A stretch of 64,000 nt of DNA from Salibacterium qingdaonense (GTDB lineage Bacteria; Bacillota; Bacilli; Bacillales; Marinococcaceae). Each line of letters starts with the position of its first letter. Within the stretch, counting starts at the first letter, position 1. The translations under genes and the position numbers were made by a program. Positions 1 to 64,000 of this stretch are shown here, piece after piece. Location: contig NZ_FOTY01000009.1 in NCBI RefSeq assembly GCF_900114715.1, positions 1-64,000 of the forward strand, given 5' to 3'. The notes below the pieces were generated by a model. It did no database searches, was not told where the DNA came from, and worked only from the letters and a program-made list of their open reading frames with translations.

Positions 1-279
1 AAGCGTTTAGATGTCACAGAACTAATAAGGGGCCGAACCAAGCATCATGGCAGATGAATAAAAAAAGGGGGAATTCACCTTATTCTTCATTCGAAACATC
101 GAAAACGCGCATCACTGTTCTTTGACAATGAAATAGAAGCCAAATAGTGTAGTAGCTATCCAAGCTTCAATGAATCGTTGAATCCATTTCATTAAACAAA
201 GTTTATTGATGAAATGAAATTTTTCCTATTGTTTTTCCTATTGTATGTAAAGGTGAAGCGATTCATCTTTGGCTGAAAA
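1..279. other. No gene recognised
   Basis: No open frame with a plausible ribosome binding site or recognisable product is visible on either strand. The stretch is AT-rich and ends where a truncated transporter reading frame begins, so it probably contains a deletion or insertion junction. Confidence 0.5.
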
Positions 280-633
280 TTGGATGAACATATGGCTGAA
301 ATTTCAGTTGACAATTACACCTGGGTGGCGACTACCCTTATAGGTGCTTTGTTTATCCTTGCCATTTGGTTCGGTTCTACCTGGGCGACAACTCCGGTTC
401 TGCAGCACTACCTTGTATCGCTTTCTCCGAACTCCTCTGATTTAGCAATTGGCTTAAATAATTCAGTTCTCCAATTCGGAATGTCGGTAGGAGCCGGTGT
501 AGGAGGATGGGTGATCAGCCAAACATCCATCATGAGTCTGGGCTGGGCAGGAACTATTAGTGTCATAAGCGGTCTGCTTATTACATTTTACTCGTTTTCA
601 TTAAAGAATAGAAACACGGAGCAACATGCTTAA
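280..633 (+). pseudogene. MFS transporter, C-terminal fragment
   Basis: The 117-residue frame has about four hydrophobic helices ending in a short polar tail. The helix pattern and the stretch SVLQFGMSVGAGVGGW resemble the last third of drug/sugar-type major facilitator transporters of the YdhP/AraJ kind, which are normally about 390 residues. The first two thirds are absent and the TTG at 280 has no ribosome binding site, so this is a 3' remnant rather than a gene. The parent subfamily is inferred from helix layout only. Confidence 0.65.
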
Positions 634-881
634 AGGCAGGGATTCCAATGTAATGGCGTATTGTTTGTTCTTGTGACAAAAACTATTTCAATCCGCCGCT
701 ATTTCCACAAGAAGTTATTCAATAATTGGGCCATATTGTTGAACAAATAATTGTCTTATCGGGAAAATTAACTATTGGCTGATCTGCAGACAACCTTCTA
801 ATATTTACATCAATTTGCATTAGAACGTTGTTAGAGTGGTTGAAATACTTACAAATGCTTAATTAGCGCATTAAGTATGTA
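634..881. other. No gene recognised
   Basis: AT-rich spacer with no convincing reading frame. It ends at the long hairpin at 882-926. Confidence 0.5.
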
Positions 882-926
882 GAGGCATCCAAGCACAGAC
901 TAAAATAATCTGTGCTTGGATGCCTC
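882..926 (-). terminator. 18-bp perfect hairpin, probable terminator
   Basis: Bases 882-899 and 909-926 are perfect reverse complements around a 9-base loop. The hairpin lies 19 bp beyond the stop of the minus-strand isomerase-like gene, the expected place for its terminator. The U-tract is poor, so a role in RNA end protection is also possible. Confidence 0.55.
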
Positions 927-944
927 CTTAGTAATTATCACCGG

Positions 945-1244
945 CTATCTATGTGAATTGCTCGAAGTATTAACCGTCATCGGATGTGAAGCAAGCGCGG
1001 TTACCTTAATATTAGCATAGGGCCTGACGGGCAAACTTTCCAAGATTTGTTCGAGTTTATCGGCATCTGGTGCGGACCAGATCCCGATGTTGAAGCGGGT
1101 GCCGGGAAGTCGCCAGAAGTGACGCAGCACGTTCTCCTCCATTAACTCTCGACCGCGAACTCGCTCACGCTCGATTAGGTCAGCACACTCGTCGGAGGGT
1201 AGTTCATAGGCGCGTGAAGCGTCAATTTCTACTAGGAAATCCAT
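945..1244 (-). CDS. Muconolactone delta-isomerase-like protein
   Basis: This 99-residue protein matches the compact ferredoxin-like fold of muconolactone isomerases (CatC, about 95 residues). It opens with MDFLVEI, has the central stretch RGRELMEENVLRHFWRLPG, and then a conserved IWSAPDADKLEQIL helix with a strand ending LASHPM. CatC moves the double bond of muconolactone in the catechol branch of the beta-ketoadipate pathway. No other catechol genes are present, so the real substrate is uncertain, as for many stand-alone homologues in Bacilli. The start is supported by GGAGGAA about 10 bases upstream. A strong hairpin follows the stop. Confidence 0.75.
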   Translation of the reverse strand: MDFLVEIDASRAYELPSDECADLIERERVRGRELMEENVLRHFWRLPGTRFNIGIWSAPDADKLEQILESLPVRPYANIKVTALASHPMTVNTSSNSHR

Positions 1245-1427
1245 ATGATTGTTATTCCTCCTTCTGTTTATTAGGATGATTTAAGAGCATCATTAGATTA
1301 TGACGTAATTATCATAAGCCTATATTCGCTAAATTCAAGAAAACATTATACTATCTTTTACATCATTAAGGTCGTTCAAATACAGAAAACGAACTCCCCT
1401 CAGATGAGGATAGTCAGTCGAATTTGT

Positions 1428-2621
1428 TTAAGTCATGGAATTCGCGGTCATTTCCTGCTTCATTTTTGTTGGAATGAGGACGGCCATCAAAATGACCAAT
1501 ACGGCAATAAAAACGGCAAAGATGAAAATGGCCCCATATAATCCGATCCATTCAGCAATGAAACCAATACCAATGACAGGCAGGCCTACCCCAGTATATA
1601 TAATCACATATAAGCTCGAAACAACATCCCCTCGCCGACTTTCCGGGACGACTTCATTGACAAGCGCCATGCTCCCCATGAAGGAGAGACCTTGTCCGAG
1701 TCCGGTGATGATAGCACTGATCATTAACAATAAAACGGATTGTATGGGGACCGCGAATAAGACCCCTGTAAGGCCAATGATCAATAAACTGAGCCCAGAG
1801 ATCATAGACGTCTGAAAAGCTAGATTTTTGAGCGTAAACTGCATGATGGCTGAAGCTACAAATACTAGAAATACCACTCCCCCCGTAACGGCTAAATTAT
1901 GAATCCCCATCAGTGACGAGATATACGAAGGTAAAAGGGACATGAACAAGGCCATCACCGACCATGCAGCAAAAGATGTAACAGCACCCATTATAAAAGG
2001 CATACGAATCGTGGAAGGGACACTTGGTCGTTGCAGTCGCCAGCTTCCTGACGATTTTGATTTTATTGTTTCACTCATAATAAGGATCGCAATAAATCCT
2101 GGAATGAATAAAATGATATGAACAATATACGGCAAAACAAGAGGGCTCGGCGCATATTGGGCAAGGATTCCCCCTAAAAGCGGTCCGACGCCACTCCCAC
2201 CAGCCGTTGCAATCGTAGCAACTAGCGAAGCAGTCTTTCGATGATCGGGACGTAGTTCAACCAATGCTGCTGTAGCTGTTCCACTCATCATTCCTGCTGC
2301 TAATCCCTGCAGGCCACGCGCAACAAATAACCATACTAGATTTGTAGCGAAAACAAATGTAGCAGAACCTGCAGCTGCAATCACCAGTCCTATTAGAAGC
2401 ACTTTTTTTCTTCCAAACCGGTCGGATAGCTGTCCGAAAACCAACAAGGAAGGAATAAGAACGAGGGCATATACAGCAAAAATCAACGATATTATACCCG
2501 ATGAGAAACCCATTTGATGTTGATATACACTGTATAAAGGCGAAGGAATATTGGTGCCTGCCATTAATATCATGAGAGAATAACCAACTAACCAAAAAGC
2601 TGCGTTACTGTTTTTATGCAT
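1428..2621 (-). CDS. MFS drug-efflux-type transporter
   Basis: The 397-residue protein has the twelve-helix layout of the major facilitator superfamily. The helix 2-3 loop carries the signature GQLSDRFGRKK (residues 63-73), and helix 5 contains a GGSGVGPLLGG stretch like the antiporter motif C of drug/H+ exporters. It should sit in the cytoplasmic membrane and export a small hydrophobic compound by proton antiport. Start ATG follows AGAGGTGAT. The ArsR-type regulator upstream is on the same strand 140 bp away, which suggests that ligand-responsive repression controls both. The substrate cannot be read from the sequence. Confidence 0.85.
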   Translation of the reverse strand: MHKNSNAAFWLVGYSLMILMAGTNIPSPLYSVYQHQMGFSSGIISLIFAVYALVLIPSLLVFGQLSDRFGRKKVLLIGLVIAAAGSATFVFATNLVWLFVARGLQGLAAGMMSGTATAALVELRPDHRKTASLVATIATAGGSGVGPLLGGILAQYAPSPLVLPYIVHIILFIPGFIAILIMSETIKSKSSGSWRLQRPSVPSTIRMPFIMGAVTSFAAWSVMALFMSLLPSYISSLMGIHNLAVTGGVVFLVFVASAIMQFTLKNLAFQTSMISGLSLLIIGLTGVLFAVPIQSVLLLMISAIITGLGQGLSFMGSMALVNEVVPESRRGDVVSSLYVIIYTGVGLPVIGIGFIAEWIGLYGAIFIFAVFIAVLVILMAVLIPTKMKQEMTANSMT

Positions 2622-2761
2622 TGATAATCACCTCTGTTTGAAATGTTCATCTGAAGTAACTTTTCCTAAATTCGCGGCCATAGGTACTGCAATACAATCC
2701 AATAATACAAAGTAACATTGTTTTAAAACTATTTAACTAATATTCAAAAAAACTGACCACA

Positions 2762-3049
2762 CTAGAGTGTAGCCAAAAACCCCGGTAAATAATGATCAAA
2801 TGTTTCTTTATTTAAAGAAACATATTTTGTTACACCTTCACGTTCAATCGAAACTAATTGTGCATCAGATAAAATTTTTAAATGATATGAACTGTTGGAT
2901 TTGCTGATTTCCAACCTCCCTCCAATATCCAAACACATTAGGCGATTGTTCTCGTGGAATAGTAAACGAATCATCCGTATTCTTTTTTCATCTGCCAACG
3001 CATTAAATACCTTCATACGTTGCTGGTCATTTGTTTCTTTTAAAGTCAT
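2762..3049 (-). CDS. ArsR-family winged-helix transcriptional regulator
   Basis: The 95-residue protein has the fold of ArsR/SmtB repressors. An N-terminal helix is followed by FNALADEKRIRMIRLL, a helix-turn-helix around residues 40-62 with the recognition helix SKSNSSYHLKIL, and a wing near VSIEREGVTKYVSL. There is no CxC or His-rich metal site of the ArsR/CadC type, so the signal is more likely an organic ligand or redox change than a metal. It is the first gene upstream of the MFS exporter on the same strand. No ribosome binding site precedes the ATG, and the promoter is placed so that the mRNA would start at or next to it. Confidence 0.85.
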   Translation of the reverse strand: MTLKETNDQQRMKVFNALADEKRIRMIRLLFHENNRLMCLDIGGRLEISKSNSSYHLKILSDAQLVSIEREGVTKYVSLNKETFDHYLPGFLATL

Positions 3050-3055
3050 AACATT

Positions 3056-3083
3056 ATTGTACTATAAAGATTAAAAATGTCAA
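3056..3083 (-). promoter_or_regulatory. Sigma-A promoter of the ArsR gene
   Basis: On the minus strand TTGACA (3078-3083) and TACAAT (3056-3061) are separated by 16 bases. The predicted transcription start falls at about 3049, the A of the ArsR start codon, which implies a leaderless transcript. Confidence 0.6.
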
Positions 3084-3282
3084 CACGCGCGCACAATGAG
3101 TTTTATCCATGAATGAATATTGTGAAGTAGTTCACTTAAACAAACGGGCGCGACTGTTGAAGAAAACTTAGTTTTCTAAACAACTATATTTCAGACCTCG
3201 TCCTTACTTAGAACGGGGTTATGCATGTTTAAGGTTATAAAATTAAAAAACTTTATTGTCACTTTACAAAGGCAATTACTGA

Positions 3283-3760
3283 AAAGGTATGCCTCTTTAG
3301 GGGCTGATAGTGTAGTTAATTATACAAATAACAAAGCATCGGCCGAGATGACTGTATCCAGTATACAAAATATGGTACCAAAGCACTAGCGATTCAGGCA
3401 GACATTTCAAATTTGGGTAAAATTCGAATCATGTTCGCAACTACATTAAAGGAGCTTAAAAAAATGGACATTATAGTAGCGAACGCAGGCGTTGAGGTTG
3501 TTTACCTTCCGGCAATTGATATTACTGAGGAAGATTATGACAAATTATTTACCATCAATACAAAGGGTGCATTTCTCACGGTACAAGGGGGCGCAAAACA
3601 CGCGGGGGATAACGGACGAATCATTTACATTTCTTCAAGTACTATCACTAATATCCTTGAGGGCAAGGCTTTGTACGGCAGCAGTAAATTGGCGCCGATG
3701 TATCTGGTAGAGGTACTTGCAAAGGAAATTGGACAATACAAACAACTTGAAGAAATAGGA
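3283..3760 (+). pseudogene. Short-chain dehydrogenase/reductase remnant
   Basis: Two reading frames together spell an SDR-family oxidoreductase. The first gives ASLGADSVVNYTNNKASAEM, which in intact SDRs follows the first helix. After a frameshift near 3370 comes ALAIQADISNLG, then IIVANAGVE, the catalytic-Ser strand ISSST, and the active-site motif YGSSK (YxxxK). The TGxxxGIG nucleotide-binding start, the end of the Rossmann fold and a start codon are missing, so no working enzyme can be made. The substrate is not inferable. Confidence 0.75.
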
Positions 3761-3814
3761 ATGGATATCCAGCCCCTCCATCTACGAATCGTTTCCGCAG
3801 CTCTTTTATCATCC

Positions 3815-4590
3815 TGTTGATCCTGAAACATCTTTGGAACGTCTATTTGTCTTCCCTGTCCCCTTTTTCACTTTGTAACGGATTGGTTTTTCAACAAATC
3901 GCCAGGAAATGGTGGACAATCTGTCCATACTTCAGATCACTATACAATTGGCCGCTGTTATCGTGATTATAGATAAAACTGCTCCTCTACAGCCAGAGAC
4001 CAAAGATGTAACAAAGGAGTAGGCTCACGTAGCCGAGAAAGTCAACACTAGAATCGGGTAATGCCAGATATAGATGCCATATGAACGAACACCCAGCCAA
4101 CGAAGCGGCCCAAATCCCAGCACACGACCGATCCAAGCGCAGGATGAACCGCAGCGGCGATGATGGCTGTTGTTGCAAAATAACCGACATCCGTGCCAAT
4201 GTACCACCAATTCGATACATAAAGAAACGAAGCCAACCAATGCCCCCAAATATCGACAAATCGGGAAAAGTGAAAGACAACCATCCATCCTCCTACCACG
4301 ATTAATAAAAGAAACAATCCCGGCAGCAGGCGGCGGGCACGGCGCAGCCAAAAATCTTTCAGATCGATTTTCCCTTTGTTTTTCCATTGCCTCATCAAAA
4401 TGTCCGTAATCAAGTACCCGGATAAAACAAAAAATACGCCAACTTTCAAAAATCCGCCAGGTGCCCATGCAAAACCAAAATGGAAAGCAATCACTGCACA
4501 TACAGCAATTGCTCTTATCCCATCTAATCCCGGCATATAACGACCTTTTATCTCTTCGGCAAGGTTGTCAACCATTGGTTGTTTATGCAT
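3815..4590 (-). pseudogene. Acyltransferase-3 (OatA-like) membrane protein, decayed
   Basis: From the minus-strand ATG at 4590 the frame gives YMPGLDGIRAIAVCAVIAFH and GVFFVLSGYLITD, the N-terminal helices of acyltransferase-3 proteins, which O-acetylate peptidoglycan or surface glycans. After NWWYIGTDVGYFA the protein jumps to the C-terminal region, so the central helices are deleted. A frameshift then moves LRWLGVRSYGIYIWHYPIL into another frame. A final piece reading SWRFVEKPIRYK (near 3870-3900) is in yet another context. A fuller paralogue, also broken, lies at 19698-20805. An IS30 element lies 20 bp upstream of the start. Confidence 0.8.
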
Positions 4591-4610
4591 ATCATAAGCT
4601 TGATTGTAAA

Positions 4611-5792
4611 ATTAAATGCAACAGCTAAAGGCATCGTTAAAGATATAGCTAAAGCCATCGTTATTCCATTATGATGAAAGGAACCCAACACCCAACATAA
4701 CAGGAGGAATAACGATGACCACTTCCCATGGTACCACAGAAAAGCGGTGTTTTTCTCATCTTTCGGCATTTGATCGAGGACAGATTCAAGCCTTTCGTCA
4801 AGCAGGCAAATCCATGCAGGCCATTGCGGATGCAATTGGGCACCATAAATCAACGATATCTCAAGAGCTTCAACGAGGAACCACAACCCAACGATCGTCG
4901 GATTTGACGAAGTATCAGACCTACTTTCCTGAAACAGGGCAAGCTGTTTATGAGGCCAACCGTGCGCATTGCGGCGCCAAATACAAGTTGGCCCATGCAG
5001 CTTCCTTTGTGCACTTCGCCGTGGCCAAGATACAATCCGAACGTTGGTCTCCCGATGCTGTTTGCGGGCATGCCAATCTCCATCAGTTATATGAAGGAGC
5101 TAAAGTATGCACCAAAACGCTGTACTACTATATTGATAAAGGGCTTCTTCCCATCAAAAATATCGACCTTCTGCAGAAAGTCCGGAGAAAAACGAAAACG
5201 AAGCGGCCCAGGGTTAACAAGAGGATTTATGGAACGAGCATCGAAGAACGCCCCGAACATTTGGAGAACCGCGAAGAATTTGGTCATTGGGAAATCGACA
5301 CAGTGCTGGGCCAACGCCTGAAAGGAACTGCCCTCTTAACGTTGACCGAACGACAGACACGCAAAGAAATTATCATGAAAATCGGGCAAAAGACATCGGA
5401 AGCTGTCAACCAAGCTGTCCAGCGGCTCAAAACCAGGTTTGATGACACTTTTTCGTCCGTCTTTCAGTCCATTACATCGGACAACGGTTCCGAATTCAGC
5501 GAACTTACCGAAGCCGTTGACTGTGATCAGGTTAGCGTCTATTATACGCACCCCTATACCTCCAGCGAGAGAGGTACGAATCAACGCCATAATGGACTCA
5601 TCCGGCGGTTTATCCCCAAAGGAAAATCCATCGATGATCTGGATGACAGCGTCATTGCCTATGTGGAGAACTGGTGTAACACGCTTCCCCGCAAAATCCT
5701 GGGGTACCAATCTCCCAATGACCGGTATGAACAGGCATTGACCAGCGTTATATAATTACAAATAATGGAGTTAAGGTGGTTGTTGCATTTAT
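4611..5792 (+). mobile_element. IS30-family insertion sequence
   Basis: The element spans the transposase gene and imperfect terminal inverted repeats sharing TAAATGCAAC: left end near 4611-4625, right end as its complement near 5778-5792. Length about 1.18 kb is right for IS30. It lies between the start of the acyltransferase remnant and a terminator whose upstream gene is missing, so it probably separated that gene from its promoter. Exact ends and target duplication were not resolved. Confidence 0.7.
4715..5755 (+). CDS. IS30-family transposase
   Basis: The 346-residue protein has an N-terminal helix-turn-helix (LSAFDRGQIQAFRQAGKSMQ, then IADAIGHHKSTISQELQRG), which binds the element ends. 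A DDE integrase core follows: first Asp in HWEIDTVLG, second in TSDNGSEF, and the Glu in SSERGTNQRHNGLIRRF, the most typical IS30 signature. It cuts and joins DNA during circle-mediated transposition. Start ATG is preceded by AGGAGGAA. Length and all catalytic residues are intact, so this is the only potentially active transposase here. Confidence 0.93.
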   Translation: MTTSHGTTEKRCFSHLSAFDRGQIQAFRQAGKSMQAIADAIGHHKSTISQELQRGTTTQRSSDLTKYQTYFPETGQAVYEANRAHCGAKYKLAHAASFVHFAVAKIQSERWSPDAVCGHANLHQLYEGAKVCTKTLYYYIDKGLLPIKNIDLLQKVRRKTKTKRPRVNKRIYGTSIEERPEHLENREEFGHWEIDTVLGQRLKGTALLTLTERQTRKEIIMKIGQKTSEAVNQAVQRLKTRFDDTFSSVFQSITSDNGSEFSELTEAVDCDQVSVYYTHPYTSSERGTNQRHNGLIRRFIPKGKSIDDLDDSVIAYVENWCNTLPRKILGYQSPNDRYEQALTSVI

Positions 5793-5865
5793 TATTGCAA
5801 TTCGGAATCTATCAATATATCAAAATGGAAGAAGAACCTTGACGACATGAAGCAGGGAGCGTTAG

Positions 5866-5895
5866 AGTGCGGAACTTCGGTTCTGCACTTTTTTT
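5866..5895 (+). terminator. Rho-independent terminator
   Basis: A 10-bp stem (5866-5875 with 5880-5889, one G-U pair) closes a TTCG tetraloop and is followed by seven T. No intact gene precedes it; it likely belonged to a gene lost to the IS30 insertion. It also insulates the operon starting at 6031. Confidence 0.85.
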
Positions 5896-5908
5896 ATGAT
5901 TGCATCCC

Positions 5909-5954
5909 ATCTGCATCTGATCTGCACAAGATCTTGACATCCTTCCCCTATACT
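5909..5954 (+). promoter_or_regulatory. Activator-type promoter with 11-bp direct repeats
   Basis: Three tandem 11-bp units begin ATCTGCATCTG (5909), ATCTGCACAAG (5920) and ATCTTGACATC (5931). A -10 element TATACT follows at 5949-5954 without a properly spaced -35. Such layout is typical of promoters activated by OmpR-type response regulators. Related boxes precede the two-component genes at 14450, the deacetylase at 18023 and the SGNH remnant at 19122. Confidence 0.5.
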
Positions 5955-6030
5955 TTCCCTTGAGCATGCGGAGTTGCACGATGCATGGAATAAGATCGAT
6001 TCTGCATTTGAACTGGACGAAAGGGAAGTG

Positions 6031-6408
6031 ATGAAGATGGGAAAGAAGAAATTGGGAATGATGATACTCGCCTTGTTGGCCTCGGCGTATGGCAACAACG
6101 GCCAACCAAACGCTCCAAATGGGGAATCTGAGGACTTTTCTTCTGGGGAGTCAGAGGACGGTGTCGCCTCGAAGTCAATATCCTATGAGAAGTTGTATCA
6201 AACGAGTGTGTTTCTCGGTGGTTCGATTACGGAAGGACTGTCTTACCATGATGTGCTGGATGAGGAGAACGTCCTTGCAGGTGTGGGAAAAACAGCTGAA
6301 TTTGCGCTGAAGGAGGATGTAGATCGACTGGTCAGTCGAATGCCGGAGCATATCTATATCCAACAGGGTTCGGATGACATTTTGTGGCCGAAGCAAAGTG
6401 CGGAGTGA
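6031..6408 (+). pseudogene. SGNH-hydrolase lipoprotein, truncated and mutated
   Basis: The frame parallels the SGNH domains of the lipoprotein at 9046: YQTSVFLGGSITEGLSYHDV matches their NSVFVGDSI region, and the frame ends right after GSDDI, the block III position. Three lesions are visible. The lipobox Cys is replaced by Tyr (LASAYG), a one-base change. The GDS catalytic motif has become GGS. The protein stops about 100 residues short of the DxxH block. Promoter repeats lie upstream and the MBOAT gene follows 24 bp downstream, so this was probably the first gene of the operon. Confidence 0.7.
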
Positions 6409-6432
6409 AGGTGCGGGAGGGGGGAATAAGCG

Positions 6433-7839
6433 TTGGTATTCAGCAGCCTGATTTTCCTGTTTCTGTTTCTCCCCGCTGCTTTGCTCATTTATTACTTGTC
6501 GCCGGGGAAGCTGAAAAATGCCGTACTGTTCGCCGCAAGCCTCGTCTTTTACGCATGGGGCGAACCGATCTATATCGTCATTATGATTTTTTCCACCATA
6601 TTCGATTATGCGAACGGGCTGTTGATCGATAAGTACAGGCACCGCAAACCGATATCCCGAGCAGTGCTTATCGGCTCCATCGGCGGTAATCTGGCCATAC
6701 TCGGTTTTTTCAAATATGCCGGCTTTGTCATTCAGAACGTGAACGAGCTGTTCGGCTTGAGCCTGCAGGCCGCCGATCTGCCGCTTCCGATCGGCATATC
6801 CTTCTACACGTTTCAAACGATGTCTTATATAGCGGACGTATACCGAGGCAAGGTGCCGCCACAGCGTAACATGATAAACTTCGGCACTTACGTGGCCATG
6901 TTTCCGCAACTGGTCGCCGGACCGATCGTCAAATACGGTGATATTGCGAAACAGCTGGCCTCTCGTAAAGTGACGCTGGAACGGTTCGGTGAAGGGGCGA
7001 AGTGGTTCATCCGGGGACTCGTCAAAAAGGTGCTTCTGGCGAACAATATTGGAATGTTGTGGACGAGTGTGAAATCCACCCCGCTGGAGGAATTGAGCGT
7101 TCTTTCCGCTTGGCTTGGAATTTTGGCGTTTACGTTTCAAATTTATTTTGACTTTAGCGGGTATTCGGATATGGCGCGCGGACTTGGCAAGATGTTCGGC
7201 TTTGATTTGCCGCAAAACTTTAATTATCCATATATTTCAAGAAGCGTGACGGAATTTTGGCGCAGATGGCATATTTCACTGGGTTCCTGGTTCCGGGAGT
7301 ATGTCTATATTCCGCTTGGCGGCAATCGGCGCGGCTTGCGCAAGCAGCTGAGAAATCTCTTGATCGTCTGGTTTTTGACCGGTTTGTGGCATGGGGCAAG
7401 TTGGAACTTTGTCGTATGGGGCTTGTATTTCGGTTTTATCGTGACCGTTGAGAAGTTGTTTCTCCTGAAGTGGCTGACGCGCTGGCCGAATTGGACGGGA
7501 CATCTATATACGCTGTTGATCGTGATTCTGGGGTGGGTCCTGTTCGAATATGAACATTTGCCTTCCGCATGGGCGTTCATCGGGACGATGTTCGGGCTCG
7601 GAGCGCACGAGTGGGTGGATCGCCAGGCGCTTTATGACCTGCTGACGAACGGAGGATTGTTCGTGCTCTTGGCAATATGTGCGACACCGCTTCCGCGGAA
7701 GATGGTCGAGCTTGTGGAAAGGCGCTGGAATCGCGGAGGCGTGATCGTGGTTACCACATTCTATACGATCGGATTGATATTGTCGACCGCTTATTTGGTT
7801 GACGAGTCTTATAATCCGTTTATGTATTTTCGCTTTTGA
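6433..7839 (+). CDS. MBOAT-family membrane O-acyltransferase (AlgI/PatA-like)
   Basis: The 468-residue protein is a multi-pass membrane O-acyltransferase. It has about eleven helices, the early motif YAWGEPIYIVIM, the central RRWHISLGSWFREYVYIPLGGNR typical of AlgI and DltB relatives, and the invariant catalytic His in TGLWHGASWNF. These proteins pass an acyl group, usually acetyl, across the membrane to an extracellular partner that modifies a surface polymer. Here the partner is probably the DHHW protein next door, 13 bp downstream. Translation starts at TTG 6433 after GGGAGGGGGG. The target polymer is unknown. Confidence 0.92.
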   Translation: MVFSSLIFLFLFLPAALLIYYLSPGKLKNAVLFAASLVFYAWGEPIYIVIMIFSTIFDYANGLLIDKYRHRKPISRAVLIGSIGGNLAILGFFKYAGFVIQNVNELFGLSLQAADLPLPIGISFYTFQTMSYIADVYRGKVPPQRNMINFGTYVAMFPQLVAGPIVKYGDIAKQLASRKVTLERFGEGAKWFIRGLVKKVLLANNIGMLWTSVKSTPLEELSVLSAWLGILAFTFQIYFDFSGYSDMARGLGKMFGFDLPQNFNYPYISRSVTEFWRRWHISLGSWFREYVYIPLGGNRRGLRKQLRNLLIVWFLTGLWHGASWNFVVWGLYFGFIVTVEKLFLLKWLTRWPNWTGHLYTLLIVILGWVLFEYEHLPSAWAFIGTMFGLGAHEWVDRQALYDLLTNGGLFVLLAICATPLPRKMVELVERRWNRGGVIVVTTFYTIGLILSTAYLVDESYNPFMYFRF

Positions 7840-7852
7840 GAGGAGGGGAATC

Positions 7853-9004
7853 TTGACTGGATATAACAAATGGGTTCGGTCTGTCATCGGCTTATTGCTG
7901 CTGTTATTTATCGGGACGATGGTTGTCATCAACTTTTTGACGCCTGACAAAACGTTCTCGGAAGCGGAAAACCGGGTGCTGGATAGCCGGCCGTCTTTCT
8001 CGCTGCAATCGTTACTGTCAGGGGAATTCATGAAAGATTATGAGCAATATGTAACCGATCAATTTGCATTCCGGAACGAATGGATCGGGATAAAGACCGA
8101 TGCGGATCGCGCTCTGGGTAAAAAAGACAGCAACGGCGTATATCTGGGTGCGGATGGCTATCTCATTCAATCTTTCACGTCACCGCAAGAGGCGGATATG
8201 GAAGAACGAATCAGGGCGATTCATTCGTTTCATCAGGATACGCCCGACCTTCGCAAGTATATTCTGCTGGCACCGACGGCCGCCTCGGTGCTTCAGAGCA
8301 AATTGCCGGCGTATGCGCCAGTTGGCAATCAGCGGGCTGTTCTGAATCAATTCCGGCAGAAGCTTGAGCGGCTTGGGCCCGATATTCGCTTTATTGACGT
8401 GTATCCCGCCTTATATGCGAAGCGGGAGGAATACATTTATTATAAAACGGATCATCATTGGACTACAAAAGGCGCTTATTACGCTTATCAAGCGCTGGGT
8501 CAAGAAATGGGGTTAACACCGAAGGAGGAAGAGTACTTTAACATTACAAAAGGGGCGGATGCATTTTATGGTTCACTCTACTCGAAAAGCGGCTTCAAAC
8601 ATTTAAATCCCGACAGTATTTCATTATATTTGCCAAAAAGCAAGGAGCAGGTTCAGGTTGAATATTTGGGCGGGGAATATAAAAGCACCGATTCGCTTTA
8701 TGCCATGGATCATCTCCATCAAAAAGATAAATATGACGTATTCCTTAACGGCAACCATTCATTAGTGAAAATCACAACGGGTCATGAACAAGAAAGAAAA
8801 CTGCTGGTGGTGAAGGACTCTTATGCGAATTCCTTTATTCCTTTTTTGGCATTGCATTTCAGTGAAATTTATGTCGTGGATCTCCGATATTATACGGATT
8901 CTCTCGATACACTCATACGAGAAAATCAAATCCAGGACATGTTATTGCTGTATAATGCCACCACGTTTTTCGACGATCCGTTTATAAAGGATTTATCCGA
9001 GTGA
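7853..9004 (+). CDS. DHHW-family AlgJ/AlgX-like acetylation protein
   Basis: The start chosen is TTG 7853 after GAGGAGGGG, giving 383 residues. A signal-anchor helix (about residues 8-26) precedes an extracellular SGNH-like domain. The name-giving motif appears as YYKTDHHWTTKGAYYAY near residue 205; its Asp and His belong to the catalytic set of AlgJ/AlgX-type proteins. A GADGYLIQ strand and a late VVKDSYANSFIPFL segment, where the nucleophilic Ser sits, complete the pattern. By analogy with alginate acetylation it would take the acyl group from the MBOAT channel and place it on an exported glycan. The stop overlaps GTG 9001 of the next frame, so translational coupling is likely. Confidence 0.88.
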   Translation: MTGYNKWVRSVIGLLLLLFIGTMVVINFLTPDKTFSEAENRVLDSRPSFSLQSLLSGEFMKDYEQYVTDQFAFRNEWIGIKTDADRALGKKDSNGVYLGADGYLIQSFTSPQEADMEERIRAIHSFHQDTPDLRKYILLAPTAASVLQSKLPAYAPVGNQRAVLNQFRQKLERLGPDIRFIDVYPALYAKREEYIYYKTDHHWTTKGAYYAYQALGQEMGLTPKEEEYFNITKGADAFYGSLYSKSGFKHLNPDSISLYLPKSKEQVQVEYLGGEYKSTDSLYAMDHLHQKDKYDVFLNGNHSLVKITTGHEQERKLLVVKDSYANSFIPFLALHFSEIYVVDLRYYTDSLDTLIRENQIQDMLLLYNATTFFDDPFIKDLSE

Positions 9005-9045
9005 ATATGCGAAAAAATCGATACTGGAAAGGGGCTTCGAATCAC

Positions 9046-10686
9046 ATGCTTCACTATTTTAAAATGTTCAATAAAAAGTCATTTGTTACAATGATGGTAT
9101 TTACCATAGGTGTTTTAACCGGATGTTCCAGCAAAGAGGAAATGATGGATCTTTCAGCTGTAGAAGTCGGAGAAAAAATCAAACAGGATGTCAATTTGGA
9201 TGAAATGCAGGAGGAAGACATCGAACAACTTCAAAACCTTTATGACATCCGTGCTGAAGAGGTTGAGAGTTTTATCCTTAATCTTGCTTCCACCAATGTG
9301 CAAGCAGACGAGGTGGCTGTGATCAAAGCAAAAGATGCCGAAAATGTGGCGGACATGAAAGAAAAAATAGCCAACAGAGTCCAAGATAAAGCGAAAAGTT
9401 TTCAAGACTACCTTCCTGCTGAATATGCACTCATCGAAAATTATGTATTAAAAACAAAAGGCAACTTTGTGTTTCTTGCGATATCGGAAGAGGTAGATCA
9501 AATCGAACGTGCGTTTGATGAAGCTTTAAATGGCAACTTACCTTCCACGGCTTCAAATGATTCAAATGATCAAGATCCCAATCAACAACCAAATTCTTCC
9601 TATCAATCCACGTTCAGCAACAGTGTATTTGTGGGTGATTCCATTATTGGCGGCCTGACCAATGACGATCTTCTGGATGGCATTCATGTGATGGGGGGTT
9701 TGGGCGCAACCGCTGAATTTACATTGGAACATGTGGATGAAGTAGTTCGCCGAAAACCGGGATATGTTTTTTTATCTTTGGGGCAAAACAACATTGAAGA
9801 ACCCGTTAAGGAATCAAAGGAAAATTTTGAAAATCAATATTCAAAATTGGTGCGCGAGATCCAGGAAAAGCTCCCGAATGCAAAAATATACATGTTATCG
9901 ATTACACCCGTATCATCGGATGTCCCGGAAGGTAATCTTTCCAACAAAGATATTGATGATTTTAATTTGGCATTGCAAGACATCGCCGAGACGGAAGATG
10001 TTGACTACATCGACCTGTCCCCCATTTTTGAAAATAACGATATTCGCTACGCCGAAGACGGTTCGCATTTCCAAAATGATTTCTATCCGCTTTTGCTTGA
10101 TTATTTAAAGGAGGAGACGGATATCGAAACACAGTTCCAAAAATCAAGGGTCATCGATTCTAATGATGAATATAAGCAAATATTTAAAAATAGCGTGTTC
10201 ATGGGAGATGATATCATTGGATCGCTAACTTATCTGGACAAATTGAATGAAGAAAATGTAATCGCACCTTCAGGGGCAACGCTGGACTTGCTTCAACTTA
10301 ATGTTGAACAATTGGTAAATCAAAAACCTGAACATATCTTCATTCTGATTGGCAGCAACGATATCACCATTGTGGACCAGGAAGAATTCATCGAGAAATA
10401 CGTAAAGTTAATCAACAGTATTCAGGAGGAGCTTCCGAGTGCCAAAATCAACATATTGTCGATTCCGCCTGTTTCCGATAATGCCTTGCGCAAAGAGCCT
10501 CGTTATGAAAATATCGAAGCGTATAATCAATCGCTCCAAGATCTTGCTGCAACTGAAAAAATAAATTACATTGATTTATCGCCTATTTTTAAAAATAATA
10601 CAATCCAATACACTAAGAATGGAATACATTTTAAACCTGATTTTTATTCCCTATTTCTAGACTATATAAAAGACGACGTAGGTTAG
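9046..10686 (+). CDS. Lipoprotein with DUF4358-like domain and two tandem SGNH domains
   Basis: Starting at ATG 9046, a 27-residue signal ends in the lipobox LTGC. A GTG at 9001 overlapping the previous stop is an alternative start. Residues about 30-165 resemble DUF4358 lipoproteins. Two SGNH-hydrolase domains follow, joined by short linkers. The first keeps the nucleophile (VGDSIIGG, Ser near 199), a block III GQNN and DGSH in block V. The second reads MGDDIIGS, with Asp at the nucleophile position near 389, and NGIH instead of DxxH, so it looks catalytically dead although it retains GSND. The protein should sit on the outer membrane face and bind or deacylate the polymer modified by the MBOAT/DHHW pair. 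Confidence 0.82.
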   Translation: MLHYFKMFNKKSFVTMMVFTIGVLTGCSSKEEMMDLSAVEVGEKIKQDVNLDEMQEEDIEQLQNLYDIRAEEVESFILNLASTNVQADEVAVIKAKDAENVADMKEKIANRVQDKAKSFQDYLPAEYALIENYVLKTKGNFVFLAISEEVDQIERAFDEALNGNLPSTASNDSNDQDPNQQPNSSYQSTFSNSVFVGDSIIGGLTNDDLLDGIHVMGGLGATAEFTLEHVDEVVRRKPGYVFLSLGQNNIEEPVKESKENFENQYSKLVREIQEKLPNAKIYMLSITPVSSDVPEGNLSNKDIDDFNLALQDIAETEDVDYIDLSPIFENNDIRYAEDGSHFQNDFYPLLLDYLKEETDIETQFQKSRVIDSNDEYKQIFKNSVFMGDDIIGSLTYLDKLNEENVIAPSGATLDLLQLNVEQLVNQKPEHIFILIGSNDITIVDQEEFIEKYVKLINSIQEELPSAKINILSIPPVSDNALRKEPRYENIEAYNQSLQDLAATEKINYIDLSPIFKNNTIQYTKNGIHFKPDFYSLFLDYIKDDVG

Positions 10687-10764
10687 GGGGGACATTGATG
10701 CTCTGGATGTTGGCTTAACGTAATATCGAGCGAAAAATGAATCGAACCCCCATAGCAAAAAAGT

Positions 10765-10796
10765 GGCAGCTCATGTTCTTGGCTGCCTTTTTCTTT
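10765..10796 (+). terminator. Rho-independent terminator of the MBOAT operon
   Basis: Stem GGCAGC (10765-10770) pairs with GCTGCC (10782-10787), followed by a T-rich tract. It lies 78 bp after the SGNH lipoprotein stop. Confidence 0.75.
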
Positions 10797-11015
10797 GTCC
10801 TTATATCCCTTCAGTGACAATAACGAAAAGAAATAGATTGTGCAGAAATAAAACCCAGGATGGCGTTTCATAAAATGGAATACGTAGTTGAGGCAGCCAC
10901 AAAAGAGATCCGTACTGTTGAGTTTAAAAAAACGTTTGGTTGTAACCGTCAAGTTAATTTGAACAGTTTTTGCTCATTTATTTTGGGGTCTAAACCATAA
11001 TATGTTCTTGACTGC

Positions 11016-12253
11016 TTAATACTGAACTTTCTCTTCATTACACTCCAGCAAAATGCGTTGCTTGTACCCTTCGGGGTTGCGAGTGAAGGAATGCCGGCGC
11101 TGCAGCGCTTTGATTTTATTATTTTTGCCTTCGACGGCTGCATTCGTATAACGGACTTGTGATAATTACAAATCTCTTCCTGCCAAGTCTGCATTGTTTT
11201 TAAGCAGGACTTCACGGCTGGATGATCGATGGATACTCCGTCCTGCAGCCATCGCTGAAATCCTTTTTTGGCAAGCTTATAGGAGGAACTTTCGTCGTAC
11301 CATTGCATAAATGATTCTTTCCAGGCATGGGGTTGGTGAAGCAGCGGGGAATAAGACAGTAAAACAGAGAGCTCCCGCCGTTCCCTTTCCGTGAGACGAT
11401 CCTGTCGTTTCCCTATCAAGTGGTGGTTGCGCTTTAGATGACGGCCTTCGTGAGGGGTCAGCTTTTTTTGTTCTGCCTTCCGGACATGCTGCAGCGCCTC
11501 TGTGACGTAACGATTCACGTGACATCGGTCTGCAATGCGAATGGCAGAGGGGTAGATTTCCTTAACAAACCTATGGTAACTGCTTGCTAGATCAAGAACG
11601 ACAGCTGTCGGCTGAAGGGTCCCCCATTCGGGGTTTTTCTCGACATAATCATGGAGTTCTTCTTTCGTGCGGCCGGGAATCACATCAAGAAATGTTTCGC
11701 CGCGCAAATCATGCAAACCTGTATTATAAGTGTGGCCTTTTCGAATGGCGAAATCATCCAAGCCTAAAACAAGGGTTGGACGAGCCGCGGCTTCTTCCCT
11801 GCATTCCTTTTGGATACGTTGACTTTCGGTGTTCATCCATCGGTGAAACCATCGCGTCAGAGAGGTAACCGGCATCTGTAACAAGGCCGCTGCATGTTTT
11901 ACAGTCGCCCCTGTAATAGAAGAAAAAGCCTGCCGTTCCAATCTTTTGGTAACCTTTTTTTTCGGCTCTACACTCTCGTAATTCCAGACAAACGAACCCT
12001 TACAGGAATGACAATAAAGCCGGATGGCTGGCAGATGGAGAAATACTTTAGAACCAAAGGCTGCAAGGTCTCTTACTTTCCGGCGATAAGCCACACCGCG
12101 CCTAATAACGCGTTCTTTCGACCGGCAGGTCGGGCAGGACTGCCGCGAAGTGCAGGGTTTGACCCCAAATTCAATTGTATCCATCTCTTTTTGAACGGAG
12201 ATAATCTTTAACTCTGGCAGATCTAATAAATCATTGATAGAATGAACGTACAT
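11016..12253 (-). pseudogene. ISL3-family transposase, frameshifted
   Basis: The minus-strand frame begins at ATG 12253 after GAGGGAT. It shows the ISL3 pattern: an N-terminal zinc-finger-like C-x2-C pair (SCPTC and LYCHSC), a helix-turn-helix, then the DDE core with LGLDDFAIRKGHTY (first Asp) and VVLDLASSYHRFVKEIYP (second Asp). Near 11150 one extra base shifts the frame. The normal C-terminus, including the catalytic Glu in NAAVEGKNNKIK, lies in another frame that ends at 11016, while the shifted frame runs on to 10949. Without programmed frameshifting the product is inactive. Confidence 0.85.
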
Positions 12254-12359
12254 CTGTATCCCTCTTTTGTTGGTTGGTGGTACTTTCAACATAACAGAGG
12301 GGCAGGTGTTTTTTCATTTATGACGACCATTTAAACGCATCTATTTTATTGTCAAGAAC

Positions 12360-12647
12360 ATGTTTCGGTGTAGATCCAAACTTGATTTATTGATTCTGGA
12401 TGAGCTTGGGTATATCCCCTTGCATAAGCAGGGAGCTGAGCTGTTATTTCAAGTCATCAGTCTGTGTTACGAAAAGAGAAGCATCATCATCACAACGAAT
12501 CTTCAGTTTGGAGAATGGAATCATGTATTTGGAAATCCCATCTTAACAGAAGCTGTCGTGGATCCTCTGATTCACCATTCTCACCTCGTATTATTTGATG
12601 GCGACAGCCATCGGCTGAGAGAATCTATGGCTTTTCAGCCTATGTAA
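12360..12647 (+). pseudogene. IS21 IstB helper ATPase fragment
   Basis: The fragment contains the Walker B strand [22 protein letters not shown] and the sensor region IIITTNLQFGEWNHVFG of IstB, the AAA+ ATPase that assists the IS21 transposase. The P-loop half is missing and it abuts the ISL3 remnant. DRLIHH of intact IstB has become DPLIHH, in line with decay. Confidence 0.85.
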
Positions 12648-12687
12648 GAATCAGGGAAGCAAGTGGCTACATAAATGTTTTGCCGTT

Positions 12688-12954
12688 TTATGCATTTTTC
12701 TCTTGCCAAATACACTTATCGACATCTTCCACCTTAAACTGAAACAAGAATGATGATTGTGTTTCCGCATCCACAGGTTTATTTTCCTCGCCAACTCCTT
12801 CGGCCATCATTTTTCGAGGTAACAGTTCGATCTTGGTTTCCCCAGTGTCAAAAAGAGCATACTCTATGCCTTCGTCACACATGATAATCGGCAGCTTGAA
12901 AAAAACGGACCTCCTTTCCTGAGTGAACGGAAACCCTTCATTTTCCAACGACAT
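12688..12954 (-). pseudogene. VOC (glyoxalase/bleomycin-resistance fold) fragment
   Basis: Part of the 88-residue frame, ALFDTGETKIELLP followed by FLFQFKVEDVDKCIWQEK, matches the end of one beta-alpha-beta-beta-beta module and the start of the next in VOC-superfamily proteins. Both ends are missing, and it lies between two istB fragments. I take it as a cut-down remnant; the original function cannot be told. Confidence 0.5.
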
Positions 12955-13011
12955 TAATCAAAGAATCATTAACAGCCTTACGATTTTTAGGGCATCAGGA
13001 AAATATCATCA

Positions 13012-13251
13012 TTGCTTATTTTGGATGAATTAGGATATGTGCCGTTCCAAAAAGAAGGAACAGAGCTTTTATTCCATCTTATAACAGATTGTTACGAGCG
13101 AAAAAGCGTTATTGTCACCACCAATCTGGAATTCGGGCAGTGGAATCGTGTATTTGGAGATAATCGTTTAACGGGAGCTCTTGTGGACCGTCTGGTCCAT
13201 CACGCTCGAACGGATCGGATGGAACGAAACAAAAGGTGCTGTGGAAAATAG
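13012..13251 (+). pseudogene. Second IS21 IstB fragment
   Basis: The frame starts directly at the Walker B strand [20 protein letters not shown] and runs through [33 protein letters not shown]. It differs at many positions from the fragment at 12360, so it comes from a different IS21 element and not from a recent duplication. The P-loop is missing. Confidence 0.85.
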
Positions 13252-13355
13252 CCACTGCTTAAGGAAAGTGGTATAGCCCGGGTTCTTTCGATTTCTTTTT
13301 TCTCAAGCGGTATGTTCGAGGTGTGCGTGTCGGTTAACGCCTGGAAACCGGGATG

Positions 13356-13994
13356 TTAAAGGTTTTTACCGGCTTCAACAGCTCTTTTGATCAATTCCAT
13401 TGGGTTATTTTTTTCAGATTTTAATTCATATACTACACGACCGTCCTGCCATTTTACGACGGAGCTGGGAGAATCCTTGAATCCTTGGATTTTGATGACG
13501 CCTTGATTATCAGGAGCTGGTAGATAGTGGGTTTCGAGATACGCTACAATCGTTTCTGCCAGCTTTCGGCTATCCGGGTGGTTTTTTACAGCGTACTTCG
13601 ATTGAATAGGGTAATCTATTTTAATGAGCCAGTTTCCCTCATTCCAGGAAATAAATTTATGACCCGCACCTGCATCCTGCAAGGCTGTGATGCCGTGGCC
13701 AAGATCAATATTCGTCTGTTTGACTGTACGATAATCACTTATGGCAGCCGCGGCTTTTTCAGAGTTGTCAAAGCTTTGTTTTTCAACTCCGCTGTTTGTA
13801 GAGGAGGCACTGGTATCATTGCTGCTTGATGCTGTTTCCTGCTGTGAAGGTTCCTGCGCTTCCTGACTGCTGCCGACTTCTTGCGTGTTTTCCTGGTGGG
13901 TGCTGCCGCTGTCATCTGCCGCTGAAGAGTTGGAAGTGCAACCGGTAAGCAGGATAGAGAAAGCACAGAAGGCGGCTACATGCATTCGTTTCAT
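13356..13994 (-). CDS. Hypothetical lipoprotein with Ser/Thr/Gln-rich linker
   Basis: From ATG 13994 (alternative GTG 14006) the protein has a signal peptide ending in the lipobox LTGC. A low-complexity linker rich in Ser, Gln and Glu (about residues 20-72) leads to a folded domain of about 140 residues with a WNEGNWLIKIDYP strand and a C-terminal RVVYELKSEKNN segment. It should be anchored on the outer face of the membrane. I do not recognise the domain. It stands alone, convergent to the istB fragments and divergent from the two-component genes. Confidence 0.7.
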   Translation of the reverse strand: MKRMHVAAFCAFSILLTGCTSNSSAADDSGSTHQENTQEVGSSQEAQEPSQQETASSSNDTSASSTNSGVEKQSFDNSEKAAAAISDYRTVKQTNIDLGHGITALQDAGAGHKFISWNEGNWLIKIDYPIQSKYAVKNHPDSRKLAETIVAYLETHYLPAPDNQGVIKIQGFKDSPSSVVKWQDGRVVYELKSEKNNPMELIKRAVEAGKNL

Positions 13995-14449
13995 CGTTTC
14001 GTTCACCCCTACTTATTGTAAGTGTATTCTATTTTAATCATACTCTTCATAAAACACTTCTACAACGGTACTGCTCTCATGATTTTTCACGTATATAAAA
14101 AAGTCGGGGTAAAAGCCTGACATCCTTATCTCCGCATCAAAATAGCTTCATCTTTTTTTTATTTCCTTCCTTCCTGATATACTCAACACTAACATCTCCT
14201 AGATGGTCTTCTGTCCTTATTGGTTGCTCAAGCAGGAAGTCTATTGATTTTGGGAATGGTTAACAAGTGGCTTTTTTTGTTTTTCACCTTCTTAGCCAAC
14301 CAACATAGAAGGCCTGCCATTACCTACATTTTTAGAATGCCATAAACAGTTCACCCGGCATCTGAGATAACCACTATTGCTAACAACAAATCATAGACCA
14401 GCGAGGGGAGCACAGCTTCCTCTTTTCACACGAAACAGCGAAGAGCCGC
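13995..14449. other. Long divergent intergenic region
   Basis: AT-rich spacer between the lipoprotein and the two-component operon with no supported gene. The operator-like repeats of the response-regulator promoter lie at its right end. Confidence 0.5.
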
Positions 14450-14479
14450 ATCTTTATCTCATCTTTACATCACTATGCT
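14450..14479 (+). promoter_or_regulatory. Direct-repeat boxes in front of the two-component operon
   Basis: Two adjacent 11-bp units, ATCTTTATCTC (14450-14460) and ATCTTTACATC (14461-14471), are followed by a TATGCT -10-like hexamer (14474-14479). The 11-bp period fits head-to-tail binding of an OmpR-family dimer, so the operon is probably autoregulated. Confidence 0.5.
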
Positions 14480-14522
14480 ATCTTTTAAGGTAGTAATCAT
14501 TTAGGTATTGTGGGGGAGACAA

Positions 14523-15209
14523 ATGCCAAAAACAATATTAATCGTAGAAGATGAAGCCATTTTACGTGAAATAGTTAAGGATTATTTATTAAATGAAGGA
14601 TATGAAGTATTAGAAGCAGCAGATGGGAATGAAGCTTTAGCTATTTTTGAAGAACATGATGTACATTTAATTATTTTGGATATTATGCTGCCGGAGGTAG
14701 ATGGATGGTCCGTTTGCAGAAAAATCCGTAAAACTTCCGATGTGGCGATTATTATGCTGACAGCACGTACGGATGAAGATGATACACTGCTGGGTTTTGA
14801 ATTAGGCGCTGATGATTATGTCACAAAGCCATACAGTCCGCCAATATTACTGGCGAGAGTGAAACGATTAATGGATAGCCGCTATGCCCGGGCAGGTAAG
14901 TTATCGGATGAAGACACTTTAATCAGTAATGGTATCCATGTCCACTTTTCTACGCGGACAGTGACAGTAGATGGAGAAAGAATCAGTCTGACATACACGG
15001 AATTTGAAATATTAACCTATTTAATGCAAAATCAAGGGATTATTATTACAAGGGAACAACTTATCACTAAAATCTGGGGCTATGAGTTTGACGGTGATGA
15101 TCGAACAATCAATAGTCACATCCGCAATTTGAGGCATAAAATAGGCGCTAAAGGAAATTGTATTGTCACGGTTATTCGGGCTGGCTATAAATTTGAGGAC
15201 AAAACATGA
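14523..15209 (+). CDS. OmpR/PhoB-family response regulator
   Basis: ATG 14523, 6-8 bases after GGGGGAG, gives 228 residues. The receiver domain (1-118) has the acidic pocket EDE (9-11), the phosphoacceptor Asp53 in ILDIMLPEVDGW, Thr in MLTAR and Lys in VTKPYSP. The C-terminal winged helix (about 130-226) carries LTYTEFEILTYL and the recognition region REQLITKIWGYEFDGDDRTINSHIRNLRHKIG. It should bind 11-bp-spaced direct repeats and be phosphorylated by the kinase encoded with a 4-bp overlap. Boxes upstream of nearby wall genes point to a cell-envelope role, but the exact system is not recognised. Confidence 0.93.
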   Translation: MPKTILIVEDEAILREIVKDYLLNEGYEVLEAADGNEALAIFEEHDVHLIILDIMLPEVDGWSVCRKIRKTSDVAIIMLTARTDEDDTLLGFELGADDYVTKPYSPPILLARVKRLMDSRYARAGKLSDEDTLISNGIHVHFSTRTVTVDGERISLTYTEFEILTYLMQNQGIIITREQLITKIWGYEFDGDDRTINSHIRNLRHKIGAKGNCIVTVIRAGYKFEDKT

Positions 15210-16990
15210 AAAAAGGCATTGTATTAAAATTATTTTTGCTGACAGCCTTATTGTGTATGCTTATTCTTGCAACGATATATATTGGACAAACGGTGTTTTT
15301 CAAGCAATATTATGCAACACAAGAGGTAGATGACATTAAAACGAGTATTGAATCTTTTAAGAAGGAATTCTTGAAGGCCGGGGAAAATGTACAGGCAATG
15401 AAAAGGTTGGAGCAGGATTTCTATCAGGAGCATTCGACGTGGATTACAACGTTAGACAGTGCAGGAAATATGAAACACACAAATGATTTTTCTGTGACAA
15501 TTCATTCAGATGCTTCTCAGAATAAGAACCTCGCTAATCGTGATATTACTATCCCTTTGTACAGTTTTATCGGCTTAGAGGACTTAGAAAGGATAAAGTT
15601 TGATTTAGAACAAGGAAAGCGTATTACGATAGATGGGATACTAGCAGATAATACAGTAATTCCTGCCATTTTAACTAGACAGAACGGGAATTTTGGATTA
15701 GAGAATAAGCTGCTCACGGAAGAGTTATATGGAAACAGCACGGAAACAGACCCCCTTGGAGCAAGAGACTCGCAGGTATATTTAACGGGAAACATTAAGA
15801 AATTACAATTACCTGTAGGAACCGTACGTTCACCTATTTACACAAATCGTGTGTTTATCGAACAAATCAAACAATTTCAAGCAAAGCTGCTATTTAATGA
15901 TAATTATAATGACCGTGCGAAAACAATGGATTATGAGAAAAATGGTATTGAGTACAAAATATTCATCCGACCGATGAAAGATGCGAATGGTGAAACTGCT
16001 TATATTTTTGCTATGACGTCATTACAGCCAATTGATGAAGCTGTGCAAATGTTAGAAGATTATTATATCTACCTAATTATATTGGCATTGCTCCTTATTG
16101 TTCTGGCATCCTTTTATTTTTCGAAAAAAATCGCCAAACCATTGCTGCAAATCAACGATACGACAAGCAGAATGGCCAACCTGGATTTTTCCGAGACCAT
16201 ACCTGTCAAGTCAAAGGATGAAATTGGTACGTTATCCCACAATATTAACAGTCTCTCTACCACCCTGCATTCGCACATTAATCAATTGCAGGAGGATATA
16301 GAGAAGGAAAAACAACTGGAACATACACGTAAAGAATTTATTTCCGGTGTGTCACATGAATTAAAGACACCTTTAAGTATATTGAAGAGCTGCATCTCTA
16401 TTTTAGAAGATGATGTTGCTAAGGATAAAAAAGATTATTATTTTAACGCAATGGCAAACGAAGTCGATAAAATGGACATGCTTATTGTCGAAATGCTTGA
16501 ATTGGCAAAATTTGAATCCGGAACGTACAAAATGGAAATGGATGTCTTCTATATTGATCAAGTCATCGAGTATATTTGCGAACAATTATCTTTAGATATC
16601 GCTGACAAGCAATTACATGTGCATAAACACCTTTCCGGGACAAGAGTCGTTGCAAATCAGCATCGCATAGAACAGGTTGTTACGAATTTCATTACCAATG
16701 CGATCCGCCATACCCCGGAAGATAAAAACATTATTATTTCTACTAAAAGTGAGCAGGAACTTGTTAAAGTATGTGTCGAAAACAACGGGTCTCCTATCGC
16801 AGAAGAACATGTAGAAAAAATATGGGATCGTTTTTATCGTGGAGATACGTCCCGTGACCGTTCAGAAGGCAGTATGGGATTGGGGCTTGCTATTTCAAAA
16901 AATATCTTGGAATTGCATGGTGTGCAATATGGTGTAACGAATACAGAAGAAGGCGTGCTGTTTTACTTCTATTTGAATAAAAAAGAATAG
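15206..16990 (+). CDS. Membrane sensor histidine kinase
   Basis: ATGA overlap with the regulator couples translation. Of 594 residues, helix 1 (about 7-29) and helix 2 (about 286-306) enclose a large extracytoplasmic sensor domain of about 255 residues. HAMP follows (about 307-360), then the dimerisation domain with the phosphoacceptor His384 in SGVSHELKTPLS, then the ATPase domain with N box NFITNAIRHT, G1 DRFYRGD and G2 GSMGLGLAISK. The big sensor domain suggests detection of a wall or surface signal. It probably phosphorylates the preceding regulator. I see no close match to a named kinase. Confidence 0.93.
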   Translation: MKKGIVLKLFLLTALLCMLILATIYIGQTVFFKQYYATQEVDDIKTSIESFKKEFLKAGENVQAMKRLEQDFYQEHSTWITTLDSAGNMKHTNDFSVTIHSDASQNKNLANRDITIPLYSFIGLEDLERIKFDLEQGKRITIDGILADNTVIPAILTRQNGNFGLENKLLTEELYGNSTETDPLGARDSQVYLTGNIKKLQLPVGTVRSPIYTNRVFIEQIKQFQAKLLFNDNYNDRAKTMDYEKNGIEYKIFIRPMKDANGETAYIFAMTSLQPIDEAVQMLEDYYIYLIILALLLIVLASFYFSKKIAKPLLQINDTTSRMANLDFSETIPVKSKDEIGTLSHNINSLSTTLHSHINQLQEDIEKEKQLEHTRKEFISGVSHELKTPLSILKSCISILEDDVAKDKKDYYFNAMANEVDKMDMLIVEMLELAKFESGTYKMEMDVFYIDQVIEYICEQLSLDIADKQLHVHKHLSGTRVVANQHRIEQVVTNFITNAIRHTPEDKNIIISTKSEQELVKVCVENNGSPIAEEHVEKIWDRFYRGDTSRDRSEGSMGLGLAISKNILELHGVQYGVTNTEEGVLFYFYLNKKE

Positions 16991-17010
16991 CAAATTTTAT
17001 GAAGCAAAAA

Positions 17011-17048
17011 AGCCGTCCGTTTAATTTTATTGAACGGATGGCTTTTTT
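17011..17048 (+). terminator. Rho-independent terminator of the two-component operon
   Basis: An 11-bp stem (17011-17021 with 17033-17043, one G-U pair) closes an AT-rich loop and is followed by six T, 20 bp after the kinase stop. Confidence 0.9.
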
Positions 17049-17184
17049 GTATGGAGTGACCACAAAAACCGATTCTATCAGATTACAAATTTTTTATACG
17101 GTATTGATCTTATATGCACCTGAACTTTACATCTATCTATTAATCTTTAAAACGCAGCTTTGAAAAAGAAAGGATAGATGAAAG

Positions 17185-17922
17185 ATGGTATTTCAACAGA
17201 AAAATGGGAGAAATCACAGGACACGAAATATATTGGTTGTTACATTGCTTTTATTTCCCATTCTATTAATGTCGGCTTGCTCCGGCAATCCCGAGAACAA
17301 CAATCATAATAATGCCAGTAGCAGCAATAACAGTGAAAACAGTGAAAACAAAAACACAGCCTTTAAGGTGGCGATCGATCCGGGACATGGCGGGAGAGAT
17401 CCCGGCGCAACAGGCGCCAGCGGCCAATATGAAAAGAGTTTCACGTTAAATTTATCGAAAAAAGTGGAAAAACGGCTGGAGCAGGAATCGGGAATGGAAG
17501 TTTTCATGACGAGAACAGATGACAGCTTTATTTCCCAAGAAAGCCGAGAAAGGCCCAAATACGCCAATAGAAAAAACGCAGATGTATTTATATCTATTCA
17601 CGGTAACACTTTTTCCGATCCCAATGTTTCAGGTACCGAAACGTATTATTATCACAAGACTTCCCACCAGTTTGCTCAGATTTTACAGAAACATGTGGTG
17701 AAAGCTACCGAATTCAGGGATAGAGGAATCAAGAAGAAAGATCTGTTCGTTGTAAGGGATACGGAAATGCCGGCAGCCTTGCTTGAAGTAGGTTACCTGA
17801 CGAATTCCGCGAACGAATCCAAAATGCATACGGACGATTTTCAATCACGTGTTGCCGACTCCATTGTGAAAGGGATTAAAGAATACAAAGAAGAATCAGA
17901 AAAACAAGGTATTTTCAGCTGA
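17185..17922 (+). CDS. Lipoprotein N-acetylmuramoyl-L-alanine amidase (Amidase_3)
   Basis: A 32-residue signal ends at the lipobox LMSAC, followed by an Asn/Ser-rich linker and an Amidase_3 domain (about 60-240). Zinc ligands are visible: His in AIDPGHGGRDPG, Glu in YEKSFTLNL, His in VFISIHGN. The catalytic Glu lies in LLEVGYLTN. It cleaves the bond between muramic acid and the stem peptide. Most CwlD/LytC-type enzymes lack a lipid anchor, so this one would act close to the membrane. ATG 17185 follows AAAGAAAGGA. Upstream, ACTTTACATCT with a downstream TATTAA resembles the two-component promoter but lacks clear repeats. Monocistronic, with its own terminator. Confidence 0.93.
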   Translation: MVFQQKNGRNHRTRNILVVTLLLFPILLMSACSGNPENNNHNNASSSNNSENSENKNTAFKVAIDPGHGGRDPGATGASGQYEKSFTLNLSKKVEKRLEQESGMEVFMTRTDDSFISQESRERPKYANRKNADVFISIHGNTFSDPNVSGTETYYYHKTSHQFAQILQKHVVKATEFRDRGIKKKDLFVVRDTEMPAALLEVGYLTNSANESKMHTDDFQSRVADSIVKGIKEYKEESEKQGIFS

Positions 17923-17961
17923 ATCTTTTAGGGGCCCGCCCAAAGATCTCTATGGAATGCA

Positions 17962-18010
17962 GGCTATCCAATTTTCTGACTTTATAAGTCAATAAATTGG
18001 ATGGCTTTTT
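17962..18010 (+). terminator. Rho-independent terminator of the amidase gene
   Basis: A 13-bp stem (17962-17974 with 17994-18006, with G-U pairs) encloses a 19-base loop and ends in TTTTT. Confidence 0.8.
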
Positions 18011-18022
18011 CCGTTTTATCAA

Positions 18023-18076
18023 ATCTTTAGCTCAAGTCCATTTCATCTTCATTTCGTCTTTATCCCACTTTATTAA
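18023..18076 (+). promoter_or_regulatory. Four phased 11-bp boxes before the deacetylase
   Basis: Successive 11-bp units begin at 18023 (ATCTTTAGCTC), 18034, 18045 (ATCTTCATTTC) and 18056 (GTCTTTATCCC). TATTAA at 18071-18076 may be the -10. Spacing and core match the boxes upstream of the response regulator. Confidence 0.5.
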
Positions 18077-18115
18077 TCTGTCTACAAGATTAATAAATGA
18101 AATCGAGGTCTTTAT

Positions 18116-18916
18116 ATGAAAAAGCTCATACTATTTATTTTCCTTGGCTGTTTGGTTATTTTTTATGCCTGTAGTACGGAGACAGAACCTGATAACGAAT
18201 CATCTGAGATATATTCGGAAGATAAAGGCTCATCCGATTCACAAAGAACAGAATCTGATAGGTCACAGGAAAAAAATATAGAAAAAAAGACTGTCTACTT
18301 AACCTTTGATGACGGTCCTACTTCAGCAACCACAGATATTTTAGATACTTTACACCAATTTAACGCCAAAGCAACCTTTTTCATGCTGGAACCTTCTATG
18401 AGAGAGTCACCAGAAGTTGTAAATAAGATCATAGAGCAAGGTCATGCTGTAGGTTTACATGGTGTGACCCACGACATAAACAACTTTTATAAATCTGAAC
18501 AATCCGCTCTTAAAGAAATAACTACCGCACAGGAGACCCTTCAACAAATTACAGGAGTCAGGTCCAATCTCATTCGGACACCTTATGGCAGTGTTCCGTA
18601 TTTAACTAAATCATATCGGGAGGTTTTAGACAGCAATGGTTTTAAATTGTGGGATTGGAATGTTGACAGCAGGGATTGGTCCTTATCCAGTGAGCAATAT
18701 TTGGATACGGTTATTGAACAAATAGAAGAACAAGTAAATGCAGGAGTGACGCCAATTATTCTTATGCATGATAAACAAAACACAGCTGACCATTTGTCTA
18801 GTCTATTAGCTTATCTATCGGAACATGGGTTCCAGACTGAAAAAATTAAAGAAAACACAAAACCATATAACTTTAACTGTTATCAACGTTGTCATCAAAT
18901 ATCCACACAGGAATAG
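18116..18916 (+). CDS. Lipoprotein polysaccharide deacetylase (NodB domain)
   Basis: The 266-residue protein has a signal ending in the lipobox FYAC and an acidic linker to about residue 58. A carbohydrate-esterase-4 domain follows: TFDDGPTSATT (motif 1), HGVTHDINNF (metal-binding H-x3-H type motif 2), RTPYGSVP (motif 3), DWNVDSRDW (motif 4) and ILMHD (motif 5). All catalytic positions are kept. It should remove acetyl groups from GlcNAc or MurNAc in peptidoglycan or another surface glycan outside the cell, changing sensitivity to hydrolases. The phased boxes upstream link it to the two-component system. Confidence 0.92.
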   Translation: MKKLILFIFLGCLVIFYACSTETEPDNESSEIYSEDKGSSDSQRTESDRSQEKNIEKKTVYLTFDDGPTSATTDILDTLHQFNAKATFFMLEPSMRESPEVVNKIIEQGHAVGLHGVTHDINNFYKSEQSALKEITTAQETLQQITGVRSNLIRTPYGSVPYLTKSYREVLDSNGFKLWDWNVDSRDWSLSSEQYLDTVIEQIEEQVNAGVTPIILMHDKQNTADHLSSLLAYLSEHGFQTEKIKENTKPYNFNCYQRCHQISTQE

Positions 18917-19121
18917 AGTGAACAAGAATTGAAGGAGAGCGTTAATGAGTCTCCCCCTGCCAGCAGTTGTTAAAAATTTGCTTATCATCGACTCTCAAGT
19001 TCAATTTTTATTATTATTTAATTTTAAAAAAACAAGATTGCTTGGATTCAGTAGAAGGTTGCCCAAATGAAAGGAGAACCGATTCCTGCTTCGGTAGAGA
19101 ACCAACGTATTTTTCGTTGAA
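18917..19121. other. No gene recognised
   Basis: Spacer after the deacetylase with no plausible reading frame or terminator. The operator-like boxes of the next unit start at its right end. Confidence 0.5.
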
Positions 19122-19165
19122 ATCTTTACTTGAGATCAACAACATCCTCATTTGATCTTTACCGT
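19122..19165 (+). promoter_or_regulatory. Phased ATCTTTAC boxes before the SGNH remnant
   Basis: ATCTTTACTTG (19122), AGATCAACAAC (19133), ATCCTCATTTG (19144) and ATCTTTACCGT (19155) are exactly 11 bp apart. This is the same arrangement as at 18023-18066. Confidence 0.45.
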
Positions 19166-19224
19166 ACAAGGATGCCCTGCCGTTTTCACACAGAGCATCG
19201 ATTGAAATTTAGGAGGTAATGGAT

Positions 19225-19697
19225 ATGACAAAAAGAAAATTTCTTACGGTGCTTATTGGAATCCTCATCATATTGGCTGCAGCCTGTAGTAATAAACAGG
19301 ACGACAATCAAACAGGTTCTGCCGGTGCAGGAGACCAGTATAAATCTACTTACAGAAACAATATATTTTTAGGAGATTCTATATTAGATGGTTTATCAGA
19401 AGTATTGGATGATTCCCGAGTTATAAGTAATGAAGGGGCTACGGCTCAATTCGCCATAGAAGAGGTGGATCAAATTGTCAATAAAAAAACACAGGATATT
19501 TTATTATGCTGGGGTCCGCTGACATATTGATGCCGGTGGACAATCCAACGGAACATTCCATGACGCATTACACGAAATTAATCGAGAAACTAAAAGAAAA
19601 ACTTCCAAATGCCCAGCTGCATGTCTTATCGGCACCCCCTGCGACCGAAGAAGCCATAAAAAAAGAACATTCGACCTTTGTTGAAGAGGATGCCTAG
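19225..19697 (+). pseudogene. SGNH-hydrolase lipoprotein, frameshifted
   Basis: AGGAGGT at 19211-19217 sets the start at ATG 19225. A signal with the lipobox AAAC leads to NNIFLGDSILDGLSEVLDD, an intact GDS nucleophile motif. Near 19500 the frame breaks: LLCWGPLTY stops at 19530 while the homologous continuation (LGSADILMP, then LKEKLPNAQLHVLSAPP) runs in another frame to 19697. It ends before the DxxH block. Together with the acyltransferase immediately downstream it mirrors the MBOAT/SGNH operon, with an acyltransferase-3 in place of MBOAT. Confidence 0.8.
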
Positions 19698-20805
19698 ATG
19701 CAGACAATGAAAAGTAGATATATGCCGGGATTGGATGGGATCAGGGTATTGGCAGTATTTGCAGTGATCGCCTACCATCTCGATGTGGGATGAGCCTCCG
19801 GAGGATTTTTAGGGGTGGGTGTATTTTTTGTTTTATCCGGCTATCTCATTACAGATTTAATGATGAAGGAATGGGAGAAGACAGGACAGATTGATTGGTG
19901 TCATTTTTGGTTTCGGCGTGCCAAACGGCTGCTGCCGGGAGTGCTTCTTTTTTTGATTGTGCTGGCTGGATGATCTTGTTTCATGTTTCCCAATTAGCTG
20001 ACCTTTGGGACGATTGGCTGGCTTCTCTATTTTACGTTGCTAATTGGTGGTTCATATTTAATGATGTTGGATATTTCTCCTATTTTGGAAATCCTTTGCC
20101 GTTATTACATCTCTGGTCTCTCGCTGTAGAAGAGCAATTTTATCTCGTTTGGCCATTTTTACTGTTATTGGGACTTCGTTTCGTCCAAAACGTAAGTTCC
20201 TAATCGTGCTTATCCTCGTTGGTGCATTGGTTTCAGCACTGGAAATGGCAGTACTCTATCAACCAGGGCTGCTGGATACAAGCAGGGTTTATTTCGGGAC
20301 TGATACCCGTGCGTTAGCCCTTCTGATTGGGGCAGCTCTTGTGTTATTTTTGCCCACCCAAATGTTCACGGGTAGAATGGCTGATAACAAACGTCTACTT
20401 CTTACTCTGGATATAGGGGGAACGATGGGTCTTGTCAGTTTATGCTGGCTGATGTGGCAGGCTAATCAGTATGATCCGTTTCTATACCGCGGTGGAATGG
20501 TCCTCCAATGTATTGCCGCAGCTGTTCATCCATCCAGTTGGATCACTCGCATCATGGGATGCAGGCCGTTGCGTTGGTTGGGGATTCGTTCATATGGCAT
20601 TTATATTTGGCATTATCCCATCCTTGTGTTGACCTTTCCTGCTGCAGTAACGGAAGGCTGGCAATCTATACCTCGTATTTTTATACAAATAGCTGTTATT
20701 CTTTTGATTGCGTCTTTTTCTTGGCGGTTTATTGAGAAACCCATTCGTTATAGAACGCCGGCAAAAAAATCGGACGTGCCAAAAGGGAAGCAGGCTCAGC
20801 CATGA
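19698..20805 (+). pseudogene. Acyltransferase-3 (OatA-like), broken by a stop and two frameshifts
   Basis: The frame starts at ATG 19698, right after the SGNH stop, with YMPGLDGIRVLAVFAVIAYH. A TGA interrupts it near 19790. GVFFVLSGYLITD follows in frame. A frameshift near 19970 leads to FHVSQLADLWDDWLASLFYVANWWF and HLWSLAVEEQFYLVWP, which carries the conserved active-region Glu. Another near 20190 leads to the C-terminal helices and SWRFIEKPIRY. The complete family layout of ten or so helices can be followed, but no whole protein can be made. It is a paralogue of the remnant at 3815-4590. Confidence 0.85.
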
Positions 20806-20860
20806 GGAAAATAAGCGTCAAATAGAACCACCTTTTTCCCCTAACAGGAATGCTCCATTT

Positions 20861-21268
20861 TCACTGACGGTCATTCTGCATCTGCTGCCCCTGCGGTAAT
20901 TCTTCCAGAGCCTCAAAAGACCGGTAGGTCACCGTTTTTGGGATATGATATATTTCTCTCCATTCCTTGATATAGGTTCGAATGGTGCTGTCTCCTGCTT
21001 CTTTGAAAGCATGTTTTTCTTCCAGCCAGTCCGAAATCTGCGAAGCCGACAGGTCCGGGTGCTCTCTCAACCAACGCAGGATGTAGTCCTGATAGCGATC
21101 CAATTTCCTTGTCCTGGTCTTTAACGTTTCGACCCACTCCATCGCTTGATCCCAATCCATGTCTAAATAGGTATAAACCGTGTTTCTTGATACGCCGCAC
21201 TTGCGGGCGATAGCCGAGATACTGAAACCCTCGTCTTTTAAGTCATGAATACGCATATGATCTTTCAT
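20861..21268 (-). pseudogene. IS21 transposase IstA, N-terminal fragment
   Basis: The frame has the helix-turn-helix ISAIARKCGVSRNTVYTYLD and the second DNA-binding region LSASQISDWLEEKH of IstA, followed by SFEALEELPQGQQMQ, where intact proteins continue into the first catalytic Asp (QVDFGE). It ends there, about 135 of about 500 residues. IS21 terminal-type repeats lie just outside the start. Confidence 0.85.
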
Positions 21269-21346
21269 TTTACTCACCTTTCGTTTCCCCCTGACCAGCG
21301 TTCATCGTTGCTTTTAGTATAGCTGGTCAGAGAAGAGTTAGTAACG

Positions 21347-21380
21347 AAAAAGTGTTCAATTTTATCAAGCAAAAAGTGTT
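21347..21380. repeat. IS21-type end repeats
   Basis: AAAAAGTGTT occurs at 21347-21356 and again at 21371-21380. Multiple short repeats just outside istA are typical of IS21 ends, so the element boundary probably lies near 21385. Confidence 0.6.
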
Positions 21381-22015
21381 AACTCTAATCTAGCAGTTAC
21401 ACTGCAAGTTTACTGAACTTGAAACGTAAAGTTCGGCGGAATATTCCACTTGCTACGAAAGAAGCACCTTTATTAAAACCAACACCATTTGGCTTGGTTA
21501 AAGGTATATTTTCCCGCACCTTTAAAAAAGACCCATGACTTTTAGGACAATAAATAAAACGGAGAAAAAGCAGGGCAGGCCGCGCCCTGCTCTTTTTTTG
21601 CAAATCAGTGAGTGTCGGATATTGTAATAGAAGTGACGAAAAAAGGTAAAAAGTATTAAATATAAAAAGAGATAATAGTCGTATCACCTATTTTACGTTA
21701 GTGCCATTTCGTATCCATTATTTTCTTAAAAAATTACAGTGACAGCTTGTTTCATGAAGGAAATGTAAGATCAAATATTCCAGCAATGAAAATAGTTATA
21801 AAATGAAAACTATTTAAATGAGAAATAAATCACTGGCAGTTACATATTTTTATTGTTTCGTAAGATGTATGTCCAATGTCTTATTTTTATCACCAAGAAA
21901 CATCTCTTTAAGAAAAATGAATTGAAGGAAAACATTTCCTGTGATAAAAATATCTATTAGGTTGTATCCATTCATGACTGCTTTTTTAAGGTGACTATTA
22001 TATACATACATAATT
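21381..22015. other. Intergenic region before the membrane-protein array
   Basis: About 640 bp without a supported gene. The only clear structure is the terminator at 21570-21599, which must have served a gene now lost or unrecognised. Confidence 0.5.
21570..21599 (+). terminator. Orphan rho-independent terminator
   Basis: GCAGGGC (21570-21576) pairs with GCCCTGC (21584-21590), followed by TCTTTTTTT. An A-rich left flank makes it bidirectional. No gene can be assigned to it. Confidence 0.8.
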
Positions 22016-22028
22016 GAGGATGATAAAC

Positions 22029-22274
22029 ATGCTTATTGTACTGGACGAGACTATTGGATTCAGCTCCCTGCCGTTTCAAGCTGAAAATGATATTTCCTAC
22101 GTTATAAAGCCTGCGAAAACAAAAAAGCAAAACCAGATGTTTGAAGAGTATGAAAAGGATCAATCTTCGACTGTATTTTCTAAAAACCTGCGATTTTCCC
22201 CGTATTCTATGGAAGACAAGAATGGCTGGGAGATGCGGTATCAGAAATTGCCCCGAATCTCGGTGAGAAAATAA
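22029..22274 (+). CDS. Short N-terminal frame of the glycine-rich protein
   Basis: ATG 22029 follows GAGGATGAT. The 81-residue product (MLIVLDETIGFSSLPFQAEND...) matches no family I know. In the frame used by the next ORF, coding-like sequence continues upstream of its ATG (LGDAVSEIAPNLGEKIKEYSG, 22229-22291). Loss of one base in the C4 run at 22198-22201 would join the two frames as KNLRFSP-VFYGRQEWLGDAV. I therefore read 22029-23422 as one gene of about 460 residues with a frameshift; the alternative is two overlapping genes. There is no LXG or WXG motif. Confidence 0.5.
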   Translation: MLIVLDETIGFSSLPFQAENDISYVIKPAKTKKQNQMFEEYEKDQSSTVFSKNLRFSPYSMEDKNGWEMRYQKLPRISVRK

Positions 22275-22291
22275 AAGAGTACAGCGGGCAG

Positions 22292-23422
22292 ATGGAAGGC
22301 ATTATTAAAGGCCTTACCAACCCTGATTCAATAGGAGATTTTCTGAAGTCATTAGGGGAAGGGCTGTTTGCACTCTCCCCCGCCGGCATGAGCCAGATGT
22401 TTGCTGATTTGTTATCAAGTGGTGCGGTTGACGCGTGGAATGCAGCGCCTGACTGGGTCCAGGGATTACTCAAAGGACTCGGAGTTGGATTAGCAATTGC
22501 CGGTGCCATTATCGGCGGTGCGCTCCTGCTCGGCATTGGGGGCACAATGCTTGCTATCCTGGCAGGAATTGGAGCACTTGGTGCTGCGATTTATGGTGCG
22601 ATTGTCGGTGGAGATAACTTTAATGCGCTCACCGCCGGCGGTATTGTATTGGGAACCGTGTTCATTCCACTGGGAGGCTATAGTGCTGGAGCACTGCTCA
22701 GTACACGGGCAGCGTTCATGTTGGGAACAAGATCTCATCTTGCGCTCAGTAGGTTTGCCGGATGGGCGATGACAAAATTATCAGCCGGCTGGGCAAGTCT
22801 TTCCGGAGTTTTTGGTCAAATGAAATGGGGGGCTATTGTCGGGGGAGGTATACCCTCTCTTCAACATTTTGCTATTTTATTAGAAGATCCTTCAGCCTTT
22901 GACATGAAAAAAGCGTTGGTGGACATCACAGCAGGTACTTTAACTGGCGGGTCCCTGGCTGTACTGGGCAGCGGATTTATGGCTCCTGGTCTAGCGAACA
23001 AATTGAAGAGGGTACTCACAGCTTCCGGAATAGGAGGAGGTGCTTCTACCCTTGGTGACTGGGCTCTTGGCGATGGGTTGACCCTCTCATCATTTCTCAC
23101 CGGTGCGTTGATTACTGCTATCTTCTTCCCATTGGGATCTTATTCGACGACCATGGCTAATCAAACGATTGGAAAAACGATGACCTCAACACAAAAGAAA
23201 AATTTGAATATTGCTGTCGATGTTATCAATGGTTTCAAACAGACCGCATTCACCAACACTTTCAAAAAACCAATAATGAACGGGTTTCATAAACTGGGTG
23301 ATATGTTCTCTAATGGCTGGAACCGTTTGATGGATGGAAACGTAAGCAATGTCGACCACACCGATACGGAACAGCTTCAGCATGACATCGATGAAAAAAC
23401 CAATAGTCGTTCGCGAGGATAG
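22292..23422 (+). CDS. Glycine-rich membrane-active protein, putative pore-forming toxin
   Basis: The 376-residue frame begins with amphipathic helices (EGIIKGLTNPDSIGDFLKSL). A long glycine-zipper-like hydrophobic block follows (about 60-115: GVGLAIAGAIIGG, then GIGALGAAIYGAIVGG), and a second Gly/Ala-rich hydrophobic region lies at about 205-290. The tail (about 320-376) is polar. Such blocks occur in membrane-depolarising effectors of type VIIb secretion, for example TspA and TelE. No enzymatic toxin domain or signal peptide is visible. Seven small membrane proteins follow, and parts of this gene's 3' end recur between them. That arrangement supports toxin plus immunity array, but this is inference. 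ATG 22292 has no good ribosome binding site, in line with a frameshifted longer gene. Confidence 0.55.
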   Translation: MEGIIKGLTNPDSIGDFLKSLGEGLFALSPAGMSQMFADLLSSGAVDAWNAAPDWVQGLLKGLGVGLAIAGAIIGGALLLGIGGTMLAILAGIGALGAAIYGAIVGGDNFNALTAGGIVLGTVFIPLGGYSAGALLSTRAAFMLGTRSHLALSRFAGWAMTKLSAGWASLSGVFGQMKWGAIVGGGIPSLQHFAILLEDPSAFDMKKALVDITAGTLTGGSLAVLGSGFMAPGLANKLKRVLTASGIGGGASTLGDWALGDGLTLSSFLTGALITAIFFPLGSYSTTMANQTIGKTMTSTQKKNLNIAVDVINGFKQTAFTNTFKKPIMNGFHKLGDMFSNGWNRLMDGNVSNVDHTDTEQLQHDIDEKTNSRSRG

Positions 23423-23432
23423 GAGGGTACCT

Positions 23433-23738
23433 ATGTTAGTGAGGGTATTAAATGTATGTGTTGTTTTGTTTATTTGTATGATAGTTACTGCCTTTTCTAT
23501 AGCTGGTTTCACGCCAGAGGTTGCAGAAAACCTCTTTACCATTTCATGGTTGAGTGTATCCATGAGAATTTTGATATTTATGGTATGGACCGGTACAGTG
23601 ACGAATGCTGTTCGCAAGTATTACAAGGAAAACCAAGTGAGGCTTGTTCACTTTCGGATTGGCCTGTTGGTAACGATAGTTGGTCTTTTGTTCTTTGAAT
23701 GGAAAAACGGCTGGCCGATTATCAGTTCAATTTTCTAG
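23433..23738 (+). CDS. Array copy 1: three-helix membrane protein, putative immunity protein
   Basis: ATG 23433 follows AGGAGGGT, and the 101-residue product opens MLVRVLNVCVVLF. Helices lie at about 4-26, 44-62 and 75-90. Between helix 1 and 2 is the family hallmark AGFTPEVAENLFTISWLS, and the C-terminus is EWKNGWPIISSIF. It has no signal peptide cleavage site and should be an inner-membrane protein. It starts 10 bp after the stop of the glycine-rich gene, so the two are co-transcribed. A longer in-frame start at 23349 would overlap that gene and lacks conservation with the other copies. No database family is recognised; immunity is inferred from context. Confidence 0.8.
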   Translation: MLVRVLNVCVVLFICMIVTAFSIAGFTPEVAENLFTISWLSVSMRILIFMVWTGTVTNAVRKYYKENQVRLVHFRIGLLVTIVGLLFFEWKNGWPIISSIF

Positions 23739-23875
23739 TTTGTTCGTCTGTCGTGAACACTTTAAATAAGCAGAGGTAAAGCGGCAGCCTCCCTGTTGAA
23801 GATGTAGCCTGCGCCGATACAGAATCAACTTCAACATAACATCGATGAAAACAAATAGCCGTATAGGGGATGGGT

Positions 23876-24174
23876 ATGTTAGTGAAGATATTAAATGTAT
23901 GTGTTGTCTTATTTTTTGGTATAGGGATTGCTTTTTTGGTTTTAGGAAGTATCAATTCGTAGTTGGGGATGTTTACCATTTCATGGTTCAGCATCTTTAT
24001 GAGGCTGTTTATGTTGATATTAATGATTGGTGCGATGACCAATTTGTTCCGGATGCATAAAAAGAAGACCAAGTGAGGCTTGTTCACTTTCGCAATGGTG
24101 TATTGGTAACTATATTCGGAATGTTATTTTTTTACTGGAAAAATGGTTGGCCGATCATGAACTCGTTGTTTTAG
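23876..24174 (+). pseudogene. Array copy 2, degenerate
   Basis: ATG 23876 opens MLVKILNVCVVLFFGIGIAFL, but a TAG at about 23960 falls where other copies read FTPEVAED, which is deleted. Coding-like sequence resumes (MFTISWFSIFMRLFMLILM) and then loses frame at the VRKYYKENQ position near 24062. The tail TGKMVGRS corresponds to EWKNGWP in the wrong frame. Confidence 0.85.
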
Positions 24175-24254
24175 TGTTGTATTCGTTGTCAGGCACTTAA
24201 GTGGATTGTGCAGCGGATGTACGCTTTTACCGGAGCAGATAGGTGGGGCTAAAG

Positions 24255-24557
24255 TTGGTAAAAGTATTAAATGTATGTGTTGTTATATTTATTGGAATGG
24301 TAGTTATTTCCTTTTCTATGGCTGGTTTCATGCCAGGTGTGGCAGAAGACTTATTTACTATTTCATGGTTGAGTGAATCCTTGATGATTTTGCTATTTAT
24401 AGTAGGTATAGGATCAATTACCAATTTCGTTCGCAAGTATTTTGGGGAAGACCAAGTGAGGTTTGTCCACTTTCAGACTGCCCTATTGATAATGATAGTC
24501 GGCCTTTTAATAGCTGATTGGAAAAATGGGTGGCCGATTATCCGTTCATATTTCTAG
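24255..24557 (+). CDS. Array copy 3: three-helix membrane protein
   Basis: Alignment with its siblings and AGGTGGGG six bases upstream place the start at TTG 24255, giving 100 residues. A GTG at 24243 is the longer option. The product keeps the pattern LVKVLNVCVVIF, AGFMPGVAEDLFTISWLS, FVRKYFGEDQVRFVHF and DWKNGWPIIRSYF. It is closest to copy 4, from which it differs at roughly ten positions. Its spacer lacks the clear upstream-gene relic seen before copies 2, 4 and 6 and is about 60 bp shorter. Confidence 0.8.
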   Translation: MVKVLNVCVVIFIGMVVISFSMAGFMPGVAEDLFTISWLSESLMILLFIVGIGSITNFVRKYFGEDQVRFVHFQTALLIMIVGLLIADWKNGWPIIRSYF

Positions 24558-24694
24558 TTTGTTCGTCTGTCGTGAACGCTTTAAATAAGCAGAGGTAAAG
24601 CGGCAGCCTCCCTGTTGAAGATGTAACCTGCGCCGATACGGAACAACTTCAACATAACATCGATGAAAACAAATAGCCGTATAGGGGAATACGT

Positions 24695-25000
24695 ATGTTA
24701 GTGAAGATATTAAATGTATGTGTTGTTATATTTATCGAAATGGTAGTTATTTCCTTTTCTATGGCTGGTTTTACGCCAGGTGTGGCAGAAGACTTATTTA
24801 CTATTTCATGGTTGAGTGAATCCTTGAAGATTTTGATATTTATAGTAGGTATAGGGTCAATTACCAATTTCGTTCGCAAGTATTTTGGGGAAGACCAAGT
24901 GAGGTTTGTCCACTTTCAGACTGCCCTATTTATAATGATAGTCGGCCTTTTGTACTATGAATGGAAAAACGGGTGGCCGATTATCCGTTCATATTTCTAG
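24695..25000 (+). CDS. Array copy 4: three-helix membrane protein
   Basis: The 101-residue product starts MLVKILNVCVVIFIEMVV and is nearly the same as copy 3 through helix 2. A Glu (IFIEMVV) sits within helix 1 where copy 3 has Gly, and helix 3 ends GLLYYEWKNGW. The first two thirds of copies 3 and 4 are almost identical in DNA, which suggests recent gene conversion or duplication between these neighbours. The relic of the upstream gene's tail is well kept at 24630-24680. Confidence 0.82.
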   Translation: MLVKILNVCVVIFIEMVVISFSMAGFTPGVAEDLFTISWLSESLKILIFIVGIGSITNFVRKYFGEDQVRFVHFQTALFIMIVGLLYYEWKNGWPIIRSYF

Positions 25001-25147
25001 TATGTTCGTCTGTCGTGAACGCTACAAATAAGCAGAGGTAAAGCGGCAGCCTCCCCTTGGAAGATTTCGACTGCTCCGATTCGGAACAACTTCAGTATAA
25101 GTTCGATGAAAAAAACAGTCATTCATGAGGATAGTGAGGGGATGCGT

Positions 25148-25454
25148 ATGTTAGTGAAGTTGTTAAATGTATGTGGTGTAATATTTATTGTCTTGATAGT
25201 TACTTCCTTTTCTATAGCTGGTTTCACGCCAGAGGTAGCAGAAGACATATTTACCATTCCATGGTTAAGTGTATCTATGGGAATTTTGATGTTTATAGTA
25301 TCGACTGGAACAATGACGAATGTCATTCGCAAGCATTACAAGGGAAAACCAAGTGAGGCCTGTTCACTTTTTCTGTGGCGTATATATAACGATATTCGGC
25401 TTTTTAATAGGTGAATGGGAAAACGGGTGGCCAATCATTAGCTCGTTTTTCTAG
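25148..25454 (+). pseudogene. Array copy 5, frameshifted in the C-terminal third
   Basis: The gene reads MLVKLLNVCGVIFIVLIV through AGFTPEVAEDIFTIPWLS to VIRKHYK. One extra G near 25343 then shifts the frame into KPSEACSLFLW, which stops at 25414. The original frame continues as QVRPVHFF... to GEWENGWPIISSFF and its stop at 25452-25454. Helix 3 is therefore lost from the product. Confidence 0.85.
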
Positions 25455-25597
25455 AGTTGTGTACGTTTTTCGTGAACGCTGCAAATAAGTAGAGGTGAAG
25501 CCGGATGTGCCTCTCCCTTGAAGATGTAGCCTGCGCCGATACAGAACCAACTTCAACATAACATCGATGAAAACAAATAGCCGTATAGGGGATGGGT

Positions 25598-25903
25598 ATG
25601 TTAGTGAAGATATTAAATGTGTGTGTTGGATTATTTCTTGGTATAGGAATTACTGGCTTTGCTATAGCTGGTTTCGCGCCAGAAGTAGTAGAAGATATCT
25701 TTACCGTTACGTGGTTCAGTGTTTCCTTGGGATTATTGATGTTGATATTACTGAGCGGTGCGGTGACCAATATGTTACGTATACATCATAAAGAAAAACA
25801 GGTAAGGTTCGTTCACTTTCGCAATGGCGTATTGATAACGATATTCGGTCTTTTGTTCTTTGAATGGAAAAACGGTTGGCGGGTTATTAGTTCATTTTTC
25901 TAG
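25598..25903 (+). CDS. Array copy 6: three-helix membrane protein
   Basis: ATG 25598 (alternative 25592) gives 101 residues. Helix 1 is more diverged (CVGLFLGIGITGFAIAGF), followed by APEVVEDIFTVTWFS, a longer run of Leu in helix 2 (SLGLLMLILLSGAVTNM) and EWKNGWRVISSFF. It shares TNM and Met/His-rich residues with copy 2, so the two probably descend from one another. Intact, and preceded by a relic of the upstream gene's 3' end. Confidence 0.82.
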   Translation: MLVKILNVCVGLFLGIGITGFAIAGFAPEVVEDIFTVTWFSVSLGLLMLILLSGAVTNMLRIHHKEKQVRFVHFRNGVLITIFGLLFFEWKNGWRVISSFF

Positions 25904-26026
25904 TTTGTTTGCCTTTCGTGATTACTGCAAATAGGCAGAAGTAAAGCGGCATCCTCCCCTGGGAAAAGCTTCAGCATAACATCGATGAGAAAACAAACAG
26001 TCGTTCATGTAGATAGGAGGATGAGT

Positions 26027-26332
26027 ATGTTAGTGAAGGTATTGAATCTATGTGGTGTATTATTATTAGGTATAGGACTTCCTTCCTTTGCTATAGGTAG
26101 TTTCGCGCCAGAGGTGGCAGAAGACCTCTTTACCATTACGTGGTTGAGTATATTATTGAGAATTATTTCATTTATAGCATATATTGGAACTGTGACGAAT
26201 GTCATTCGCAAGCTTTACAAGGAAAACCAGGTGAGGCTTGTTCACTTTCAAATTGGCGTATTGGTATCGATATTCGGCCTTTTAATAGTTGATTGGAAAA
26301 GCGGGTGGCCGATTATCCGTTCATTTTTCTAA
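26027..26332 (+). CDS. Array copy 7: three-helix membrane protein
   Basis: ATG 26027 is placed by the conserved MLVKVLN start and by AGGAGG eight bases upstream. The 101-residue product has helix 1 GVLLLGIGLPSFAIGSF, then APEVAEDLFTITWLS, a divergent helix 2 (ILLRIISFIAYIGTV) and DWKSGWPIIRSFF. It is the last copy. The OmpA-like lipoprotein begins 15 bp after its stop, so the whole array and the lipoproteins may form one transcript. Confidence 0.82.
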   Translation: MLVKVLNLCGVLLLGIGLPSFAIGSFAPEVAEDLFTITWLSILLRIISFIAYIGTVTNVIRKLYKENQVRLVHFQIGVLVSIFGLLIVDWKSGWPIIRSFF

Positions 26333-26347
26333 AACAGGGAGGATATG

Positions 26348-27058
26348 ATGTTAAAAAAATCAGGAATGCCGTTCCTTTTACTCGTGATAGTTTTAGCTGC
26401 GTGCGCCGGAGAGGATGATTCTGATTCATCCGGTGAGTCTGCACCCGACACGGGGGAAGAAGCGCAGGAGCAGGAGTCAGTCGATGAAGCGCAGCCGGAA
26501 GAGGAAGAACAGAAAGCAGAGGAAGAAGAGGAGGAAAAAGATAACGAAGAAGACTCTGGTTCTTCTTTTGATTATTCACCTCCCGATGTGTCTGCTCCTG
26601 AGGTATCTGCACCTGAAGTGTCTGCACCTGAAGTAACAGTTCCTGAGGTGAGTGCGCCGGAGATCACCGTTCCAGAAGTAGGGATAAGTATGGGAGAGGA
26701 AATCACGATTAACGTGCCGGATCATCTCCTGTTTGACTTTGATGAGTCTACGCTTCGAGATGATGCACTGGCTTTACTGGAAGAAATCAGCGGGGAACTG
26801 GAGCAGTATGAAGCAGGGGAAGTCAAGATTCATGGGCACACCGACAACCAGGGAGAGGCGTCATACAATCAGCAGCTCTCCCAGAAACGTGCAGAAGCGG
26901 TGGAGGCTTACTTTTTAGAAGAGGAAACGATGGATGATTTCGACTTTTCCACGAAAGGATTTGGGGAAACGGAACCGGTTGTCTCCAATGATACCGAAGA
27001 AAATCGTGCGAAGAACCGCCGCGTGGAAATAATTATTAAACCAGAAGAGACAAAATGA
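26348..27058 (+). CDS. OmpA-domain lipoprotein with PEVSA repeats
   Basis: ATG 26348, six bases after GGGAGG, gives a signal with the lipobox LAAC. An acidic low-complexity stretch (about 22-75) follows. Next are six copies of a five-residue repeat of the type APEVS or VPEVT (about 80-115), likely an extended stalk. The C-terminal OmpA/MotB-like domain (about 125-235) has DFDESTLRDDALALL, HGHTDNQGEASYNQQLSQKRAEAV and ENRAKNRRVEI, the peptidoglycan-binding signature with its key Asp and Arg. It should be lipid-anchored and hold the cell wall non-covalently. Position just after the array suggests a shared envelope role. Confidence 0.88.
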   Translation: MLKKSGMPFLLLVIVLAACAGEDDSDSSGESAPDTGEEAQEQESVDEAQPEEEEQKAEEEEEEKDNEEDSGSSFDYSPPDVSAPEVSAPEVSAPEVTVPEVSAPEITVPEVGISMGEEITINVPDHLLFDFDESTLRDDALALLEEISGELEQYEAGEVKIHGHTDNQGEASYNQQLSQKRAEAVEAYFLEEETMDDFDFSTKGFGETEPVVSNDTEENRAKNRRVEIIIKPEETK

Positions 27059-27087
27059 AGTATTGAAGCTGGAGAGAGGGGAAGACG

Positions 27088-28113
27088 ATGGGAAGAAACA
27101 GTCTGTTTTTTATGAGTCTGCTCGTGATGATTGTGGGAGGGACCGCATGCAGTTCAGAAGATCCGGCAGCAACAGAGTCCTCTGATCAGACAGAAACAGT
27201 GGAGGACGCAACGGAGAAGGAAGAAGCGGAAAAGCAGGAAGAAGGCAGTACAAAAGAAGAAAAAGGGATGGAAAATCAGGGGGATCCTCGAGTGGACATA
27301 AACGGGGAGATTGTGTTCAGCCGGGATAATGATACCGTCCAAATCGAAGGAACGACCAATTTAATGCCGGGCGCGGATTTGACTGTAAGCTTTGATGCGG
27401 TGAAAAACATATTGTTTTCGAACTGGACAAACCTCACGGTGGAAGAAGATGGATCTTTTTCCGGTGAAGTAGACTATCCGAATGTTGATGAACCACTGGA
27501 TCTCAAGATTACGTACACCCCGGACGATCAAAAGGAAGAAATGGTAGAAGCTTACGGTGAATACGGAGAAAACATGGAAGGTCCGTTTGTTCGAATTGAC
27601 CCGGATGAAGAACGGGAAAATGGCGAACCAAAGCATATTCTTTACACCGATTACGTTCTGGGGGAAGAAGATCAAACGATAACGATAGAACCTCCAGAGA
27701 ACGAGCCGCCTGAAGATTATGGAGAGATGGAGGCATGGCTGGACTTTGACGCAGAAAGAGAAGGTGACTTTGTATACATAGAAGGACAGAGTAACATTCT
27801 GCAAGGTGCGAGGATACTAGCCAGTATTGATGCAGATAACTACATTATTTCGGGTTATAACGACTACGATGATGTTCGGCCGGACGGAAGTTTCCGGATG
27901 CGGGTACCTATTCCAGGGGAAGACAAGCTGGGTGAAGACGCTGATCCGCACGTTGAAGTGGAAATGAGCGCACAAGTACAACCGCCCTACATTCAGGAAG
28001 TATACGGGGAAACGGGAGGAAACCTGCAGGGATCGATGGTCGAAGAAACGTCAACCGATAGGTATAGGGTAGTCAAGGAAGTTAAAATATCTGAGTTGTC
28101 CGGTTCAGAATAA
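27088..28113 (+). CDS. Acidic lipoprotein with two beta-sandwich-like repeats
   Basis: The 341-residue protein has a signal ending at GTAC and a highly charged linker to about residue 65. Two related modules follow, each starting with a strand like GEIVFSRDNDTVQIEGTTNL or REGDFVYIEGQSNI and going on to GADLTVSFDA or GARILASIDA with DGSFSGEV or DGSFRMRV. The internal duplication suggests two immunoglobulin-like beta-sandwich domains on the cell surface. The strong excess of Glu and Asp suits a halophile. It follows the OmpA-like lipoprotein by 29 bp and is probably co-transcribed. No named family is recognised. Confidence 0.75.
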   Translation: MGRNSLFFMSLLVMIVGGTACSSEDPAATESSDQTETVEDATEKEEAEKQEEGSTKEEKGMENQGDPRVDINGEIVFSRDNDTVQIEGTTNLMPGADLTVSFDAVKNILFSNWTNLTVEEDGSFSGEVDYPNVDEPLDLKITYTPDDQKEEMVEAYGEYGENMEGPFVRIDPDEERENGEPKHILYTDYVLGEEDQTITIEPPENEPPEDYGEMEAWLDFDAEREGDFVYIEGQSNILQGARILASIDADNYIISGYNDYDDVRPDGSFRMRVPIPGEDKLGEDADPHVEVEMSAQVQPPYIQEVYGETGGNLQGSMVEETSTDRYRVVKEVKISELSGSE

Positions 28114-28183
28114 ATGATGGTCTGTTTCATTGTGTAAAAGCTTCACGTTATAATAGAGGGAATGAAAATAGAGGGAAGAAAAT

Positions 28184-28210
28184 CGGCAGATGGATAATCT
28201 GCCGGTTTTT
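28184..28210 (+). terminator. Rho-independent terminator
   Basis: An 8-bp perfect stem CGGCAGAT/ATCTGCCG (28184-28191 with 28197-28204) with a 5-base loop and GTTTTT tail closes the lipoprotein transcript. Confidence 0.88.
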
Positions 28211-28287
28211 GCGTTCAGCCGCTCTGAAACAAAGTCTTCTCTTGTGCGTAGAAGTATAGTATAAAGGAAGAAGAAGGAGGGGCGCCG

Positions 28288-29187
28288 ATGACGCTGACAC
28301 TGGATCACATTACGAAAACATTTGGAGAGACGACAGCGGTTCGTGATCTTTCGCTCGAGATTCCGGAAGGGGAGATTTTCGGCATGCTCGGGGCAAACGG
28401 TGCCGGGAAAACAACAACGTTCCGTATGATTATCGGACTGCTTGAAGCGACAGAAGGAGAAGTGTACTGGAACGGCGGCAGAATGACATATGCGGGCAGC
28501 GGCATGATCGGGTATCTTCCCGAAGAGAGAGGCTTGTATCCGAAACTGACCGTCCGGGACCAGTTGGTATATCTCGGCCGGCTTCGCGGCATGAAGAAAG
28601 CGGATATTGTGAAACAACTGGAAGGCTGGCTCGCGCGGTTTCAGGTGCCGGATTATATGGATCAGAAGGTGGAAGAGCTGTCGAAAGGGAATCAACAGAA
28701 AATCCAGTTCATCTCCGCGGTGATTCATCAGCCGAAGCTGCTGATCCTGGATGAACCGTTTTCTGGTCTGGATCCCGTCAACGTGGAACTTTTGAAGCAG
28801 GCGGTGCTGGACGTCAAGAAGATGGGCACAAGTATTGTCTTTTCCTCCCACCGGATGGAACATGTCGAGGAATTGTGCGAGCATGTCTGCATATTGCAGC
28901 ACGGACAGCCGATTGTGCATGGCAGTCTGAAAGAAATCAAACGTTCCTACGGGAGAAAAAATCTCCGCATCCACGCTGATTTTGATCTTGGCTATCTCAA
29001 AGAGGTGGAGGGTGTTGTAACCTTTGCCGAGGTGCCGGATGGATGCGTGCTGCAGATCGACCGGGAAGAGACGGCGGAACATATTTTTCATACGCTCCAG
29101 GGCAGAGGATTTGTGCGCCGATTCGAACTGGAAGAGCCTTCATTGAATGATATTTTTATTGAAAAGGCGGGCATGTCGTATGAATAA
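28288..29187 (+). CDS. ABC transporter ATP-binding protein, YhaQ/NatA-like
   Basis: The 299-residue protein has a P-loop GANGAGKTTT (about 37-46), a signature LSKGNQQKIQ and Walker B LLILDEPFSGLD, followed by FSSHRMEHVEELC. A C-terminal extension with LEEPSLNDIFIEK is typical of NatA/YhaQ-type subunits that pair with ABC-2 permeases. In Bacillus these exporters are tied to sodium or toxic-compound export; sodium is attractive in a halophile but not shown by sequence. It overlaps the permease gene by 8 bp. Confidence 0.9.
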   Translation: MTLTLDHITKTFGETTAVRDLSLEIPEGEIFGMLGANGAGKTTTFRMIIGLLEATEGEVYWNGGRMTYAGSGMIGYLPEERGLYPKLTVRDQLVYLGRLRGMKKADIVKQLEGWLARFQVPDYMDQKVEELSKGNQQKIQFISAVIHQPKLLILDEPFSGLDPVNVELLKQAVLDVKKMGTSIVFSSHRMEHVEELCEHVCILQHGQPIVHGSLKEIKRSYGRKNLRIHADFDLGYLKEVEGVVTFAEVPDGCVLQIDREETAEHIFHTLQGRGFVRRFELEEPSLNDIFIEKAGMSYE

Positions 29188-30445
29188 ATTCGGTATTATC
29201 TTAAGTCATACGTATCTAAGCAGAGTAAAAGCCAAGTCCTTTCTCATTACGACCATTATCACTGTTCTGTTTATTTTTCTTGCGGGCAATATGCCATCCA
29301 TCCTGTCTTCCTTTGGTGGAAGCGGAGGAGAAGACACCGGCCAGCGTGTGGCGGTTTTGGATGAGACCGGGGACGTTTTTCCGGATTTAATGGAAAATAT
29401 GCAGCGTGCAGGCGGGAACATATCGCTTGAGCAGTATGGAGGTTCGGAGGCAGAAGCCAAAGAGGAGGTAAGAGAAGGCACATTCGATGGCTTTCTGAAC
29501 ATAATGATGGCAGGCGGTGAGCCTCAGGCGGCGTATTTTTCGATGCAGGGCAATCCCTCCGCACTGTCCCAAAGCCTGCAGCAGGCATTGCAGCCGGTGA
29601 AAGTGAACATGGCGGCAGCGGACGCCGGCGTGGATCCGGCGGTGGTGGAACAACTCACGTCTCCGGTCGTTTTTGACACATCGGCGCTTGAGCAGGATCA
29701 GGGGGCGCCATCGGCGGAGGAACAAAACAACGCCCGCGGTATTGTGTATGTGATGCTGTTTTTATTGTATTTATCGGTTATTATGTACGGCAACATGATT
29801 GCGATGGACGTCGCGAACGAGAAATCATCAAGGGTCATGGAAATCCTGGTCTCGAGCGTCTCGCCGGTGACGCAGATGTTTGCCAAAATTGCGGGAATCG
29901 CGCTGCTCGGTCTTACGCAATTCGGCATCATCCTTGCGGCAGGTTACGTGATGCTTCAGACGAATCAGAACCAGTTAACCGGCGGCGTGTTTCAGTATTT
30001 CGGTCTGCAGAATGCGGAAGCCGCCACGTTCATTTACGCGATTATCTTCTTTCTGCTCGGTTATCTATTGTATGCAACAATGTCGGCGACCATCGGCTCT
30101 CTTGTGAGCCGGACCGAAGAAGTAAACCAGTTAATGGCGCCGCTTATATATCTCATCATGATTGCGTTTTTCATCGCGATTTTCGGACTGAATTCACCGG
30201 ATAATATGCTCGTGACAGTTACGTCCTTCATTCCTTTTTTCGCACCGATGATCATGTTTTTGAGGGTGACGATGCTGGAAGTGCCGATATGGGAAACCGC
30301 TTTGTCGTTCGGGCTGCTGATCGGTACCATTGTCTTACTGGCGGTGGCCGGTGCGAGAGTCTACAAAGGCGGCGTGCTGCTGTACGGGAAATCCAATTCC
30401 CTGAAAGACGTGAAGAAAGCCCTGCAGTTATCGAAAAAAGAATAA
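29180..30445 (+). CDS. ABC-2 type permease, YhaP/NatB-like
   Basis: The start at ATG 29180 overlaps the ATPase stop and gives 421 residues. One helix (about 20-40) is followed by a large extracytoplasmic loop to about residue 185. Five to six helices follow at the C-terminus, with the family motif DVANEKSSRVMEILVSSVSPVTQMFAKI at the coupling helix. This is the topology of NatB/YhaP permeases. It forms the membrane half of the exporter with the preceding ATPase. A strong terminator follows. Confidence 0.9.
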   Translation: MNKFGIILSHTYLSRVKAKSFLITTIITVLFIFLAGNMPSILSSFGGSGGEDTGQRVAVLDETGDVFPDLMENMQRAGGNISLEQYGGSEAEAKEEVREGTFDGFLNIMMAGGEPQAAYFSMQGNPSALSQSLQQALQPVKVNMAAADAGVDPAVVEQLTSPVVFDTSALEQDQGAPSAEEQNNARGIVYVMLFLLYLSVIMYGNMIAMDVANEKSSRVMEILVSSVSPVTQMFAKIAGIALLGLTQFGIILAAGYVMLQTNQNQLTGGVFQYFGLQNAEAATFIYAIIFFLLGYLLYATMSATIGSLVSRTEEVNQLMAPLIYLIMIAFFIAIFGLNSPDNMLVTVTSFIPFFAPMIMFLRVTMLEVPIWETALSFGLLIGTIVLLAVAGARVYKGGVLLYGKSNSLKDVKKALQLSKKE

Positions 30446-30453
30446 GTGTGACA

Positions 30454-30485
30454 GATCCCGCTGCGAGGACAGCGGGATCTTTTTG
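30454..30485 (+). terminator. Rho-independent terminator of the yhaQP operon
   Basis: Ten perfect base pairs (30454-30463 with 30470-30479), a 6-base loop and six T. Confidence 0.92.
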
Positions 30486-30517
30486 GTGTAGGGTGGTTGG
30501 TGGTTTGATTAGTGGTT

Positions 30518-30633
30518 TGGCATGTATTTTATCAACATTGGACTGTATCGGCTTCCACTTGGCTCGTATTAAATCAGCCGGCATGAATTGGAGCCCATCC
30601 GGCATGTAACCGATGTGATTCGGCTCGTATTCG
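30518..30633. repeat. GGCATGTATT-type ~21-bp repeats, left block
   Basis: Motifs of the form GGC(A/T)(T/C)GTAT recur at about 20-bp steps: 30519, 30561, 30580 (GGCATGAATT), 30601 (GGCATGTAAC) and 30622 (GGCTCGTATT). The 68-bp segment 30518-30585 is repeated at 31803-31870 with 63 of 68 bases identical. The two blocks flank the NERD gene as direct repeats. Confidence 0.8.
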
Positions 30634-30731
30634 ACAAAACACGGACAGTACCATCCGACACAAAAACAATAAAGGAGAATCCTCGTCACACGTCGAATAA
30701 CAGGAAGGACAAAACGAAAGAGGTGATCCAC

Positions 30732-31709
30732 CTGATTAAAAAAGAACGACAAATCCCGTGGAAAATAAGAAAATGGGAAGCGGTGCTGCGGCGGCTGCCG
30801 GCTGCTCATCCGGAGCGGGCGAAACTGGAGGAGTAGCTTGCGATGAGCCGCGCCGGGTACCGCGGGGAGACATCGATTGATTATCACTTGAATTTTCTTC
30901 CCTTTGATGACTGTTACATTCTTCATGATCTCCGCCTCCCTGGGGAACGCAGCACTTTTTTTCAAATCGACACGCTGCTCGTCACTCCGCATTTTCTTCT
31001 GATCCTTGAGATTAAAAACATAGCGGGAACGTTATACTTTGACCCATCGTTTCAACAAATGATTCGCACCCTGGACGACAAAGAAGAAGCGTTTCCCGAT
31101 CCGCTGCTGCAGCTACGGAGGCAGCAAAGTCAGCTGCAAAACTGGCTGATCCGTCATAAACTTCCTCAGGCACCGGTTCCGGGGTTTGTTGTCATCAGTA
31201 ACGCCTCGACTGTACTCAAAACTGACCCGGCGCACCGTGACATGTACCACTCTGTCATCCGTCCCCCGTCGCTTCCTTATTCCTACGAATCGCTTCAGAA
31301 AAAATACGAAGCCGTTACGCTCACCAAGCAGCAGATGCAGAAAGTCTCCCGCAAATTAAAGAAACTCCATCAGCACCATATCCCGGATACGCCAAGTGAA
31401 ATCGATCCGCGTCTGCTGCACACCGGGGTATATTGTCCGGATTGTGATCATCTGCCGCTGCCGAGACAGCGCGGCGGGTGGTACTGCGGTGCCTGTCATA
31501 CGCTTCATCCCCATGCTCATACCGCATCCCTCATCGATTATGCACTTCTCCATAAATCCACCATCACCAACCGGGAATGCCGCACATTCCTGCAGCTCGA
31601 CTCTCCTTCTGTTTCCGCCAAACTTTTCCATCAATTAGATCTCCCTTACACAGGATCGTATAAAAATCGAAGGTATACATTGCCGCTGGATATACTTGAT
31701 CGCATGTAA
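30732..31709 (+). pseudogene. NERD-domain protein split by an in-frame amber codon
   Basis: One frame runs from CTG 30732 to 31709, interrupted only by TAG at 30834-30836. The first part (KKERQIPWKIRKWEAVLRRL) is the usual start of bacillar NERD proteins, and AGYRGE after the stop is where they continue. The NERD core shows RGETSIDYHL, FFQIDTLLVTPHFLLILEIKNIAG and VPGFVVISNAST, with the Asp and E-x-K of the nuclease-like fold. A C-terminal CPDCDH...CGACH zinc finger follows. AGAGGTGATC, a strong ribosome binding site, precedes CTG, where TTG or ATG would be expected. Re-initiation at ATG 30843 would give 288 residues with the whole core. Function is presumed nucleic-acid related. Confidence 0.75.
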
Positions 31710-31731
31710 GAGGTGACATTCCGCATGTATT

Positions 31732-31870
31732 CGACATAAATTGGCTTGTAAAAGCATGAATTTGGCAGGTACTGCGGGCGTTGGCATGTATTGAAGTCGA
31801 TGTGGCATGTATTTTATCAACATTGGACCGTATCGGCCTCCACTTGGCTCGTATGAAACCAGCCGGTATG
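31732..31870. repeat. GGCATGTATT-type repeats, right block
   Basis: Related motifs occur near 31733 (GCATGTATTC), 31776 (GGCATGTATT), 31804 (GGCATGTATT), 31846 (GGCTCGTATG) and 31865 (GGTATGTAGC). The last 68 bp duplicate 30518-30585. No protein frame fits the stretch. Confidence 0.75.
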
Positions 31871-31963
31871 TAGCAGCCTGAATTCAACCGGCGCAATGAA
31901 GGCCGCGCCGGACCTTTGTATAAGATTCCCAGTCTGAATAATCACATAGACGGGTATAGGGGT

Positions 31964-31978
31964 GGTATACACTATACC
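31964..31978. promoter_or_regulatory. Perfect palindrome GGTATAcacTATACC
   Basis: Six-base arms around CAC lie 20 bp before the start of the NAD(P)-binding protein gene and would overlap a -10 region or the transcription start. It may be an operator; the regulator is unknown. Confidence 0.4.
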
Positions 31979-31998
31979 AATAAAGGAGTTATCCCCCT

Positions 31999-33450
31999 AT
32001 GACAGCCACCAACCGAAGGCCGGTGATTGCATTAACCGGTGCCAGCGGCTATATCGGGCGGAACCTGCTGAAGCAGCTTACCCCTTATGCCGATATTATC
32101 GCTTTGTCCCGAAACGGCGATGATAAAGAAGATACCGAGCATGTGACGTGGCGTTCCTGTGATTTGTTTTCCATGGCGGATGCGGAGAAAGCACTGGAAG
32201 GAGCGGACTATGCGTATTATCTCGTTCATTCCATGAAACCGTCGGCAAAACTGACGCAGGGCACATTTGAAAATATGGATGTCATTTTGGCGGACAATTT
32301 CGCACAGGCTGCTGAAAAGCAGGGGGTCAAACAGATTGTCTACTTAAGCGGACTCGTTCCCGATGCCGATCACCTCTCCCGTCATATCCGGAGCCGCCTT
32401 GAAGTAGAACAGGTGTTAACTTCCTATCAGGTGCCGGTCACAACACTGCGCGCCGGTCTGATCGTCGGGCCGAACGGGTCATCGTTTCCGATTCTTGCGA
32501 AAATGGTCAAACGTCTTCCCGTCATGCTGCTTCCGAAATGGACGAGAAAAAAGACGCATCCGATTTATATCGGCGACATGCTGGATTCGCTCGTCCGGTG
32601 CGCGGGCCGGACGGATCTGTATGACCGCTCGATTGACGTCGGCGGTCCGGAAGTCATGACCTACAAAAACATGATGAGAGAGACGGCGGAAGTCATGGGA
32701 AAACAGCCGAAAATGATTCCGGTTCCTTTCATGACCGTCAATTTATCCAGGCTCTGGGTCAGTCTCGTGTCCAACTCGCCGAGGGAAATGGTGTATCCGC
32801 TGATTGAAAGTCTGATTCACCCGATGATCGCGAGGCCGGAAAACATGGTCAGCGGCATCAGCGTGGGATCAACCCCATTCCGGGAAGCGGCGCGCAAATC
32901 CCTGGAAGAGGAGAAACAAAAACGCCCCGCCGGCCGGTTGAAAGTGCTGACGATTCCAGATATCGACAACGACGTACGGTCTGTGCAGCGGATACCACTT
33001 CCGCACGGCAAAACAGCACTTTGGACGGCGCATTACTATGCCGAATGGCTGTCGCGTAAAATCCATCCGCTGCTCAGCGTTCAGGATGATTTCGACGGTG
33101 TCATAAACATACAATTCCGCGGCTGGACCCTGCTCGAACTCCGTCATTCGGCGGACCGAAGCCAGCCGGACCGTGCCCTTTTCTACATCACAGGCGGGCT
33201 GTTTGATGATAAAAAGGAGAATGAGCGGGGCAGGCTGGAATTCCGGAAAATCCCGGGAAGAGAAGAGTGCATCATTGCCATCCATGACTACATGCCGTCG
33301 CTGCCATGGTTTATGTATAAATACACGCAGGCCAAAGCCCACCGCTTTGTGATGTACCGCTTCCGGCGCCATCTGGAAAAAGAAGAAAGAAAGCATGGAA
33401 CGGCGCGGCTTCCATTACTTTTGCAGGGCCGCCCGTTCATTAATCAGTAG
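31999..33450 (+). CDS. NAD(P)-binding epimerase-like protein with C-terminal DUF2867-type domain
   Basis: The 483-residue protein begins with a Rossmann fold, ALTGASGYIGRNLLKQL (TGxxGxxG), then YLVHSMKP and IVYLSGLVP, as in atypical extended SDRs of the YbjT group. Residues about 300-470 form a second domain (HYYAEWLSRKIHPLLSVQ and a late RGRLEFRKIP) like the DUF2867/SRPBCC-like C-terminus of these fusions. Enzyme activity is not established for this group; sugar epimerase or quinone reductase roles have been proposed for relatives. AAGGAG precedes the ATG. The TspO-like gene follows 27 bp later. Confidence 0.8.
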   Translation: MTATNRRPVIALTGASGYIGRNLLKQLTPYADIIALSRNGDDKEDTEHVTWRSCDLFSMADAEKALEGADYAYYLVHSMKPSAKLTQGTFENMDVILADNFAQAAEKQGVKQIVYLSGLVPDADHLSRHIRSRLEVEQVLTSYQVPVTTLRAGLIVGPNGSSFPILAKMVKRLPVMLLPKWTRKKTHPIYIGDMLDSLVRCAGRTDLYDRSIDVGGPEVMTYKNMMRETAEVMGKQPKMIPVPFMTVNLSRLWVSLVSNSPREMVYPLIESLIHPMIARPENMVSGISVGSTPFREAARKSLEEEKQKRPAGRLKVLTIPDIDNDVRSVQRIPLPHGKTALWTAHYYAEWLSRKIHPLLSVQDDFDGVINIQFRGWTLLELRHSADRSQPDRALFYITGGLFDDKKENERGRLEFRKIPGREECIIAIHDYMPSLPWFMYKYTQAKAHRFVMYRFRRHLEKEERKHGTARLPLLLQGRPFINQ

Positions 33451-33477
33451 ACGACATAAGAAAGGCTGTGATGATCC

Positions 33478-34233
33478 ATGATCCGAATTACGCTTGTGAA
33501 TCTATTATTTTTTATTCTCATGATCGCCGTGAACTATTCCTCGGCCACCAATGTAGGCATCACGGCCAACCAGGAACCGGCTTTGATTCAGCCGGCGGGC
33601 TACGCTTTTTCCATATGGGGACTGATTTATGTTCTCGTGCTCTTATGGATTCTCCGGGCGCCGTTTCAGCGCCGGGAGAAGGGGGACATCTACCGGGACA
33701 CGCAGGTATGGATCCCCATCAATTTCCTCCTGAACAGCGCCTGGATTGTCGCGTTCACGATGGAGTGGATTCTTGTATCGACGATTGTCATTGTGCTGCT
33801 TCTCGTTTCCTTAATCCGGATTTACCAGATTATTTACTGGAAACATAAACGGACCGGCTTTGCGCGGCTGCCGTTTTCCATTTACATCGGCTGGGTGTCC
33901 GCGGCCGCTGTGGTTAACATTTTCACCTGGTTTGTCTGGAATGACATCGTGCCGTTTCTCGGCATGGGGGAAGAGACCTGGACGGTACTCATACTTCTCC
34001 TTCTGGCTGTCGTGGCTGTTGTATTCACCAGAGTGAACCGTGACGTCTGGTATTCCCTCGTCTTCATCTGGGTGTATGCAGCGGTGTTCGTAAAAAGTGA
34101 ACAGAATCTGATTGTATTGACCACTGTCATCGGTATTCTTGTCCTTGCCGTCCATCTTGTTATGCAGATCATATCCCGGCGGAAGGCGAAGAAGAAGAAG
34201 CGGGGAACGCCGTCGTTGAATACGAGAAGGTAG
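33478..34233 (+). CDS. Long TspO-like tryptophan-rich membrane protein
   Basis: The 251-residue protein has about seven helices. The first half shows NQEPALIQPAGYAFSIWGLIYVLV, the PAGYAF-IWG pattern of long TspO/MBR-related proteins in Bacilli, and Trp-rich helices follow (WIPINFLLNSAWIVAFTMEW). The C-terminus is very basic (RRKAKKKKRG). Classical TspO has five helices and about 160 residues, so this is the extended form; porphyrin or membrane-stress binding is known only for the short family. It forms an operon with the preceding oxidoreductase and ends at a terminator. Confidence 0.8.
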   Translation: MIRITLVNLLFFILMIAVNYSSATNVGITANQEPALIQPAGYAFSIWGLIYVLVLLWILRAPFQRREKGDIYRDTQVWIPINFLLNSAWIVAFTMEWILVSTIVIVLLLVSLIRIYQIIYWKHKRTGFARLPFSIYIGWVSAAAVVNIFTWFVWNDIVPFLGMGEETWTVLILLLLAVVAVVFTRVNRDVWYSLVFIWVYAAVFVKSEQNLIVLTTVIGILVLAVHLVMQIISRRKAKKKKRGTPSLNTRR

Positions 34234-34296
34234 GAATACGGGGACGTGCAACACTCCTGGCGCCGAAAAAACCAAGTTCGAGAAATTCGATGTATG

Positions 34297-34330
34297 AAAA
34301 AAACGCCCGAGGCTGCTGCGGGCGTTTTTT
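34297..34330 (+). terminator. Rho-independent terminator
   Basis: The arms AAAAAACGCCCG and CGGGCGTTTTTT (34297-34330) pair perfectly around a 10-base loop. Symmetric A and T runs make it bidirectional. Confidence 0.9.
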
Positions 34331-34504
34331 GTATGAGAACGCGGGAAAGCCGCGCTTTCATGGAAAAATCCCACCACGGATTCGGCGGCTGCGAACCCGC
34401 GGGTCTGAAACGAGTGAACAACCAGTTCGGCTGGTGGGTGGAACAAGCATTTTACCAACTGGGCCAACGAGGTGGTTGATGCCGTATAAGCACAGTTTTT
34501 TCAT
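34331..34504. other. No gene recognised
   Basis: GC-rich spacer after the TspO operon terminator. Short frames exist but none has a ribosome binding site or a protein-like composition. Confidence 0.5.
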
Positions 34505-34698
34505 GAACACTATCATCGAACATTAATTGCGTAGTGTCCACGGGGCACTGATATGTGGACACTATCCTGCGGAAATCAGAAATTAGCGGCCCCCGGCGAA
34601 AATCAATGGACACTATCTTCCGGAGCGGCAATCTTAGTGTCCATCGCCCCCGCTTGAGTGGACACCACGAATGCGTCCGGGTGATTTAGTGTCCACGG
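34505..34698. repeat. Alternating TAGTGTCCAC / GTGGACACTA cluster A
   Basis: Motif copies in alternating orientation lie at about 34505, 34531, 34555, 34605, 34634, 34657 and 34686. Conserved cores are TAGTGTCCACGG and TGGACACTAT, separated by 20-50 bp of unrelated sequence. The cluster lies between the convergent TspO and ndh genes. Confidence 0.85.
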
Positions 34699-34795
34699 AA
34701 CCAACGACCCGTTCCGGAATATACGAATCCAATCTCCAAGCACTTCGTTGTTACGCTTTGTAATGCAGGCAAGGCGGTGAATCATACACAAAAAA

Positions 34796-34831
34796 TCCCG
34801 AACGATTCACAAAGAATAGTTCGGGATTTTT
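34796..34831. terminator. Bidirectional terminator downstream of ndh
   Basis: TCCCGAAC (34796-34803) pairs with GTTCGGGA (34819-34826). A-run and T-run flank it on both sides. It would end the minus-strand ndh transcript beyond the 33-residue ORF. Confidence 0.8.
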
Positions 34832-34858
34832 AAATTATTATTTATGCCGGCCGGCGAT

Positions 34859-34960
34859 TCAGCGGAAGTCGCGGCTTCCTTCCATACAGCGGCTCGCAGC
34901 TGTGTAAATGGCGGCTGCAGCAACTGAAATCAATGATATAATCATAAACCAGTTCTTCAT
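34859..34960 (-). CDS. Small 33-residue membrane protein
   Basis: Minus-strand ATG 34960 is preceded by GGAGGAG. The product starts MKNWFMIISLISVAAAAIYT, a single hydrophobic helix, and ends with a short charged tail (CMEGSRDFR). It lies 25 bp after the ndh stop and before the shared terminator, so it is translated from the ndh transcript. A role with the respiratory dehydrogenase is possible but unsupported. Confidence 0.5.
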   Translation of the reverse strand: MKNWFMIISLISVAAAAIYTAASRCMEGSRDFR

Positions 34961-34985
34961 TTTATTCTCCTCCTTCTGTGTTCTT

Positions 34986-36197
34986 TTAGAAGAAACGGAC
35001 TTTCCCTTTTTTCAGAATCAGTTTCGGTCCGCCGACGAGGAACAGGTAACGGTTGTCGATGACGTTTTTCATGAGTCGTGCTTTTTTGCCGAACAGCTTA
35101 TAGTCATCGAGAATGGTGCCGATGGCGTCCCCTTTGCCAAGCGAAGCTACTGTACCTTTGTTGTCAAAAACAAAGTTGTTTGTTTCTTTGCCTTGCAGGA
35201 GCGCCTGGAGGTTCGCAGCACAGGTGTCAGCTTCCTGAATGGCACTTTGGGCGTTGACCGGAAATGGTTTGTCGTTTTCGTGGTCCCATACCCAGGACGT
35301 ATCGCCGATCATGAATACATTGTCGTAATTTGGTGCGCGGAGGTCATCGCGTGCGTTCACTTTTCCTTTGGTCAGCTCGAAACCGGAATGTCCGACGACA
35401 GGGTTTGCCTGAACACCGCCTGTCCAGACGACCGTGCCGGCTTTGATCTCTTCGTTGTCGTCGCCGACGATAAAGCTGTCCGGTGTACATTCCTGAATCT
35501 TCGTTCCGATACGGAATTCTACGCCGCGGTCTGACAGGTTCTTCTCTGCATACTCAATTAGTTCTTCGTCAAAACCGGGGAGAATGGACGGGGCGGCTTC
35601 TACATTAATGATACGGACCTTGGACTGGTGAATGTCATACTTGCTGCAAAGCTCGGGAACTTTTTCTACGACTTCTGCGAGAAATTCGATGCCGGTGAAA
35701 CCGGATCCGCCGATAAGTATGTTCAGTGCGGTGTCGTCCTCGGTTTCGCCGCTTGCGTATTTGATGAACTGCGATTCTATGTGATGATAAATGGCTTTGC
35801 TGCTTTCTATATTCTCAATTTTCCATGCATTCTCCGCAATTCCCGGTATGCCGAACGTCGCCGTTTCAAATCCGAGGGATACTACCAGATAATCGTAGGA
35901 CAATTCGCCGTTTTCGAGAAGGACACGTTCATTCTGCGGCTGAAGTTCGGTGACAGTATCATACACCATCTGCACGCGTTTTGTGTCAATCACATCACTG
36001 ATCATAATCCGGGCGCGGTTTGGATCAATCGTTCCTGCTGCCACTTCATGCAGCCAAGTGGTCTGGTAATGATAGTTATGCTTATTGACGAGGACGATGT
36101 CCGCTTCCTGCGGCTGCAGCTGCTGGGTCAGGCGCTTTGTCGTCATCATGCCGGCATATCCGGCGCCGACTACGACAATTCTTGGTTTTGTGCTCAA
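34986..36197 (-). CDS. Type II NADH dehydrogenase
   Basis: TTG 36197, behind AAAGGTGATC, gives 403 residues; a longer ATG start at 36236 lacks a ribosome binding site. The N-terminal FAD motif is IVVVGAGYAGMMTT. The second nucleotide motif is ILIGGSGFTGIEFLAEV, and the late FAD contact is NVFMIGDTSW. The C-terminal amphipathic end (KLILKKGKVRFF) fits peripheral binding to the membrane. It oxidises NADH and reduces menaquinone without pumping protons, a common arrangement in Bacilli. A Rex-like operator overlaps its promoter, so expression should rise when NADH is high. Confidence 0.93.
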   Translation of the reverse strand: MSTKPRIVVVGAGYAGMMTTKRLTQQLQPQEADIVLVNKHNYHYQTTWLHEVAAGTIDPNRARIMISDVIDTKRVQMVYDTVTELQPQNERVLLENGELSYDYLVVSLGFETATFGIPGIAENAWKIENIESSKAIYHHIESQFIKYASGETEDDTALNILIGGSGFTGIEFLAEVVEKVPELCSKYDIHQSKVRIINVEAAPSILPGFDEELIEYAEKNLSDRGVEFRIGTKIQECTPDSFIVGDDNEEIKAGTVVWTGGVQANPVVGHSGFELTKGKVNARDDLRAPNYDNVFMIGDTSWVWDHENDKPFPVNAQSAIQEADTCAANLQALLQGKETNNFVFDNKGTVASLGKGDAIGTILDDYKLFGKKARLMKNVIDNRYLFLVGGPKLILKKGKVRFF

Positions 36198-36281
36198 AAT
36201 GATCACCTTTCTGTGCTGAGATATAAAACCTAACATCCTAAGTCTTGTCCAAAGACTGAAACGTTAACAATAACCACCTTC

Positions 36282-36322
36282 ATTATAACAAAAAAAGGGA
36301 GGTAACGTTAAATGTTTCACAA
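36282..36322 (-). promoter_or_regulatory. ndh promoter with Rex-like operator
   Basis: On the minus strand TTAACG (36306-36311) and TATAAT (36282-36287) are 18 bp apart. Bases 36305-36322 match 15 of 18 positions of the Rex box TTGTGAAATGTTTCACAA and cover the -35. Rex represses ndh in Bacillus subtilis when NADH is low. Confidence 0.55.
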
Positions 36323-36437
36323 ATTCCCCCTTTCCTGCTCTTTAAATGATTTCCGCTTCTTAACGGAAAAAGTATGCGTTTTCATAACGTGCCTTTTCCC
36401 ATAAACTGAAGGTAATCAAAGAAGGAGGAGATGCCCC

Positions 36438-36749
36438 GTGACAAATATTTTACTGGCGTGCTCTGCCGGCATGTCGACAAGTCTTCTTGTCTCGAAAATG
36501 GAGGAAGCTGCTGAAGCAAAAGACATGGATGTCCGTATCTGGGCAGTAGCCCAGGATAAAGCGGAAACGGAAATGGAACAGGCCGACGTGCTGCTGATCG
36601 GTCCGCAGATGAGATTTATGAAAAACAAATATTCCAAAACAGCAGAAAAAATAGGAATACCACTTGATGTTATCGATCCTGTCGCATACGGACGGGTCGA
36701 TGGGGAAGCCGTATTGAACAAGGCGCTGGAACTGATAGATAAAAAATAG
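36438..36749 (+). CDS. PTS Lac-family EIIB, beta-glucoside/cellobiose type
   Basis: The 103-residue protein starts at GTG 36438 after GGAGGAG. The phosphocysteine Cys8 lies in LLACSAGMSTSLLV, and the DVLLIGPQMRFM segment is typical of CelA/LicB proteins. It takes phosphate from EIIA and passes it to the incoming disaccharide at EIIC. It heads an operon EIIB-EIIC-EIIA-glucosidase-regulator. A cre-like site (AGTATGCGTTTTCA, 36371-36384, two mismatches) upstream hints at catabolite control by CcpA, with low certainty. Confidence 0.93.
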   Translation: MTNILLACSAGMSTSLLVSKMEEAAEAKDMDVRIWAVAQDKAETEMEQADVLLIGPQMRFMKNKYSKTAEKIGIPLDVIDPVAYGRVDGEAVLNKALELIDKK

Positions 36750-36798
36750 AAGAAGAAAAGGGGTGGAGAAATAATATGAAAAACAGGGGGAACGTGTT

Positions 36799-38103
36799 GT
36801 GAATAACAGTAAGTTTATGGACCTGCTGGAACGAATTTTAATGCCTATTGCTGAGAAGTTGAATAACAACCGTCATTTGACCGCTTTGCGTGACGGATTT
36901 CTGGTCGCCCTGCCACTCATCATTTTCGGATCTATTTTCGTCGTTATCGCGAATCTTCCGTTTCTTGATCAGCTTTTGAGTGAGGAGGCGTATACAGCCT
37001 ATCAGAATGCGCTGAACCCGGCGTCTGCTGCAACCCTCAGTATTATGGGATTGTTTGTCATTATAGGTATAGGGTATAAACTGGTAGAACATGCCGGAGG
37101 GGAAGGAATATACGGCGGTGTTGTATCCCTTGCCGGTTTTCTGATTCTTACCCCGCAGACGGTCGAGGAAACAAGTGGTGTGATTCCGACCGCAAGTATC
37201 GGAGCAGAAGGGTTGTTTCTCGGGATACTAACGGCCTTTCTCGGAGCGGAAGTGTACCGGTTTTTTGTGAACCGGGACTGGACGATAAAAATGCCGGCCG
37301 GGGTCCCGGGGGCTGTGACCCGTTCATTCAGTGCCCTCATTCCGATTGCAATGACATTATTTCTCTTTCTTATCATCCGTATTCTTTTTGGCTTAACGCC
37401 TTTTGATACGGTACAGAATTTCATTTATACCGTTTTGCAGGAACCACTCACCGTACTGGGAGGAGGTCTTCCGGCAACGATCGTGGCGGTACTTCTTATT
37501 CAGCTGTTCTGGTTTTTCGGCCTGCACGGTCAGATTCTTGTCAATTCTGTGCTGGATCCGATCTGGTACACGCTGAATAATCAGAACCTTGAAGCTTTTC
37601 AGGCCGGAGAAGAACTTCCGAATATTGTGACAAAGCAGTTCATTGATACGTTTATTGTCGGTATCGGCGGATCCGGGATGACACTTGCGGTTATTATCGG
37701 CATTTTTCTTATCGGACGGAGCCGTCAGATGAAACAGGTCGGACGCGTGTCCGCGCCGGCTGGTATTTTCAATGTGAACGAACCGATCATCTTCGGTCTG
37801 CCGATTATTATGAATCCTTTGGTGCTTGTACCTTGGCTTGTGGCACCGGTTGTAGTGGCTGTTGTTGTATACTTTTCGATGGCAGCGGGATTTGTTCCAA
37901 AGCCCGCCGGTATCATCGTACCGTGGACAACGCCGCCTCTCTTAAGTGGTTTTCTCGCGACCGGAAATGCCTGGCAGGGGGCAGCCATTCAGATGGTCAG
38001 TATGTTTATCGTCTTTTTCATCTGGTGGCCGTTCCTGAAAATCATGGATAAACAGTATTATGAGTCCGAACAGCAGGAGGACGCCGCAGCTTCAAAAGAA
38101 TAG
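36799..38103 (+). CDS. PTS Lac-family EIIC permease, beta-glucoside/cellobiose type
   Basis: GTG 36799 gives 434 residues with about ten helices. The substrate-domain motif NEPIIFGLPIIMNPLVLVPW near residue 330 and FFGLHGQILVNSVLDPIW near 235 are typical of CelB/LicC permeases. It carries the disaccharide through the membrane as EIIB phosphorylates it. It lies 49 bp after EIIB and 28 bp before EIIA. The exact sugar (cellobiose, chitobiose or lichenan product) cannot be read directly; the GH1 partner favours a beta-glucoside. Confidence 0.93.
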   Translation: MNNSKFMDLLERILMPIAEKLNNNRHLTALRDGFLVALPLIIFGSIFVVIANLPFLDQLLSEEAYTAYQNALNPASAATLSIMGLFVIIGIGYKLVEHAGGEGIYGGVVSLAGFLILTPQTVEETSGVIPTASIGAEGLFLGILTAFLGAEVYRFFVNRDWTIKMPAGVPGAVTRSFSALIPIAMTLFLFLIIRILFGLTPFDTVQNFIYTVLQEPLTVLGGGLPATIVAVLLIQLFWFFGLHGQILVNSVLDPIWYTLNNQNLEAFQAGEELPNIVTKQFIDTFIVGIGGSGMTLAVIIGIFLIGRSRQMKQVGRVSAPAGIFNVNEPIIFGLPIIMNPLVLVPWLVAPVVVAVVVYFSMAAGFVPKPAGIIVPWTTPPLLSGFLATGNAWQGAAIQMVSMFIVFFIWWPFLKIMDKQYYESEQQEDAAASKE

Positions 38104-38131
38104 ATAAAGGTGGAAGGCAGGAGGGGAACCA

Positions 38132-38440
38132 ATGATGGAAGAAATAACAGAAACCGCATTTCAGATTATTTTATACGCAGGAAACGGAAAGTCAAGCGCG
38201 ATGGAAGCTATTCAGGAAGCAAAAAAAGATGATTTCGCACGTGCGGATGAGCTGATTGAAGAAGCCGGCACGGAGCTTGGTAAGGCGCATGAATTTCAGA
38301 CGAGACTGCTTCAGCAGGAAGCAAACGGTGATGAGGCGCCTTTGAATGTAATGCTCGTTCATTCCCAGGACCACCTCATGACCTCCATGACGGTTCGGGA
38401 TCTGGCCGTGGAAATTATCGAAATCTACCGCAATAAATAA
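38132..38440 (+). CDS. PTS Lac-family EIIA, beta-glucoside/cellobiose type
   Basis: This 102-residue all-helical protein (ATG 38132 or 38135, after AGGAGGGG) has the phosphorylated His in MLVHSQDHLMT near residue 77 and the Gly/Ala-rich first helix IILYAGNGKSSAMEAI. It receives phosphate from HPr-His and feeds EIIB. Length and fold agree with CelC/LicA trimeric EIIA proteins. It lies between the permease and the glucosidase genes. Confidence 0.93.
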   Translation: MMEEITETAFQIILYAGNGKSSAMEAIQEAKKDDFARADELIEEAGTELGKAHEFQTRLLQQEANGDEAPLNVMLVHSQDHLMTSMTVRDLAVEIIEIYRNK

Positions 38441-38455
38441 GCAGGAGGGATTGAC

Positions 38456-39847
38456 ATGACACTTAAATATCGTTTTCCGGAAGGATTCTGGTGGGGCAGC
38501 GCAACATCTGCCACCCAGATGGAAGGAGCGGCCTTTGAAGGCGGCAAAGGATGGAATATATGGGACTACTGGTATTCCAGAGAGCCGGACCGATTCTTTG
38601 AAGGAGTCGGTCCGGAGGAAACATCTGATTTTTACCACCGGTACAAAGAAGATATTCGTAGAATGAAAGAAATCGGTCATAACACATTCCGGTTCTCGAT
38701 ATCCTGGTCACGCCTCATCCCTGATGGCGATGGGGCGGTAAATGAAGAAGCTGTTACTTTTTACAGTAATGTAATTGATGAGCTGCTTTCCCAGGGAATC
38801 GAACCGTTTGTGAATCTATTTCACTTTGATATGCCCATGGAGATGCAGAAGATCGGCGGCTGGGAGAACCGGTACGTAACCGATGCCTATACCGCCTTTG
38901 CGAAAGAATGTTTTGAGCGGTTCGGGGACCGCGTGTCGACATGGTTCACATTTAATGAACCGATTGTACCGGTGGAAGGGGGATATCTGTACGATTTTCA
39001 TTATCCGAATGTCGTGGATTTCAAACGGGCGGCGCAGGTGGCCTATCACACGATTATCGCCCATGCCAAAGCGGTGCAGGTATTCCGGTCTTTTTCGATG
39101 CCGGAAGCAAAAATCGGAATTATCCTGAACCTGACGCCGTCCTACCCGAGAAGTAACAATCCGGCGGACCTCCGGGCGTCACGTATAGCGGATCTGTTTT
39201 TTAACCGGAGCTTTCTTGATCCGGCGGTAAAAGGAGAGTTTCCACAGGAACTGCTTGAGATTCTCGAAGAGCACGGGCAGCTGCCGGAAACAAAAGAAGG
39301 GGACAGCAGCCTGATCCGGGAAAACACAGCGGATATGCTTGGTGTCAACTATTATCAGCCCCGCCGGGTCAAGGCTAAAGAACATCTCCCGAATCCATAC
39401 GGGCCCTTCATGATGGATTGGTTTTTTGACATGTACGAGATGCCGGGACGGAAGATGAATCCGTACCGGGGATGGGAGATTTATGAAAAAGGCATTTATG
39501 ATATTATGATGAATCTAAAAGAAAACTACGGCAACATAGAATCGTTTGTATCAGAAAACGGGATGGGCGTTCAGAATGAAGAACGTTTTCTGGAAAATGG
39601 ACAGATTCAGGATGACTACCGCATTGATTTTATCAAAGGTCATTTGAAATGGCTGCATCAGGCGATTCAGGAAGGAGCCAACGCAAAAGGGTACCATCTA
39701 TGGTCCTTTATGGATAACTGGTCCTGGATGAACGCGTATAAGAACAGATACGGGTTCTTTGCAGTGGATCTGGATACCAAAGAGAGGACTGCGAAGAAAA
39801 GTGCAGCCTGGTTTAAAGAAACGGCACAAAACAACGGATTTTCATAA
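38456..39847 (+). CDS. 6-phospho-beta-glucosidase, GH1
   Basis: The 463-residue protein starts with FPEGFWWGSATSATQMEG and ends in the GH1 pattern YHLWSFMDNWSWMNAYKNRYGFF. The acid/base Glu168 lies in TFNEP and the nucleophile Glu367 in VSENGMG. It hydrolyses the phosphorylated disaccharide delivered by the PTS to glucose and glucose 6-phosphate in the cytoplasm. The phosphate-binding loop residues were not checked, so specificity for the 6-phosphate rests on the operon context. The Bacillus subtilis lic operon uses a GH4 enzyme at this position instead. Confidence 0.92.
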   Translation: MTLKYRFPEGFWWGSATSATQMEGAAFEGGKGWNIWDYWYSREPDRFFEGVGPEETSDFYHRYKEDIRRMKEIGHNTFRFSISWSRLIPDGDGAVNEEAVTFYSNVIDELLSQGIEPFVNLFHFDMPMEMQKIGGWENRYVTDAYTAFAKECFERFGDRVSTWFTFNEPIVPVEGGYLYDFHYPNVVDFKRAAQVAYHTIIAHAKAVQVFRSFSMPEAKIGIILNLTPSYPRSNNPADLRASRIADLFFNRSFLDPAVKGEFPQELLEILEEHGQLPETKEGDSSLIRENTADMLGVNYYQPRRVKAKEHLPNPYGPFMMDWFFDMYEMPGRKMNPYRGWEIYEKGIYDIMMNLKENYGNIESFVSENGMGVQNEERFLENGQIQDDYRIDFIKGHLKWLHQAIQEGANAKGYHLWSFMDNWSWMNAYKNRYGFFAVDLDTKERTAKKSAAWFKETAQNNGFS

Positions 39848-39912
39848 AGCAGCAAAGAGAAAGGTGCTGACAGTGGAAGGCAGGGAATTCTTCCAAGGAA
39901 AGGAGGGAAGCT

Positions 39913-41847
39913 ATGAATGTACGCTGCATGATGCTGCTCCGCGAGTTTATGGCGGCAGATACACCGCTTACGAGCAGGTACCTTGCGCACCAAAATGAGG
40001 TGACGACGCGGACAACAAGAAATGATATCAAACAGCTGAATGATGGGCTTACTCGTCACGGCGCTGTCATACAGGCCCTGCATGCGAGAGGGTATGAACT
40101 GCGGATTGATGATGACGAGAAGTTCCGCCATTATCTGGAACAGATTTTTCAGGAAGATGCAGCACCGGACCAAACGATGCCTGATGAACCGGAAGAACGG
40201 GTGAACTATTTAATGAAGCGCCTCCTGCTGGCAGGGGAATATGTGAAACTGGATGATATGGCAGAGGAGCTGCTCATCAGCCGTTCCACGATTCAAAATG
40301 ACATCCGTATCGTCCGGGATATTTTACAGACGTATGATATTACTCTTGAAAACCGGCCGAATTACGGGTTGAAAGTCAGCGGCAGCGAAATGAAACTCCG
40401 GTTCTGTATGTCTGAATATGTATTTGACCGCAGTATCAAAAACGAAGCCTCCCGGTTCAACAGCCGGCTGCCGTGGCTGATGAAAGATAACATGAATGAA
40501 ATATGGGACATCATCGTAGAAGAAATTAAAGAACACGATATTACCCTTTCGGATATTGCGTTAAATAATCTGTTTATTCATACGGCCATCACCTGCAAAC
40601 GGGTACAAACCGGTCACCATATTTCTTTTTACGCAAAAGAATTCGATGAAATCATGGACCAGAAGGAATATGAAGTGGCAGAAACAATTGTGAAGAAAGT
40701 GGAACAGGCCCTCGATGTAACGTTTCCGGAGGTGGAAATTGCCTACATTGCGATGCACCTGCTTGGTACCAAAATGATTTCTGAAGCGAATATGACAGAA
40801 GACCGTATCGAAGCAGTCATGGATGAACGTGCCTATTTCCTCACCTCTGCCATACTGGAGGAAGTGGAGCAGAAACTGGACCTTGGTGTCCGGCACGACC
40901 GGGAATTACAGATCGGCCTCAGTCTTCACTTAAAGCCGGCGGTAAACCGTTACCGGTACGGCATGAATATTCGGAATCCACTGCTTGATGATATTAAAGC
41001 CAATTATCCTGCTTCCTTTGAAGCGGCAGTGATTGCGGGGATGGTTCTGGAAAAGGAAGAGAATGTCAGCATTGAAGAAAGTGAAATTGGTTACATTGCG
41101 CTTCATTTTGGGGCGGCTATGGAACGAAAAAACCTGAAGAAAAAACCGAAACGCTGCATGATCGTCTGTGCCTCGGGAGCCGGCAGTGCCCAGCTGATTT
41201 ACTACAAACTGCAGGCCCGGTTTGGTTCGCAGCTGGAGCTGGCCGGCACGACAGAATATTATAATCTTCCCCGCATCCCCCTGGAGGAGCTCGATTTTCT
41301 TATCAGCACTATTGCGATTCCTGAAGAGATCTCTATCCCCGTCATTCAAGTCAACACCATTCTTGGAGAAGGGGATCTGAAAAAAGTGGAACATGTCGTA
41401 TCTGAGGATCAACAGAGAAGCATGTTGGAGTATGTGAAAGAAGAACTGATTTTTCTGCAGCAGGATGTATCTTCAAAGGAGGATGTGCTGCATTTTCTAA
41501 GCAGTCAGCTGATGGAGAAGGGTTATACGGAGGAAGGCTTTCTGGAAAAACTATATGAACGGGAAGAGGCAGCACCGACCAGCTTCGGCAACATGACGGC
41601 GGTTCCGCATCCCATCACCCCGCAGACAAAGACGACCTTTCTCGCTGTATGTACCTTGCAGAAGCCGATTCTCTGGAACGATAAACGGGTGCAGCTTGTC
41701 TGCTTGTTAAGCGTGGAAAAAAACAGCCGCCAGGATCTGCAGGTGCTGTACAAAAGCCTTGGCGCTGTTATTGATGATCTTTCCCTCGTCCAGCAGCTTG
41801 TTCACTGCAGTACCAGAAACGAATTTATACGTCTTTTTTTATCCTGA
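39913..41847 (+). CDS. PRD-containing transcriptional activator, LicR-like
   Basis: After AAAGGAGGG the 644-residue regulator shows two N-terminal helix-turn-helix regions (TTRTTRNDIKQLND near 35 and ISRSTIQNDIRIVRD near 120). Two PTS regulation domains follow, with His in NNLFIHTAITCKR and AYIAMHLLG (PRD1) and LQIGLSLHLKP and IGYIALHFG (PRD2). Next are an EIIB-like domain with the Cys in VCASGAGSAQL and a C-terminal EIIA domain with His in MTAVPHPI. Such proteins turn on their operon when substrate is present, through phosphorylation by HPr and by the cognate EIIB. It lies 65 bp after the glucosidase gene and is probably co-transcribed. Confidence 0.92.
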   Translation: MNVRCMMLLREFMAADTPLTSRYLAHQNEVTTRTTRNDIKQLNDGLTRHGAVIQALHARGYELRIDDDEKFRHYLEQIFQEDAAPDQTMPDEPEERVNYLMKRLLLAGEYVKLDDMAEELLISRSTIQNDIRIVRDILQTYDITLENRPNYGLKVSGSEMKLRFCMSEYVFDRSIKNEASRFNSRLPWLMKDNMNEIWDIIVEEIKEHDITLSDIALNNLFIHTAITCKRVQTGHHISFYAKEFDEIMDQKEYEVAETIVKKVEQALDVTFPEVEIAYIAMHLLGTKMISEANMTEDRIEAVMDERAYFLTSAILEEVEQKLDLGVRHDRELQIGLSLHLKPAVNRYRYGMNIRNPLLDDIKANYPASFEAAVIAGMVLEKEENVSIEESEIGYIALHFGAAMERKNLKKKPKRCMIVCASGAGSAQLIYYKLQARFGSQLELAGTTEYYNLPRIPLEELDFLISTIAIPEEISIPVIQVNTILGEGDLKKVEHVVSEDQQRSMLEYVKEELIFLQQDVSSKEDVLHFLSSQLMEKGYTEEGFLEKLYEREEAAPTSFGNMTAVPHPITPQTKTTFLAVCTLQKPILWNDKRVQLVCLLSVEKNSRQDLQVLYKSLGAVIDDLSLVQQLVHCSTRNEFIRLFLS

Positions 41848-41857
41848 AACGAGGAAG

Positions 41858-41886
41858 CAGGGGCCGGAAACGGTGCCTGTTTTTTT
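41858..41886 (+). terminator. Rho-independent terminator of the PTS operon
   Basis: CAGGGGCCG (41858-41866) pairs with CGGTGCCTG (41871-41879, one G-U) around GAAA, followed by seven T. Confidence 0.82.
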
Positions 41887-42067
41887 AACAGATCCAGATA
41901 TAGGATTTCCAGCATTTTCTGGAGTACGCTCCAGCCCCTCAACAAGCTGCGTTTCTTGTATGCCGCACTTCGTGATTTCTTCATGGTAAATCGTAATGTT
42001 TTACAAAAGGAAAACAGTGGTAGAAAATAGGGGTGTACGTGATATTACTAAAGGGAGATGTGGTACC

Positions 42068-43087
42068 ATGCCCGAAACAAATGAAAAAATTCTATTGGCA
42101 GAACGCCCGGAAGGTATGCCTTCCCACGAAACCTTTAACTATCAGGAAGAACCCATCGAACAACCGCAGGACGGCCAGGTTCTTGTGAAGACGATATACT
42201 TATCGGTCGACCCTTACATGCGCGGCCGGATGAGCAGTGCAAAATCATACGTTGAACCGTTTGGAGTCAATGAAGTTATTAACGGCAGTGTTGCCGGCGA
42301 AGTGGTGGAATCCAAGTCCAGCTTGTTTGAACCAGGAGACAAGGTCATGGGAATGCTCGCCTGGAAACGGTACAATACAATCGAAGATGCCGCAGTCCGC
42401 AAAATTGACGACACTATTGCCCCGTTGTCCGCCTATTTAGGAATTCTTGGTATTACAGGACTCACCGCTTATTTCGGCATGCTCGATATCGGAAAGCCGG
42501 CCGCCGGGGAAACAGTGGTTATCTCCGGAGCAGCCGGCGCGGTCGGCATGGCGGCCGGACAGATTGCAAAGCTGCGCGGTGCCCGCGTTGTCGGTATTGC
42601 CGGCACAAATAAGAAGACAGAGTATCTGAAGAATGAACTCGGTTTTGATGAGACGGTTAATTACAATCAAGTGTCTGATCTGACAGCTGCTCTGGCAGAG
42701 GCCTGCCCGAAAGGCGTTGACGTCTACTTTGACAACGTCGGAGGTCCGGTGTCGGATGCTGTGATGTCCCAGCTGAACGATTTCTCCCGGATTCCGGTCT
42801 GCGGCGCGATTTCTTCCTACAACAAAACAGAAGCCGACGTCGGCCCGAGAGTGCAGCCGATTCTTGTGAAGAGCCGGGCCTTGATTCAGGGTTTTATTGT
42901 CGGTGATTACGCTTCCCGTTTTCAGGAAGGAAGCGAGAAACTGGCTGCGTGGCTTTCGGAAGGAAAACTGACGTATGAAGAAACCATTGTAGAAGGATTT
43001 GAGAATGTACCGGATGCATTTCTCGGTTTATTCACCGGTGAAAATCTCGGCAAGCAGCTCGTGAAAGTCAGTGAGCCTTCGAAGTAA
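42068..43087 (+). CDS. NADP-dependent MDR oxidoreductase (YfmJ/CurA-like)
   Basis: ATG 42068 after AAAGGGAG gives 339 residues; the longer frame from 41996 has no ribosome binding site. It is a zinc-free medium-chain reductase. The N-terminal domain carries VKTIYLSVDPYMRGRM, the Rossmann domain VVISGAAGAVGMAAGQIAK, and the late part GVDVYFDNVGGPVSDAV. Relatives such as prostaglandin reductases, CurA and plant alkenal reductases reduce alpha,beta-unsaturated carbonyls with NADPH. A detoxifying role is likely; the substrate is not certain. The aldo/keto reductase follows 21 bp later, so the pair may act in carbonyl stress. Confidence 0.9.
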   Translation: MPETNEKILLAERPEGMPSHETFNYQEEPIEQPQDGQVLVKTIYLSVDPYMRGRMSSAKSYVEPFGVNEVINGSVAGEVVESKSSLFEPGDKVMGMLAWKRYNTIEDAAVRKIDDTIAPLSAYLGILGITGLTAYFGMLDIGKPAAGETVVISGAAGAVGMAAGQIAKLRGARVVGIAGTNKKTEYLKNELGFDETVNYNQVSDLTAALAEACPKGVDVYFDNVGGPVSDAVMSQLNDFSRIPVCGAISSYNKTEADVGPRVQPILVKSRALIQGFIVGDYASRFQEGSEKLAAWLSEGKLTYEETIVEGFENVPDAFLGLFTGENLGKQLVKVSEPSK

Positions 43088-43108
43088 ACAGGGAAAGGAT
43101 GATTTAGA

Positions 43109-44050
43109 ATGAAAAAAGAAACAACACTCGGCCGCTCCGATGTTACGGTTCATCCCATTGGAGTCGGCACGAACGCAGTAGGCGGCCACAACATTTATCC
43201 GAACCTGGATGAAGAGCAGGGCAAAAAGGTTGTCCACGATGCTCTTGATTATGGGATGAACTTTCTTGATACAGCGTATGCTTACGGAATGGGCCGTTCT
43301 GAGGAACTTATCGGTGATGTAATAAAAGAACGCGGAAACCGCCGTGAAGCAGCCATTGCGACGAAAGCGGCCCACTCTTTTAAAGACGGAGAGATGGTTT
43401 TCAACAATCATCCTGATTTTCTGAAGCAGGCGGTGGAAGACAGCCTGAAGCGTATGCAGACGGATTATGTGGATCTCTTTTACATTCACTTTCCAGATGA
43501 AGACACGCCGAAAGCCGAAGCTGTCGGTGCATTGCAACGGTTACGGGAAGAAGGCAAAATCCGTTCCATCGGTGTGTCCAATTTCTCTGTTGATCAGCTG
43601 AAAGATGCGGACCAGGATGGACATGTGGATGTTATCCAATCAGAATACAATCTGTTTAAGCGGGGCGCGGAACAGGATATGCTGCCGCTGGTGCAGGAAC
43701 GAGGCATCACGTTTATTCCGTACTTCCCGCTCGCTTCCGGTCTGCTTGCCGGGAAGTATGATCAACATACAACGTTTGCAGCTGACGATATCCGTGCGAA
43801 CAGTCCGATGTTCCAGGGAGAAACGTTCAAAGAGAACTTGGAAAAAGTAGATCAGGTACGCCGCATTGCGGAAAATAAAGGAGCCGGCACGGCCCACGTT
43901 GTCCTTGCCTGGTATTTAACAAGAAACGCAGTGGATGCTGTGATCCCCGGCGCCAAACGGCCGGAACAGGTGGTAGATAACCTGAAAACCATCGACGTCC
44001 ATCTCACAGACGAAGAAACGGCTGAGATCGACCGTATCTTCAAATCATAA
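43109..44050 (+). CDS. Aldo/keto reductase
   Basis: The 313-residue TIM-barrel protein shows FLDTAYAYGMGRSEELIG with the catalytic Asp and Tyr, the Lys in AIATKAAH, and DYVDLFYIHFPD with the active-site His. ISVSNFS-type (SIGVSNFS), VIQSEYNLF and the C-terminal NADPH site AVIPGAKRPEQVVDN are also present. All four catalytic residues are there. It should reduce aldehydes or ketones with NADPH in the cytoplasm; it resembles the YqkF/IolS-type bacillar group. Same operon as the MDR reductase, closed by a terminator. Confidence 0.92.
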   Translation: MKKETTLGRSDVTVHPIGVGTNAVGGHNIYPNLDEEQGKKVVHDALDYGMNFLDTAYAYGMGRSEELIGDVIKERGNRREAAIATKAAHSFKDGEMVFNNHPDFLKQAVEDSLKRMQTDYVDLFYIHFPDEDTPKAEAVGALQRLREEGKIRSIGVSNFSVDQLKDADQDGHVDVIQSEYNLFKRGAEQDMLPLVQERGITFIPYFPLASGLLAGKYDQHTTFAADDIRANSPMFQGETFKENLEKVDQVRRIAENKGAGTAHVVLAWYLTRNAVDAVIPGAKRPEQVVDNLKTIDVHLTDEETAEIDRIFKS

Positions 44051-44057
44051 GAAGTAA

Positions 44058-44092
44058 ATCCCGGATGCCGGCTGCGCATCCGGGATTTTTTT
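44058..44092 (+). terminator. Rho-independent terminator
   Basis: ATCCCGGATGC (44058-44068) pairs perfectly with GCATCCGGGAT (44076-44086), followed by seven T. Confidence 0.93.
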
Positions 44093-44149
44093 GGACGCCA
44101 TGTCTGTGGATGAGAGGGGTAGAGCAGTGGTAACAGACAGAATGGCTGG

Positions 44150-44285
44150 CAAAGTGTCTGTAAAAACAGGTTATGGACCATTTTGTCTTATATTTCCTCC
44201 CGAAGTGTCCAGTAAAAAAAAGTACTGGACACTTTGCATGTCAACATGTCTGTTATTTCGGTTTTACCGACACTTTCCACAGTAA
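44150..44285. repeat. AAGTGTCC-type hairpins upstream of catalase
   Basis: A 12-bp perfect stem (44203-44214 with 44223-44234) made of AAGTGTCCAGTA and its complement has an all-A loop. Further AAAGTGTC or GACACTTT copies lie at about 44153 and 44269. The core resembles the GTGGACACTA family, but with AAGTGTCC in place of TAGTGTCC. It lies between two tandem genes in the long catalase leader. Confidence 0.65.
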
Positions 44286-44400
44286 AATGGTTGTAACGGT
44301 GCGCCGTGCACATGCCGGTCCGTTCATTTTTTTAACTTTCGTCTGTCATAATCTCAGGCCTCCTGGCAATAATGAAGAAAAGAGGGAGGCGATACGCACG

Positions 44401-45984
44401 ATGTATGACAAAAACAAGTATCAGCATGAAAAGAAAGAAAACCTGACGAACCGGCAGGGGCATCCGGTCACTGACAACCAGAATACGCGGACCGTAGGAA
44501 ACCGGGGCCCGACAACCCTTGAAAACTATGATTTTCTCGAAAAAATCAGCCATTTTGACCGGGAGAAAATTCCCGAGCGGATCGTGCACGCCCGTGGAGC
44601 CGGAGCGCATGGTTATTTTGAATCCTACGGCATGGTCGGAAAGGAACCGGCATCCACGTATACACGAGCGAAAGTATTTCAGGAAAAAGGAAAGCAGACA
44701 CCGGTGTTTGTCCGGTTTTCGACAGTGAACCACGGCAAGCATTCGCCGGAAACGCTGCGTGACCCGAGGGGGTTTGCGGTGAAATTCTACACCGAAGACG
44801 GAATATGGGATCTTGTCGGTAACAACTTGAAGATTTTTTTCATCCGGGATCCCATCAAGTTTCCTGATTTCGTCCACGCGTTTCAGCCGGATCCGGCGAC
44901 GAACATTCAGGACGGGGAGCGGATCTTTGACTTTATCTCGCAATCGCCGGAAGCGATGCATATGATTACGTTTCTATTTTCGCCGTGGGGCATTCCGGCG
45001 GGGTATAGACATATGCAGGGGTCGGGTGTGAATACGTACAAATGGGTGAATGAAGATGGAGAATCCGTATTGGTGAAGTATCACTGGGAGCCAAAGCAGG
45101 GCATCAAGAATCTGACCCAGGACGAAGCGGACCATATTCAGGGAAAAAATTTCAATCATGCGACCCAGGATTTGTTTGAAGCGATTGATGAGGGCGACTA
45201 TCCGGAATGGGAATTGTACGTGCAGATTATGAGTGATGAGGAACACGCGGAACTGGATTTTGACCCGCTTGATCCGACGAAACTGTGGTATAAAGATAAG
45301 TTTCCGTGGCTGCCGGTCGGTAAAATGGTACTGAACAAGAATCCGGACAACTATTTTGCAGAAGTGGAACAGGCGGCTTTTGGTACCGGCGTACTGGTGG
45401 ACGGCCTTGATTTTTCCGATGACAAGCTCCTGCAGGGGCGCACGTTTTCCTATTCCGACACGCAGCGCTACCGTGTCGGCACCAATTACCTGCAGCTTCC
45501 TATTAATAAACCTGACAAGGAAACTGTTACAAACCAGCAGAAAGGACAGATGGATTACCGGACTGATTATGCCGGCCCCCGCAACCCGCATATTAACTAT
45601 GAACCATCGTTCATCGAAGGGTTGAAGGAACAGCATAATCCGGGAACGGAACATGAGCCTTATGTATCGGGGCGTCTGAAACGTGAATCGATCAAGCGTA
45701 CGAACAACTTCGGCCAGGCCGGTGAAACATACCGCCGTCTCAGTGACTGGGAACGAAATGATCTGATCAACAACCTGGTCAACACGTTAAAAACCTGTCA
45801 CACCGGAATTCAGGAACAAATGATTTCCCTGTTTCATGAATGTGACGAAGAGTACGGCAAAAGGGTGGCTGAAGGGTTGAAGATGGCGGATGAAAATGGA
45901 AGCAGCGGTCCGATTGCGACCGATGGCAGTGAAGAAGCTGTGATGGAAGCGGAAAAAACTGGACATGTGTCGGATCCGTATTAA
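44401..45984 (+). CDS. Monofunctional haem catalase
   Basis: ATG 44401 behind GGGAGG gives 527 residues; the frame is open further upstream without a start signal. The catalytic His63 lies in [15 protein letters not shown], the distal Asn in the [15 protein letters not shown] region, and the haem-ligand Tyr in [15 protein letters not shown]. The enzyme converts hydrogen peroxide to water and oxygen in the cytoplasm. Length sits between KatA (about 480) and spore KatX (about 547) of Bacillus subtilis, so I do not assign a symbol. No PerR box was recognised in the leader, which contains the AAGTGTCC hairpins. Confidence 0.95.
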
Positions 45985-46021
45985 GAAAAGAAAGAATGGC
46001 AGAAGGGCTTTTTTCAGACCC

Positions 46022-46215
46022 GGGGACACTATCTGTTTGAAAAAAACGCATGAACGGTCGTGGAAACTGTTTTGGGAGACACTATAGTACTGGCCCGGGA
46101 GTTTAGTGTCCCCGGGCACTCCTATTAAGCCACTAATGATTGATTTCAGCAGCTTAGTGTCCACGGAATGATGTTCTGTGGACACTAACGCCTGATCTCA
46201 AGCTGTTAGTGGATA
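46022..46215. repeat. Alternating GTGGACACTA / TAGTGTCCAC cluster B
   Basis: Motif copies lie at about 46022 (GGGACACTAT), 46075 (GAGACACTAT), 46103 (TTAGTGTCCC), 46131 (CACTAAT), 46154 (TTAGTGTCCACGG), 46178 (GTGGACACTAA) and 46205 (TTAGTGGATA). Orientation mostly alternates, with 23-28 bp steps in the right part. The cluster separates the convergent catalase and ZIP genes. Confidence 0.85.
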
Positions 46216-46255
46216 CAGCCAAAACGCTGCTGCAAAAGGCTGTTTCAATCTGTAC

Positions 46256-46303
46256 AAAAACGAAGCTCCCGCCTATCCTGATCAATAGACGGGAGCTTCG
46301 TTT
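46256..46303 (-). terminator. Terminator of the ZIP transporter gene
   Basis: ACGAAGCTCCCG pairs with CGGGAGCTTCGT around a 17-base loop. Read on the minus strand it is followed by TTTTTGT. It works for the ZIP gene and probably also for the plus strand. Confidence 0.8.
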
Positions 46304-46331
46304 GTACCCGGGTTCTTTTGATTATCCTGCC

Positions 46332-47138
46332 TCACCCAAGTGCGACATCCAGTGTCATCATGACAGCAAACCCGATCATGAGACAGATGGAGGAGAGCTG
46401 GACGTACCCGCGTTCCTGGGATCCCGGGATGATTTCTTTGGCGACGACAAAAATCATGGCACCAGCCGCGAAACTCAAGGCATAAGGCAGAACAGGTTCA
46501 ATCATAATAATGGCAAAAGCTCCGATCACAGCCGAAATTGGTTCGACCATACCGGAAAACTGTCCGTACATAAAGCTTTTTCTCCTCGACATCCCTTCCC
46601 GCTGAAGCGGCATGGATACGGCGAGCCCCTCCGGGAAATTCTGAATCCCAATGCCGAGGGCGAGCGCGACGGCCCCGCCGATGGACGCTGTGGTTATATC
46701 ACCGGCAAGAGCCCCGAAAGCAACACCAACCGCCAGTCCTTCCGGTATATTGTGAAGCGTTACGGAAAAGACGAGCAGGGCGGTCCGGTGTTTGGCCTTC
46801 GTGTCTTTGATTTCCGTGAAATACCGTTCATCACGGAGCATCGGCAGCATTCTGTCAACGAGAAGCAGCAGGGCGCCGCCAAGCAAAAAGCCGATGACGG
46901 CCGGAATGTAGCCGGGAACACCACTTTCTTCCGCTCGTTCAATAGCCGGAGACAGAAGGGACCAGAAACTGGCTGCGATCATGACTCCGCCGGCGAATCC
47001 AAGCATGCCGTCCATCACACGGTAATTCGCCCCTTTGGAAAAAAAGACAGCTGACGCACCGAGAGCTGTCATGAACCACGTAAATAAACCAGCCAGCAGC
47101 GCCTGCATAACTGGATGCAGCGATAGAAAGTATTCCAT
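46332..47138 (-). CDS. ZIP-family divalent metal transporter
   Basis: ATG 47138 gives 268 residues (a GTG at 47150 is an alternative). There are about eight helices. The metal-binding helix 4 motif is TLHNIPEGLAVGVAFG and the helix 5 motif QNFPEGLAVSMPL; both His/Asn and Glu positions match ZupT/GufA-type members. It imports zinc or related divalent metals across the membrane. The Lys-rich loop between helices 3 and 4 (RYFTEIKDTKAKHR) lacks the His-rich stretch of eukaryotic members. It stands alone and diverges from the Fur-controlled operon. Confidence 0.92.
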   Translation of the reverse strand: MEYFLSLHPVMQALLAGLFTWFMTALGASAVFFSKGANYRVMDGMLGFAGGVMIAASFWSLLSPAIERAEESGVPGYIPAVIGFLLGGALLLLVDRMLPMLRDERYFTEIKDTKAKHRTALLVFSVTLHNIPEGLAVGVAFGALAGDITTASIGGAVALALGIGIQNFPEGLAVSMPLQREGMSRRKSFMYGQFSGMVEPISAVIGAFAIIMIEPVLPYALSFAAGAMIFVVAKEIIPGSQERGYVQLSSICLMIGFAVMMTLDVALG

Positions 47139-47254
47139 TTTTTTCTCCACTCCCTTAATGTTGATCTATTCATATTTTTTTGCCTTAGGTAAACTTTTAC
47201 ATTCATGCTACTCCTCCCTGTCGAACCCTGTCAAACAAAATACGTTAGATAATA

Positions 47255-47318
47255 TTGACAAACACATCAAAACTGGTAGAATGATAATCGTTATCAGTTA
47301 AGTTGATAATGATTATCA
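47255..47318 (+). promoter_or_regulatory. Promoter with two Fur boxes for yclNOPQ
   Basis: TTGACA (47255-47260) and TAGAAT (47277-47282) are 16 bp apart. Two 7-1-7 Fur boxes follow: TGATAATCGTTATCA (47282-47296) and the perfect TGATAATGATTATCA (47304-47318). Bound Fur-Fe would cover the -10 and transcription start, giving iron repression. Confidence 0.92.
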
Positions 47319-47381
47319 TTTTTAAATTGTGCGCGCAGGTATAAATGATCACTTGAAAAGAAGAGAGAGTATGGGACAACT

Positions 47382-48335
47382 ATGAAAAAAAGATATTTGG
47401 CAGCAGCACTGCTGGTACTGTCCTTTGCCTCGGTCTTTATCGGTGTCACACCGATATCGCCGCTGGACCTGTTTGATTTAACAGAAGACCAGGCCCACAC
47501 CCTCGCAGTCAGTCGTCTGCCGAGGCTGGCAAGCATATTGATCGCAGGGATGAGCATGAGTATCTGCGGTATGATCATGCAGCAGTTAAGCAGAAACAAA
47601 TTTGTATCACCTACGACGGCGGGAACGATGGATTCCGCCAGGCTCGGTATTCTCGTTTCCCTGATGATTTTCAGCAATGCGTCACCACTTGAAAAAGCAG
47701 CAATATCTTTTGCCTTTGCGCTGGCAGGGACGTTTGTATTTATGAAAATTCTCGAACGGATCAAATTCAGAGATACCGTGTTTATACCGCTGGTCGGGTT
47801 GATGTTTGGGAACATTATTGGTTCTGTAACCACTTTTTTTGCATACAAAAACAATATTATTCAGAGCATGTCGTCGTGGCTGCACGGGGATTTTTCAATG
47901 ATTATCAGCGGCCAGTATGAATTGATATATGTCAGTCTCCCCGCTCTTATCCTGGCGTATGCTTTTGCCAACAAATTCACGGTCGCGGGGATGGGGGAAG
48001 ACTTTTCCACCAACCTCGGTCTTGATTACCAGAAAGTAGTCAACATCGGTTTAATCGTCGTGGCGGCTGTTACTTCTGTTGTTGTCCTGACCGCAGGTAT
48101 GATTCCGTTTCTCGGCCTCGTGATCCCAAACATAGTAAGCATCTTCCAGGGGGACAATCTACGGAAAAACCTTCCACATACAGCGCTTCTCGGTGCCGTA
48201 TTCGTATTGTTCTGTGACATACTCGGCCGGGTTATCATTTTTCCATACGAATTATCAATCGGTCTGACCGTCGGGGTGATCGGAAGCGGCATCTTTATTT
48301 ATTTGTTGTTGAGGAGAAAAGCATATGAGTCATAA
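47382..48335 (+). CDS. Siderophore ABC permease YclN
   Basis: The 317-residue FecCD-type permease closely follows Bacillus subtilis YclN: VSRLPRLASILIAGMSMSICGMIMQQLSRNKFVSPTTAGTMD near the N-terminus and GMIPFLGLVIPNIVSI at the coupling region. It has about nine to ten helices. With YclO it forms the heterodimeric channel for ferric petrobactin-type catecholate siderophores, known for the Bacillus subtilis system. The Fur boxes upstream agree with iron uptake. Confidence 0.93.
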   Translation: MKKRYLAAALLVLSFASVFIGVTPISPLDLFDLTEDQAHTLAVSRLPRLASILIAGMSMSICGMIMQQLSRNKFVSPTTAGTMDSARLGILVSLMIFSNASPLEKAAISFAFALAGTFVFMKILERIKFRDTVFIPLVGLMFGNIIGSVTTFFAYKNNIIQSMSSWLHGDFSMIISGQYELIYVSLPALILAYAFANKFTVAGMGEDFSTNLGLDYQKVVNIGLIVVAAVTSVVVLTAGMIPFLGLVIPNIVSIFQGDNLRKNLPHTALLGAVFVLFCDILGRVIIFPYELSIGLTVGVIGSGIFIYLLLRRKAYES

Positions 48336-49275
48336 GGCCAAAATATTCGTGCTGGCCGTGCTTGCTGCAGTTTCCCTGGCGTTGTTCATGTTCCAGGGGG
48401 TGGAAGGAAACTGGAGTTATGTGCTGGAAAGCCGTGGCAAAAAGGTACTGGCCATCAGCTTGACAGGGGCAGCCATCGCATTTTCAACGATTATTTTTCA
48501 GACGCTTACGAACAACCGCATTTTAACACCGAGCATTATCGGGATGGATTCCCTTTACATGCTGACGCAGACGGCCATTATCTTCTTCTATGGATCCGAT
48601 ACACTGACCATTGCGAACAAACAGCTGAACTTTTTCCTTTCGGTTGGTTTAATGATGGTATTTGCCGTGCTTTTGTATAAATTCCTGTTCCGGGGAGAAG
48701 GACGCAATATTTATTTTCTTCTTTTAGTCGGACTGGTCTTTGGCACCTTTTTTGAAAGCATTTCTTCCTTCATGCAGATGCTCATTGACCCGAATGAATT
48801 TCTGATTGTACAGGACCGGATGTTTGCCAGTTTTAACAACGTGCAGACCGAACTGCTGTTGATATCGTGCGTGGGGATGGTTCTGGTGTTTCTTTATTTT
48901 CTGCCGGCTGCGAAATATCTTGATGTTCTGGCTCTTGGCAAAGAACATGCCATTAACCTCGGGGTGAATTACAAGAGCGTAGTAAAACGGCTCCTTCTCG
49001 TTGTTGTTGTACTGATATCCATTGCTACAGCGCTTGTCGGGCCGATTACCTTTCTTGGACTGCTCGTTGCAAACGTTGCCTATGAGTTTATGAAAACGTA
49101 CCGGCATAAACCGTTGATAATAGCAGCCATTCTGATAAGCATTATCGCGCTCGTGGCCGGGCAGATGCTGGTGGAGCGGGTTTTCGCCTTTTCCACAACG
49201 TTAAGTGTCATTGTTAATTTTACCGGCGGTGTCTACTTTATATACCTTCTGTTAAAGGAGAATAGAAAATGGTAA
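48325..49275 (+). CDS. Siderophore ABC permease YclO
   Basis: The start codon lies inside the end of yclN (11-bp overlap). The 316-residue protein is the second FecCD permease. It has TLTNNRILTPSIIGMDSLYML near residue 55 and the coupling sequence VGPITFLGLLVANVAYEFM near 235. It pairs with YclN to form the membrane channel. About nine helices are visible. It overlaps the ATPase start by 7 bp, so the operon is tightly coupled. Confidence 0.93.
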   Translation: MSHKAKIFVLAVLAAVSLALFMFQGVEGNWSYVLESRGKKVLAISLTGAAIAFSTIIFQTLTNNRILTPSIIGMDSLYMLTQTAIIFFYGSDTLTIANKQLNFFLSVGLMMVFAVLLYKFLFRGEGRNIYFLLLVGLVFGTFFESISSFMQMLIDPNEFLIVQDRMFASFNNVQTELLLISCVGMVLVFLYFLPAAKYLDVLALGKEHAINLGVNYKSVVKRLLLVVVVLISIATALVGPITFLGLLVANVAYEFMKTYRHKPLIIAAILISIIALVAGQMLVERVFAFSTTLSVIVNFTGGVYFIYLLLKENRKW

Positions 49276-50024
49276 ACGTGAAGAATTTATTCAAAACATA
49301 CGGAAACCAGACCGTGGTAAGCGACGTGTCCGCAGAGATTGAGCCTGGTAAGATTACTACATTTATCGGGCCGAACGGAGCCGGCAAAAGTACCCTGATG
49401 TCCATGGTGAGCCGGTTGATTGAAAGGGACAGTGGAGACGTGCTGCTGGATCAAAGAGATGTTTCCGGGACGCCGTCGAGAGAGCTTGCCAAGCAGATTG
49501 CCATCCTGAAACAATCCAATGAAATGAATGTCCGGCTGACGGTGGAGGAACTTGTCACGTTCGGCCGTTTCCCCTACTCACAGGGGAGACTTACTTCCGA
49601 AGACCGGCGTTATGTGAAAGAAGCCATCACGTATATGGAACTGGATGAAATGAAGGACAAATTTCTGGATCAGCTGAGCGGCGGCCAGCGTCAGCGCGCC
49701 TTCATCGCTATGGTTATTGCGCAGGATACCGATTATATTCTGCTCGATGAGCCGTTGAACAATCTGGATTTAAAGCACTCGGTCCAGATTATGAAAGTTC
49801 TTCGTCAATTGGTTGATGACCTCGGAAAAACCGTGGTTCTGGTCATACATGATATTAATTTTGCATCCTGTTATTCCGACTATATCATCGCGATGAAAGA
49901 TGGAGAGGTCTTCAAGGAAGGGACTACCGATGAAATCATTGATCGCGAAGTACTGCGGGATATCTATGAGCTGGATATGACGGTTCATCATATCGATCAG
50001 CAGAAAATCTGTGTGTATTTTTAA
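49269..50024 (+). CDS. Siderophore ABC ATPase YclP
   Basis: The 251-residue ATPase has Walker A GPNGAGKST (about 34-42), Q-loop ILKQSNE, signature LSGGQRQRAFIAM, Walker B YILLDEPLNNLD and the switch His in LVIHDINFASCYSD. It powers YclNO. The very short C-terminus (QQKICVYF) is usual for this subgroup. Overlaps yclO by 7 bp. Confidence 0.94.
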   Translation: MVNVKNLFKTYGNQTVVSDVSAEIEPGKITTFIGPNGAGKSTLMSMVSRLIERDSGDVLLDQRDVSGTPSRELAKQIAILKQSNEMNVRLTVEELVTFGRFPYSQGRLTSEDRRYVKEAITYMELDEMKDKFLDQLSGGQRQRAFIAMVIAQDTDYILLDEPLNNLDLKHSVQIMKVLRQLVDDLGKTVVLVIHDINFASCYSDYIIAMKDGEVFKEGTTDEIIDREVLRDIYELDMTVHHIDQQKICVYF

Positions 50025-50109
50025 GTACAAAAAAGGGGGGAGACACAGGTCAACGTCATCATAAAAGAAATCAGATTTCAGGTTTTAAAATAAAAAGGGA
50101 GGAATGAAC

Positions 50110-51141
50110 ATGTTGAAAAAATGGAATTTGATGATCGCAGGAGTGCTGCTTGCTATGGGGATGACCGCTTGCGGAACGGATAACAGTGAGGAAGCCTCCA
50201 GCGGAGAAACATCCGGTACGTCCGGTGACAGCGCCGCCGAAGAGAGTGCATCATCGGAAGGAAACGCAAGTGAAGAAGACGCAAATGGTGAAAGTACCGA
50301 AGCTGAAGAGATAACCGTTTCCCATGAACTGGGAGAAACGACCGTTCCGAAAAATCCGGAAGACGTTGTGGTGTTTGACTTCGGAAGTCTTGATACGCTG
50401 GACACTCTCGGAGTTGATGTAGCAGGATTACCTAAAGGAACGGTGCCGGGCTATTTGAGCCAGTATGACAGCTCCGAGTATGAAAACGCCGGTGGCATCA
50501 AAGAGCCGGATTTTGAAAAGATAGCGGCGATGGAACCCGGCCTCATCATCATCTCCGGAAGACAGTCCGGCGCTTATGAAGAATTGAGTGAGATTGCACC
50601 AACGATTTATATGCAGGTTGATACGCAGAATTACTGGGATTCTTTTGCTTCCAATGCGCAGACACTCGGCGAGATTTTCGGTGAATCAGACCAGGTGGAT
50701 GAGAAACTGGCTTCCATCGAAGATAAAGTAGAGTCCCTTGAAGAAGAAGCTTCTTCCGCTGACGGTGAAGCCCTTGTCGCGCTTGCCAACAACGGGGAAC
50801 TGAGTGCTTATGGTGCGGGCTCCCGGTTTGGTGTCATCCACGATGAATTCGGGTTTGCCCAGGTGGATGAAAACATAGAGACTTCCACGCACGGACAGAG
50901 TGTGTCGTTTGAATACGTGAAAGAAAAGAATCCGGAGTATTTGTTCGTCATTGACCGGACAGCTGTGGTAGGCGGAGATGTGTCTGCTGAAGAAGTGATT
51001 GAAAATGAACTCACCGAACAGACGAAAGCCTATAAGAATGACAATATCGTCTACCTGAATCCGGAGTACTGGTACATTTCCGGTGGCGGTTTGCAATCTG
51101 TGCCCGCCATGGTGGAACAGGCATCAGCTGCTCTCGAATAG
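50110..51141 (+). CDS. Siderophore-binding lipoprotein YclQ
   Basis: ATG 50110 is chosen because GGAGGA is seven bases upstream; ATG 50104 is too close. The 343-residue lipoprotein has the lipobox MTAC, an acidic Ser/Glu linker to about residue 65, and a helical-backbone periplasmic-binding fold with VVVFDFGSLDTLDTLG, KEPDFEKIAAMEPGLIIISGRQSG and a late VYLNPEYWYISGGGLQSV. It captures the ferric siderophore outside the membrane and delivers it to YclNO. The 85-bp gap before it has no terminator. Confidence 0.93.
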   Translation: MLKKWNLMIAGVLLAMGMTACGTDNSEEASSGETSGTSGDSAAEESASSEGNASEEDANGESTEAEEITVSHELGETTVPKNPEDVVVFDFGSLDTLDTLGVDVAGLPKGTVPGYLSQYDSSEYENAGGIKEPDFEKIAAMEPGLIIISGRQSGAYEELSEIAPTIYMQVDTQNYWDSFASNAQTLGEIFGESDQVDEKLASIEDKVESLEEEASSADGEALVALANNGELSAYGAGSRFGVIHDEFGFAQVDENIETSTHGQSVSFEYVKEKNPEYLFVIDRTAVVGGDVSAEEVIENELTEQTKAYKNDNIVYLNPEYWYISGGGLQSVPAMVEQASAALE

Positions 51142-51177
51142 AATGTAACAGGAAAGAGACTGGGTAAAACCAAAAAT

Positions 51178-51216
51178 ACCGAACGATTTCTCAGTGAATC
51201 GTTCGGTATTTTTTTG
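51178..51216 (+). terminator. Rho-independent terminator of the ycl operon
   Basis: ACCGAACGATT (51178-51188) pairs perfectly with AATCGTTCGGT (51197-51207), followed by an eight-T-rich tail. Its stem core CGAACGATT recurs at 51599 and, in part, at 34799. Confidence 0.92.
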
Positions 51217-51314
51217 TTCTGCATCCTGCCATCGCTGTGTTGACAATCTTTATAGGAGCTCTTTTTCATTTGGGATCTGCAGCAGGGCTGTGGCTGATCC
51301 GGGCTGGGGTGCTT

Positions 51315-51512
51315 CCGTGGACACTAACCCGCCCGGGAGCATACCTAGTGTCCACGGAAGTAGTGTTCGTAGACACTGTAACTCTTCTGCCGGCGGTTAG
51401 TATCTATTAATTTCCTCCAAGGGACACTACATTCCGATTTCAACGGCGCAGTGTCCACAACATGATGCTCCGTGGACACTATCATTGAAAAATAAGGGCG
51501 TAGTGTCCAAGG
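51315..51512. repeat. Alternating GTGGACACTA / TAGTGTCCAC cluster C
   Basis: Copies lie at about 51316 (CGTGGACACTAA), 51345 (CTAGTGTCCACGG), 51361 (TAGTGTTCG), 51370 (TAGACACTG), 51397 (TTAGTATCT), 51422 (GGACACTAC), 51450 (CAGTGTCCAC), 51472 (GTGGACACTAT) and 51501 (TAGTGTCCAA). Steps of about 25 bp with alternating orientation prevail. It lies between convergent yclQ and ilvD. Confidence 0.88.
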
Positions 51513-51590
51513 CCTGATAGATGAAAGCGGAAAGAGCTTTTTAATTCCATCCCATAAAAAATAGTCTGGAACAAAACCCGTATAAGATAG

Positions 51591-51630
51591 AAAAATGCCG
51601 AACGATTTAAAAAAATCGTTCGGCATTTTT
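51591..51630. terminator. Strong bidirectional hairpin
   Basis: AAAAATGCCGAACGATTT and its complement pair over 18 bp around AAAA (51591-51630). It has A- and T-runs on both sides and can stop transcripts in either direction. Confidence 0.85.
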
Positions 51631-51644
51631 CGTTGCTGAGACAA

Positions 51645-51830
51645 ACCGCTGCGCCAAAATACTTCGCTTTTACTCCAGAGCACAAGGGCGACATCGATTC
51701 GCCGGGGCTCATCGTGTCTTCTTTGCCGCGGGCACGGCTCAAGCCTCCTCGGAAGAAAATCGCTTCCTGCGGGGTCCCCGAGACTCGTGCTGTTCCCGCA
51801 GGAGTCGAAGCATTTTGGCTCCGCTGCCAT
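51645..51830. repeat. Structured ~185-bp inverted-repeat element
   Basis: The outer arms, GCGCCAAAATACTTCG at 51651-51666 and CGAAGCATTTTGGCTCCGC at 51806-51824, are near-complementary. An inner stem CCTGCGGG/CCCGCAGG lies at 51766-51773 and 51795-51802. No reading frame spans it. It looks like a dispersed non-coding element of the kind found between genes in Bacillaceae, or a MITE remnant; copy number is unknown. Confidence 0.55.
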
Positions 51831-51915
51831 TAGACTGTTGAGCAACGATGCAAGACATTCGTGTTGTCCTCCGCCTATTTTACTTTTGTCCCAGACTCGC
51901 TGCAGTCTCGTTTTT

Positions 51916-53613
51916 CTAGAATAAATTTTCGTCAGTGACGGCGCCTTTTGCGCTGGAGGAGACGAGTTTGGAGTATTTGGCAAGTGCACCGGTTTTGTAG
52001 CGCGGTTCAAATGGTGCGCGGTGGCGGGCACGTTCTTCGAGCTGCTCGTCCGTTACATCAAAGTTGATCTCCTGCGTGTCACTGTCGATGGTGATCGTAT
52101 CTCCGTTTTGCAGCAGGGAGATCGGTCCGCCGGCGGCTGCCTCCGGCGCAAGGTGGCCGATCACAAAGCCGTGGGATCCGCCGGAGAAGCGGCCGTCGGT
52201 AATAAGAGCGACTCTTCCGCCAAGCCCGCGGCCGACAATCATGGACGTGATGGAAAGCATTTCCGGCATCCCCGGTCCACCTTTCGGACCGACATTGCGG
52301 ATCACAAGCACGTCGCCTTCCACAATTTCACCGGCTTCGATGGCTTTTGTTGTTTCGGCTTCACTGTCGTACACTTTGGCCGGTCCTTCGAAACGGCTGA
52401 TTTTCTGGCCTGACATTTTCGCTACCGCGCCCTCGGGAGCAAGGTTTCCTTTCAGCACGACGAGAGGCCCCTGCTGTTTGATCGGATCATGCAGCGGTTT
52501 GATGACGTCCTGGCCTTCTTTCAGGTCTGGTGCATCTTCGAGGTTTTCCGCGAGCGTTTTGCCGGTAACGGTGAGGCAGTCTCCGTGAAGCAGTCCTTCC
52601 TGATGAAGCATTTTCAGCACGGCCGGTACACCGCCTGCTTCATACAGATCCTGCATGACATACTGTCCGCTTGGTTTTAGGTCCGCGATATGCGGCACGT
52701 TTTTGCGGATGCGTTCGAAATCGTCGTACGTCAGGTCGACATCAGCGGAGCGGGCAATCGCGATAAGGTGCAGAAACGCGTTGGTGGAACCGCCGAGTGC
52801 CATCACAACGGTGATCGCATTTTCAAACGCTTCTTTGGTCATGATATCACGTGGATAAATTTCTTTTTCGAGAAGGTCGGTGATCATGGCACCGGCCTGG
52901 CGGCATTCTTCTTTCTTATAATCATAAATGGCAGGTGTAGACGAAGAGCCGGGGATACTCATGCCGAGAGCTTCCACCGCCGCTGCCATTGTGTTGGCAG
53001 TGTACATGCCGCCGCAGGCTCCGGCGCCGGGACAGGCGTTACACTCCACCCGGTGAAGCTGCTTTTCATCAATGGTTCCCTGCTGATACTGCCCGACGGC
53101 TTCAAAGGAAGAGACAAGGTCGATGTCTTTGCCGTCGAGTTTGCCGGGCTGGATGGTTCCTCCGTATACATAAACGGAAGGAAGGTTCATCCGGCCGATG
53201 GAAATCAGGCAGCCCGGTGTGGTTTTATCGCAGGCACCAATGGCTACAAATCCGTCCAGACGTTCCGCGCCGGTGACGGCTTCGATGGAATCCGCGATAA
53301 TGTCCCGGCTCGGCAGGGAATAATTCATGCCATCGTGTCCCATCGAGATACCATCGGAAACAGAAATCGTATTAAAGATCATCGGGGCAGCGCCGCTGTC
53401 GGATGCTCCTGTCTTTGCCGACCGCGCCAGCTCGTCAATATGTATATTACATGGCGTTACTTCTGTCCATGTGCTGGCTACGCCGACCATCGGTTTCTGA
53501 AAATCTTCATCTTCAAAACCTACGGCGCGGAGCATAGCACGGTTCGGAGCCCTGTTGGGATCGTCACTGATTACTTTACTGCGGATGCGCAGGTCTTTGT
53601 TTTCTTCCGTCAT
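51916..53613 (-). CDS. Dihydroxy-acid dehydratase
   Basis: The 565-residue protein carries the family signatures [16 protein letters not shown] and [18 protein letters not shown], whose Cys residues bind the Fe-S cluster, with the Mg-binding Asp and Lys in the first. The C-terminal [25 protein letters not shown] is conserved. It dehydrates dihydroxy-isovalerate and dihydroxy-methylvalerate to the keto acids of valine and isoleucine. No other ilv gene is in the window, so it is a stand-alone locus. Its promoter region has a CodY-like site and no T-box. Confidence 0.96.
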
Positions 53614-53692
53614 TCATTAACCCTCCCAAGTGATGTTCTATCCTATATAGGTAGATAAGGTTTGTGTATTTTGTGAAAGAAACCTTATTCTC

Positions 53693-53749
53693 ATAATACT
53701 AGGACTCGGACTGACTATCAATTGTATCTTATGACAATGTCAAAAAATT
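53693..53749 (-). promoter_or_regulatory. ilvD promoter with CodY-like site
   Basis: On the minus strand TTGATA (53716-53721) and TATTAT (53693-53698) are 17 bp apart. Upstream, 53735-53749 matches 11 of 15 positions of the CodY motif AATTTTCWGAAAATT. CodY control of branched-chain genes is well known; this site is only moderate. Confidence 0.5.
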
Positions 53750-53870
53750 TCTCCTATTTGTCGTTCTGGCCATCCTGCTGCTTGTTACGACATGTGATGC
53801 CATAAAGATTGTATGTTACTGTAGGATGAAATGGTAAATAAACGATGGAACTAAAGGCGGCTGATGGCAC

Positions 53871-54170
53871 ATGATGTACGGTAGAAAATGGAACGTCATT
53901 ATTATCGTTTTGGCGGTGGTTGGACTTTTCGCACTCGTGGGAGACAACGTGGGGATGGTGGTATCCATTCTTACTGCGATATTTCTCTTCTATACAGGAG
54001 CCAGGCTGCTGCGACGAGCAGGATCGGGAATTTCTGTTGCGTCCGGGCTTATATTATTTGTTATCGGTGCGCTTGTGCTTGCCGGATCGATTTCGTTCTG
54101 GGCAGGTATTGTGGTGCTGGCGGCCGCAATGGGGATGCTTTGGAAGCAGCGCAGGGACAGTGCAGCGTGA
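53871..54170 (+). CDS. Small membrane protein, unknown
   Basis: The 99-residue protein (ATG 53871 or 53874 after AAAGGCGG) has about four close-packed hydrophobic segments: VIIIVLAVVGLFALVGDNVG, VVSILTAIFLFYTGARLLRR, SVASGLILFVIGALVLAGSI and FWAGIVVLAAAMGMLW. It ends in a basic-acidic tail. This layout resembles small LiaI-like or N-terminal LiaF-like membrane proteins, but the match is not firm enough to name. Confidence 0.65.
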   Translation: MMYGRKWNVIIIVLAVVGLFALVGDNVGMVVSILTAIFLFYTGARLLRRAGSGISVASGLILFVIGALVLAGSISFWAGIVVLAAAMGMLWKQRRDSAA

Positions 54171-54233
54171 AACCCCTGAATCAGCAGACCGGCACATTGT
54201 TCTGCATAGAAAAGAGTCCTCTGCATAGAATGG

Positions 54234-54485
54234 ATGGAAATCATCCTGGCGGGAGGACTTCTATTGCATATCCCTGTCGTGAGGGCCTTTATTATGCTGG
54301 TAGTATGTGTTGTGCTCTTCTTTACAGCCCCTGTGTTTTATGAAGAAGCAAAGGGATACCCTCTGCAGGTGATTGGTTTTACCGGCATGGTGTTTTCCCT
54401 GTCTTATGGAGTGCTTCTCTGCCGCGAGCCGACCTGGTCAAAGCAGCAGAAAGAAAAGAAGGATCAGCTGCACGGAAGCGGCTGA
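54234..54485 (+). CDS. Small membrane protein, unknown
   Basis: The 83-residue frame has two hydrophobic helices (about 4-30 and 42-62) and a charged tail. No clear ribosome binding site precedes ATG 54234. The terminator stem is built into its last codons. It may be translated after the preceding small membrane gene, 63 bp upstream. Function unknown. Confidence 0.45.
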   Translation: MEIILAGGLLLHIPVVRAFIMLVVCVVLFFTAPVFYEEAKGYPLQVIGFTGMVFSLSYGVLLCREPTWSKQQKEKKDQLHGSG

Positions 54486-54496
54486 TCCTTCTTTTA
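54459..54496. terminator. Bidirectional terminator
   Basis: AAGGATCAGC (54459-54468) pairs with GCTGATCCTT (54481-54490), followed by CTTTT. It lies between the small membrane gene and the convergent ectD. Confidence 0.8.
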
Positions 54497-54508
54497 GTAT
54501 GCCCGGCA

Positions 54509-55453
54509 TTAATTTCGTTTGATGCGGTGGGACACGTTTTGGAGACGGTCTTTGATCGGTTTAATCGGTTCGGTGTTCTCCCGGTTTGCTAGAAACTCCG
54601 GACGCGGCGGCTGCCCCGAAAACGGATCCTGCAGTTTGTTTTCCACCGAATTGAATACGAAAAACACGTTGCTGCGCGGATACGGTGAAATGTTGCCGGC
54701 GGATCCGTGCATCGTGTTGCAGTCAAAGAACAGGACGGAGCCCGCCGGCCCTGTAGCGCGGTCGATGCGGCCGTCCGCACGATCAACCAGACGTGTCATA
54801 CTGTCATTATCCGGCACACCGGTTTCCTGTTTTTTTAACGAACTCTTATAGTTCTGTTCCGGCGTGGCTCCCGGGCATGATACAAACCATTTCTGCGATC
54901 CCGGCACGAGCATGAGGGGACCGTTGAATTCATAGTTGTCCGTAAGTACAATCGAGCAGCTTACTGCGCGCATATCCGGCATGCCGTCTTCCTGATGCCA
55001 CGTCTCAAAGTCCGAATGCCAGTAGAACTCCTTACCTTTAAAGCCTGGCTTAAAATTTATCCGGGACTGTGTGATGTAGACCTGACTTCCAAGAAGCTGC
55101 TGTGCGACCTTTACGATGCGTTCATTTTTGGCAAGAGCCTGAAAGAAACCGCTGTCTTTGTGGATTTCAAAAACAGACCGTATTTCATTGCTTCCAGGTT
55201 CTTTAATCACATCGTCGGCACTGCGGTTCTGATTGTACTCCATCGTCCGCTGCAGTTCACTTTTCATGATGGATACTTCATCATCATTGAACAATTTCTC
55301 AAACAGTAAATAGCCGTTCTCCCCAAAAGCATTCATCTCTTTTTCGCTGAGAGGACCATCTGAGAATGCAGGATTACGGTGAACTACAGGATCTTTCCGT
55401 TCCATCACCTGAGCCTGCTGCCCGTTTCTGGAAGGATATTTATCGACTGCCAT
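54509..55453 (-). CDS. Ectoine hydroxylase
   Basis: The 314-residue protein has the EctD signature FYWHSDFETWHQEDGMPDMR, which includes the first iron His and Asp, and the distal iron His in CNTMHGSAGNISP with the 2-oxoglutarate-binding Arg following in YPRSN. It is a non-haem Fe(II)/2-oxoglutarate dioxygenase making 5-hydroxyectoine. ectABC is not in the window, so the ectoine operon must lie elsewhere. Presence of EctD points to a halophilic or osmotolerant host. A possible promoter on the minus strand is TTACAA-17-TATATA near 55520-55550. Confidence 0.95.
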   Translation of the reverse strand: MAVDKYPSRNGQQAQVMERKDPVVHRNPAFSDGPLSEKEMNAFGENGYLLFEKLFNDDEVSIMKSELQRTMEYNQNRSADDVIKEPGSNEIRSVFEIHKDSGFFQALAKNERIVKVAQQLLGSQVYITQSRINFKPGFKGKEFYWHSDFETWHQEDGMPDMRAVSCSIVLTDNYEFNGPLMLVPGSQKWFVSCPGATPEQNYKSSLKKQETGVPDNDSMTRLVDRADGRIDRATGPAGSVLFFDCNTMHGSAGNISPYPRSNVFFVFNSVENKLQDPFSGQPPRPEFLANRENTEPIKPIKDRLQNVSHRIKRN

Positions 55454-55634
55454 TACACCATCACTCCTTTTCCTATTATTCTGTTAATGAAATGGCGGGT
55501 CCGTCACACTCTTACCCGTATATATTATGAAATAAACACAATTGTAAAACTTTTAAATATATCACGATGAAAGATGCTGTGTAAAATGCAAAGTATCCGA
55601 TGTAGAACATTTTTTATTCTGCTTGATTGTAACT

Positions 55635-55666
55635 AAAAAAACGCCGCCCTGTAACATCAGGCGGCG
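55635..55666 (-). terminator. Terminator of the coat-protein genes
   Basis: Read on the minus strand, CGCCGCC pairs with GGCGGCG (55660-55666 with 55642-55648), followed by seven T. Confidence 0.88.
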
Positions 55667-55678
55667 CGGACTGTTGAA

Positions 55679-56014
55679 TTAATTGATGGTTCCCTGAGCG
55701 GGAAGTTGGTTAGTGTACCCGTTGAACTGCTGGTAGGACTGGCTGAGTGTGTTCGTTTCGGCTGCGTCGAAACTGTACCATCCTTTTTTGAACATCATGT
55801 TAAACAGGGAGCGCTGCAGATTCTGGGTTTCGCTTGAAATCATCGCGATATCGTCGTAAAGATCTTCATGGCTCGCTTCATTCATGGCGTAGCTGTAGGA
55901 AGATGTCATGTATTTTTCGGTCGACAGCATATCGTTTAAAAAATCACGGTCATTCATTTCCGGCGTCTTGGGAATTTGGGTCTGAGGGTTCTGAATTTTT
56001 GAAGACGATGCCAT
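55679..56014 (-). CDS. CotF-family spore coat protein
   Basis: ATG 56014 after AAAAGGAGGA gives 111 residues. PEMNDRDFLNDMLSTEKYMTSSYSYAMNEASHEDL is the typical CotF core, a ferritin-like helical hairpin, followed by Tyr/Gln-rich sequence (SQSYQQFNGYTNQ). These proteins are laid on the forespore surface. It is the second gene of a two-gene unit on the minus strand. The operon implies that the organism forms spores. Confidence 0.88.
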   Translation of the reverse strand: MASSSKIQNPQTQIPKTPEMNDRDFLNDMLSTEKYMTSSYSYAMNEASHEDLYDDIAMISSETQNLQRSLFNMMFKKGWYSFDAAETNTLSQSYQQFNGYTNQLPAQGTIN

Positions 56015-56027
56015 AGGAATCCTCCTT

Positions 56028-56297
56028 TTAATTAGCACCCGGACCGGGTTGCGCGGCGGGCTGCAGATGGGTAAGAAGCTGCTGGTAATGTCTTTCGTGC
56101 ATTTGGGCTGTTTTTTCGAGCTCTTTTTTAACTTCCATGTCCATGCATTGTTTGGCGAAAAAAGCCGCTTTTTTCGCAGCAGTCAAATTCCAGCTCAGCA
56201 TATCACTTAGATACAGATGGTCTTTCACCGTTACGGTCTGCGGCGGCTGGGGCATTACATTTTCCGGGGAAGAACCGGGCTGCTGTTGTGGACTCAT
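56028..56297 (-). CDS. CotF-like small coat-associated protein
   Basis: The start is ATG 56297 after GAAAGGAAGGA, giving 89 residues. A Pro/Gln-rich beginning (MSPQQQPGSSPENVMPQPP) leads to one ferritin-like helical hairpin (DHLYLSDMLSWNLTAAKKAAFFAKQCMD, HERHYQQLLTHL), and the tail is again Pro/Gln-rich. Such short partners are often encoded next to CotF paralogues in Bacilli. It lies 13 bp upstream of the CotF-like gene. Confidence 0.8.
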   Translation of the reverse strand: MSPQQQPGSSPENVMPQPPQTVTVKDHLYLSDMLSWNLTAAKKAAFFAKQCMDMEVKKELEKTAQMHERHYQQLLTHLQPAAQPGPGAN

Positions 56298-56455
56298 TTT
56301 ATCCTTCCTTTCGGTGTTATCGTTTCGCGGGTAGTATCTGCAGGAGGACGGAAAGATATGTGAAAAACAAACCAAACATGTCTTCTGGTTAGAGATGCAG
56401 CGGAATTTACGGTATACTGTACAGAGAATCTCCAAACAGAAAGGAGGCGGAAAGA

Positions 56456-56815
56456 ATGGCGCTGACTTATTATGGCTATCCGCCCTGCGGTACCTGCCGG
56501 AAAGCTAAAAACTGGCTTGATGAAAACAATGTGTCCTACGAGGAATATCATATTGTGAACGAACCGCCAAGCCGGGAGCAATTGCAGAACCTTTATGAGA
56601 AAAGCGGTCTTCCGCTTAAAAAATTTTTTAATACGAGTGGAAAAAAGTATCGTGAGCTTGGCATAAAAGATAAAATGAAGACAGCAGACGAGGATGAACT
56701 GCTGGATTTGCTTGCTTCCGACGGCATGCTGATGAAACGGCCGATCCTGACAGATGGGAGTAACGTGACGGTCGGGTTTAGCGAAAAGGAATTTGAGGAA
56801 GTGTGGAAGCAGTAG
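56456..56815 (+). CDS. ArsC/Spx-family protein YusI
   Basis: The 119-residue thioredoxin-fold protein has YYGYPPCGTCRKAKNWL with the redox CxxC (Cys11, Cys14), KKFFNTSG and the late RPILTDG, where arsenate-reductase-family proteins carry the cis-Pro. It is probably not a true arsenate reductase. yusI stands next to gcvH in Bacillus subtilis too, and the same order here supports orthology. AAAGGAGG precedes the ATG. Confidence 0.88.
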   Translation: MALTYYGYPPCGTCRKAKNWLDENNVSYEEYHIVNEPPSREQLQNLYEKSGLPLKKFFNTSGKKYRELGIKDKMKTADEDELLDLLASDGMLMKRPILTDGSNVTVGFSEKEFEEVWKQ

Positions 56816-56841
56816 GTATTGATAATAAGGAGGTTTAACGT

Positions 56842-57225
56842 ATGAGCGTCCCAAAAGAATTGAAGTACTCCCAGGAGCATGAATGGGTGAAGGTGGAAGA
56901 CGGAAAAGTCCGTGTCGGCATTACGGATTTTGCGCAGTCCGAACTCGGTGATATTGTGTTTGCCGAACTGCCGGAAATAGGCAGTGAAGTGAAAACGGAC
57001 GAGCCGTTTGGCAGTGTCGAATCGGTCAAAACTGTATCCGAGCTGTATGCGCCGATTACAGGGAAAGTCGTGGAAATTAACGACGAACTTGAAGATTCGC
57101 CGGAATTTGTAAACGAATCCCCGTATGAAAAAGCTTGGATGATTGTCGTAGAACCTGCTGACACGGCTGAAATCGATAAGCTCATGACAGCAGAGCAGTA
57201 CGAAGAAATGATCGGAGACGATTAA
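56842..57225 (+). CDS. Glycine cleavage system H protein
   Basis: The 127-residue protein has the lipoylated Lys63 in [14 protein letters not shown], the opening [13 protein letters not shown] and the close [15 protein letters not shown]. As a lipoyl carrier it shuttles the aminomethyl group between glycine cleavage P, T and L proteins. In Bacilli GcvH is also the relay for octanoyl groups in lipoate assembly, which explains its place apart from gcvT-gcvP. Preceded by AAGGAGG, 26 bp after yusI. Confidence 0.96.
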
Positions 57226-57231
57226 TACATA

Positions 57232-57264
57232 AGTCCCGCTCTTGAAGAGAGCGGGGCTTTTTTT
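57232..57264 (+). terminator. Rho-independent terminator of yusI-gcvH
   Basis: AGTCCCGCTCT pairs with AGAGCGGGGCT around TGA-containing loop bases and is followed by seven T. Confidence 0.9.
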
Positions 57265-57426
57265 ACTTTAACTTTCAAATTTTCTCAAATAGAACGGTAC
57301 GGTCTTTTTAGATCGGTGTTTCTTCCCTGGTCTTTCTTTCCCTTTTATTTTAAGACTGTCCTGCTTCTCGATACAAAGGAATAAAATCGGTATAGTAATA
57401 CTACCGTTTTCCAAAGGAGGAAAGAT

Positions 57427-59175
57427 GTGAATACATTCAAACGCCTGAGACATTTTTACCTGCCGGACCGGAAACTCTTCTTTGCATCGATTGTTTTCCT
57501 GATCATGATGACTAGTTTGACGATGGCTTACCCTATTGTCCTTCAATACGCTATTGATGAAGTGGTTATTGCTTCCAACGCGTCCCTTCTTCCGTATTTA
57601 GCTGTCGGTTTTGTGCTTTTGACTGTTTTGAAAGCGATTGCTACATACCTGCATCAATACTGCGGCGACATGTTTGGAATCCGATCGGTTTACAGGCTCC
57701 GTCAGTCACTGTATGAAAAGCTGCAGTACCTGCCATTCAGATTTTATGATAATGCAAAGACAGGGGATTTGATGTCGAGGTTGACTGCTGACGTGGAAGC
57801 GTTTCGTTTCTTTCTATCTTTTGGATTTGCCCAGGTGATGAATCTTTTTCTGATTGTTGTACTGAGCTTTACGGTGATGATGGTGTACAGTTACCAGCTG
57901 GCCCTGGTTTCCTTGATCTCGATGCCCTTTCTTGCTGTCGTTGTGTATCGGTTTGACAAAAAAGTTCATCCGGGATTTAAGAGAATACGAGAATCATTTG
58001 CCGATATGACGACGAAAGTACAGGAGAATGTAAGTGGGATGAGTACCGTAAAGTCGTTGTCTCAGGAAGGTATGGAAAAGGATCGTTTCAGCCGCCGGAA
58101 TGATGATTATAAAGAAAAGTCATTGTATAACGCTGGACTCTGGGCTGTATTTTTTCCTGTGATGGAACTTATAGGGAATATTTGTGTCGTTCTTCTGCTG
58201 GGCTTTGGTGGATATCTGGTCATGACCGGACAGCTTCAGATCGGCCAGCTGGCCGCTTCCTTCAGTCTGATGTGGTATATTGTCAGCCCTCTAATGAACC
58301 TGGGATTCATTATTAATACATTTTCCCAATCGAAGGCGGCCGGGGAGCGTCTCCTTGAGGTGCTGGATGAAGAAGAAACGGATATCCGGAAGGGAGAACT
58401 TTTTCTGGATCGTTTGAAGGGGGATGTTGAATTTGAACATGTTTCTCATATATATCAAGGAGAAGCATCAAATGCTCTCCAGGATATTTCATTCCATGCT
58501 CCTCCAGGCAGTACAATCGGACTTATCGGAGCCGCCGGATCGGGGAAAACGACAATTACTCAATTAACGGCTGGTTTTTATCACGCTGCAGAAGGAGATA
58601 TATTTCTGGATGGTCAGCCGATTTCCCGGTACAGTCTTGCCGACCTGCGCAGTAACATAGGATTTGTCCTTCAGGAATCGTTTTTATTTTCGTCGACGAT
58701 CCGGGATAATATAGCCTACGGCAGGCCGGATGCTTCCATGGATGATGTTGTGGAAGCTGCAAAGCGTGCCCAGGCTCATACGTTTATTATGGATTTGGAG
58801 CATGGATACGAGACCGTCCTGGGAGAACGCGGGATGGGATTGTCGGGTGGCCAGAAGCAGCGGCTGGCTATTGCCAGAGCCATCGTCATGGATCCAGCTG
58901 TTCTGGTGCTTGATGACGCAACAAGTGCGGTGGATATGGAAACCGAACAGCGGATTCAGGCTGCTTTTGGGGAAGTGATGAAGGGCAGAACGACCTTTAT
59001 CATCGCACATCGCATATCTTCTTTAAAGCATGCAGATCAGATTCTTGTACTGGAAAAAGGAAGTATTGTGGAACAAGGCACACACGAAGAACTTCTGGAT
59101 CATGCATCCATGTACCGCAGAATTCATGATATACAATTCCGGGACCAGTATCAGGTGATGCAGCGTCAGGGGTAA
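57427..59175 (+). CDS. Heterodimeric ABC exporter, first subunit (degenerate site)
   Basis: GTG 57427 behind AAAGGAGGA gives 582 residues: six helices to about residue 310 and an ATPase domain. Walker A reads GAAGSGKTT, the signature is canonical (LSGGQKQR), but Walker B is LVLDDATSAVD, with Asp instead of the catalytic Glu. This is the usual mark of the degenerate subunit in heterodimeric exporters such as BmrC/BmrD or YfiB/YfiC. With the next gene it should export lipophilic drugs or lipids. The second subunit starts 16 bp after its stop. Confidence 0.92.
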   Translation: MNTFKRLRHFYLPDRKLFFASIVFLIMMTSLTMAYPIVLQYAIDEVVIASNASLLPYLAVGFVLLTVLKAIATYLHQYCGDMFGIRSVYRLRQSLYEKLQYLPFRFYDNAKTGDLMSRLTADVEAFRFFLSFGFAQVMNLFLIVVLSFTVMMVYSYQLALVSLISMPFLAVVVYRFDKKVHPGFKRIRESFADMTTKVQENVSGMSTVKSLSQEGMEKDRFSRRNDDYKEKSLYNAGLWAVFFPVMELIGNICVVLLLGFGGYLVMTGQLQIGQLAASFSLMWYIVSPLMNLGFIINTFSQSKAAGERLLEVLDEEETDIRKGELFLDRLKGDVEFEHVSHIYQGEASNALQDISFHAPPGSTIGLIGAAGSGKTTITQLTAGFYHAAEGDIFLDGQPISRYSLADLRSNIGFVLQESFLFSSTIRDNIAYGRPDASMDDVVEAAKRAQAHTFIMDLEHGYETVLGERGMGLSGGQKQRLAIARAIVMDPAVLVLDDATSAVDMETEQRIQAAFGEVMKGRTTFIIAHRISSLKHADQILVLEKGSIVEQGTHEELLDHASMYRRIHDIQFRDQYQVMQRQG

Positions 59176-59191
59176 GAACGGGGGGATGGAG

Positions 59192-61018
59192 ATGAAAAGA
59201 ATAGAGGGATCCGGACAGGACAGAGCATCCACGGGGCGGTTTCATTACCCTCAGGACCGTGTTGTGGACAAAGCGTTTAACTGGTCTCAGTTGAAACGGC
59301 TGTTCAGCTACATGAAACCCTACGGCAGAACATTGCTTCCGCTCGCTGCGGCAGCGATGTTGATCGGAACCATTGTCCGGCTGGCTGCACCGGTTCTTAT
59401 CGGTTATGCCATCGATCAAGCGATAAGTCCCGGGAATCGGGATTTGCTTCTCTGGGTTGTGGTGGTGCTAACGGGAATGTACGGCCTGCAGTGGGTTTCG
59501 AATGTTTATCGTATCCGCTGGATTAACCGTATGGGCCAATATATTATTTTTGACCTGCGCCGGGATTTGTTTAATCACATTCAGACGCTTTCCCACCGCT
59601 TTTTTGACCAGCGCTCGGCAGGATCGATTCTCGTCCGGGTGACCAATGATGTCCATTCGCTGCAGGAACTGTTCACTAATGGAGTAATTAATTTGATGAT
59701 GGATATCATCATGCTGGTTGGTATTGTAAGCATTTTGTTTGTGATCAGCCCGGAATTGACGACAGCAGTCATGATTGTGCTTCCGGTCATGTTTTACATT
59801 TCCACAAATCTGCGGCGCAGAATCCGGCGGTCCTGGCAGGTGGTCCGGCTCAGGCAGTCCACGATGAACGCTCATTTGAATGAGAGCATTCAGGGGATGC
59901 GGGTGACACAGGCGTATCATCAGGAACAGGAAAACATGCGTTATTTCGGCGATCTCAATATGGATACGTATGACGCGTGGGAACAGGCCACCCGTAAAAG
60001 CGCGAAATTCCGCCCTGTTGTTGAGCTTTCCAACGCTGTCGGCACCGCTGTTTTGATCTGGTACGGTATTCATTTGATAGGAAACGGTACGCTCTCCATC
60101 GGGAATTTCGTTACGTTTGCTACGTTTCTTGGTATGTTTTGGGAACCGATTTCCCGTCTCGGGCAGATTTACAATCAATTATTGATGGCAATGGCTTCAT
60201 CCGAAAGGATATTTGAATATCTGGATGAATCTCCTTCTGTTCCGGAAAAAAAGGACGCTGTATCTATCGGTACAATGAAAGGAGACGTTCGTTTCGAACA
60301 GGTTTCTTTTCAGTACGACGCGGTGAAATATGCGCTGCAGGACCTGGACCTTCATATTCGTCCCGGGGAAACCTTCGCTTTTGTCGGTCATACCGGGTCG
60401 GGAAAAACGACGATAGTGAATCTCATCAGCCGCTTCTATGATCCCACCGCTGGGACAGTGTTGATCGACGGCCAAGATCTTCGTGATGTTACGCTCGACA
60501 GCCTCCGTTCGCAGGTCAGTGTTGTTCTGCAGGATACTTTTATTTTTTCAGGTACGATTATGGATAATATCCGGTTTGGGAATCCGGAGGCAGATGACGA
60601 AGAAGTGAAAGAGGCGGCTTTCCAGGTTGGGGCTGATCGTTTTATCCGTGAATTGAGAGATGGTTATGAGACAGAAGTGGAAGAACGCGGGAATGTTCTT
60701 TCTGTCGGAGAGCGCCAGCTGATCTCCTTTGCCAGGGCGCTGCTGGCGGACCCCCGCATTTTAATTCTTGATGAGGCAACAGCTTCTATCGATACAGAAA
60801 CCGAACAGATTATTCAGCAGGCACTGCAAAGACTGTTAAAAGACCGGACTGCAGTGATGATTGCCCACCGTCTTTCGACAATCCGGGAAGCAGACCGGAT
60901 CATGGTGCTGAAGGAGGGCAGGGTATTAGAGGAAGGCAGTCATGATGAATTGATACGGCAGCACGGAGAGTACAACCGGCTGGTCAAAGCACAGTTTCAA
61001 CATTCTCATGTCGGATAA
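59192..61018 (+). CDS. Heterodimeric ABC exporter, second subunit (catalytic site)
   Basis: ATG 59192, six bases after GGGGGG, gives 608 residues; ATG 59186 would leave no spacing. After a 40-residue cytoplasmic start come six helices. The ATPase domain has Walker A GHTGSGKTT and canonical Walker B LILDEATASIDTE with the catalytic Glu, but the signature is LSVGERQ rather than LSGGQ. The consensus ATP site is therefore made by this subunit's Walker motifs and the partner's LSGGQ; the other site is degenerate. Length agrees with YfiC-like proteins. Confidence 0.92.
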   Translation: MKRIEGSGQDRASTGRFHYPQDRVVDKAFNWSQLKRLFSYMKPYGRTLLPLAAAAMLIGTIVRLAAPVLIGYAIDQAISPGNRDLLLWVVVVLTGMYGLQWVSNVYRIRWINRMGQYIIFDLRRDLFNHIQTLSHRFFDQRSAGSILVRVTNDVHSLQELFTNGVINLMMDIIMLVGIVSILFVISPELTTAVMIVLPVMFYISTNLRRRIRRSWQVVRLRQSTMNAHLNESIQGMRVTQAYHQEQENMRYFGDLNMDTYDAWEQATRKSAKFRPVVELSNAVGTAVLIWYGIHLIGNGTLSIGNFVTFATFLGMFWEPISRLGQIYNQLLMAMASSERIFEYLDESPSVPEKKDAVSIGTMKGDVRFEQVSFQYDAVKYALQDLDLHIRPGETFAFVGHTGSGKTTIVNLISRFYDPTAGTVLIDGQDLRDVTLDSLRSQVSVVLQDTFIFSGTIMDNIRFGNPEADDEEVKEAAFQVGADRFIRELRDGYETEVEERGNVLSVGERQLISFARALLADPRILILDEATASIDTETEQIIQQALQRLLKDRTAVMIAHRLSTIREADRIMVLKEGRVLEEGSHDELIRQHGEYNRLVKAQFQHSHVG

Positions 61019-61085
61019 ACCTATACCTTGCCCCCTCTAACAAAAAGTGTAACTCATTTTCGCGACCACGGGCAGGGGATGTGAC

Positions 61086-61285
61086 CATGGACACTAAAAT
61101 CGTAAACAAGCGGCGTAGTGTCCATGAATTATCGTTTTGTGGACACTACGCCGCTGACATCAGAAGTTAGTGAGTGCCGGTGGAAATCGAAGGACACTAA
61201 TTGCCGGCAACGGAGTTTTAGTGTCTACCCAAATTACTTTTATGGATACTAGGTATGCTGTTTGGCGGGTTAGTGTCCATGGAGC
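61086..61285. repeat. Alternating GTGGACACTA / TAGTGTCCAC cluster D
   Basis: Eight motif copies lie at about 61088 (TGGACACTAA), 61115 (TAGTGTCCAT), 61139 (TGTGGACACTAC), 61167 (TTAGTGAG), 61191 (GGACACTAA), 61218 (TTAGTGTCTA), 61241 (TGGATACTAG) and 61270 (TTAGTGTCCATGG). They alternate in orientation with steps of 22-30 bp. This is the most regular cluster. It lies after the ABC exporter operon and before metN, in tandem orientation. Confidence 0.9.
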
Positions 61286-61492
61286 TGCTCCGATCCTGAG
61301 TAACCGCATCCCCTGACGCTGCTGTCTGCCCTTTTTTATGAAAGAGAATGCAATAAGGCGGCGGCTTTTGATGCTGCCCTTGTACTTTGGAGGGAAAGCG
61401 TCCGCCTGCAGCGCATGCCCAACATGTTAACAAAGCCTATTTTGGCTGGCAGCAGCCCTTTGTTCTAATCAAACAAAGTTGTCTGTTTCTGT
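61286..61492. other. No gene recognised
   Basis: About 200 bp between repeat cluster D and the metN promoter. Short frames are present but none has a ribosome binding site or family resemblance. Confidence 0.5.
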
Positions 61493-61590
61493 TGACATGC
61501 GACCGGTACCGTGCTAGTGTTTTTTATGATTTCAAAATAAGAATACGCTTGTTCTTTCCGGTTCTGAATGTGCTGATCCGGAATTTTTAT
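61493..61590 (+). promoter_or_regulatory. metNIQ promoter and leader hairpin
   Basis: TTGACA (61493-61498) and TAGTGT (61516-61521) are 17 bp apart. In the leader, TTCCGG (61557-61562) pairs with CCGGAA (61579-61584), followed by TTTTT, a terminator-like hairpin 60 bp before metN. No SAM (S-box) riboswitch core is seen, although metNIQ operons of Bacilli usually have one. Confidence 0.5.
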
Positions 61591-61648
61591 AGGAAACATA
61601 ATAAGTTTTCTGATAAGTTTAATCAGGATTAACGGAGAGGGATACTTT

Positions 61649-62671
61649 ATGATAACGATGCATCAATTGTCGAAAATTTTCCGTACTCCTGACCAGGACA
61701 TAGCTGCTGTTGATACACTGGATCTTTCCATCAATGAAGGGGAGATTTTCGGCATTATCGGTTACAGCGGTGCCGGCAAAAGCACGTTGGTCAGACTGCT
61801 GAACATGCTGGAACAGCCGACAGCCGGACAGGTGACAGTCGGAGATAAAAACATGTCTGAACTGAAAGGCCGCGAGCTGCGGAAAGCGCGTCAGGAAATC
61901 AGCATGATCTTTCAGCACTTTAATCTCCTTTGGTCACGGACGGTAAAAGACAATATAGCATTTCCGCTCGAAATTGCAGGGATGTCAAAACAGGAGAAAG
62001 ACAGCCGGGTCAACGAACTGATTGATCTGGTTGGACTGACAGGGCGCGGGGACGCCTATCCTTCCCAGCTCAGCGGCGGGCAGAAACAGCGCGTCGGCAT
62101 CGCCAGGGCACTGGCTAACAATCCAAAAGTACTGCTGTGCGATGAAGCTACGTCGGCACTCGATCCAAAAACGACGGATGCCATTTTGGAGCTGCTCACC
62201 GATATCAATAAAAAACTGGGGCTTACTATCGTGCTGATCACACACGAAATGCACGTGATCCGAAAAATATGTCACCGGGTTGCCGTGATGGAGGAAGGAA
62301 GAATCGTGGAACAGGGAAATGTTCTCGAAGTCTTTCGTTATCCTCAGGAAGACATGACAAAAGAGTTTGTCAAACAGATCACGGAACCTGAAGAAACGAT
62401 GGACGCTGTGTATGAGCTCATTGATGATGAAAACGGTCCTGTCGTGAAGCTGAGGTTTGTCGGAGAAGATGCAGAACAGCCTGTCATGACGGAATTGGTG
62501 CGTCATTGCGGGGTAGGAGTCAATATTCTTCAAGGGAAACTGTCCAAAACCCAGCACGGAAGCTACGGTACATTGTTCGTGCAGCTTCAGGGAGATGATG
62601 AACACCTGAAGGAAGCCCTTCGTTTTTTGGAAGAACACCGGGTGAAAGCGGAGGTGCTGCAGCATGATTGA
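61649..62671 (+). CDS. Methionine ABC transporter ATPase
   Basis: The 340-residue protein has Walker A GYSGAGKST, signature LSGGQKQRVGIARAL, Walker B VLLCDEATSALD, and the family-specific start TMHQLSKIF. Residues about 265-340 form the C-terminal NIL domain, which binds methionine and slows transport when the cell is full. It energises MetI for import of methionine and its analogues. The stop overlaps metI by 8 bp. Confidence 0.95.
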   Translation: MITMHQLSKIFRTPDQDIAAVDTLDLSINEGEIFGIIGYSGAGKSTLVRLLNMLEQPTAGQVTVGDKNMSELKGRELRKARQEISMIFQHFNLLWSRTVKDNIAFPLEIAGMSKQEKDSRVNELIDLVGLTGRGDAYPSQLSGGQKQRVGIARALANNPKVLLCDEATSALDPKTTDAILELLTDINKKLGLTIVLITHEMHVIRKICHRVAVMEEGRIVEQGNVLEVFRYPQEDMTKEFVKQITEPEETMDAVYELIDDENGPVVKLRFVGEDAEQPVMTELVRHCGVGVNILQGKLSKTQHGSYGTLFVQLQGDDEHLKEALRFLEEHRVKAEVLQHD

Positions 62672-63332
62672 ACAATTGTTTCCGAACGTGGAATGGGCGG
62701 CTCTCTGGACAGCATCGCTTGAGACTGTCTATATGAGCCTTGCAGCTGTTATCATGACATTTATTCTTGGAATCATACTCGGTCTGCTTCTTTATTTAAC
62801 GGATAAGGGGAATTTCTGGGAAAATAAAACACTGCATGCGTTGACGGCTGCCGTTGTTAATATTTTCCGTTCCATCCCTTTTATCATCCTGCTTATCCTA
62901 TTGATTCCTTTTACCAATGCCATGCTTGGAACATTTCTTGGACCGAGTGCTGCGCTTCCGGCACTTGTTGCCGGCGCGGCACCGTTTTATGCGAGGCTTG
63001 TGGAGATTGGATTCCGGGAAGTCGATAAAGGGGTTATTGAAGCAGCCCAGTCCATGGGCGCCGGCCAGGGAAGAATTATTATGAGGGTGCTGCTTCCTGA
63101 ATCGATGCCGGCCCTTGTTTCCGGCATTACGGTTACAGGTATTACGCTGGTCAGCTTTACAGCTATGGCAGGTGCAATTGGTGCAGGCGGTCTTGGGGAT
63201 CTTGCGTACCGGGAGGGATTCCAGCGTACGCAGCCTGACGTGACTTTTGCATCTACCATCGCCGTATTGATTATCGTATTCGTCTTCCAGATGATTGGAG
63301 ACCAGCTGACCAGTAAATTAGATAAAAGATAA
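62664..63332 (+). CDS. Methionine ABC transporter permease
   Basis: The 222-residue permease has five helices and the coupling loop GVIEAAQSMGAGQGRIIMRVLLPES typical of MetI. FRSIPFIILLILLIPF in helix 2 is also conserved. A MetI dimer forms the channel between MetQ and MetN. It overlaps metN and is followed 16 bp later by metQ. Confidence 0.95.
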   Translation: MIEQLFPNVEWAALWTASLETVYMSLAAVIMTFILGIILGLLLYLTDKGNFWENKTLHALTAAVVNIFRSIPFIILLILLIPFTNAMLGTFLGPSAALPALVAGAAPFYARLVEIGFREVDKGVIEAAQSMGAGQGRIIMRVLLPESMPALVSGITVTGITLVSFTAMAGAIGAGGLGDLAYREGFQRTQPDVTFASTIAVLIIVFVFQMIGDQLTSKLDKR

Positions 63333-63348
63333 AATGGAGGGAACGAAC

Positions 63349-64000
63349 ATGAAAAAATTGGCACAACTTATCGCTGTTCCATCATTGGTGCTGCTTCTTG
63401 GAGCATGCGGCACAGCCGATAACGGTTCGGAAGAACAGGATTCCGGATCTACTGGAGAAAATAACGAAGGAAATGCTTCGGAAGAGGAAGAAAACACAAC
63501 CCTTACAGTGGGGGCAACCAATGTACCGCACGCGGAAATTCTGGAATTCGCCAAAGATCAGCTGAATGAAGAAGGCATTGAGCTGCAGATTGAAACGTTT
63601 AACGACTATGTACTTCCGAACAAAGCACTTGCTCAAGAAGAACTTGACGCCAACTATTATCAGCATATCCCTTATTTTGAGGGACAGCTTGAAGATAATG
63701 ACAACTATGATTTTGCAAATGCAGGTGGTGTTCATATTGAGCCGATCGGTGTGTATTCCCAGGAGTATGACAATCTTGATGAACTCCCTGAAGGTGCCGA
63801 AATCATCATGAGCAGTTCTGTGGCCGACCACGGACGTATTCTGCAGATGCTTGACGAAAAAGGGTTGATTACGATGCCGGAAGATTCGGGCGTGGATGCG
63901 ACGATTAATGACATCAAAGAGAACCCGAATAACTTCACATTCCGTGCTGATGTTGAAGCTGCAGTGCTTCCACAGGCTTACCAGAACGGAGAAGGAGATG
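63349..64000 (+). CDS. Methionine-binding lipoprotein, cut by the window end
   Basis: ATG 63349 after GGAGGG opens a lipoprotein signal with the lipobox LGAC and an acidic linker. The NlpA/MetQ fold follows: TVGATNVPHAEILEF, VLPNKALAQEELDANYYQHIPYFE and GGVHIEPIGVYSQEY. It captures methionine outside the membrane for MetNI. The last third lies beyond the window; about 217 codons are present. Confidence 0.94.
   Translation, partial: MKKLAQLIAVPSLVLLLGACGTADNGSEEQDSGSTGENNEGNASEEEENTTLTVGATNVPHAEILEFAKDQLNEEGIELQIETFNDYVLPNKALAQEELDANYYQHIPYFEGQLEDNDNYDFANAGGVHIEPIGVYSQEYDNLDELPEGAEIIMSSSVADHGRILQMLDEKGLITMPEDSGVDATINDIKENPNNFTFRADVEAAVLPQAYQNGEGD

Follow-up and report, generated by a model that had tools for sequence, protein, structure and literature searches.

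The locus examined here raises the question of whether the phased ATCTTYA boxes that precede several of its genes are operators of the two-component system (TCS) encoded among them. It lies in a 64-kb window, the whole stretch of DNA that was analysed, from Salibacterium qingdaonense, a salt-loving Bacillus relative. Boxes in exact 11-bp phase were confirmed where the sequence-only reading of this DNA had placed them (5909/5920/5931, 14450/14461, 18023/18045/18056 and 19122/19144/19155). The adjacent response regulator (RR), a member of the OmpR/PhoB family, very probably uses these boxes as its operators; in its phosphorylated form (RR-P) it would activate a private, self-contained and probably mobile regulon of wall enzymes. 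The features of the locus are given in Table 1, with enzyme roles assigned from family matches. The 144-aa ORF had no match in Pfam and is probably a truncated SGNH/GDSL lipoprotein-like protein. The amidase scored 149.3 against the CwlD model, below the cut-off of 221.55, and the best NCBIfam model for the deacetylase scored 158.5, below its cut-off of 400. Broken acyltransferase-3 reading frames lie 3' of the SGNH remnant and extend to position 20805; the frame is intact in a related locus (L016, 11533-12663).

Table 1 Genes and predicted operators of the locus in the S. qingdaonense window.
Feature	Position	Strand	Details
Operator-promoter of SGNH/MBOAT operon	5898..5954	+	boxes 5898 (poor, 4/8), 5909, 5920, 5931
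SGNH/GDSL lipoprotein-like short ORF	5974..6408	+	144 aa; clusters with SGNH proteins
MBOAT O-acyltransferase	6433..7839	+	PF03062, 8.9e-29
DHHW/AlgX-like SGNH acetyltransferase partner	7799..9004	+	PF14286, PF16822
DUF4358 plus two GDSL/SGNH stretches	9001..10686	+	561 aa
RR autoregulatory operator	14450..14484	+	two boxes (14450, 14461); -10-like TATCTT 14479-14484
OmpR/PhoB-family RR	14520..15209	+	229 aa; receiver and winged helix
Sensor histidine kinase	15206..16990	+	594 aa; extracytoplasmic PAS/Cache-like sensor, HAMP, HisKA, HATPase
Amidase operator, degenerate	17090..17146	+	four boxes 17090, 17101, 17112, 17123
Amidase -10-like element	17141-17146	+	TAATCT
Amidase_3 N-acetylmuramoyl-L-alanine amidase	17185..17922	+	245 aa; N-terminus lipobox-like by eye
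Deacetylase operator	18023..18079	+	four boxes 18023, 18034 (weak), 18045, 18056
Deacetylase -10-like element	18074-18079	+	TAATCT
Polysaccharide deacetylase	18116..18916	+	266 aa; PF01522; N-terminus lipobox-like by eye
SGNH-remnant operator	19122..19162	+	boxes 19122, 19133 (weak), 19144, 19155
SGNH lipoprotein remnant	19219..19530	+	103 aa

The RR belongs to the OmpR/PhoB family by its domains (PF00072, 6.1e-30; PF00486, 2.7e-25). Regulators of this family bind direct repeats about one helical turn apart, and boxes in 11-bp phase are conserved ahead of its own operon and of neighbouring genes. The phospho-acceptor D54 was present in 32/32 aligned RR orthologues, and five residues of the DNA-contact helix, which was assigned by hand, were likewise invariant in all 32 (R195, H200, R202, N203 and R205). 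Three named systems were considered and rejected as identities for the TCS, each with scores below the model cut-offs: PhoBR (PhoB TIGR02154, 201.6 vs 296.2; phoR_proteo, 183.6 vs 334.2; PnpS, 175.2 vs 400), WalRK (YycF, 200 vs 340; WalK, 214.8 vs 725) and VanRS (VanR-ABDEGLN, 196 vs 350; VanS, 130.7 vs 400). Foldseek with the predicted sensor domain returned no matches at E <= 0.001, and phmmer with the sensor region found no PDB relative up to E = 1. VIA-align of the predicted sensor gave a Z of 10.6 to an integrative WalK model (rmsd 4.2, 184 aligned), 8.5 to the WalK extracellular domain (rmsd 3.1, 129 aligned) and about 8 to several double-Cache domains. No description of this TCS was found in the open-licence PMC literature searched, and one may be in print elsewhere; in the available part of PMC7726353, ATCTTTA sits in a primer, and that paper was set aside as irrelevant.

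Judged by the loose two-box pattern, the boxes could have arisen by chance in AT-rich DNA. The window has 14 occurrences of ATCTTTA-N4-ATCTTTA with up to three mismatches where 8.85 are expected (sd 3.31), which is not significant, as 10/100 shuffles reached 14; genome-wide, at up to two mismatches, there were 54 matches vs 31 in the control. The loose motif alone is therefore near chance. A position weight matrix (PWM) trained on 12 RR promoters of other genomes, with the window left out and L010 and L022 omitted as near-duplicates, nevertheless ranked the sites named in that reading as the top four of the 64 kb: 14450 (33.0), 18045 (22.1), 19144 (21.3) and 5909 (15.3), followed by a next-best site at 12.7. 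This ranking is independent of the effector sites, with 14450 as the one exception, a near copy (L016) being in the training set. About 0.1 sites above 14 are expected by chance per 64 kb (100 Markov sequences, one strand, doubled). The amidase site, at 7.7, ranked no higher than joint tenth among window sites; the single box that had been proposed near 17124 is real (17123) but is one of four in a degenerate operator.

The genome search proposed in the earlier reading, near chance with two boxes, was informative with the full operator. The core operator with its -10-like element was found, at up to three mismatches, at nine places in the 3.52-Mb genome. Six of these are the five promoters of the locus (5909/5920 being two registers of one), and three lie outside it, equal to the three matches of the reversed control. 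At up to two mismatches, 4/4 composite matches fell within the locus (control, 1); the SGNH/MBOAT site surfaces only at three. These composite scans are not independent of the effector sites, because the pattern was drawn up after those sites were known. The full operator is confined to the locus and occurs almost nowhere else in the genome. This confinement, the external PWM and the conservation across genera described below argue strongly against chance for the full operator, an explanation that we consider extremely improbable.

The architecture was compared across promoters by counting one operator per promoter, with the register set by PWM score alone and an 80% identity cut. The full effector operator consists of four 7-bp boxes in an 11-bp register with TANNNT at +29. 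The two-box motif originally described holds for RR promoters, whereas effector promoters average four boxes in phase; offsets of -22 and -11 were next-best in effector promoters and at background in RR promoters. TANNNT at +29 was present in 19/20 RR promoters, which also carried TANNNT at +24 in 45%, and in 37/45 effector promoters, being missing in 8/45. In the SGNH/MBOAT promoter, TATACT (5949-5954) starts exactly at +29 from box 5920, and the operator register is taken as 5920/5931 rather than 5909/5920 for that reason. The -10 region found in S. halotolerans is missing from the SGNH-remnant promoter (a 22-bp difference), which is therefore probably dead, as judged from this comparison.

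RR-P would bind the ATCTTYA boxes head-to-tail, with 4 bp between boxes, occupy the -35 position and recruit RNA polymerase to a -10 element that starts 29 bp past the first of the two core boxes. Two boxes at the RR promoter would provide autoregulation. Wall genes would be served by four phased boxes with a weaker upstream pair, so that their activation probably takes a higher level of RR-P and cooperative binding. The targets would be surface enzymes: the amidase, the N-deacetylase and the MBOAT/SGNH acyl-transfer enzymes. The RR could instead bind the same boxes as a repressor, blocking polymerase so that the genes are induced with the kinase off, and the second box does end only about 10 bp ahead of the -10-like element. 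A -35 element at 17-bp spacing, however, would overlap the spacer and the end of the first box, where there is no TTGACA-like conservation, and sites of the activator PhoB likewise cover the -35 region, according to the available text of PMC3348028. Repression is accordingly improbable, and activation by RR-P is the preferred reading.

The TCS is patchy, being found in 25/397 genomes of the order at E <= 1e-120. There were 17 first-round loci, from which L024 and L025 were dropped as partial (35% and 31%). From the 25 matching genomes, 19 were added to G000 and G003, with G103, G326, G384 and G400 left out; L147 and L150 were removed as duplicates of L021 and L022, and the wider L135 was used in place of L014. 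The operator is conserved upstream of the RR operon in other genera and precedes it in 29/33 non-duplicate related loci (23 by script; L134 and five permease-led RR operons, L138 and L140-L143, by hand). The RR promoter had no convincing site in 4/33 loci (L135, L015, L152 and L153). In two of these, both Lysinibacillus, the operator lies ahead of an SGNH-MBOAT-DHHW operon (L135:10523 and L015:14356). Across the 33 loci the operator is also often found ahead of deacetylase, amidase and SGNH genes. One clade has it ahead of ABC permeases next to the TCS and, in several members, of a solute-binding lipoprotein too. The script assigned 19 amidase operators, of which one (L021) is at a gene start and probably spurious; those of three Lentibacillus loci (L009, L010 and L011) score better than that of the window. 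Sites scoring at least 14 numbered 121, some operators being counted in two registers, and 111/121 lay in the ORF upstream zone, which makes up 15.4% of strand positions. Some sites fall within kinase genes (L018:8889 and L022:9649).

The operator also co-occurred with the TCS across genomes. In 13 TCS-positive genomes (without those of L015, L018, L022 and L023, and with L016 represented by G003, which has the same coordinates), 37/51 composite matches lay no more than about 12 kb from the kinase and 14 elsewhere (control, 12); at up to one mismatch, 33/35 were local to it. An earlier multi-genome scan placed 18/48 matches away from the TCS (control, 13); among eight of these inspected, seven were inside a reading frame and one (L079) was intergenic. 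Remote matches were treated as chance. Thirty relatives without a kinase match had 14 matches, all at two mismatches, equal to the control of 14. Conservation across genera, confinement to the locus and these relatives without a kinase match support the proposal of a local envelope regulon under the adjacent OmpR-family regulator.

The same scans bear on whether the boxes are bound by another widespread regulator with 11-bp half-sites, such as WalR or PhoP, with the adjacent TCS merely one more target. WalR, too, recognises direct repeats in 11-bp units (TGTWAH-N5-TGTWAH; PMC9210968), and 21/111 sites have one WalR half-site in the core. The full WalR consensus, the one compared of the two, was nevertheless found in 0/111 sites on either strand, and remote matches stayed near control level in TCS-positive genomes. 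WalRK is reportedly present in all Firmicutes (PMC9210968), from which its presence in the 30 relatives is assumed; yet those relatives were at control level. Binding by another regulator is thus very improbable, and the adjacent RR is the preferred candidate.

The regulon unit, operators included, has probably spread among genera in the form of an island, and it may serve peptidoglycan remodelling or shielding. It is possible, though unlikely, that it forms a portable peptidoglycan feedback module, in which the kinase would sense a product of its own enzymes and homeostatically set amidase, deacetylase and O-acyl-transfer levels. The sensed product would be glycan that has been deacetylated or stripped of its peptides, or else some released fragment, and the ABC permeases and solute-binding lipoprotein of the one clade would recapture released sugar. 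Acting jointly, the deacetylase and a CwlD-like amidase could yield glycan that is both peptide-free and deacetylated in the walls of vegetative cells, without sporulation being involved. Under the preferred reading of an RR-activated wall-enzyme regulon, a TCS present in many Bacillales gains at once an operator, the layout of its promoters and a predicted regulon that is complete. Regulator, operators and effectors occur together and seemingly travel together, which makes them a compact natural case for studying what keeps a regulon private in the presence of OmpR-family paralogues, and how thresholds depend on whether a promoter has two boxes or four. The predicted output is regulated wall chemistry (amidase, deacetylase and O-acylation), and the signal could be searched for by reporter.

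Among known systems, a resemblance to the window TCS may be seen in the cell-surface TCS YvrGHb of B. subtilis, which is OmpR-type and acts on surface genes. The geometry of the window operators is that of the PHO boxes of E. coli PhoB and M. tuberculosis PhoP, described in the available portions of PMC4415409 and PMC4832192 as two 7-nt direct repeats with a 4-nt spacer, forming 11-nt units bound head-to-tail by the RR. For M. tuberculosis PhoP, binding to three or four successive motifs is tighter than to two (PMC4832192). The PHO box cores are CTGTCAT in E. coli and GTTCACC in S. coelicolor (PMC4415409, likewise), whereas the window core is ATCTTYA, the window targets are wall enzymes and the PhoB/PhoR scores fall short of their cut-offs. 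WalRK (YycFG) resembles the window system in its wall-gene targets, and WalK is among the top VIA-align matches of the sensor model. In the sections available, WalR overexpression in C. difficile raises pgdA and two amidase genes (PMC9210968), and WalRK of B. subtilis monitors products of hydrolases under its own control (PMC7299342). In contrast to the reportedly universal WalRK, the window TCS is patchy, and its regulon is confined to its own locus.

The sequence-only reading had claimed that boxes phased at 11 bp link the two-component system to nearby wall genes. Reading of the sequence and scoring of the registers showed that the phased boxes are real: five transcription units are preceded by ATCTTYA-like 7-bp elements that keep an exact 11-bp phase.

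Operator boxes in the window, located by sequence reading and register scoring, with PWM scores
Transcription unit	Box positions	Quality	PWM score (position)
SGNH/MBOAT operon	5898, 5909, 5920, 5931	5898 poor	15.3 (5909)
Response regulator	14450, 14461		33.0 (14450)
Amidase	17090, 17101, 17112, 17123	degenerate	7.7
Deacetylase	18023, 18034, 18045, 18056	18034 weak	22.1 (18045)
SGNH remnant	19122, 19133, 19144, 19155	19133 weak	21.3 (19144)

The same reading was to fall if a motif scan found such boxes to be common by chance. The bare two-box pattern occurred 14 times in the window (8.85 expected) and 54 times in the genome (31 in the control); by itself it is not rare, and therefore the crude scan bore out half of that objection. 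The decisive step was to train a PWM outside the window, on 12 response regulator promoters from the genomes of kinase relatives. Its top four positions in the 64-kb window were those before the regulator, deacetylase, SGNH remnant and SGNH/MBOAT operon; the fifth scored 12.7, and about 0.1 site above 14 was expected. The amidase site was joint tenth. Because the training promoter from Salibacterium halotolerans (locus L016) is nearly the same as 14450, the independent evidence comes from 18045, 19144 and 5909.

Relatives of the kinase were found in Lentibacillus, Virgibacillus, Lysinibacillus, Salibacterium, Halalkalibacter, Heyndrickxia, Lederbergia, Paenibacillus and Gracilibacillus. Many of their regulator promoters have in common a ATCTTTATCTCATCTTTACAT-like core and, after it, a TATGATAT-like stretch, with dissimilar DNA farther upstream; the regulator promoters of loci L014 and L015 (Lysinibacillus), L029 and L024 depart from this pattern. 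The comparison of gene content covered 33 loci after removal of duplicates, made up of the window, 15 from the kinase-relative search (one of them retrieved again) and 17 retrieved later. The amidase cluster was present in 30, the deacetylase cluster in 27 and both in 26. Operators assigned by script head the regulator (23 loci), the deacetylase (22), the amidase (19, of which one is probably spurious), SGNH genes (8), an ABC permease (6), a solute-binding protein (4) and a LytR-CpsA-Psr protein (1). With hand assignments for L134 and for the permease-led regulator operons of L138 and L140-L143, an operator precedes the regulator operon in 29 of 33 loci. The site was absent in L135, L015, L152 and L153; in L135 and L015, both Lysinibacillus, an operator lies at an SGNH-MBOAT-DHHW order resembling that of the window. 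Of 121 sites scoring at least 14, 111 were upstream of an ORF start, a zone covering 15.4% of strand positions.

In one clade (L137, L138, L140-L143), ABC permease genes with the same operator lie ahead of the regulator and kinase genes. Two permeases directly precede the regulator in L138, L140, L142 and L143, one is shortened in L141, and another ORF intervenes in L137; L137, L140, L142 and L143 also carry a solute-binding lipoprotein with its own operator. The arrangement in this clade hints at a sugar or a fragment of the wall as the signal. A single genome (G304, locus L136) has two tandem copies of the system, each followed by an amidase that has an operator.

Confinement was assessed by mismatch-limited scanning for the core operator plus a -10-like element. 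In its own genome, all four matches with at most 2 mismatches fell in the locus (control, 1), as did six of nine, at five promoters, with at most 3 (control, 3). Across 13 genomes with the system, hand counts placed 37 of 51 matches no more than about 12 kb from the kinase, leaving 14 elsewhere versus 12 in the control; at no more than 1 mismatch, 33 of 35 were local. Thirty relatives lacking a kinase match at E <= 1e-40 gave 14 operator matches, all with 2 mismatches, versus 14 in the control. Distribution of the system is patchy, since the kinase was found at E <= 1e-120 in 25 of 397 genomes of the order, its own included.

To describe promoter architecture, one operator per promoter was taken, with the PWM score as the sole basis for choosing the register and with an 80% identity cut, yielding 20 regulator and 45 effector (wall-gene) promoters; extra boxes and TANNNT are features absent from the PWM. 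Effector promoters carry extra boxes at -22 and -11 from the first core box (means 5.36 and 5.20 of 8; background 3.17), offsets that rank directly behind those of the two selected boxes, whereas regulator promoters do not (3.05 and 3.00; background 3.10). TANNNT comprises the most conserved positions of the -10 element. It occurred at +29 in 19 of 20 regulator and 37 of 45 effector promoters; at other offsets it reached at most 13% of effector promoters, and +24 held it in 45% of regulator promoters. For the MBOAT operon only register 5920/5931 fits, with TATACT at 5949, and the amidase and deacetylase promoters have TAATCT at +29. A -35 element at the usual distance would overlap the spacer and the last part of the first box, and therefore the boxes seem to occupy its place.

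The kinase tree joins the window and S. halotolerans to four Lentibacillus (100/100) but places a genome of the same genus, G001 (L134; 59% identity), elsewhere. The island has either moved between genera or been differentially lost; transfer together with its operators would be the simpler reading. It is eroding in S. qingdaonense: beyond 19219 the reading frames for SGNH and acyltransferase proteins are broken, and, compared with S. halotolerans, 22 bp comprising the -10 region before the SGNH remnant are missing. The SGNH/MBOAT operon has a transposase-like ORF on either side, at 4715-5755 (by eye IS30-like) and 10949-12292 (by eye ISL3-like), and 4048-4590 holds a fragment resembling acyltransferase-3.

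Divergent from the regulator and upstream of it, 13356-14006 encodes a lipoprotein-like 216-aa protein that had no Pfam or NCBIfam match; its cluster includes proteins from two further loci. Farther along, 22292-26332 holds a row of small membrane-protein-like ORFs (about 100-130 aa, related by eye; starts near 23349, 24243, 24695, 25106, 25592 and 25985), headed by a 376-aa protein (22292-23422) with no NCBIfam match; the arrangement resembles a tandem array of immunity genes adjoining a secreted-toxin-type gene.

The regulator has receiver and winged-helix domains, and its putative DNA-contact helix residues, assigned by hand, are nearly invariant in 32 regulators; the kinase has HAMP, HisKA and HATPase domains. 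Among the 25 models listed for the regulator (of 100) or the kinase (of 76), none attained its NCBIfam cut-off. The earlier finding thus holds in substance, on firmer ground than its author could have been aware of: this is an OmpR-family system with PHO-box-like predicted operators and a putative private, local wall-remodelling regulon.

The predicted sensor model (mean pLDDT 81.2) has PAS/Cache-like topology, with middling VIA-align scores to the WalK extracellular domain (Z 8.5) and double-Cache domains (about 8). As outlined in PMC7299342, B. subtilis WalRK senses the products of the hydrolases it controls, which suggests that similar logic may apply here. The operator has the same design as the PHO box, described in PMC4415409 as two 7-nt repeats with 4-nt spacing. 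Effector promoters would need more activated regulator than the regulator's own promoter. For M. tuberculosis PhoP, PMC4832192 describes tighter binding to three or four PHO-type motifs than to two.
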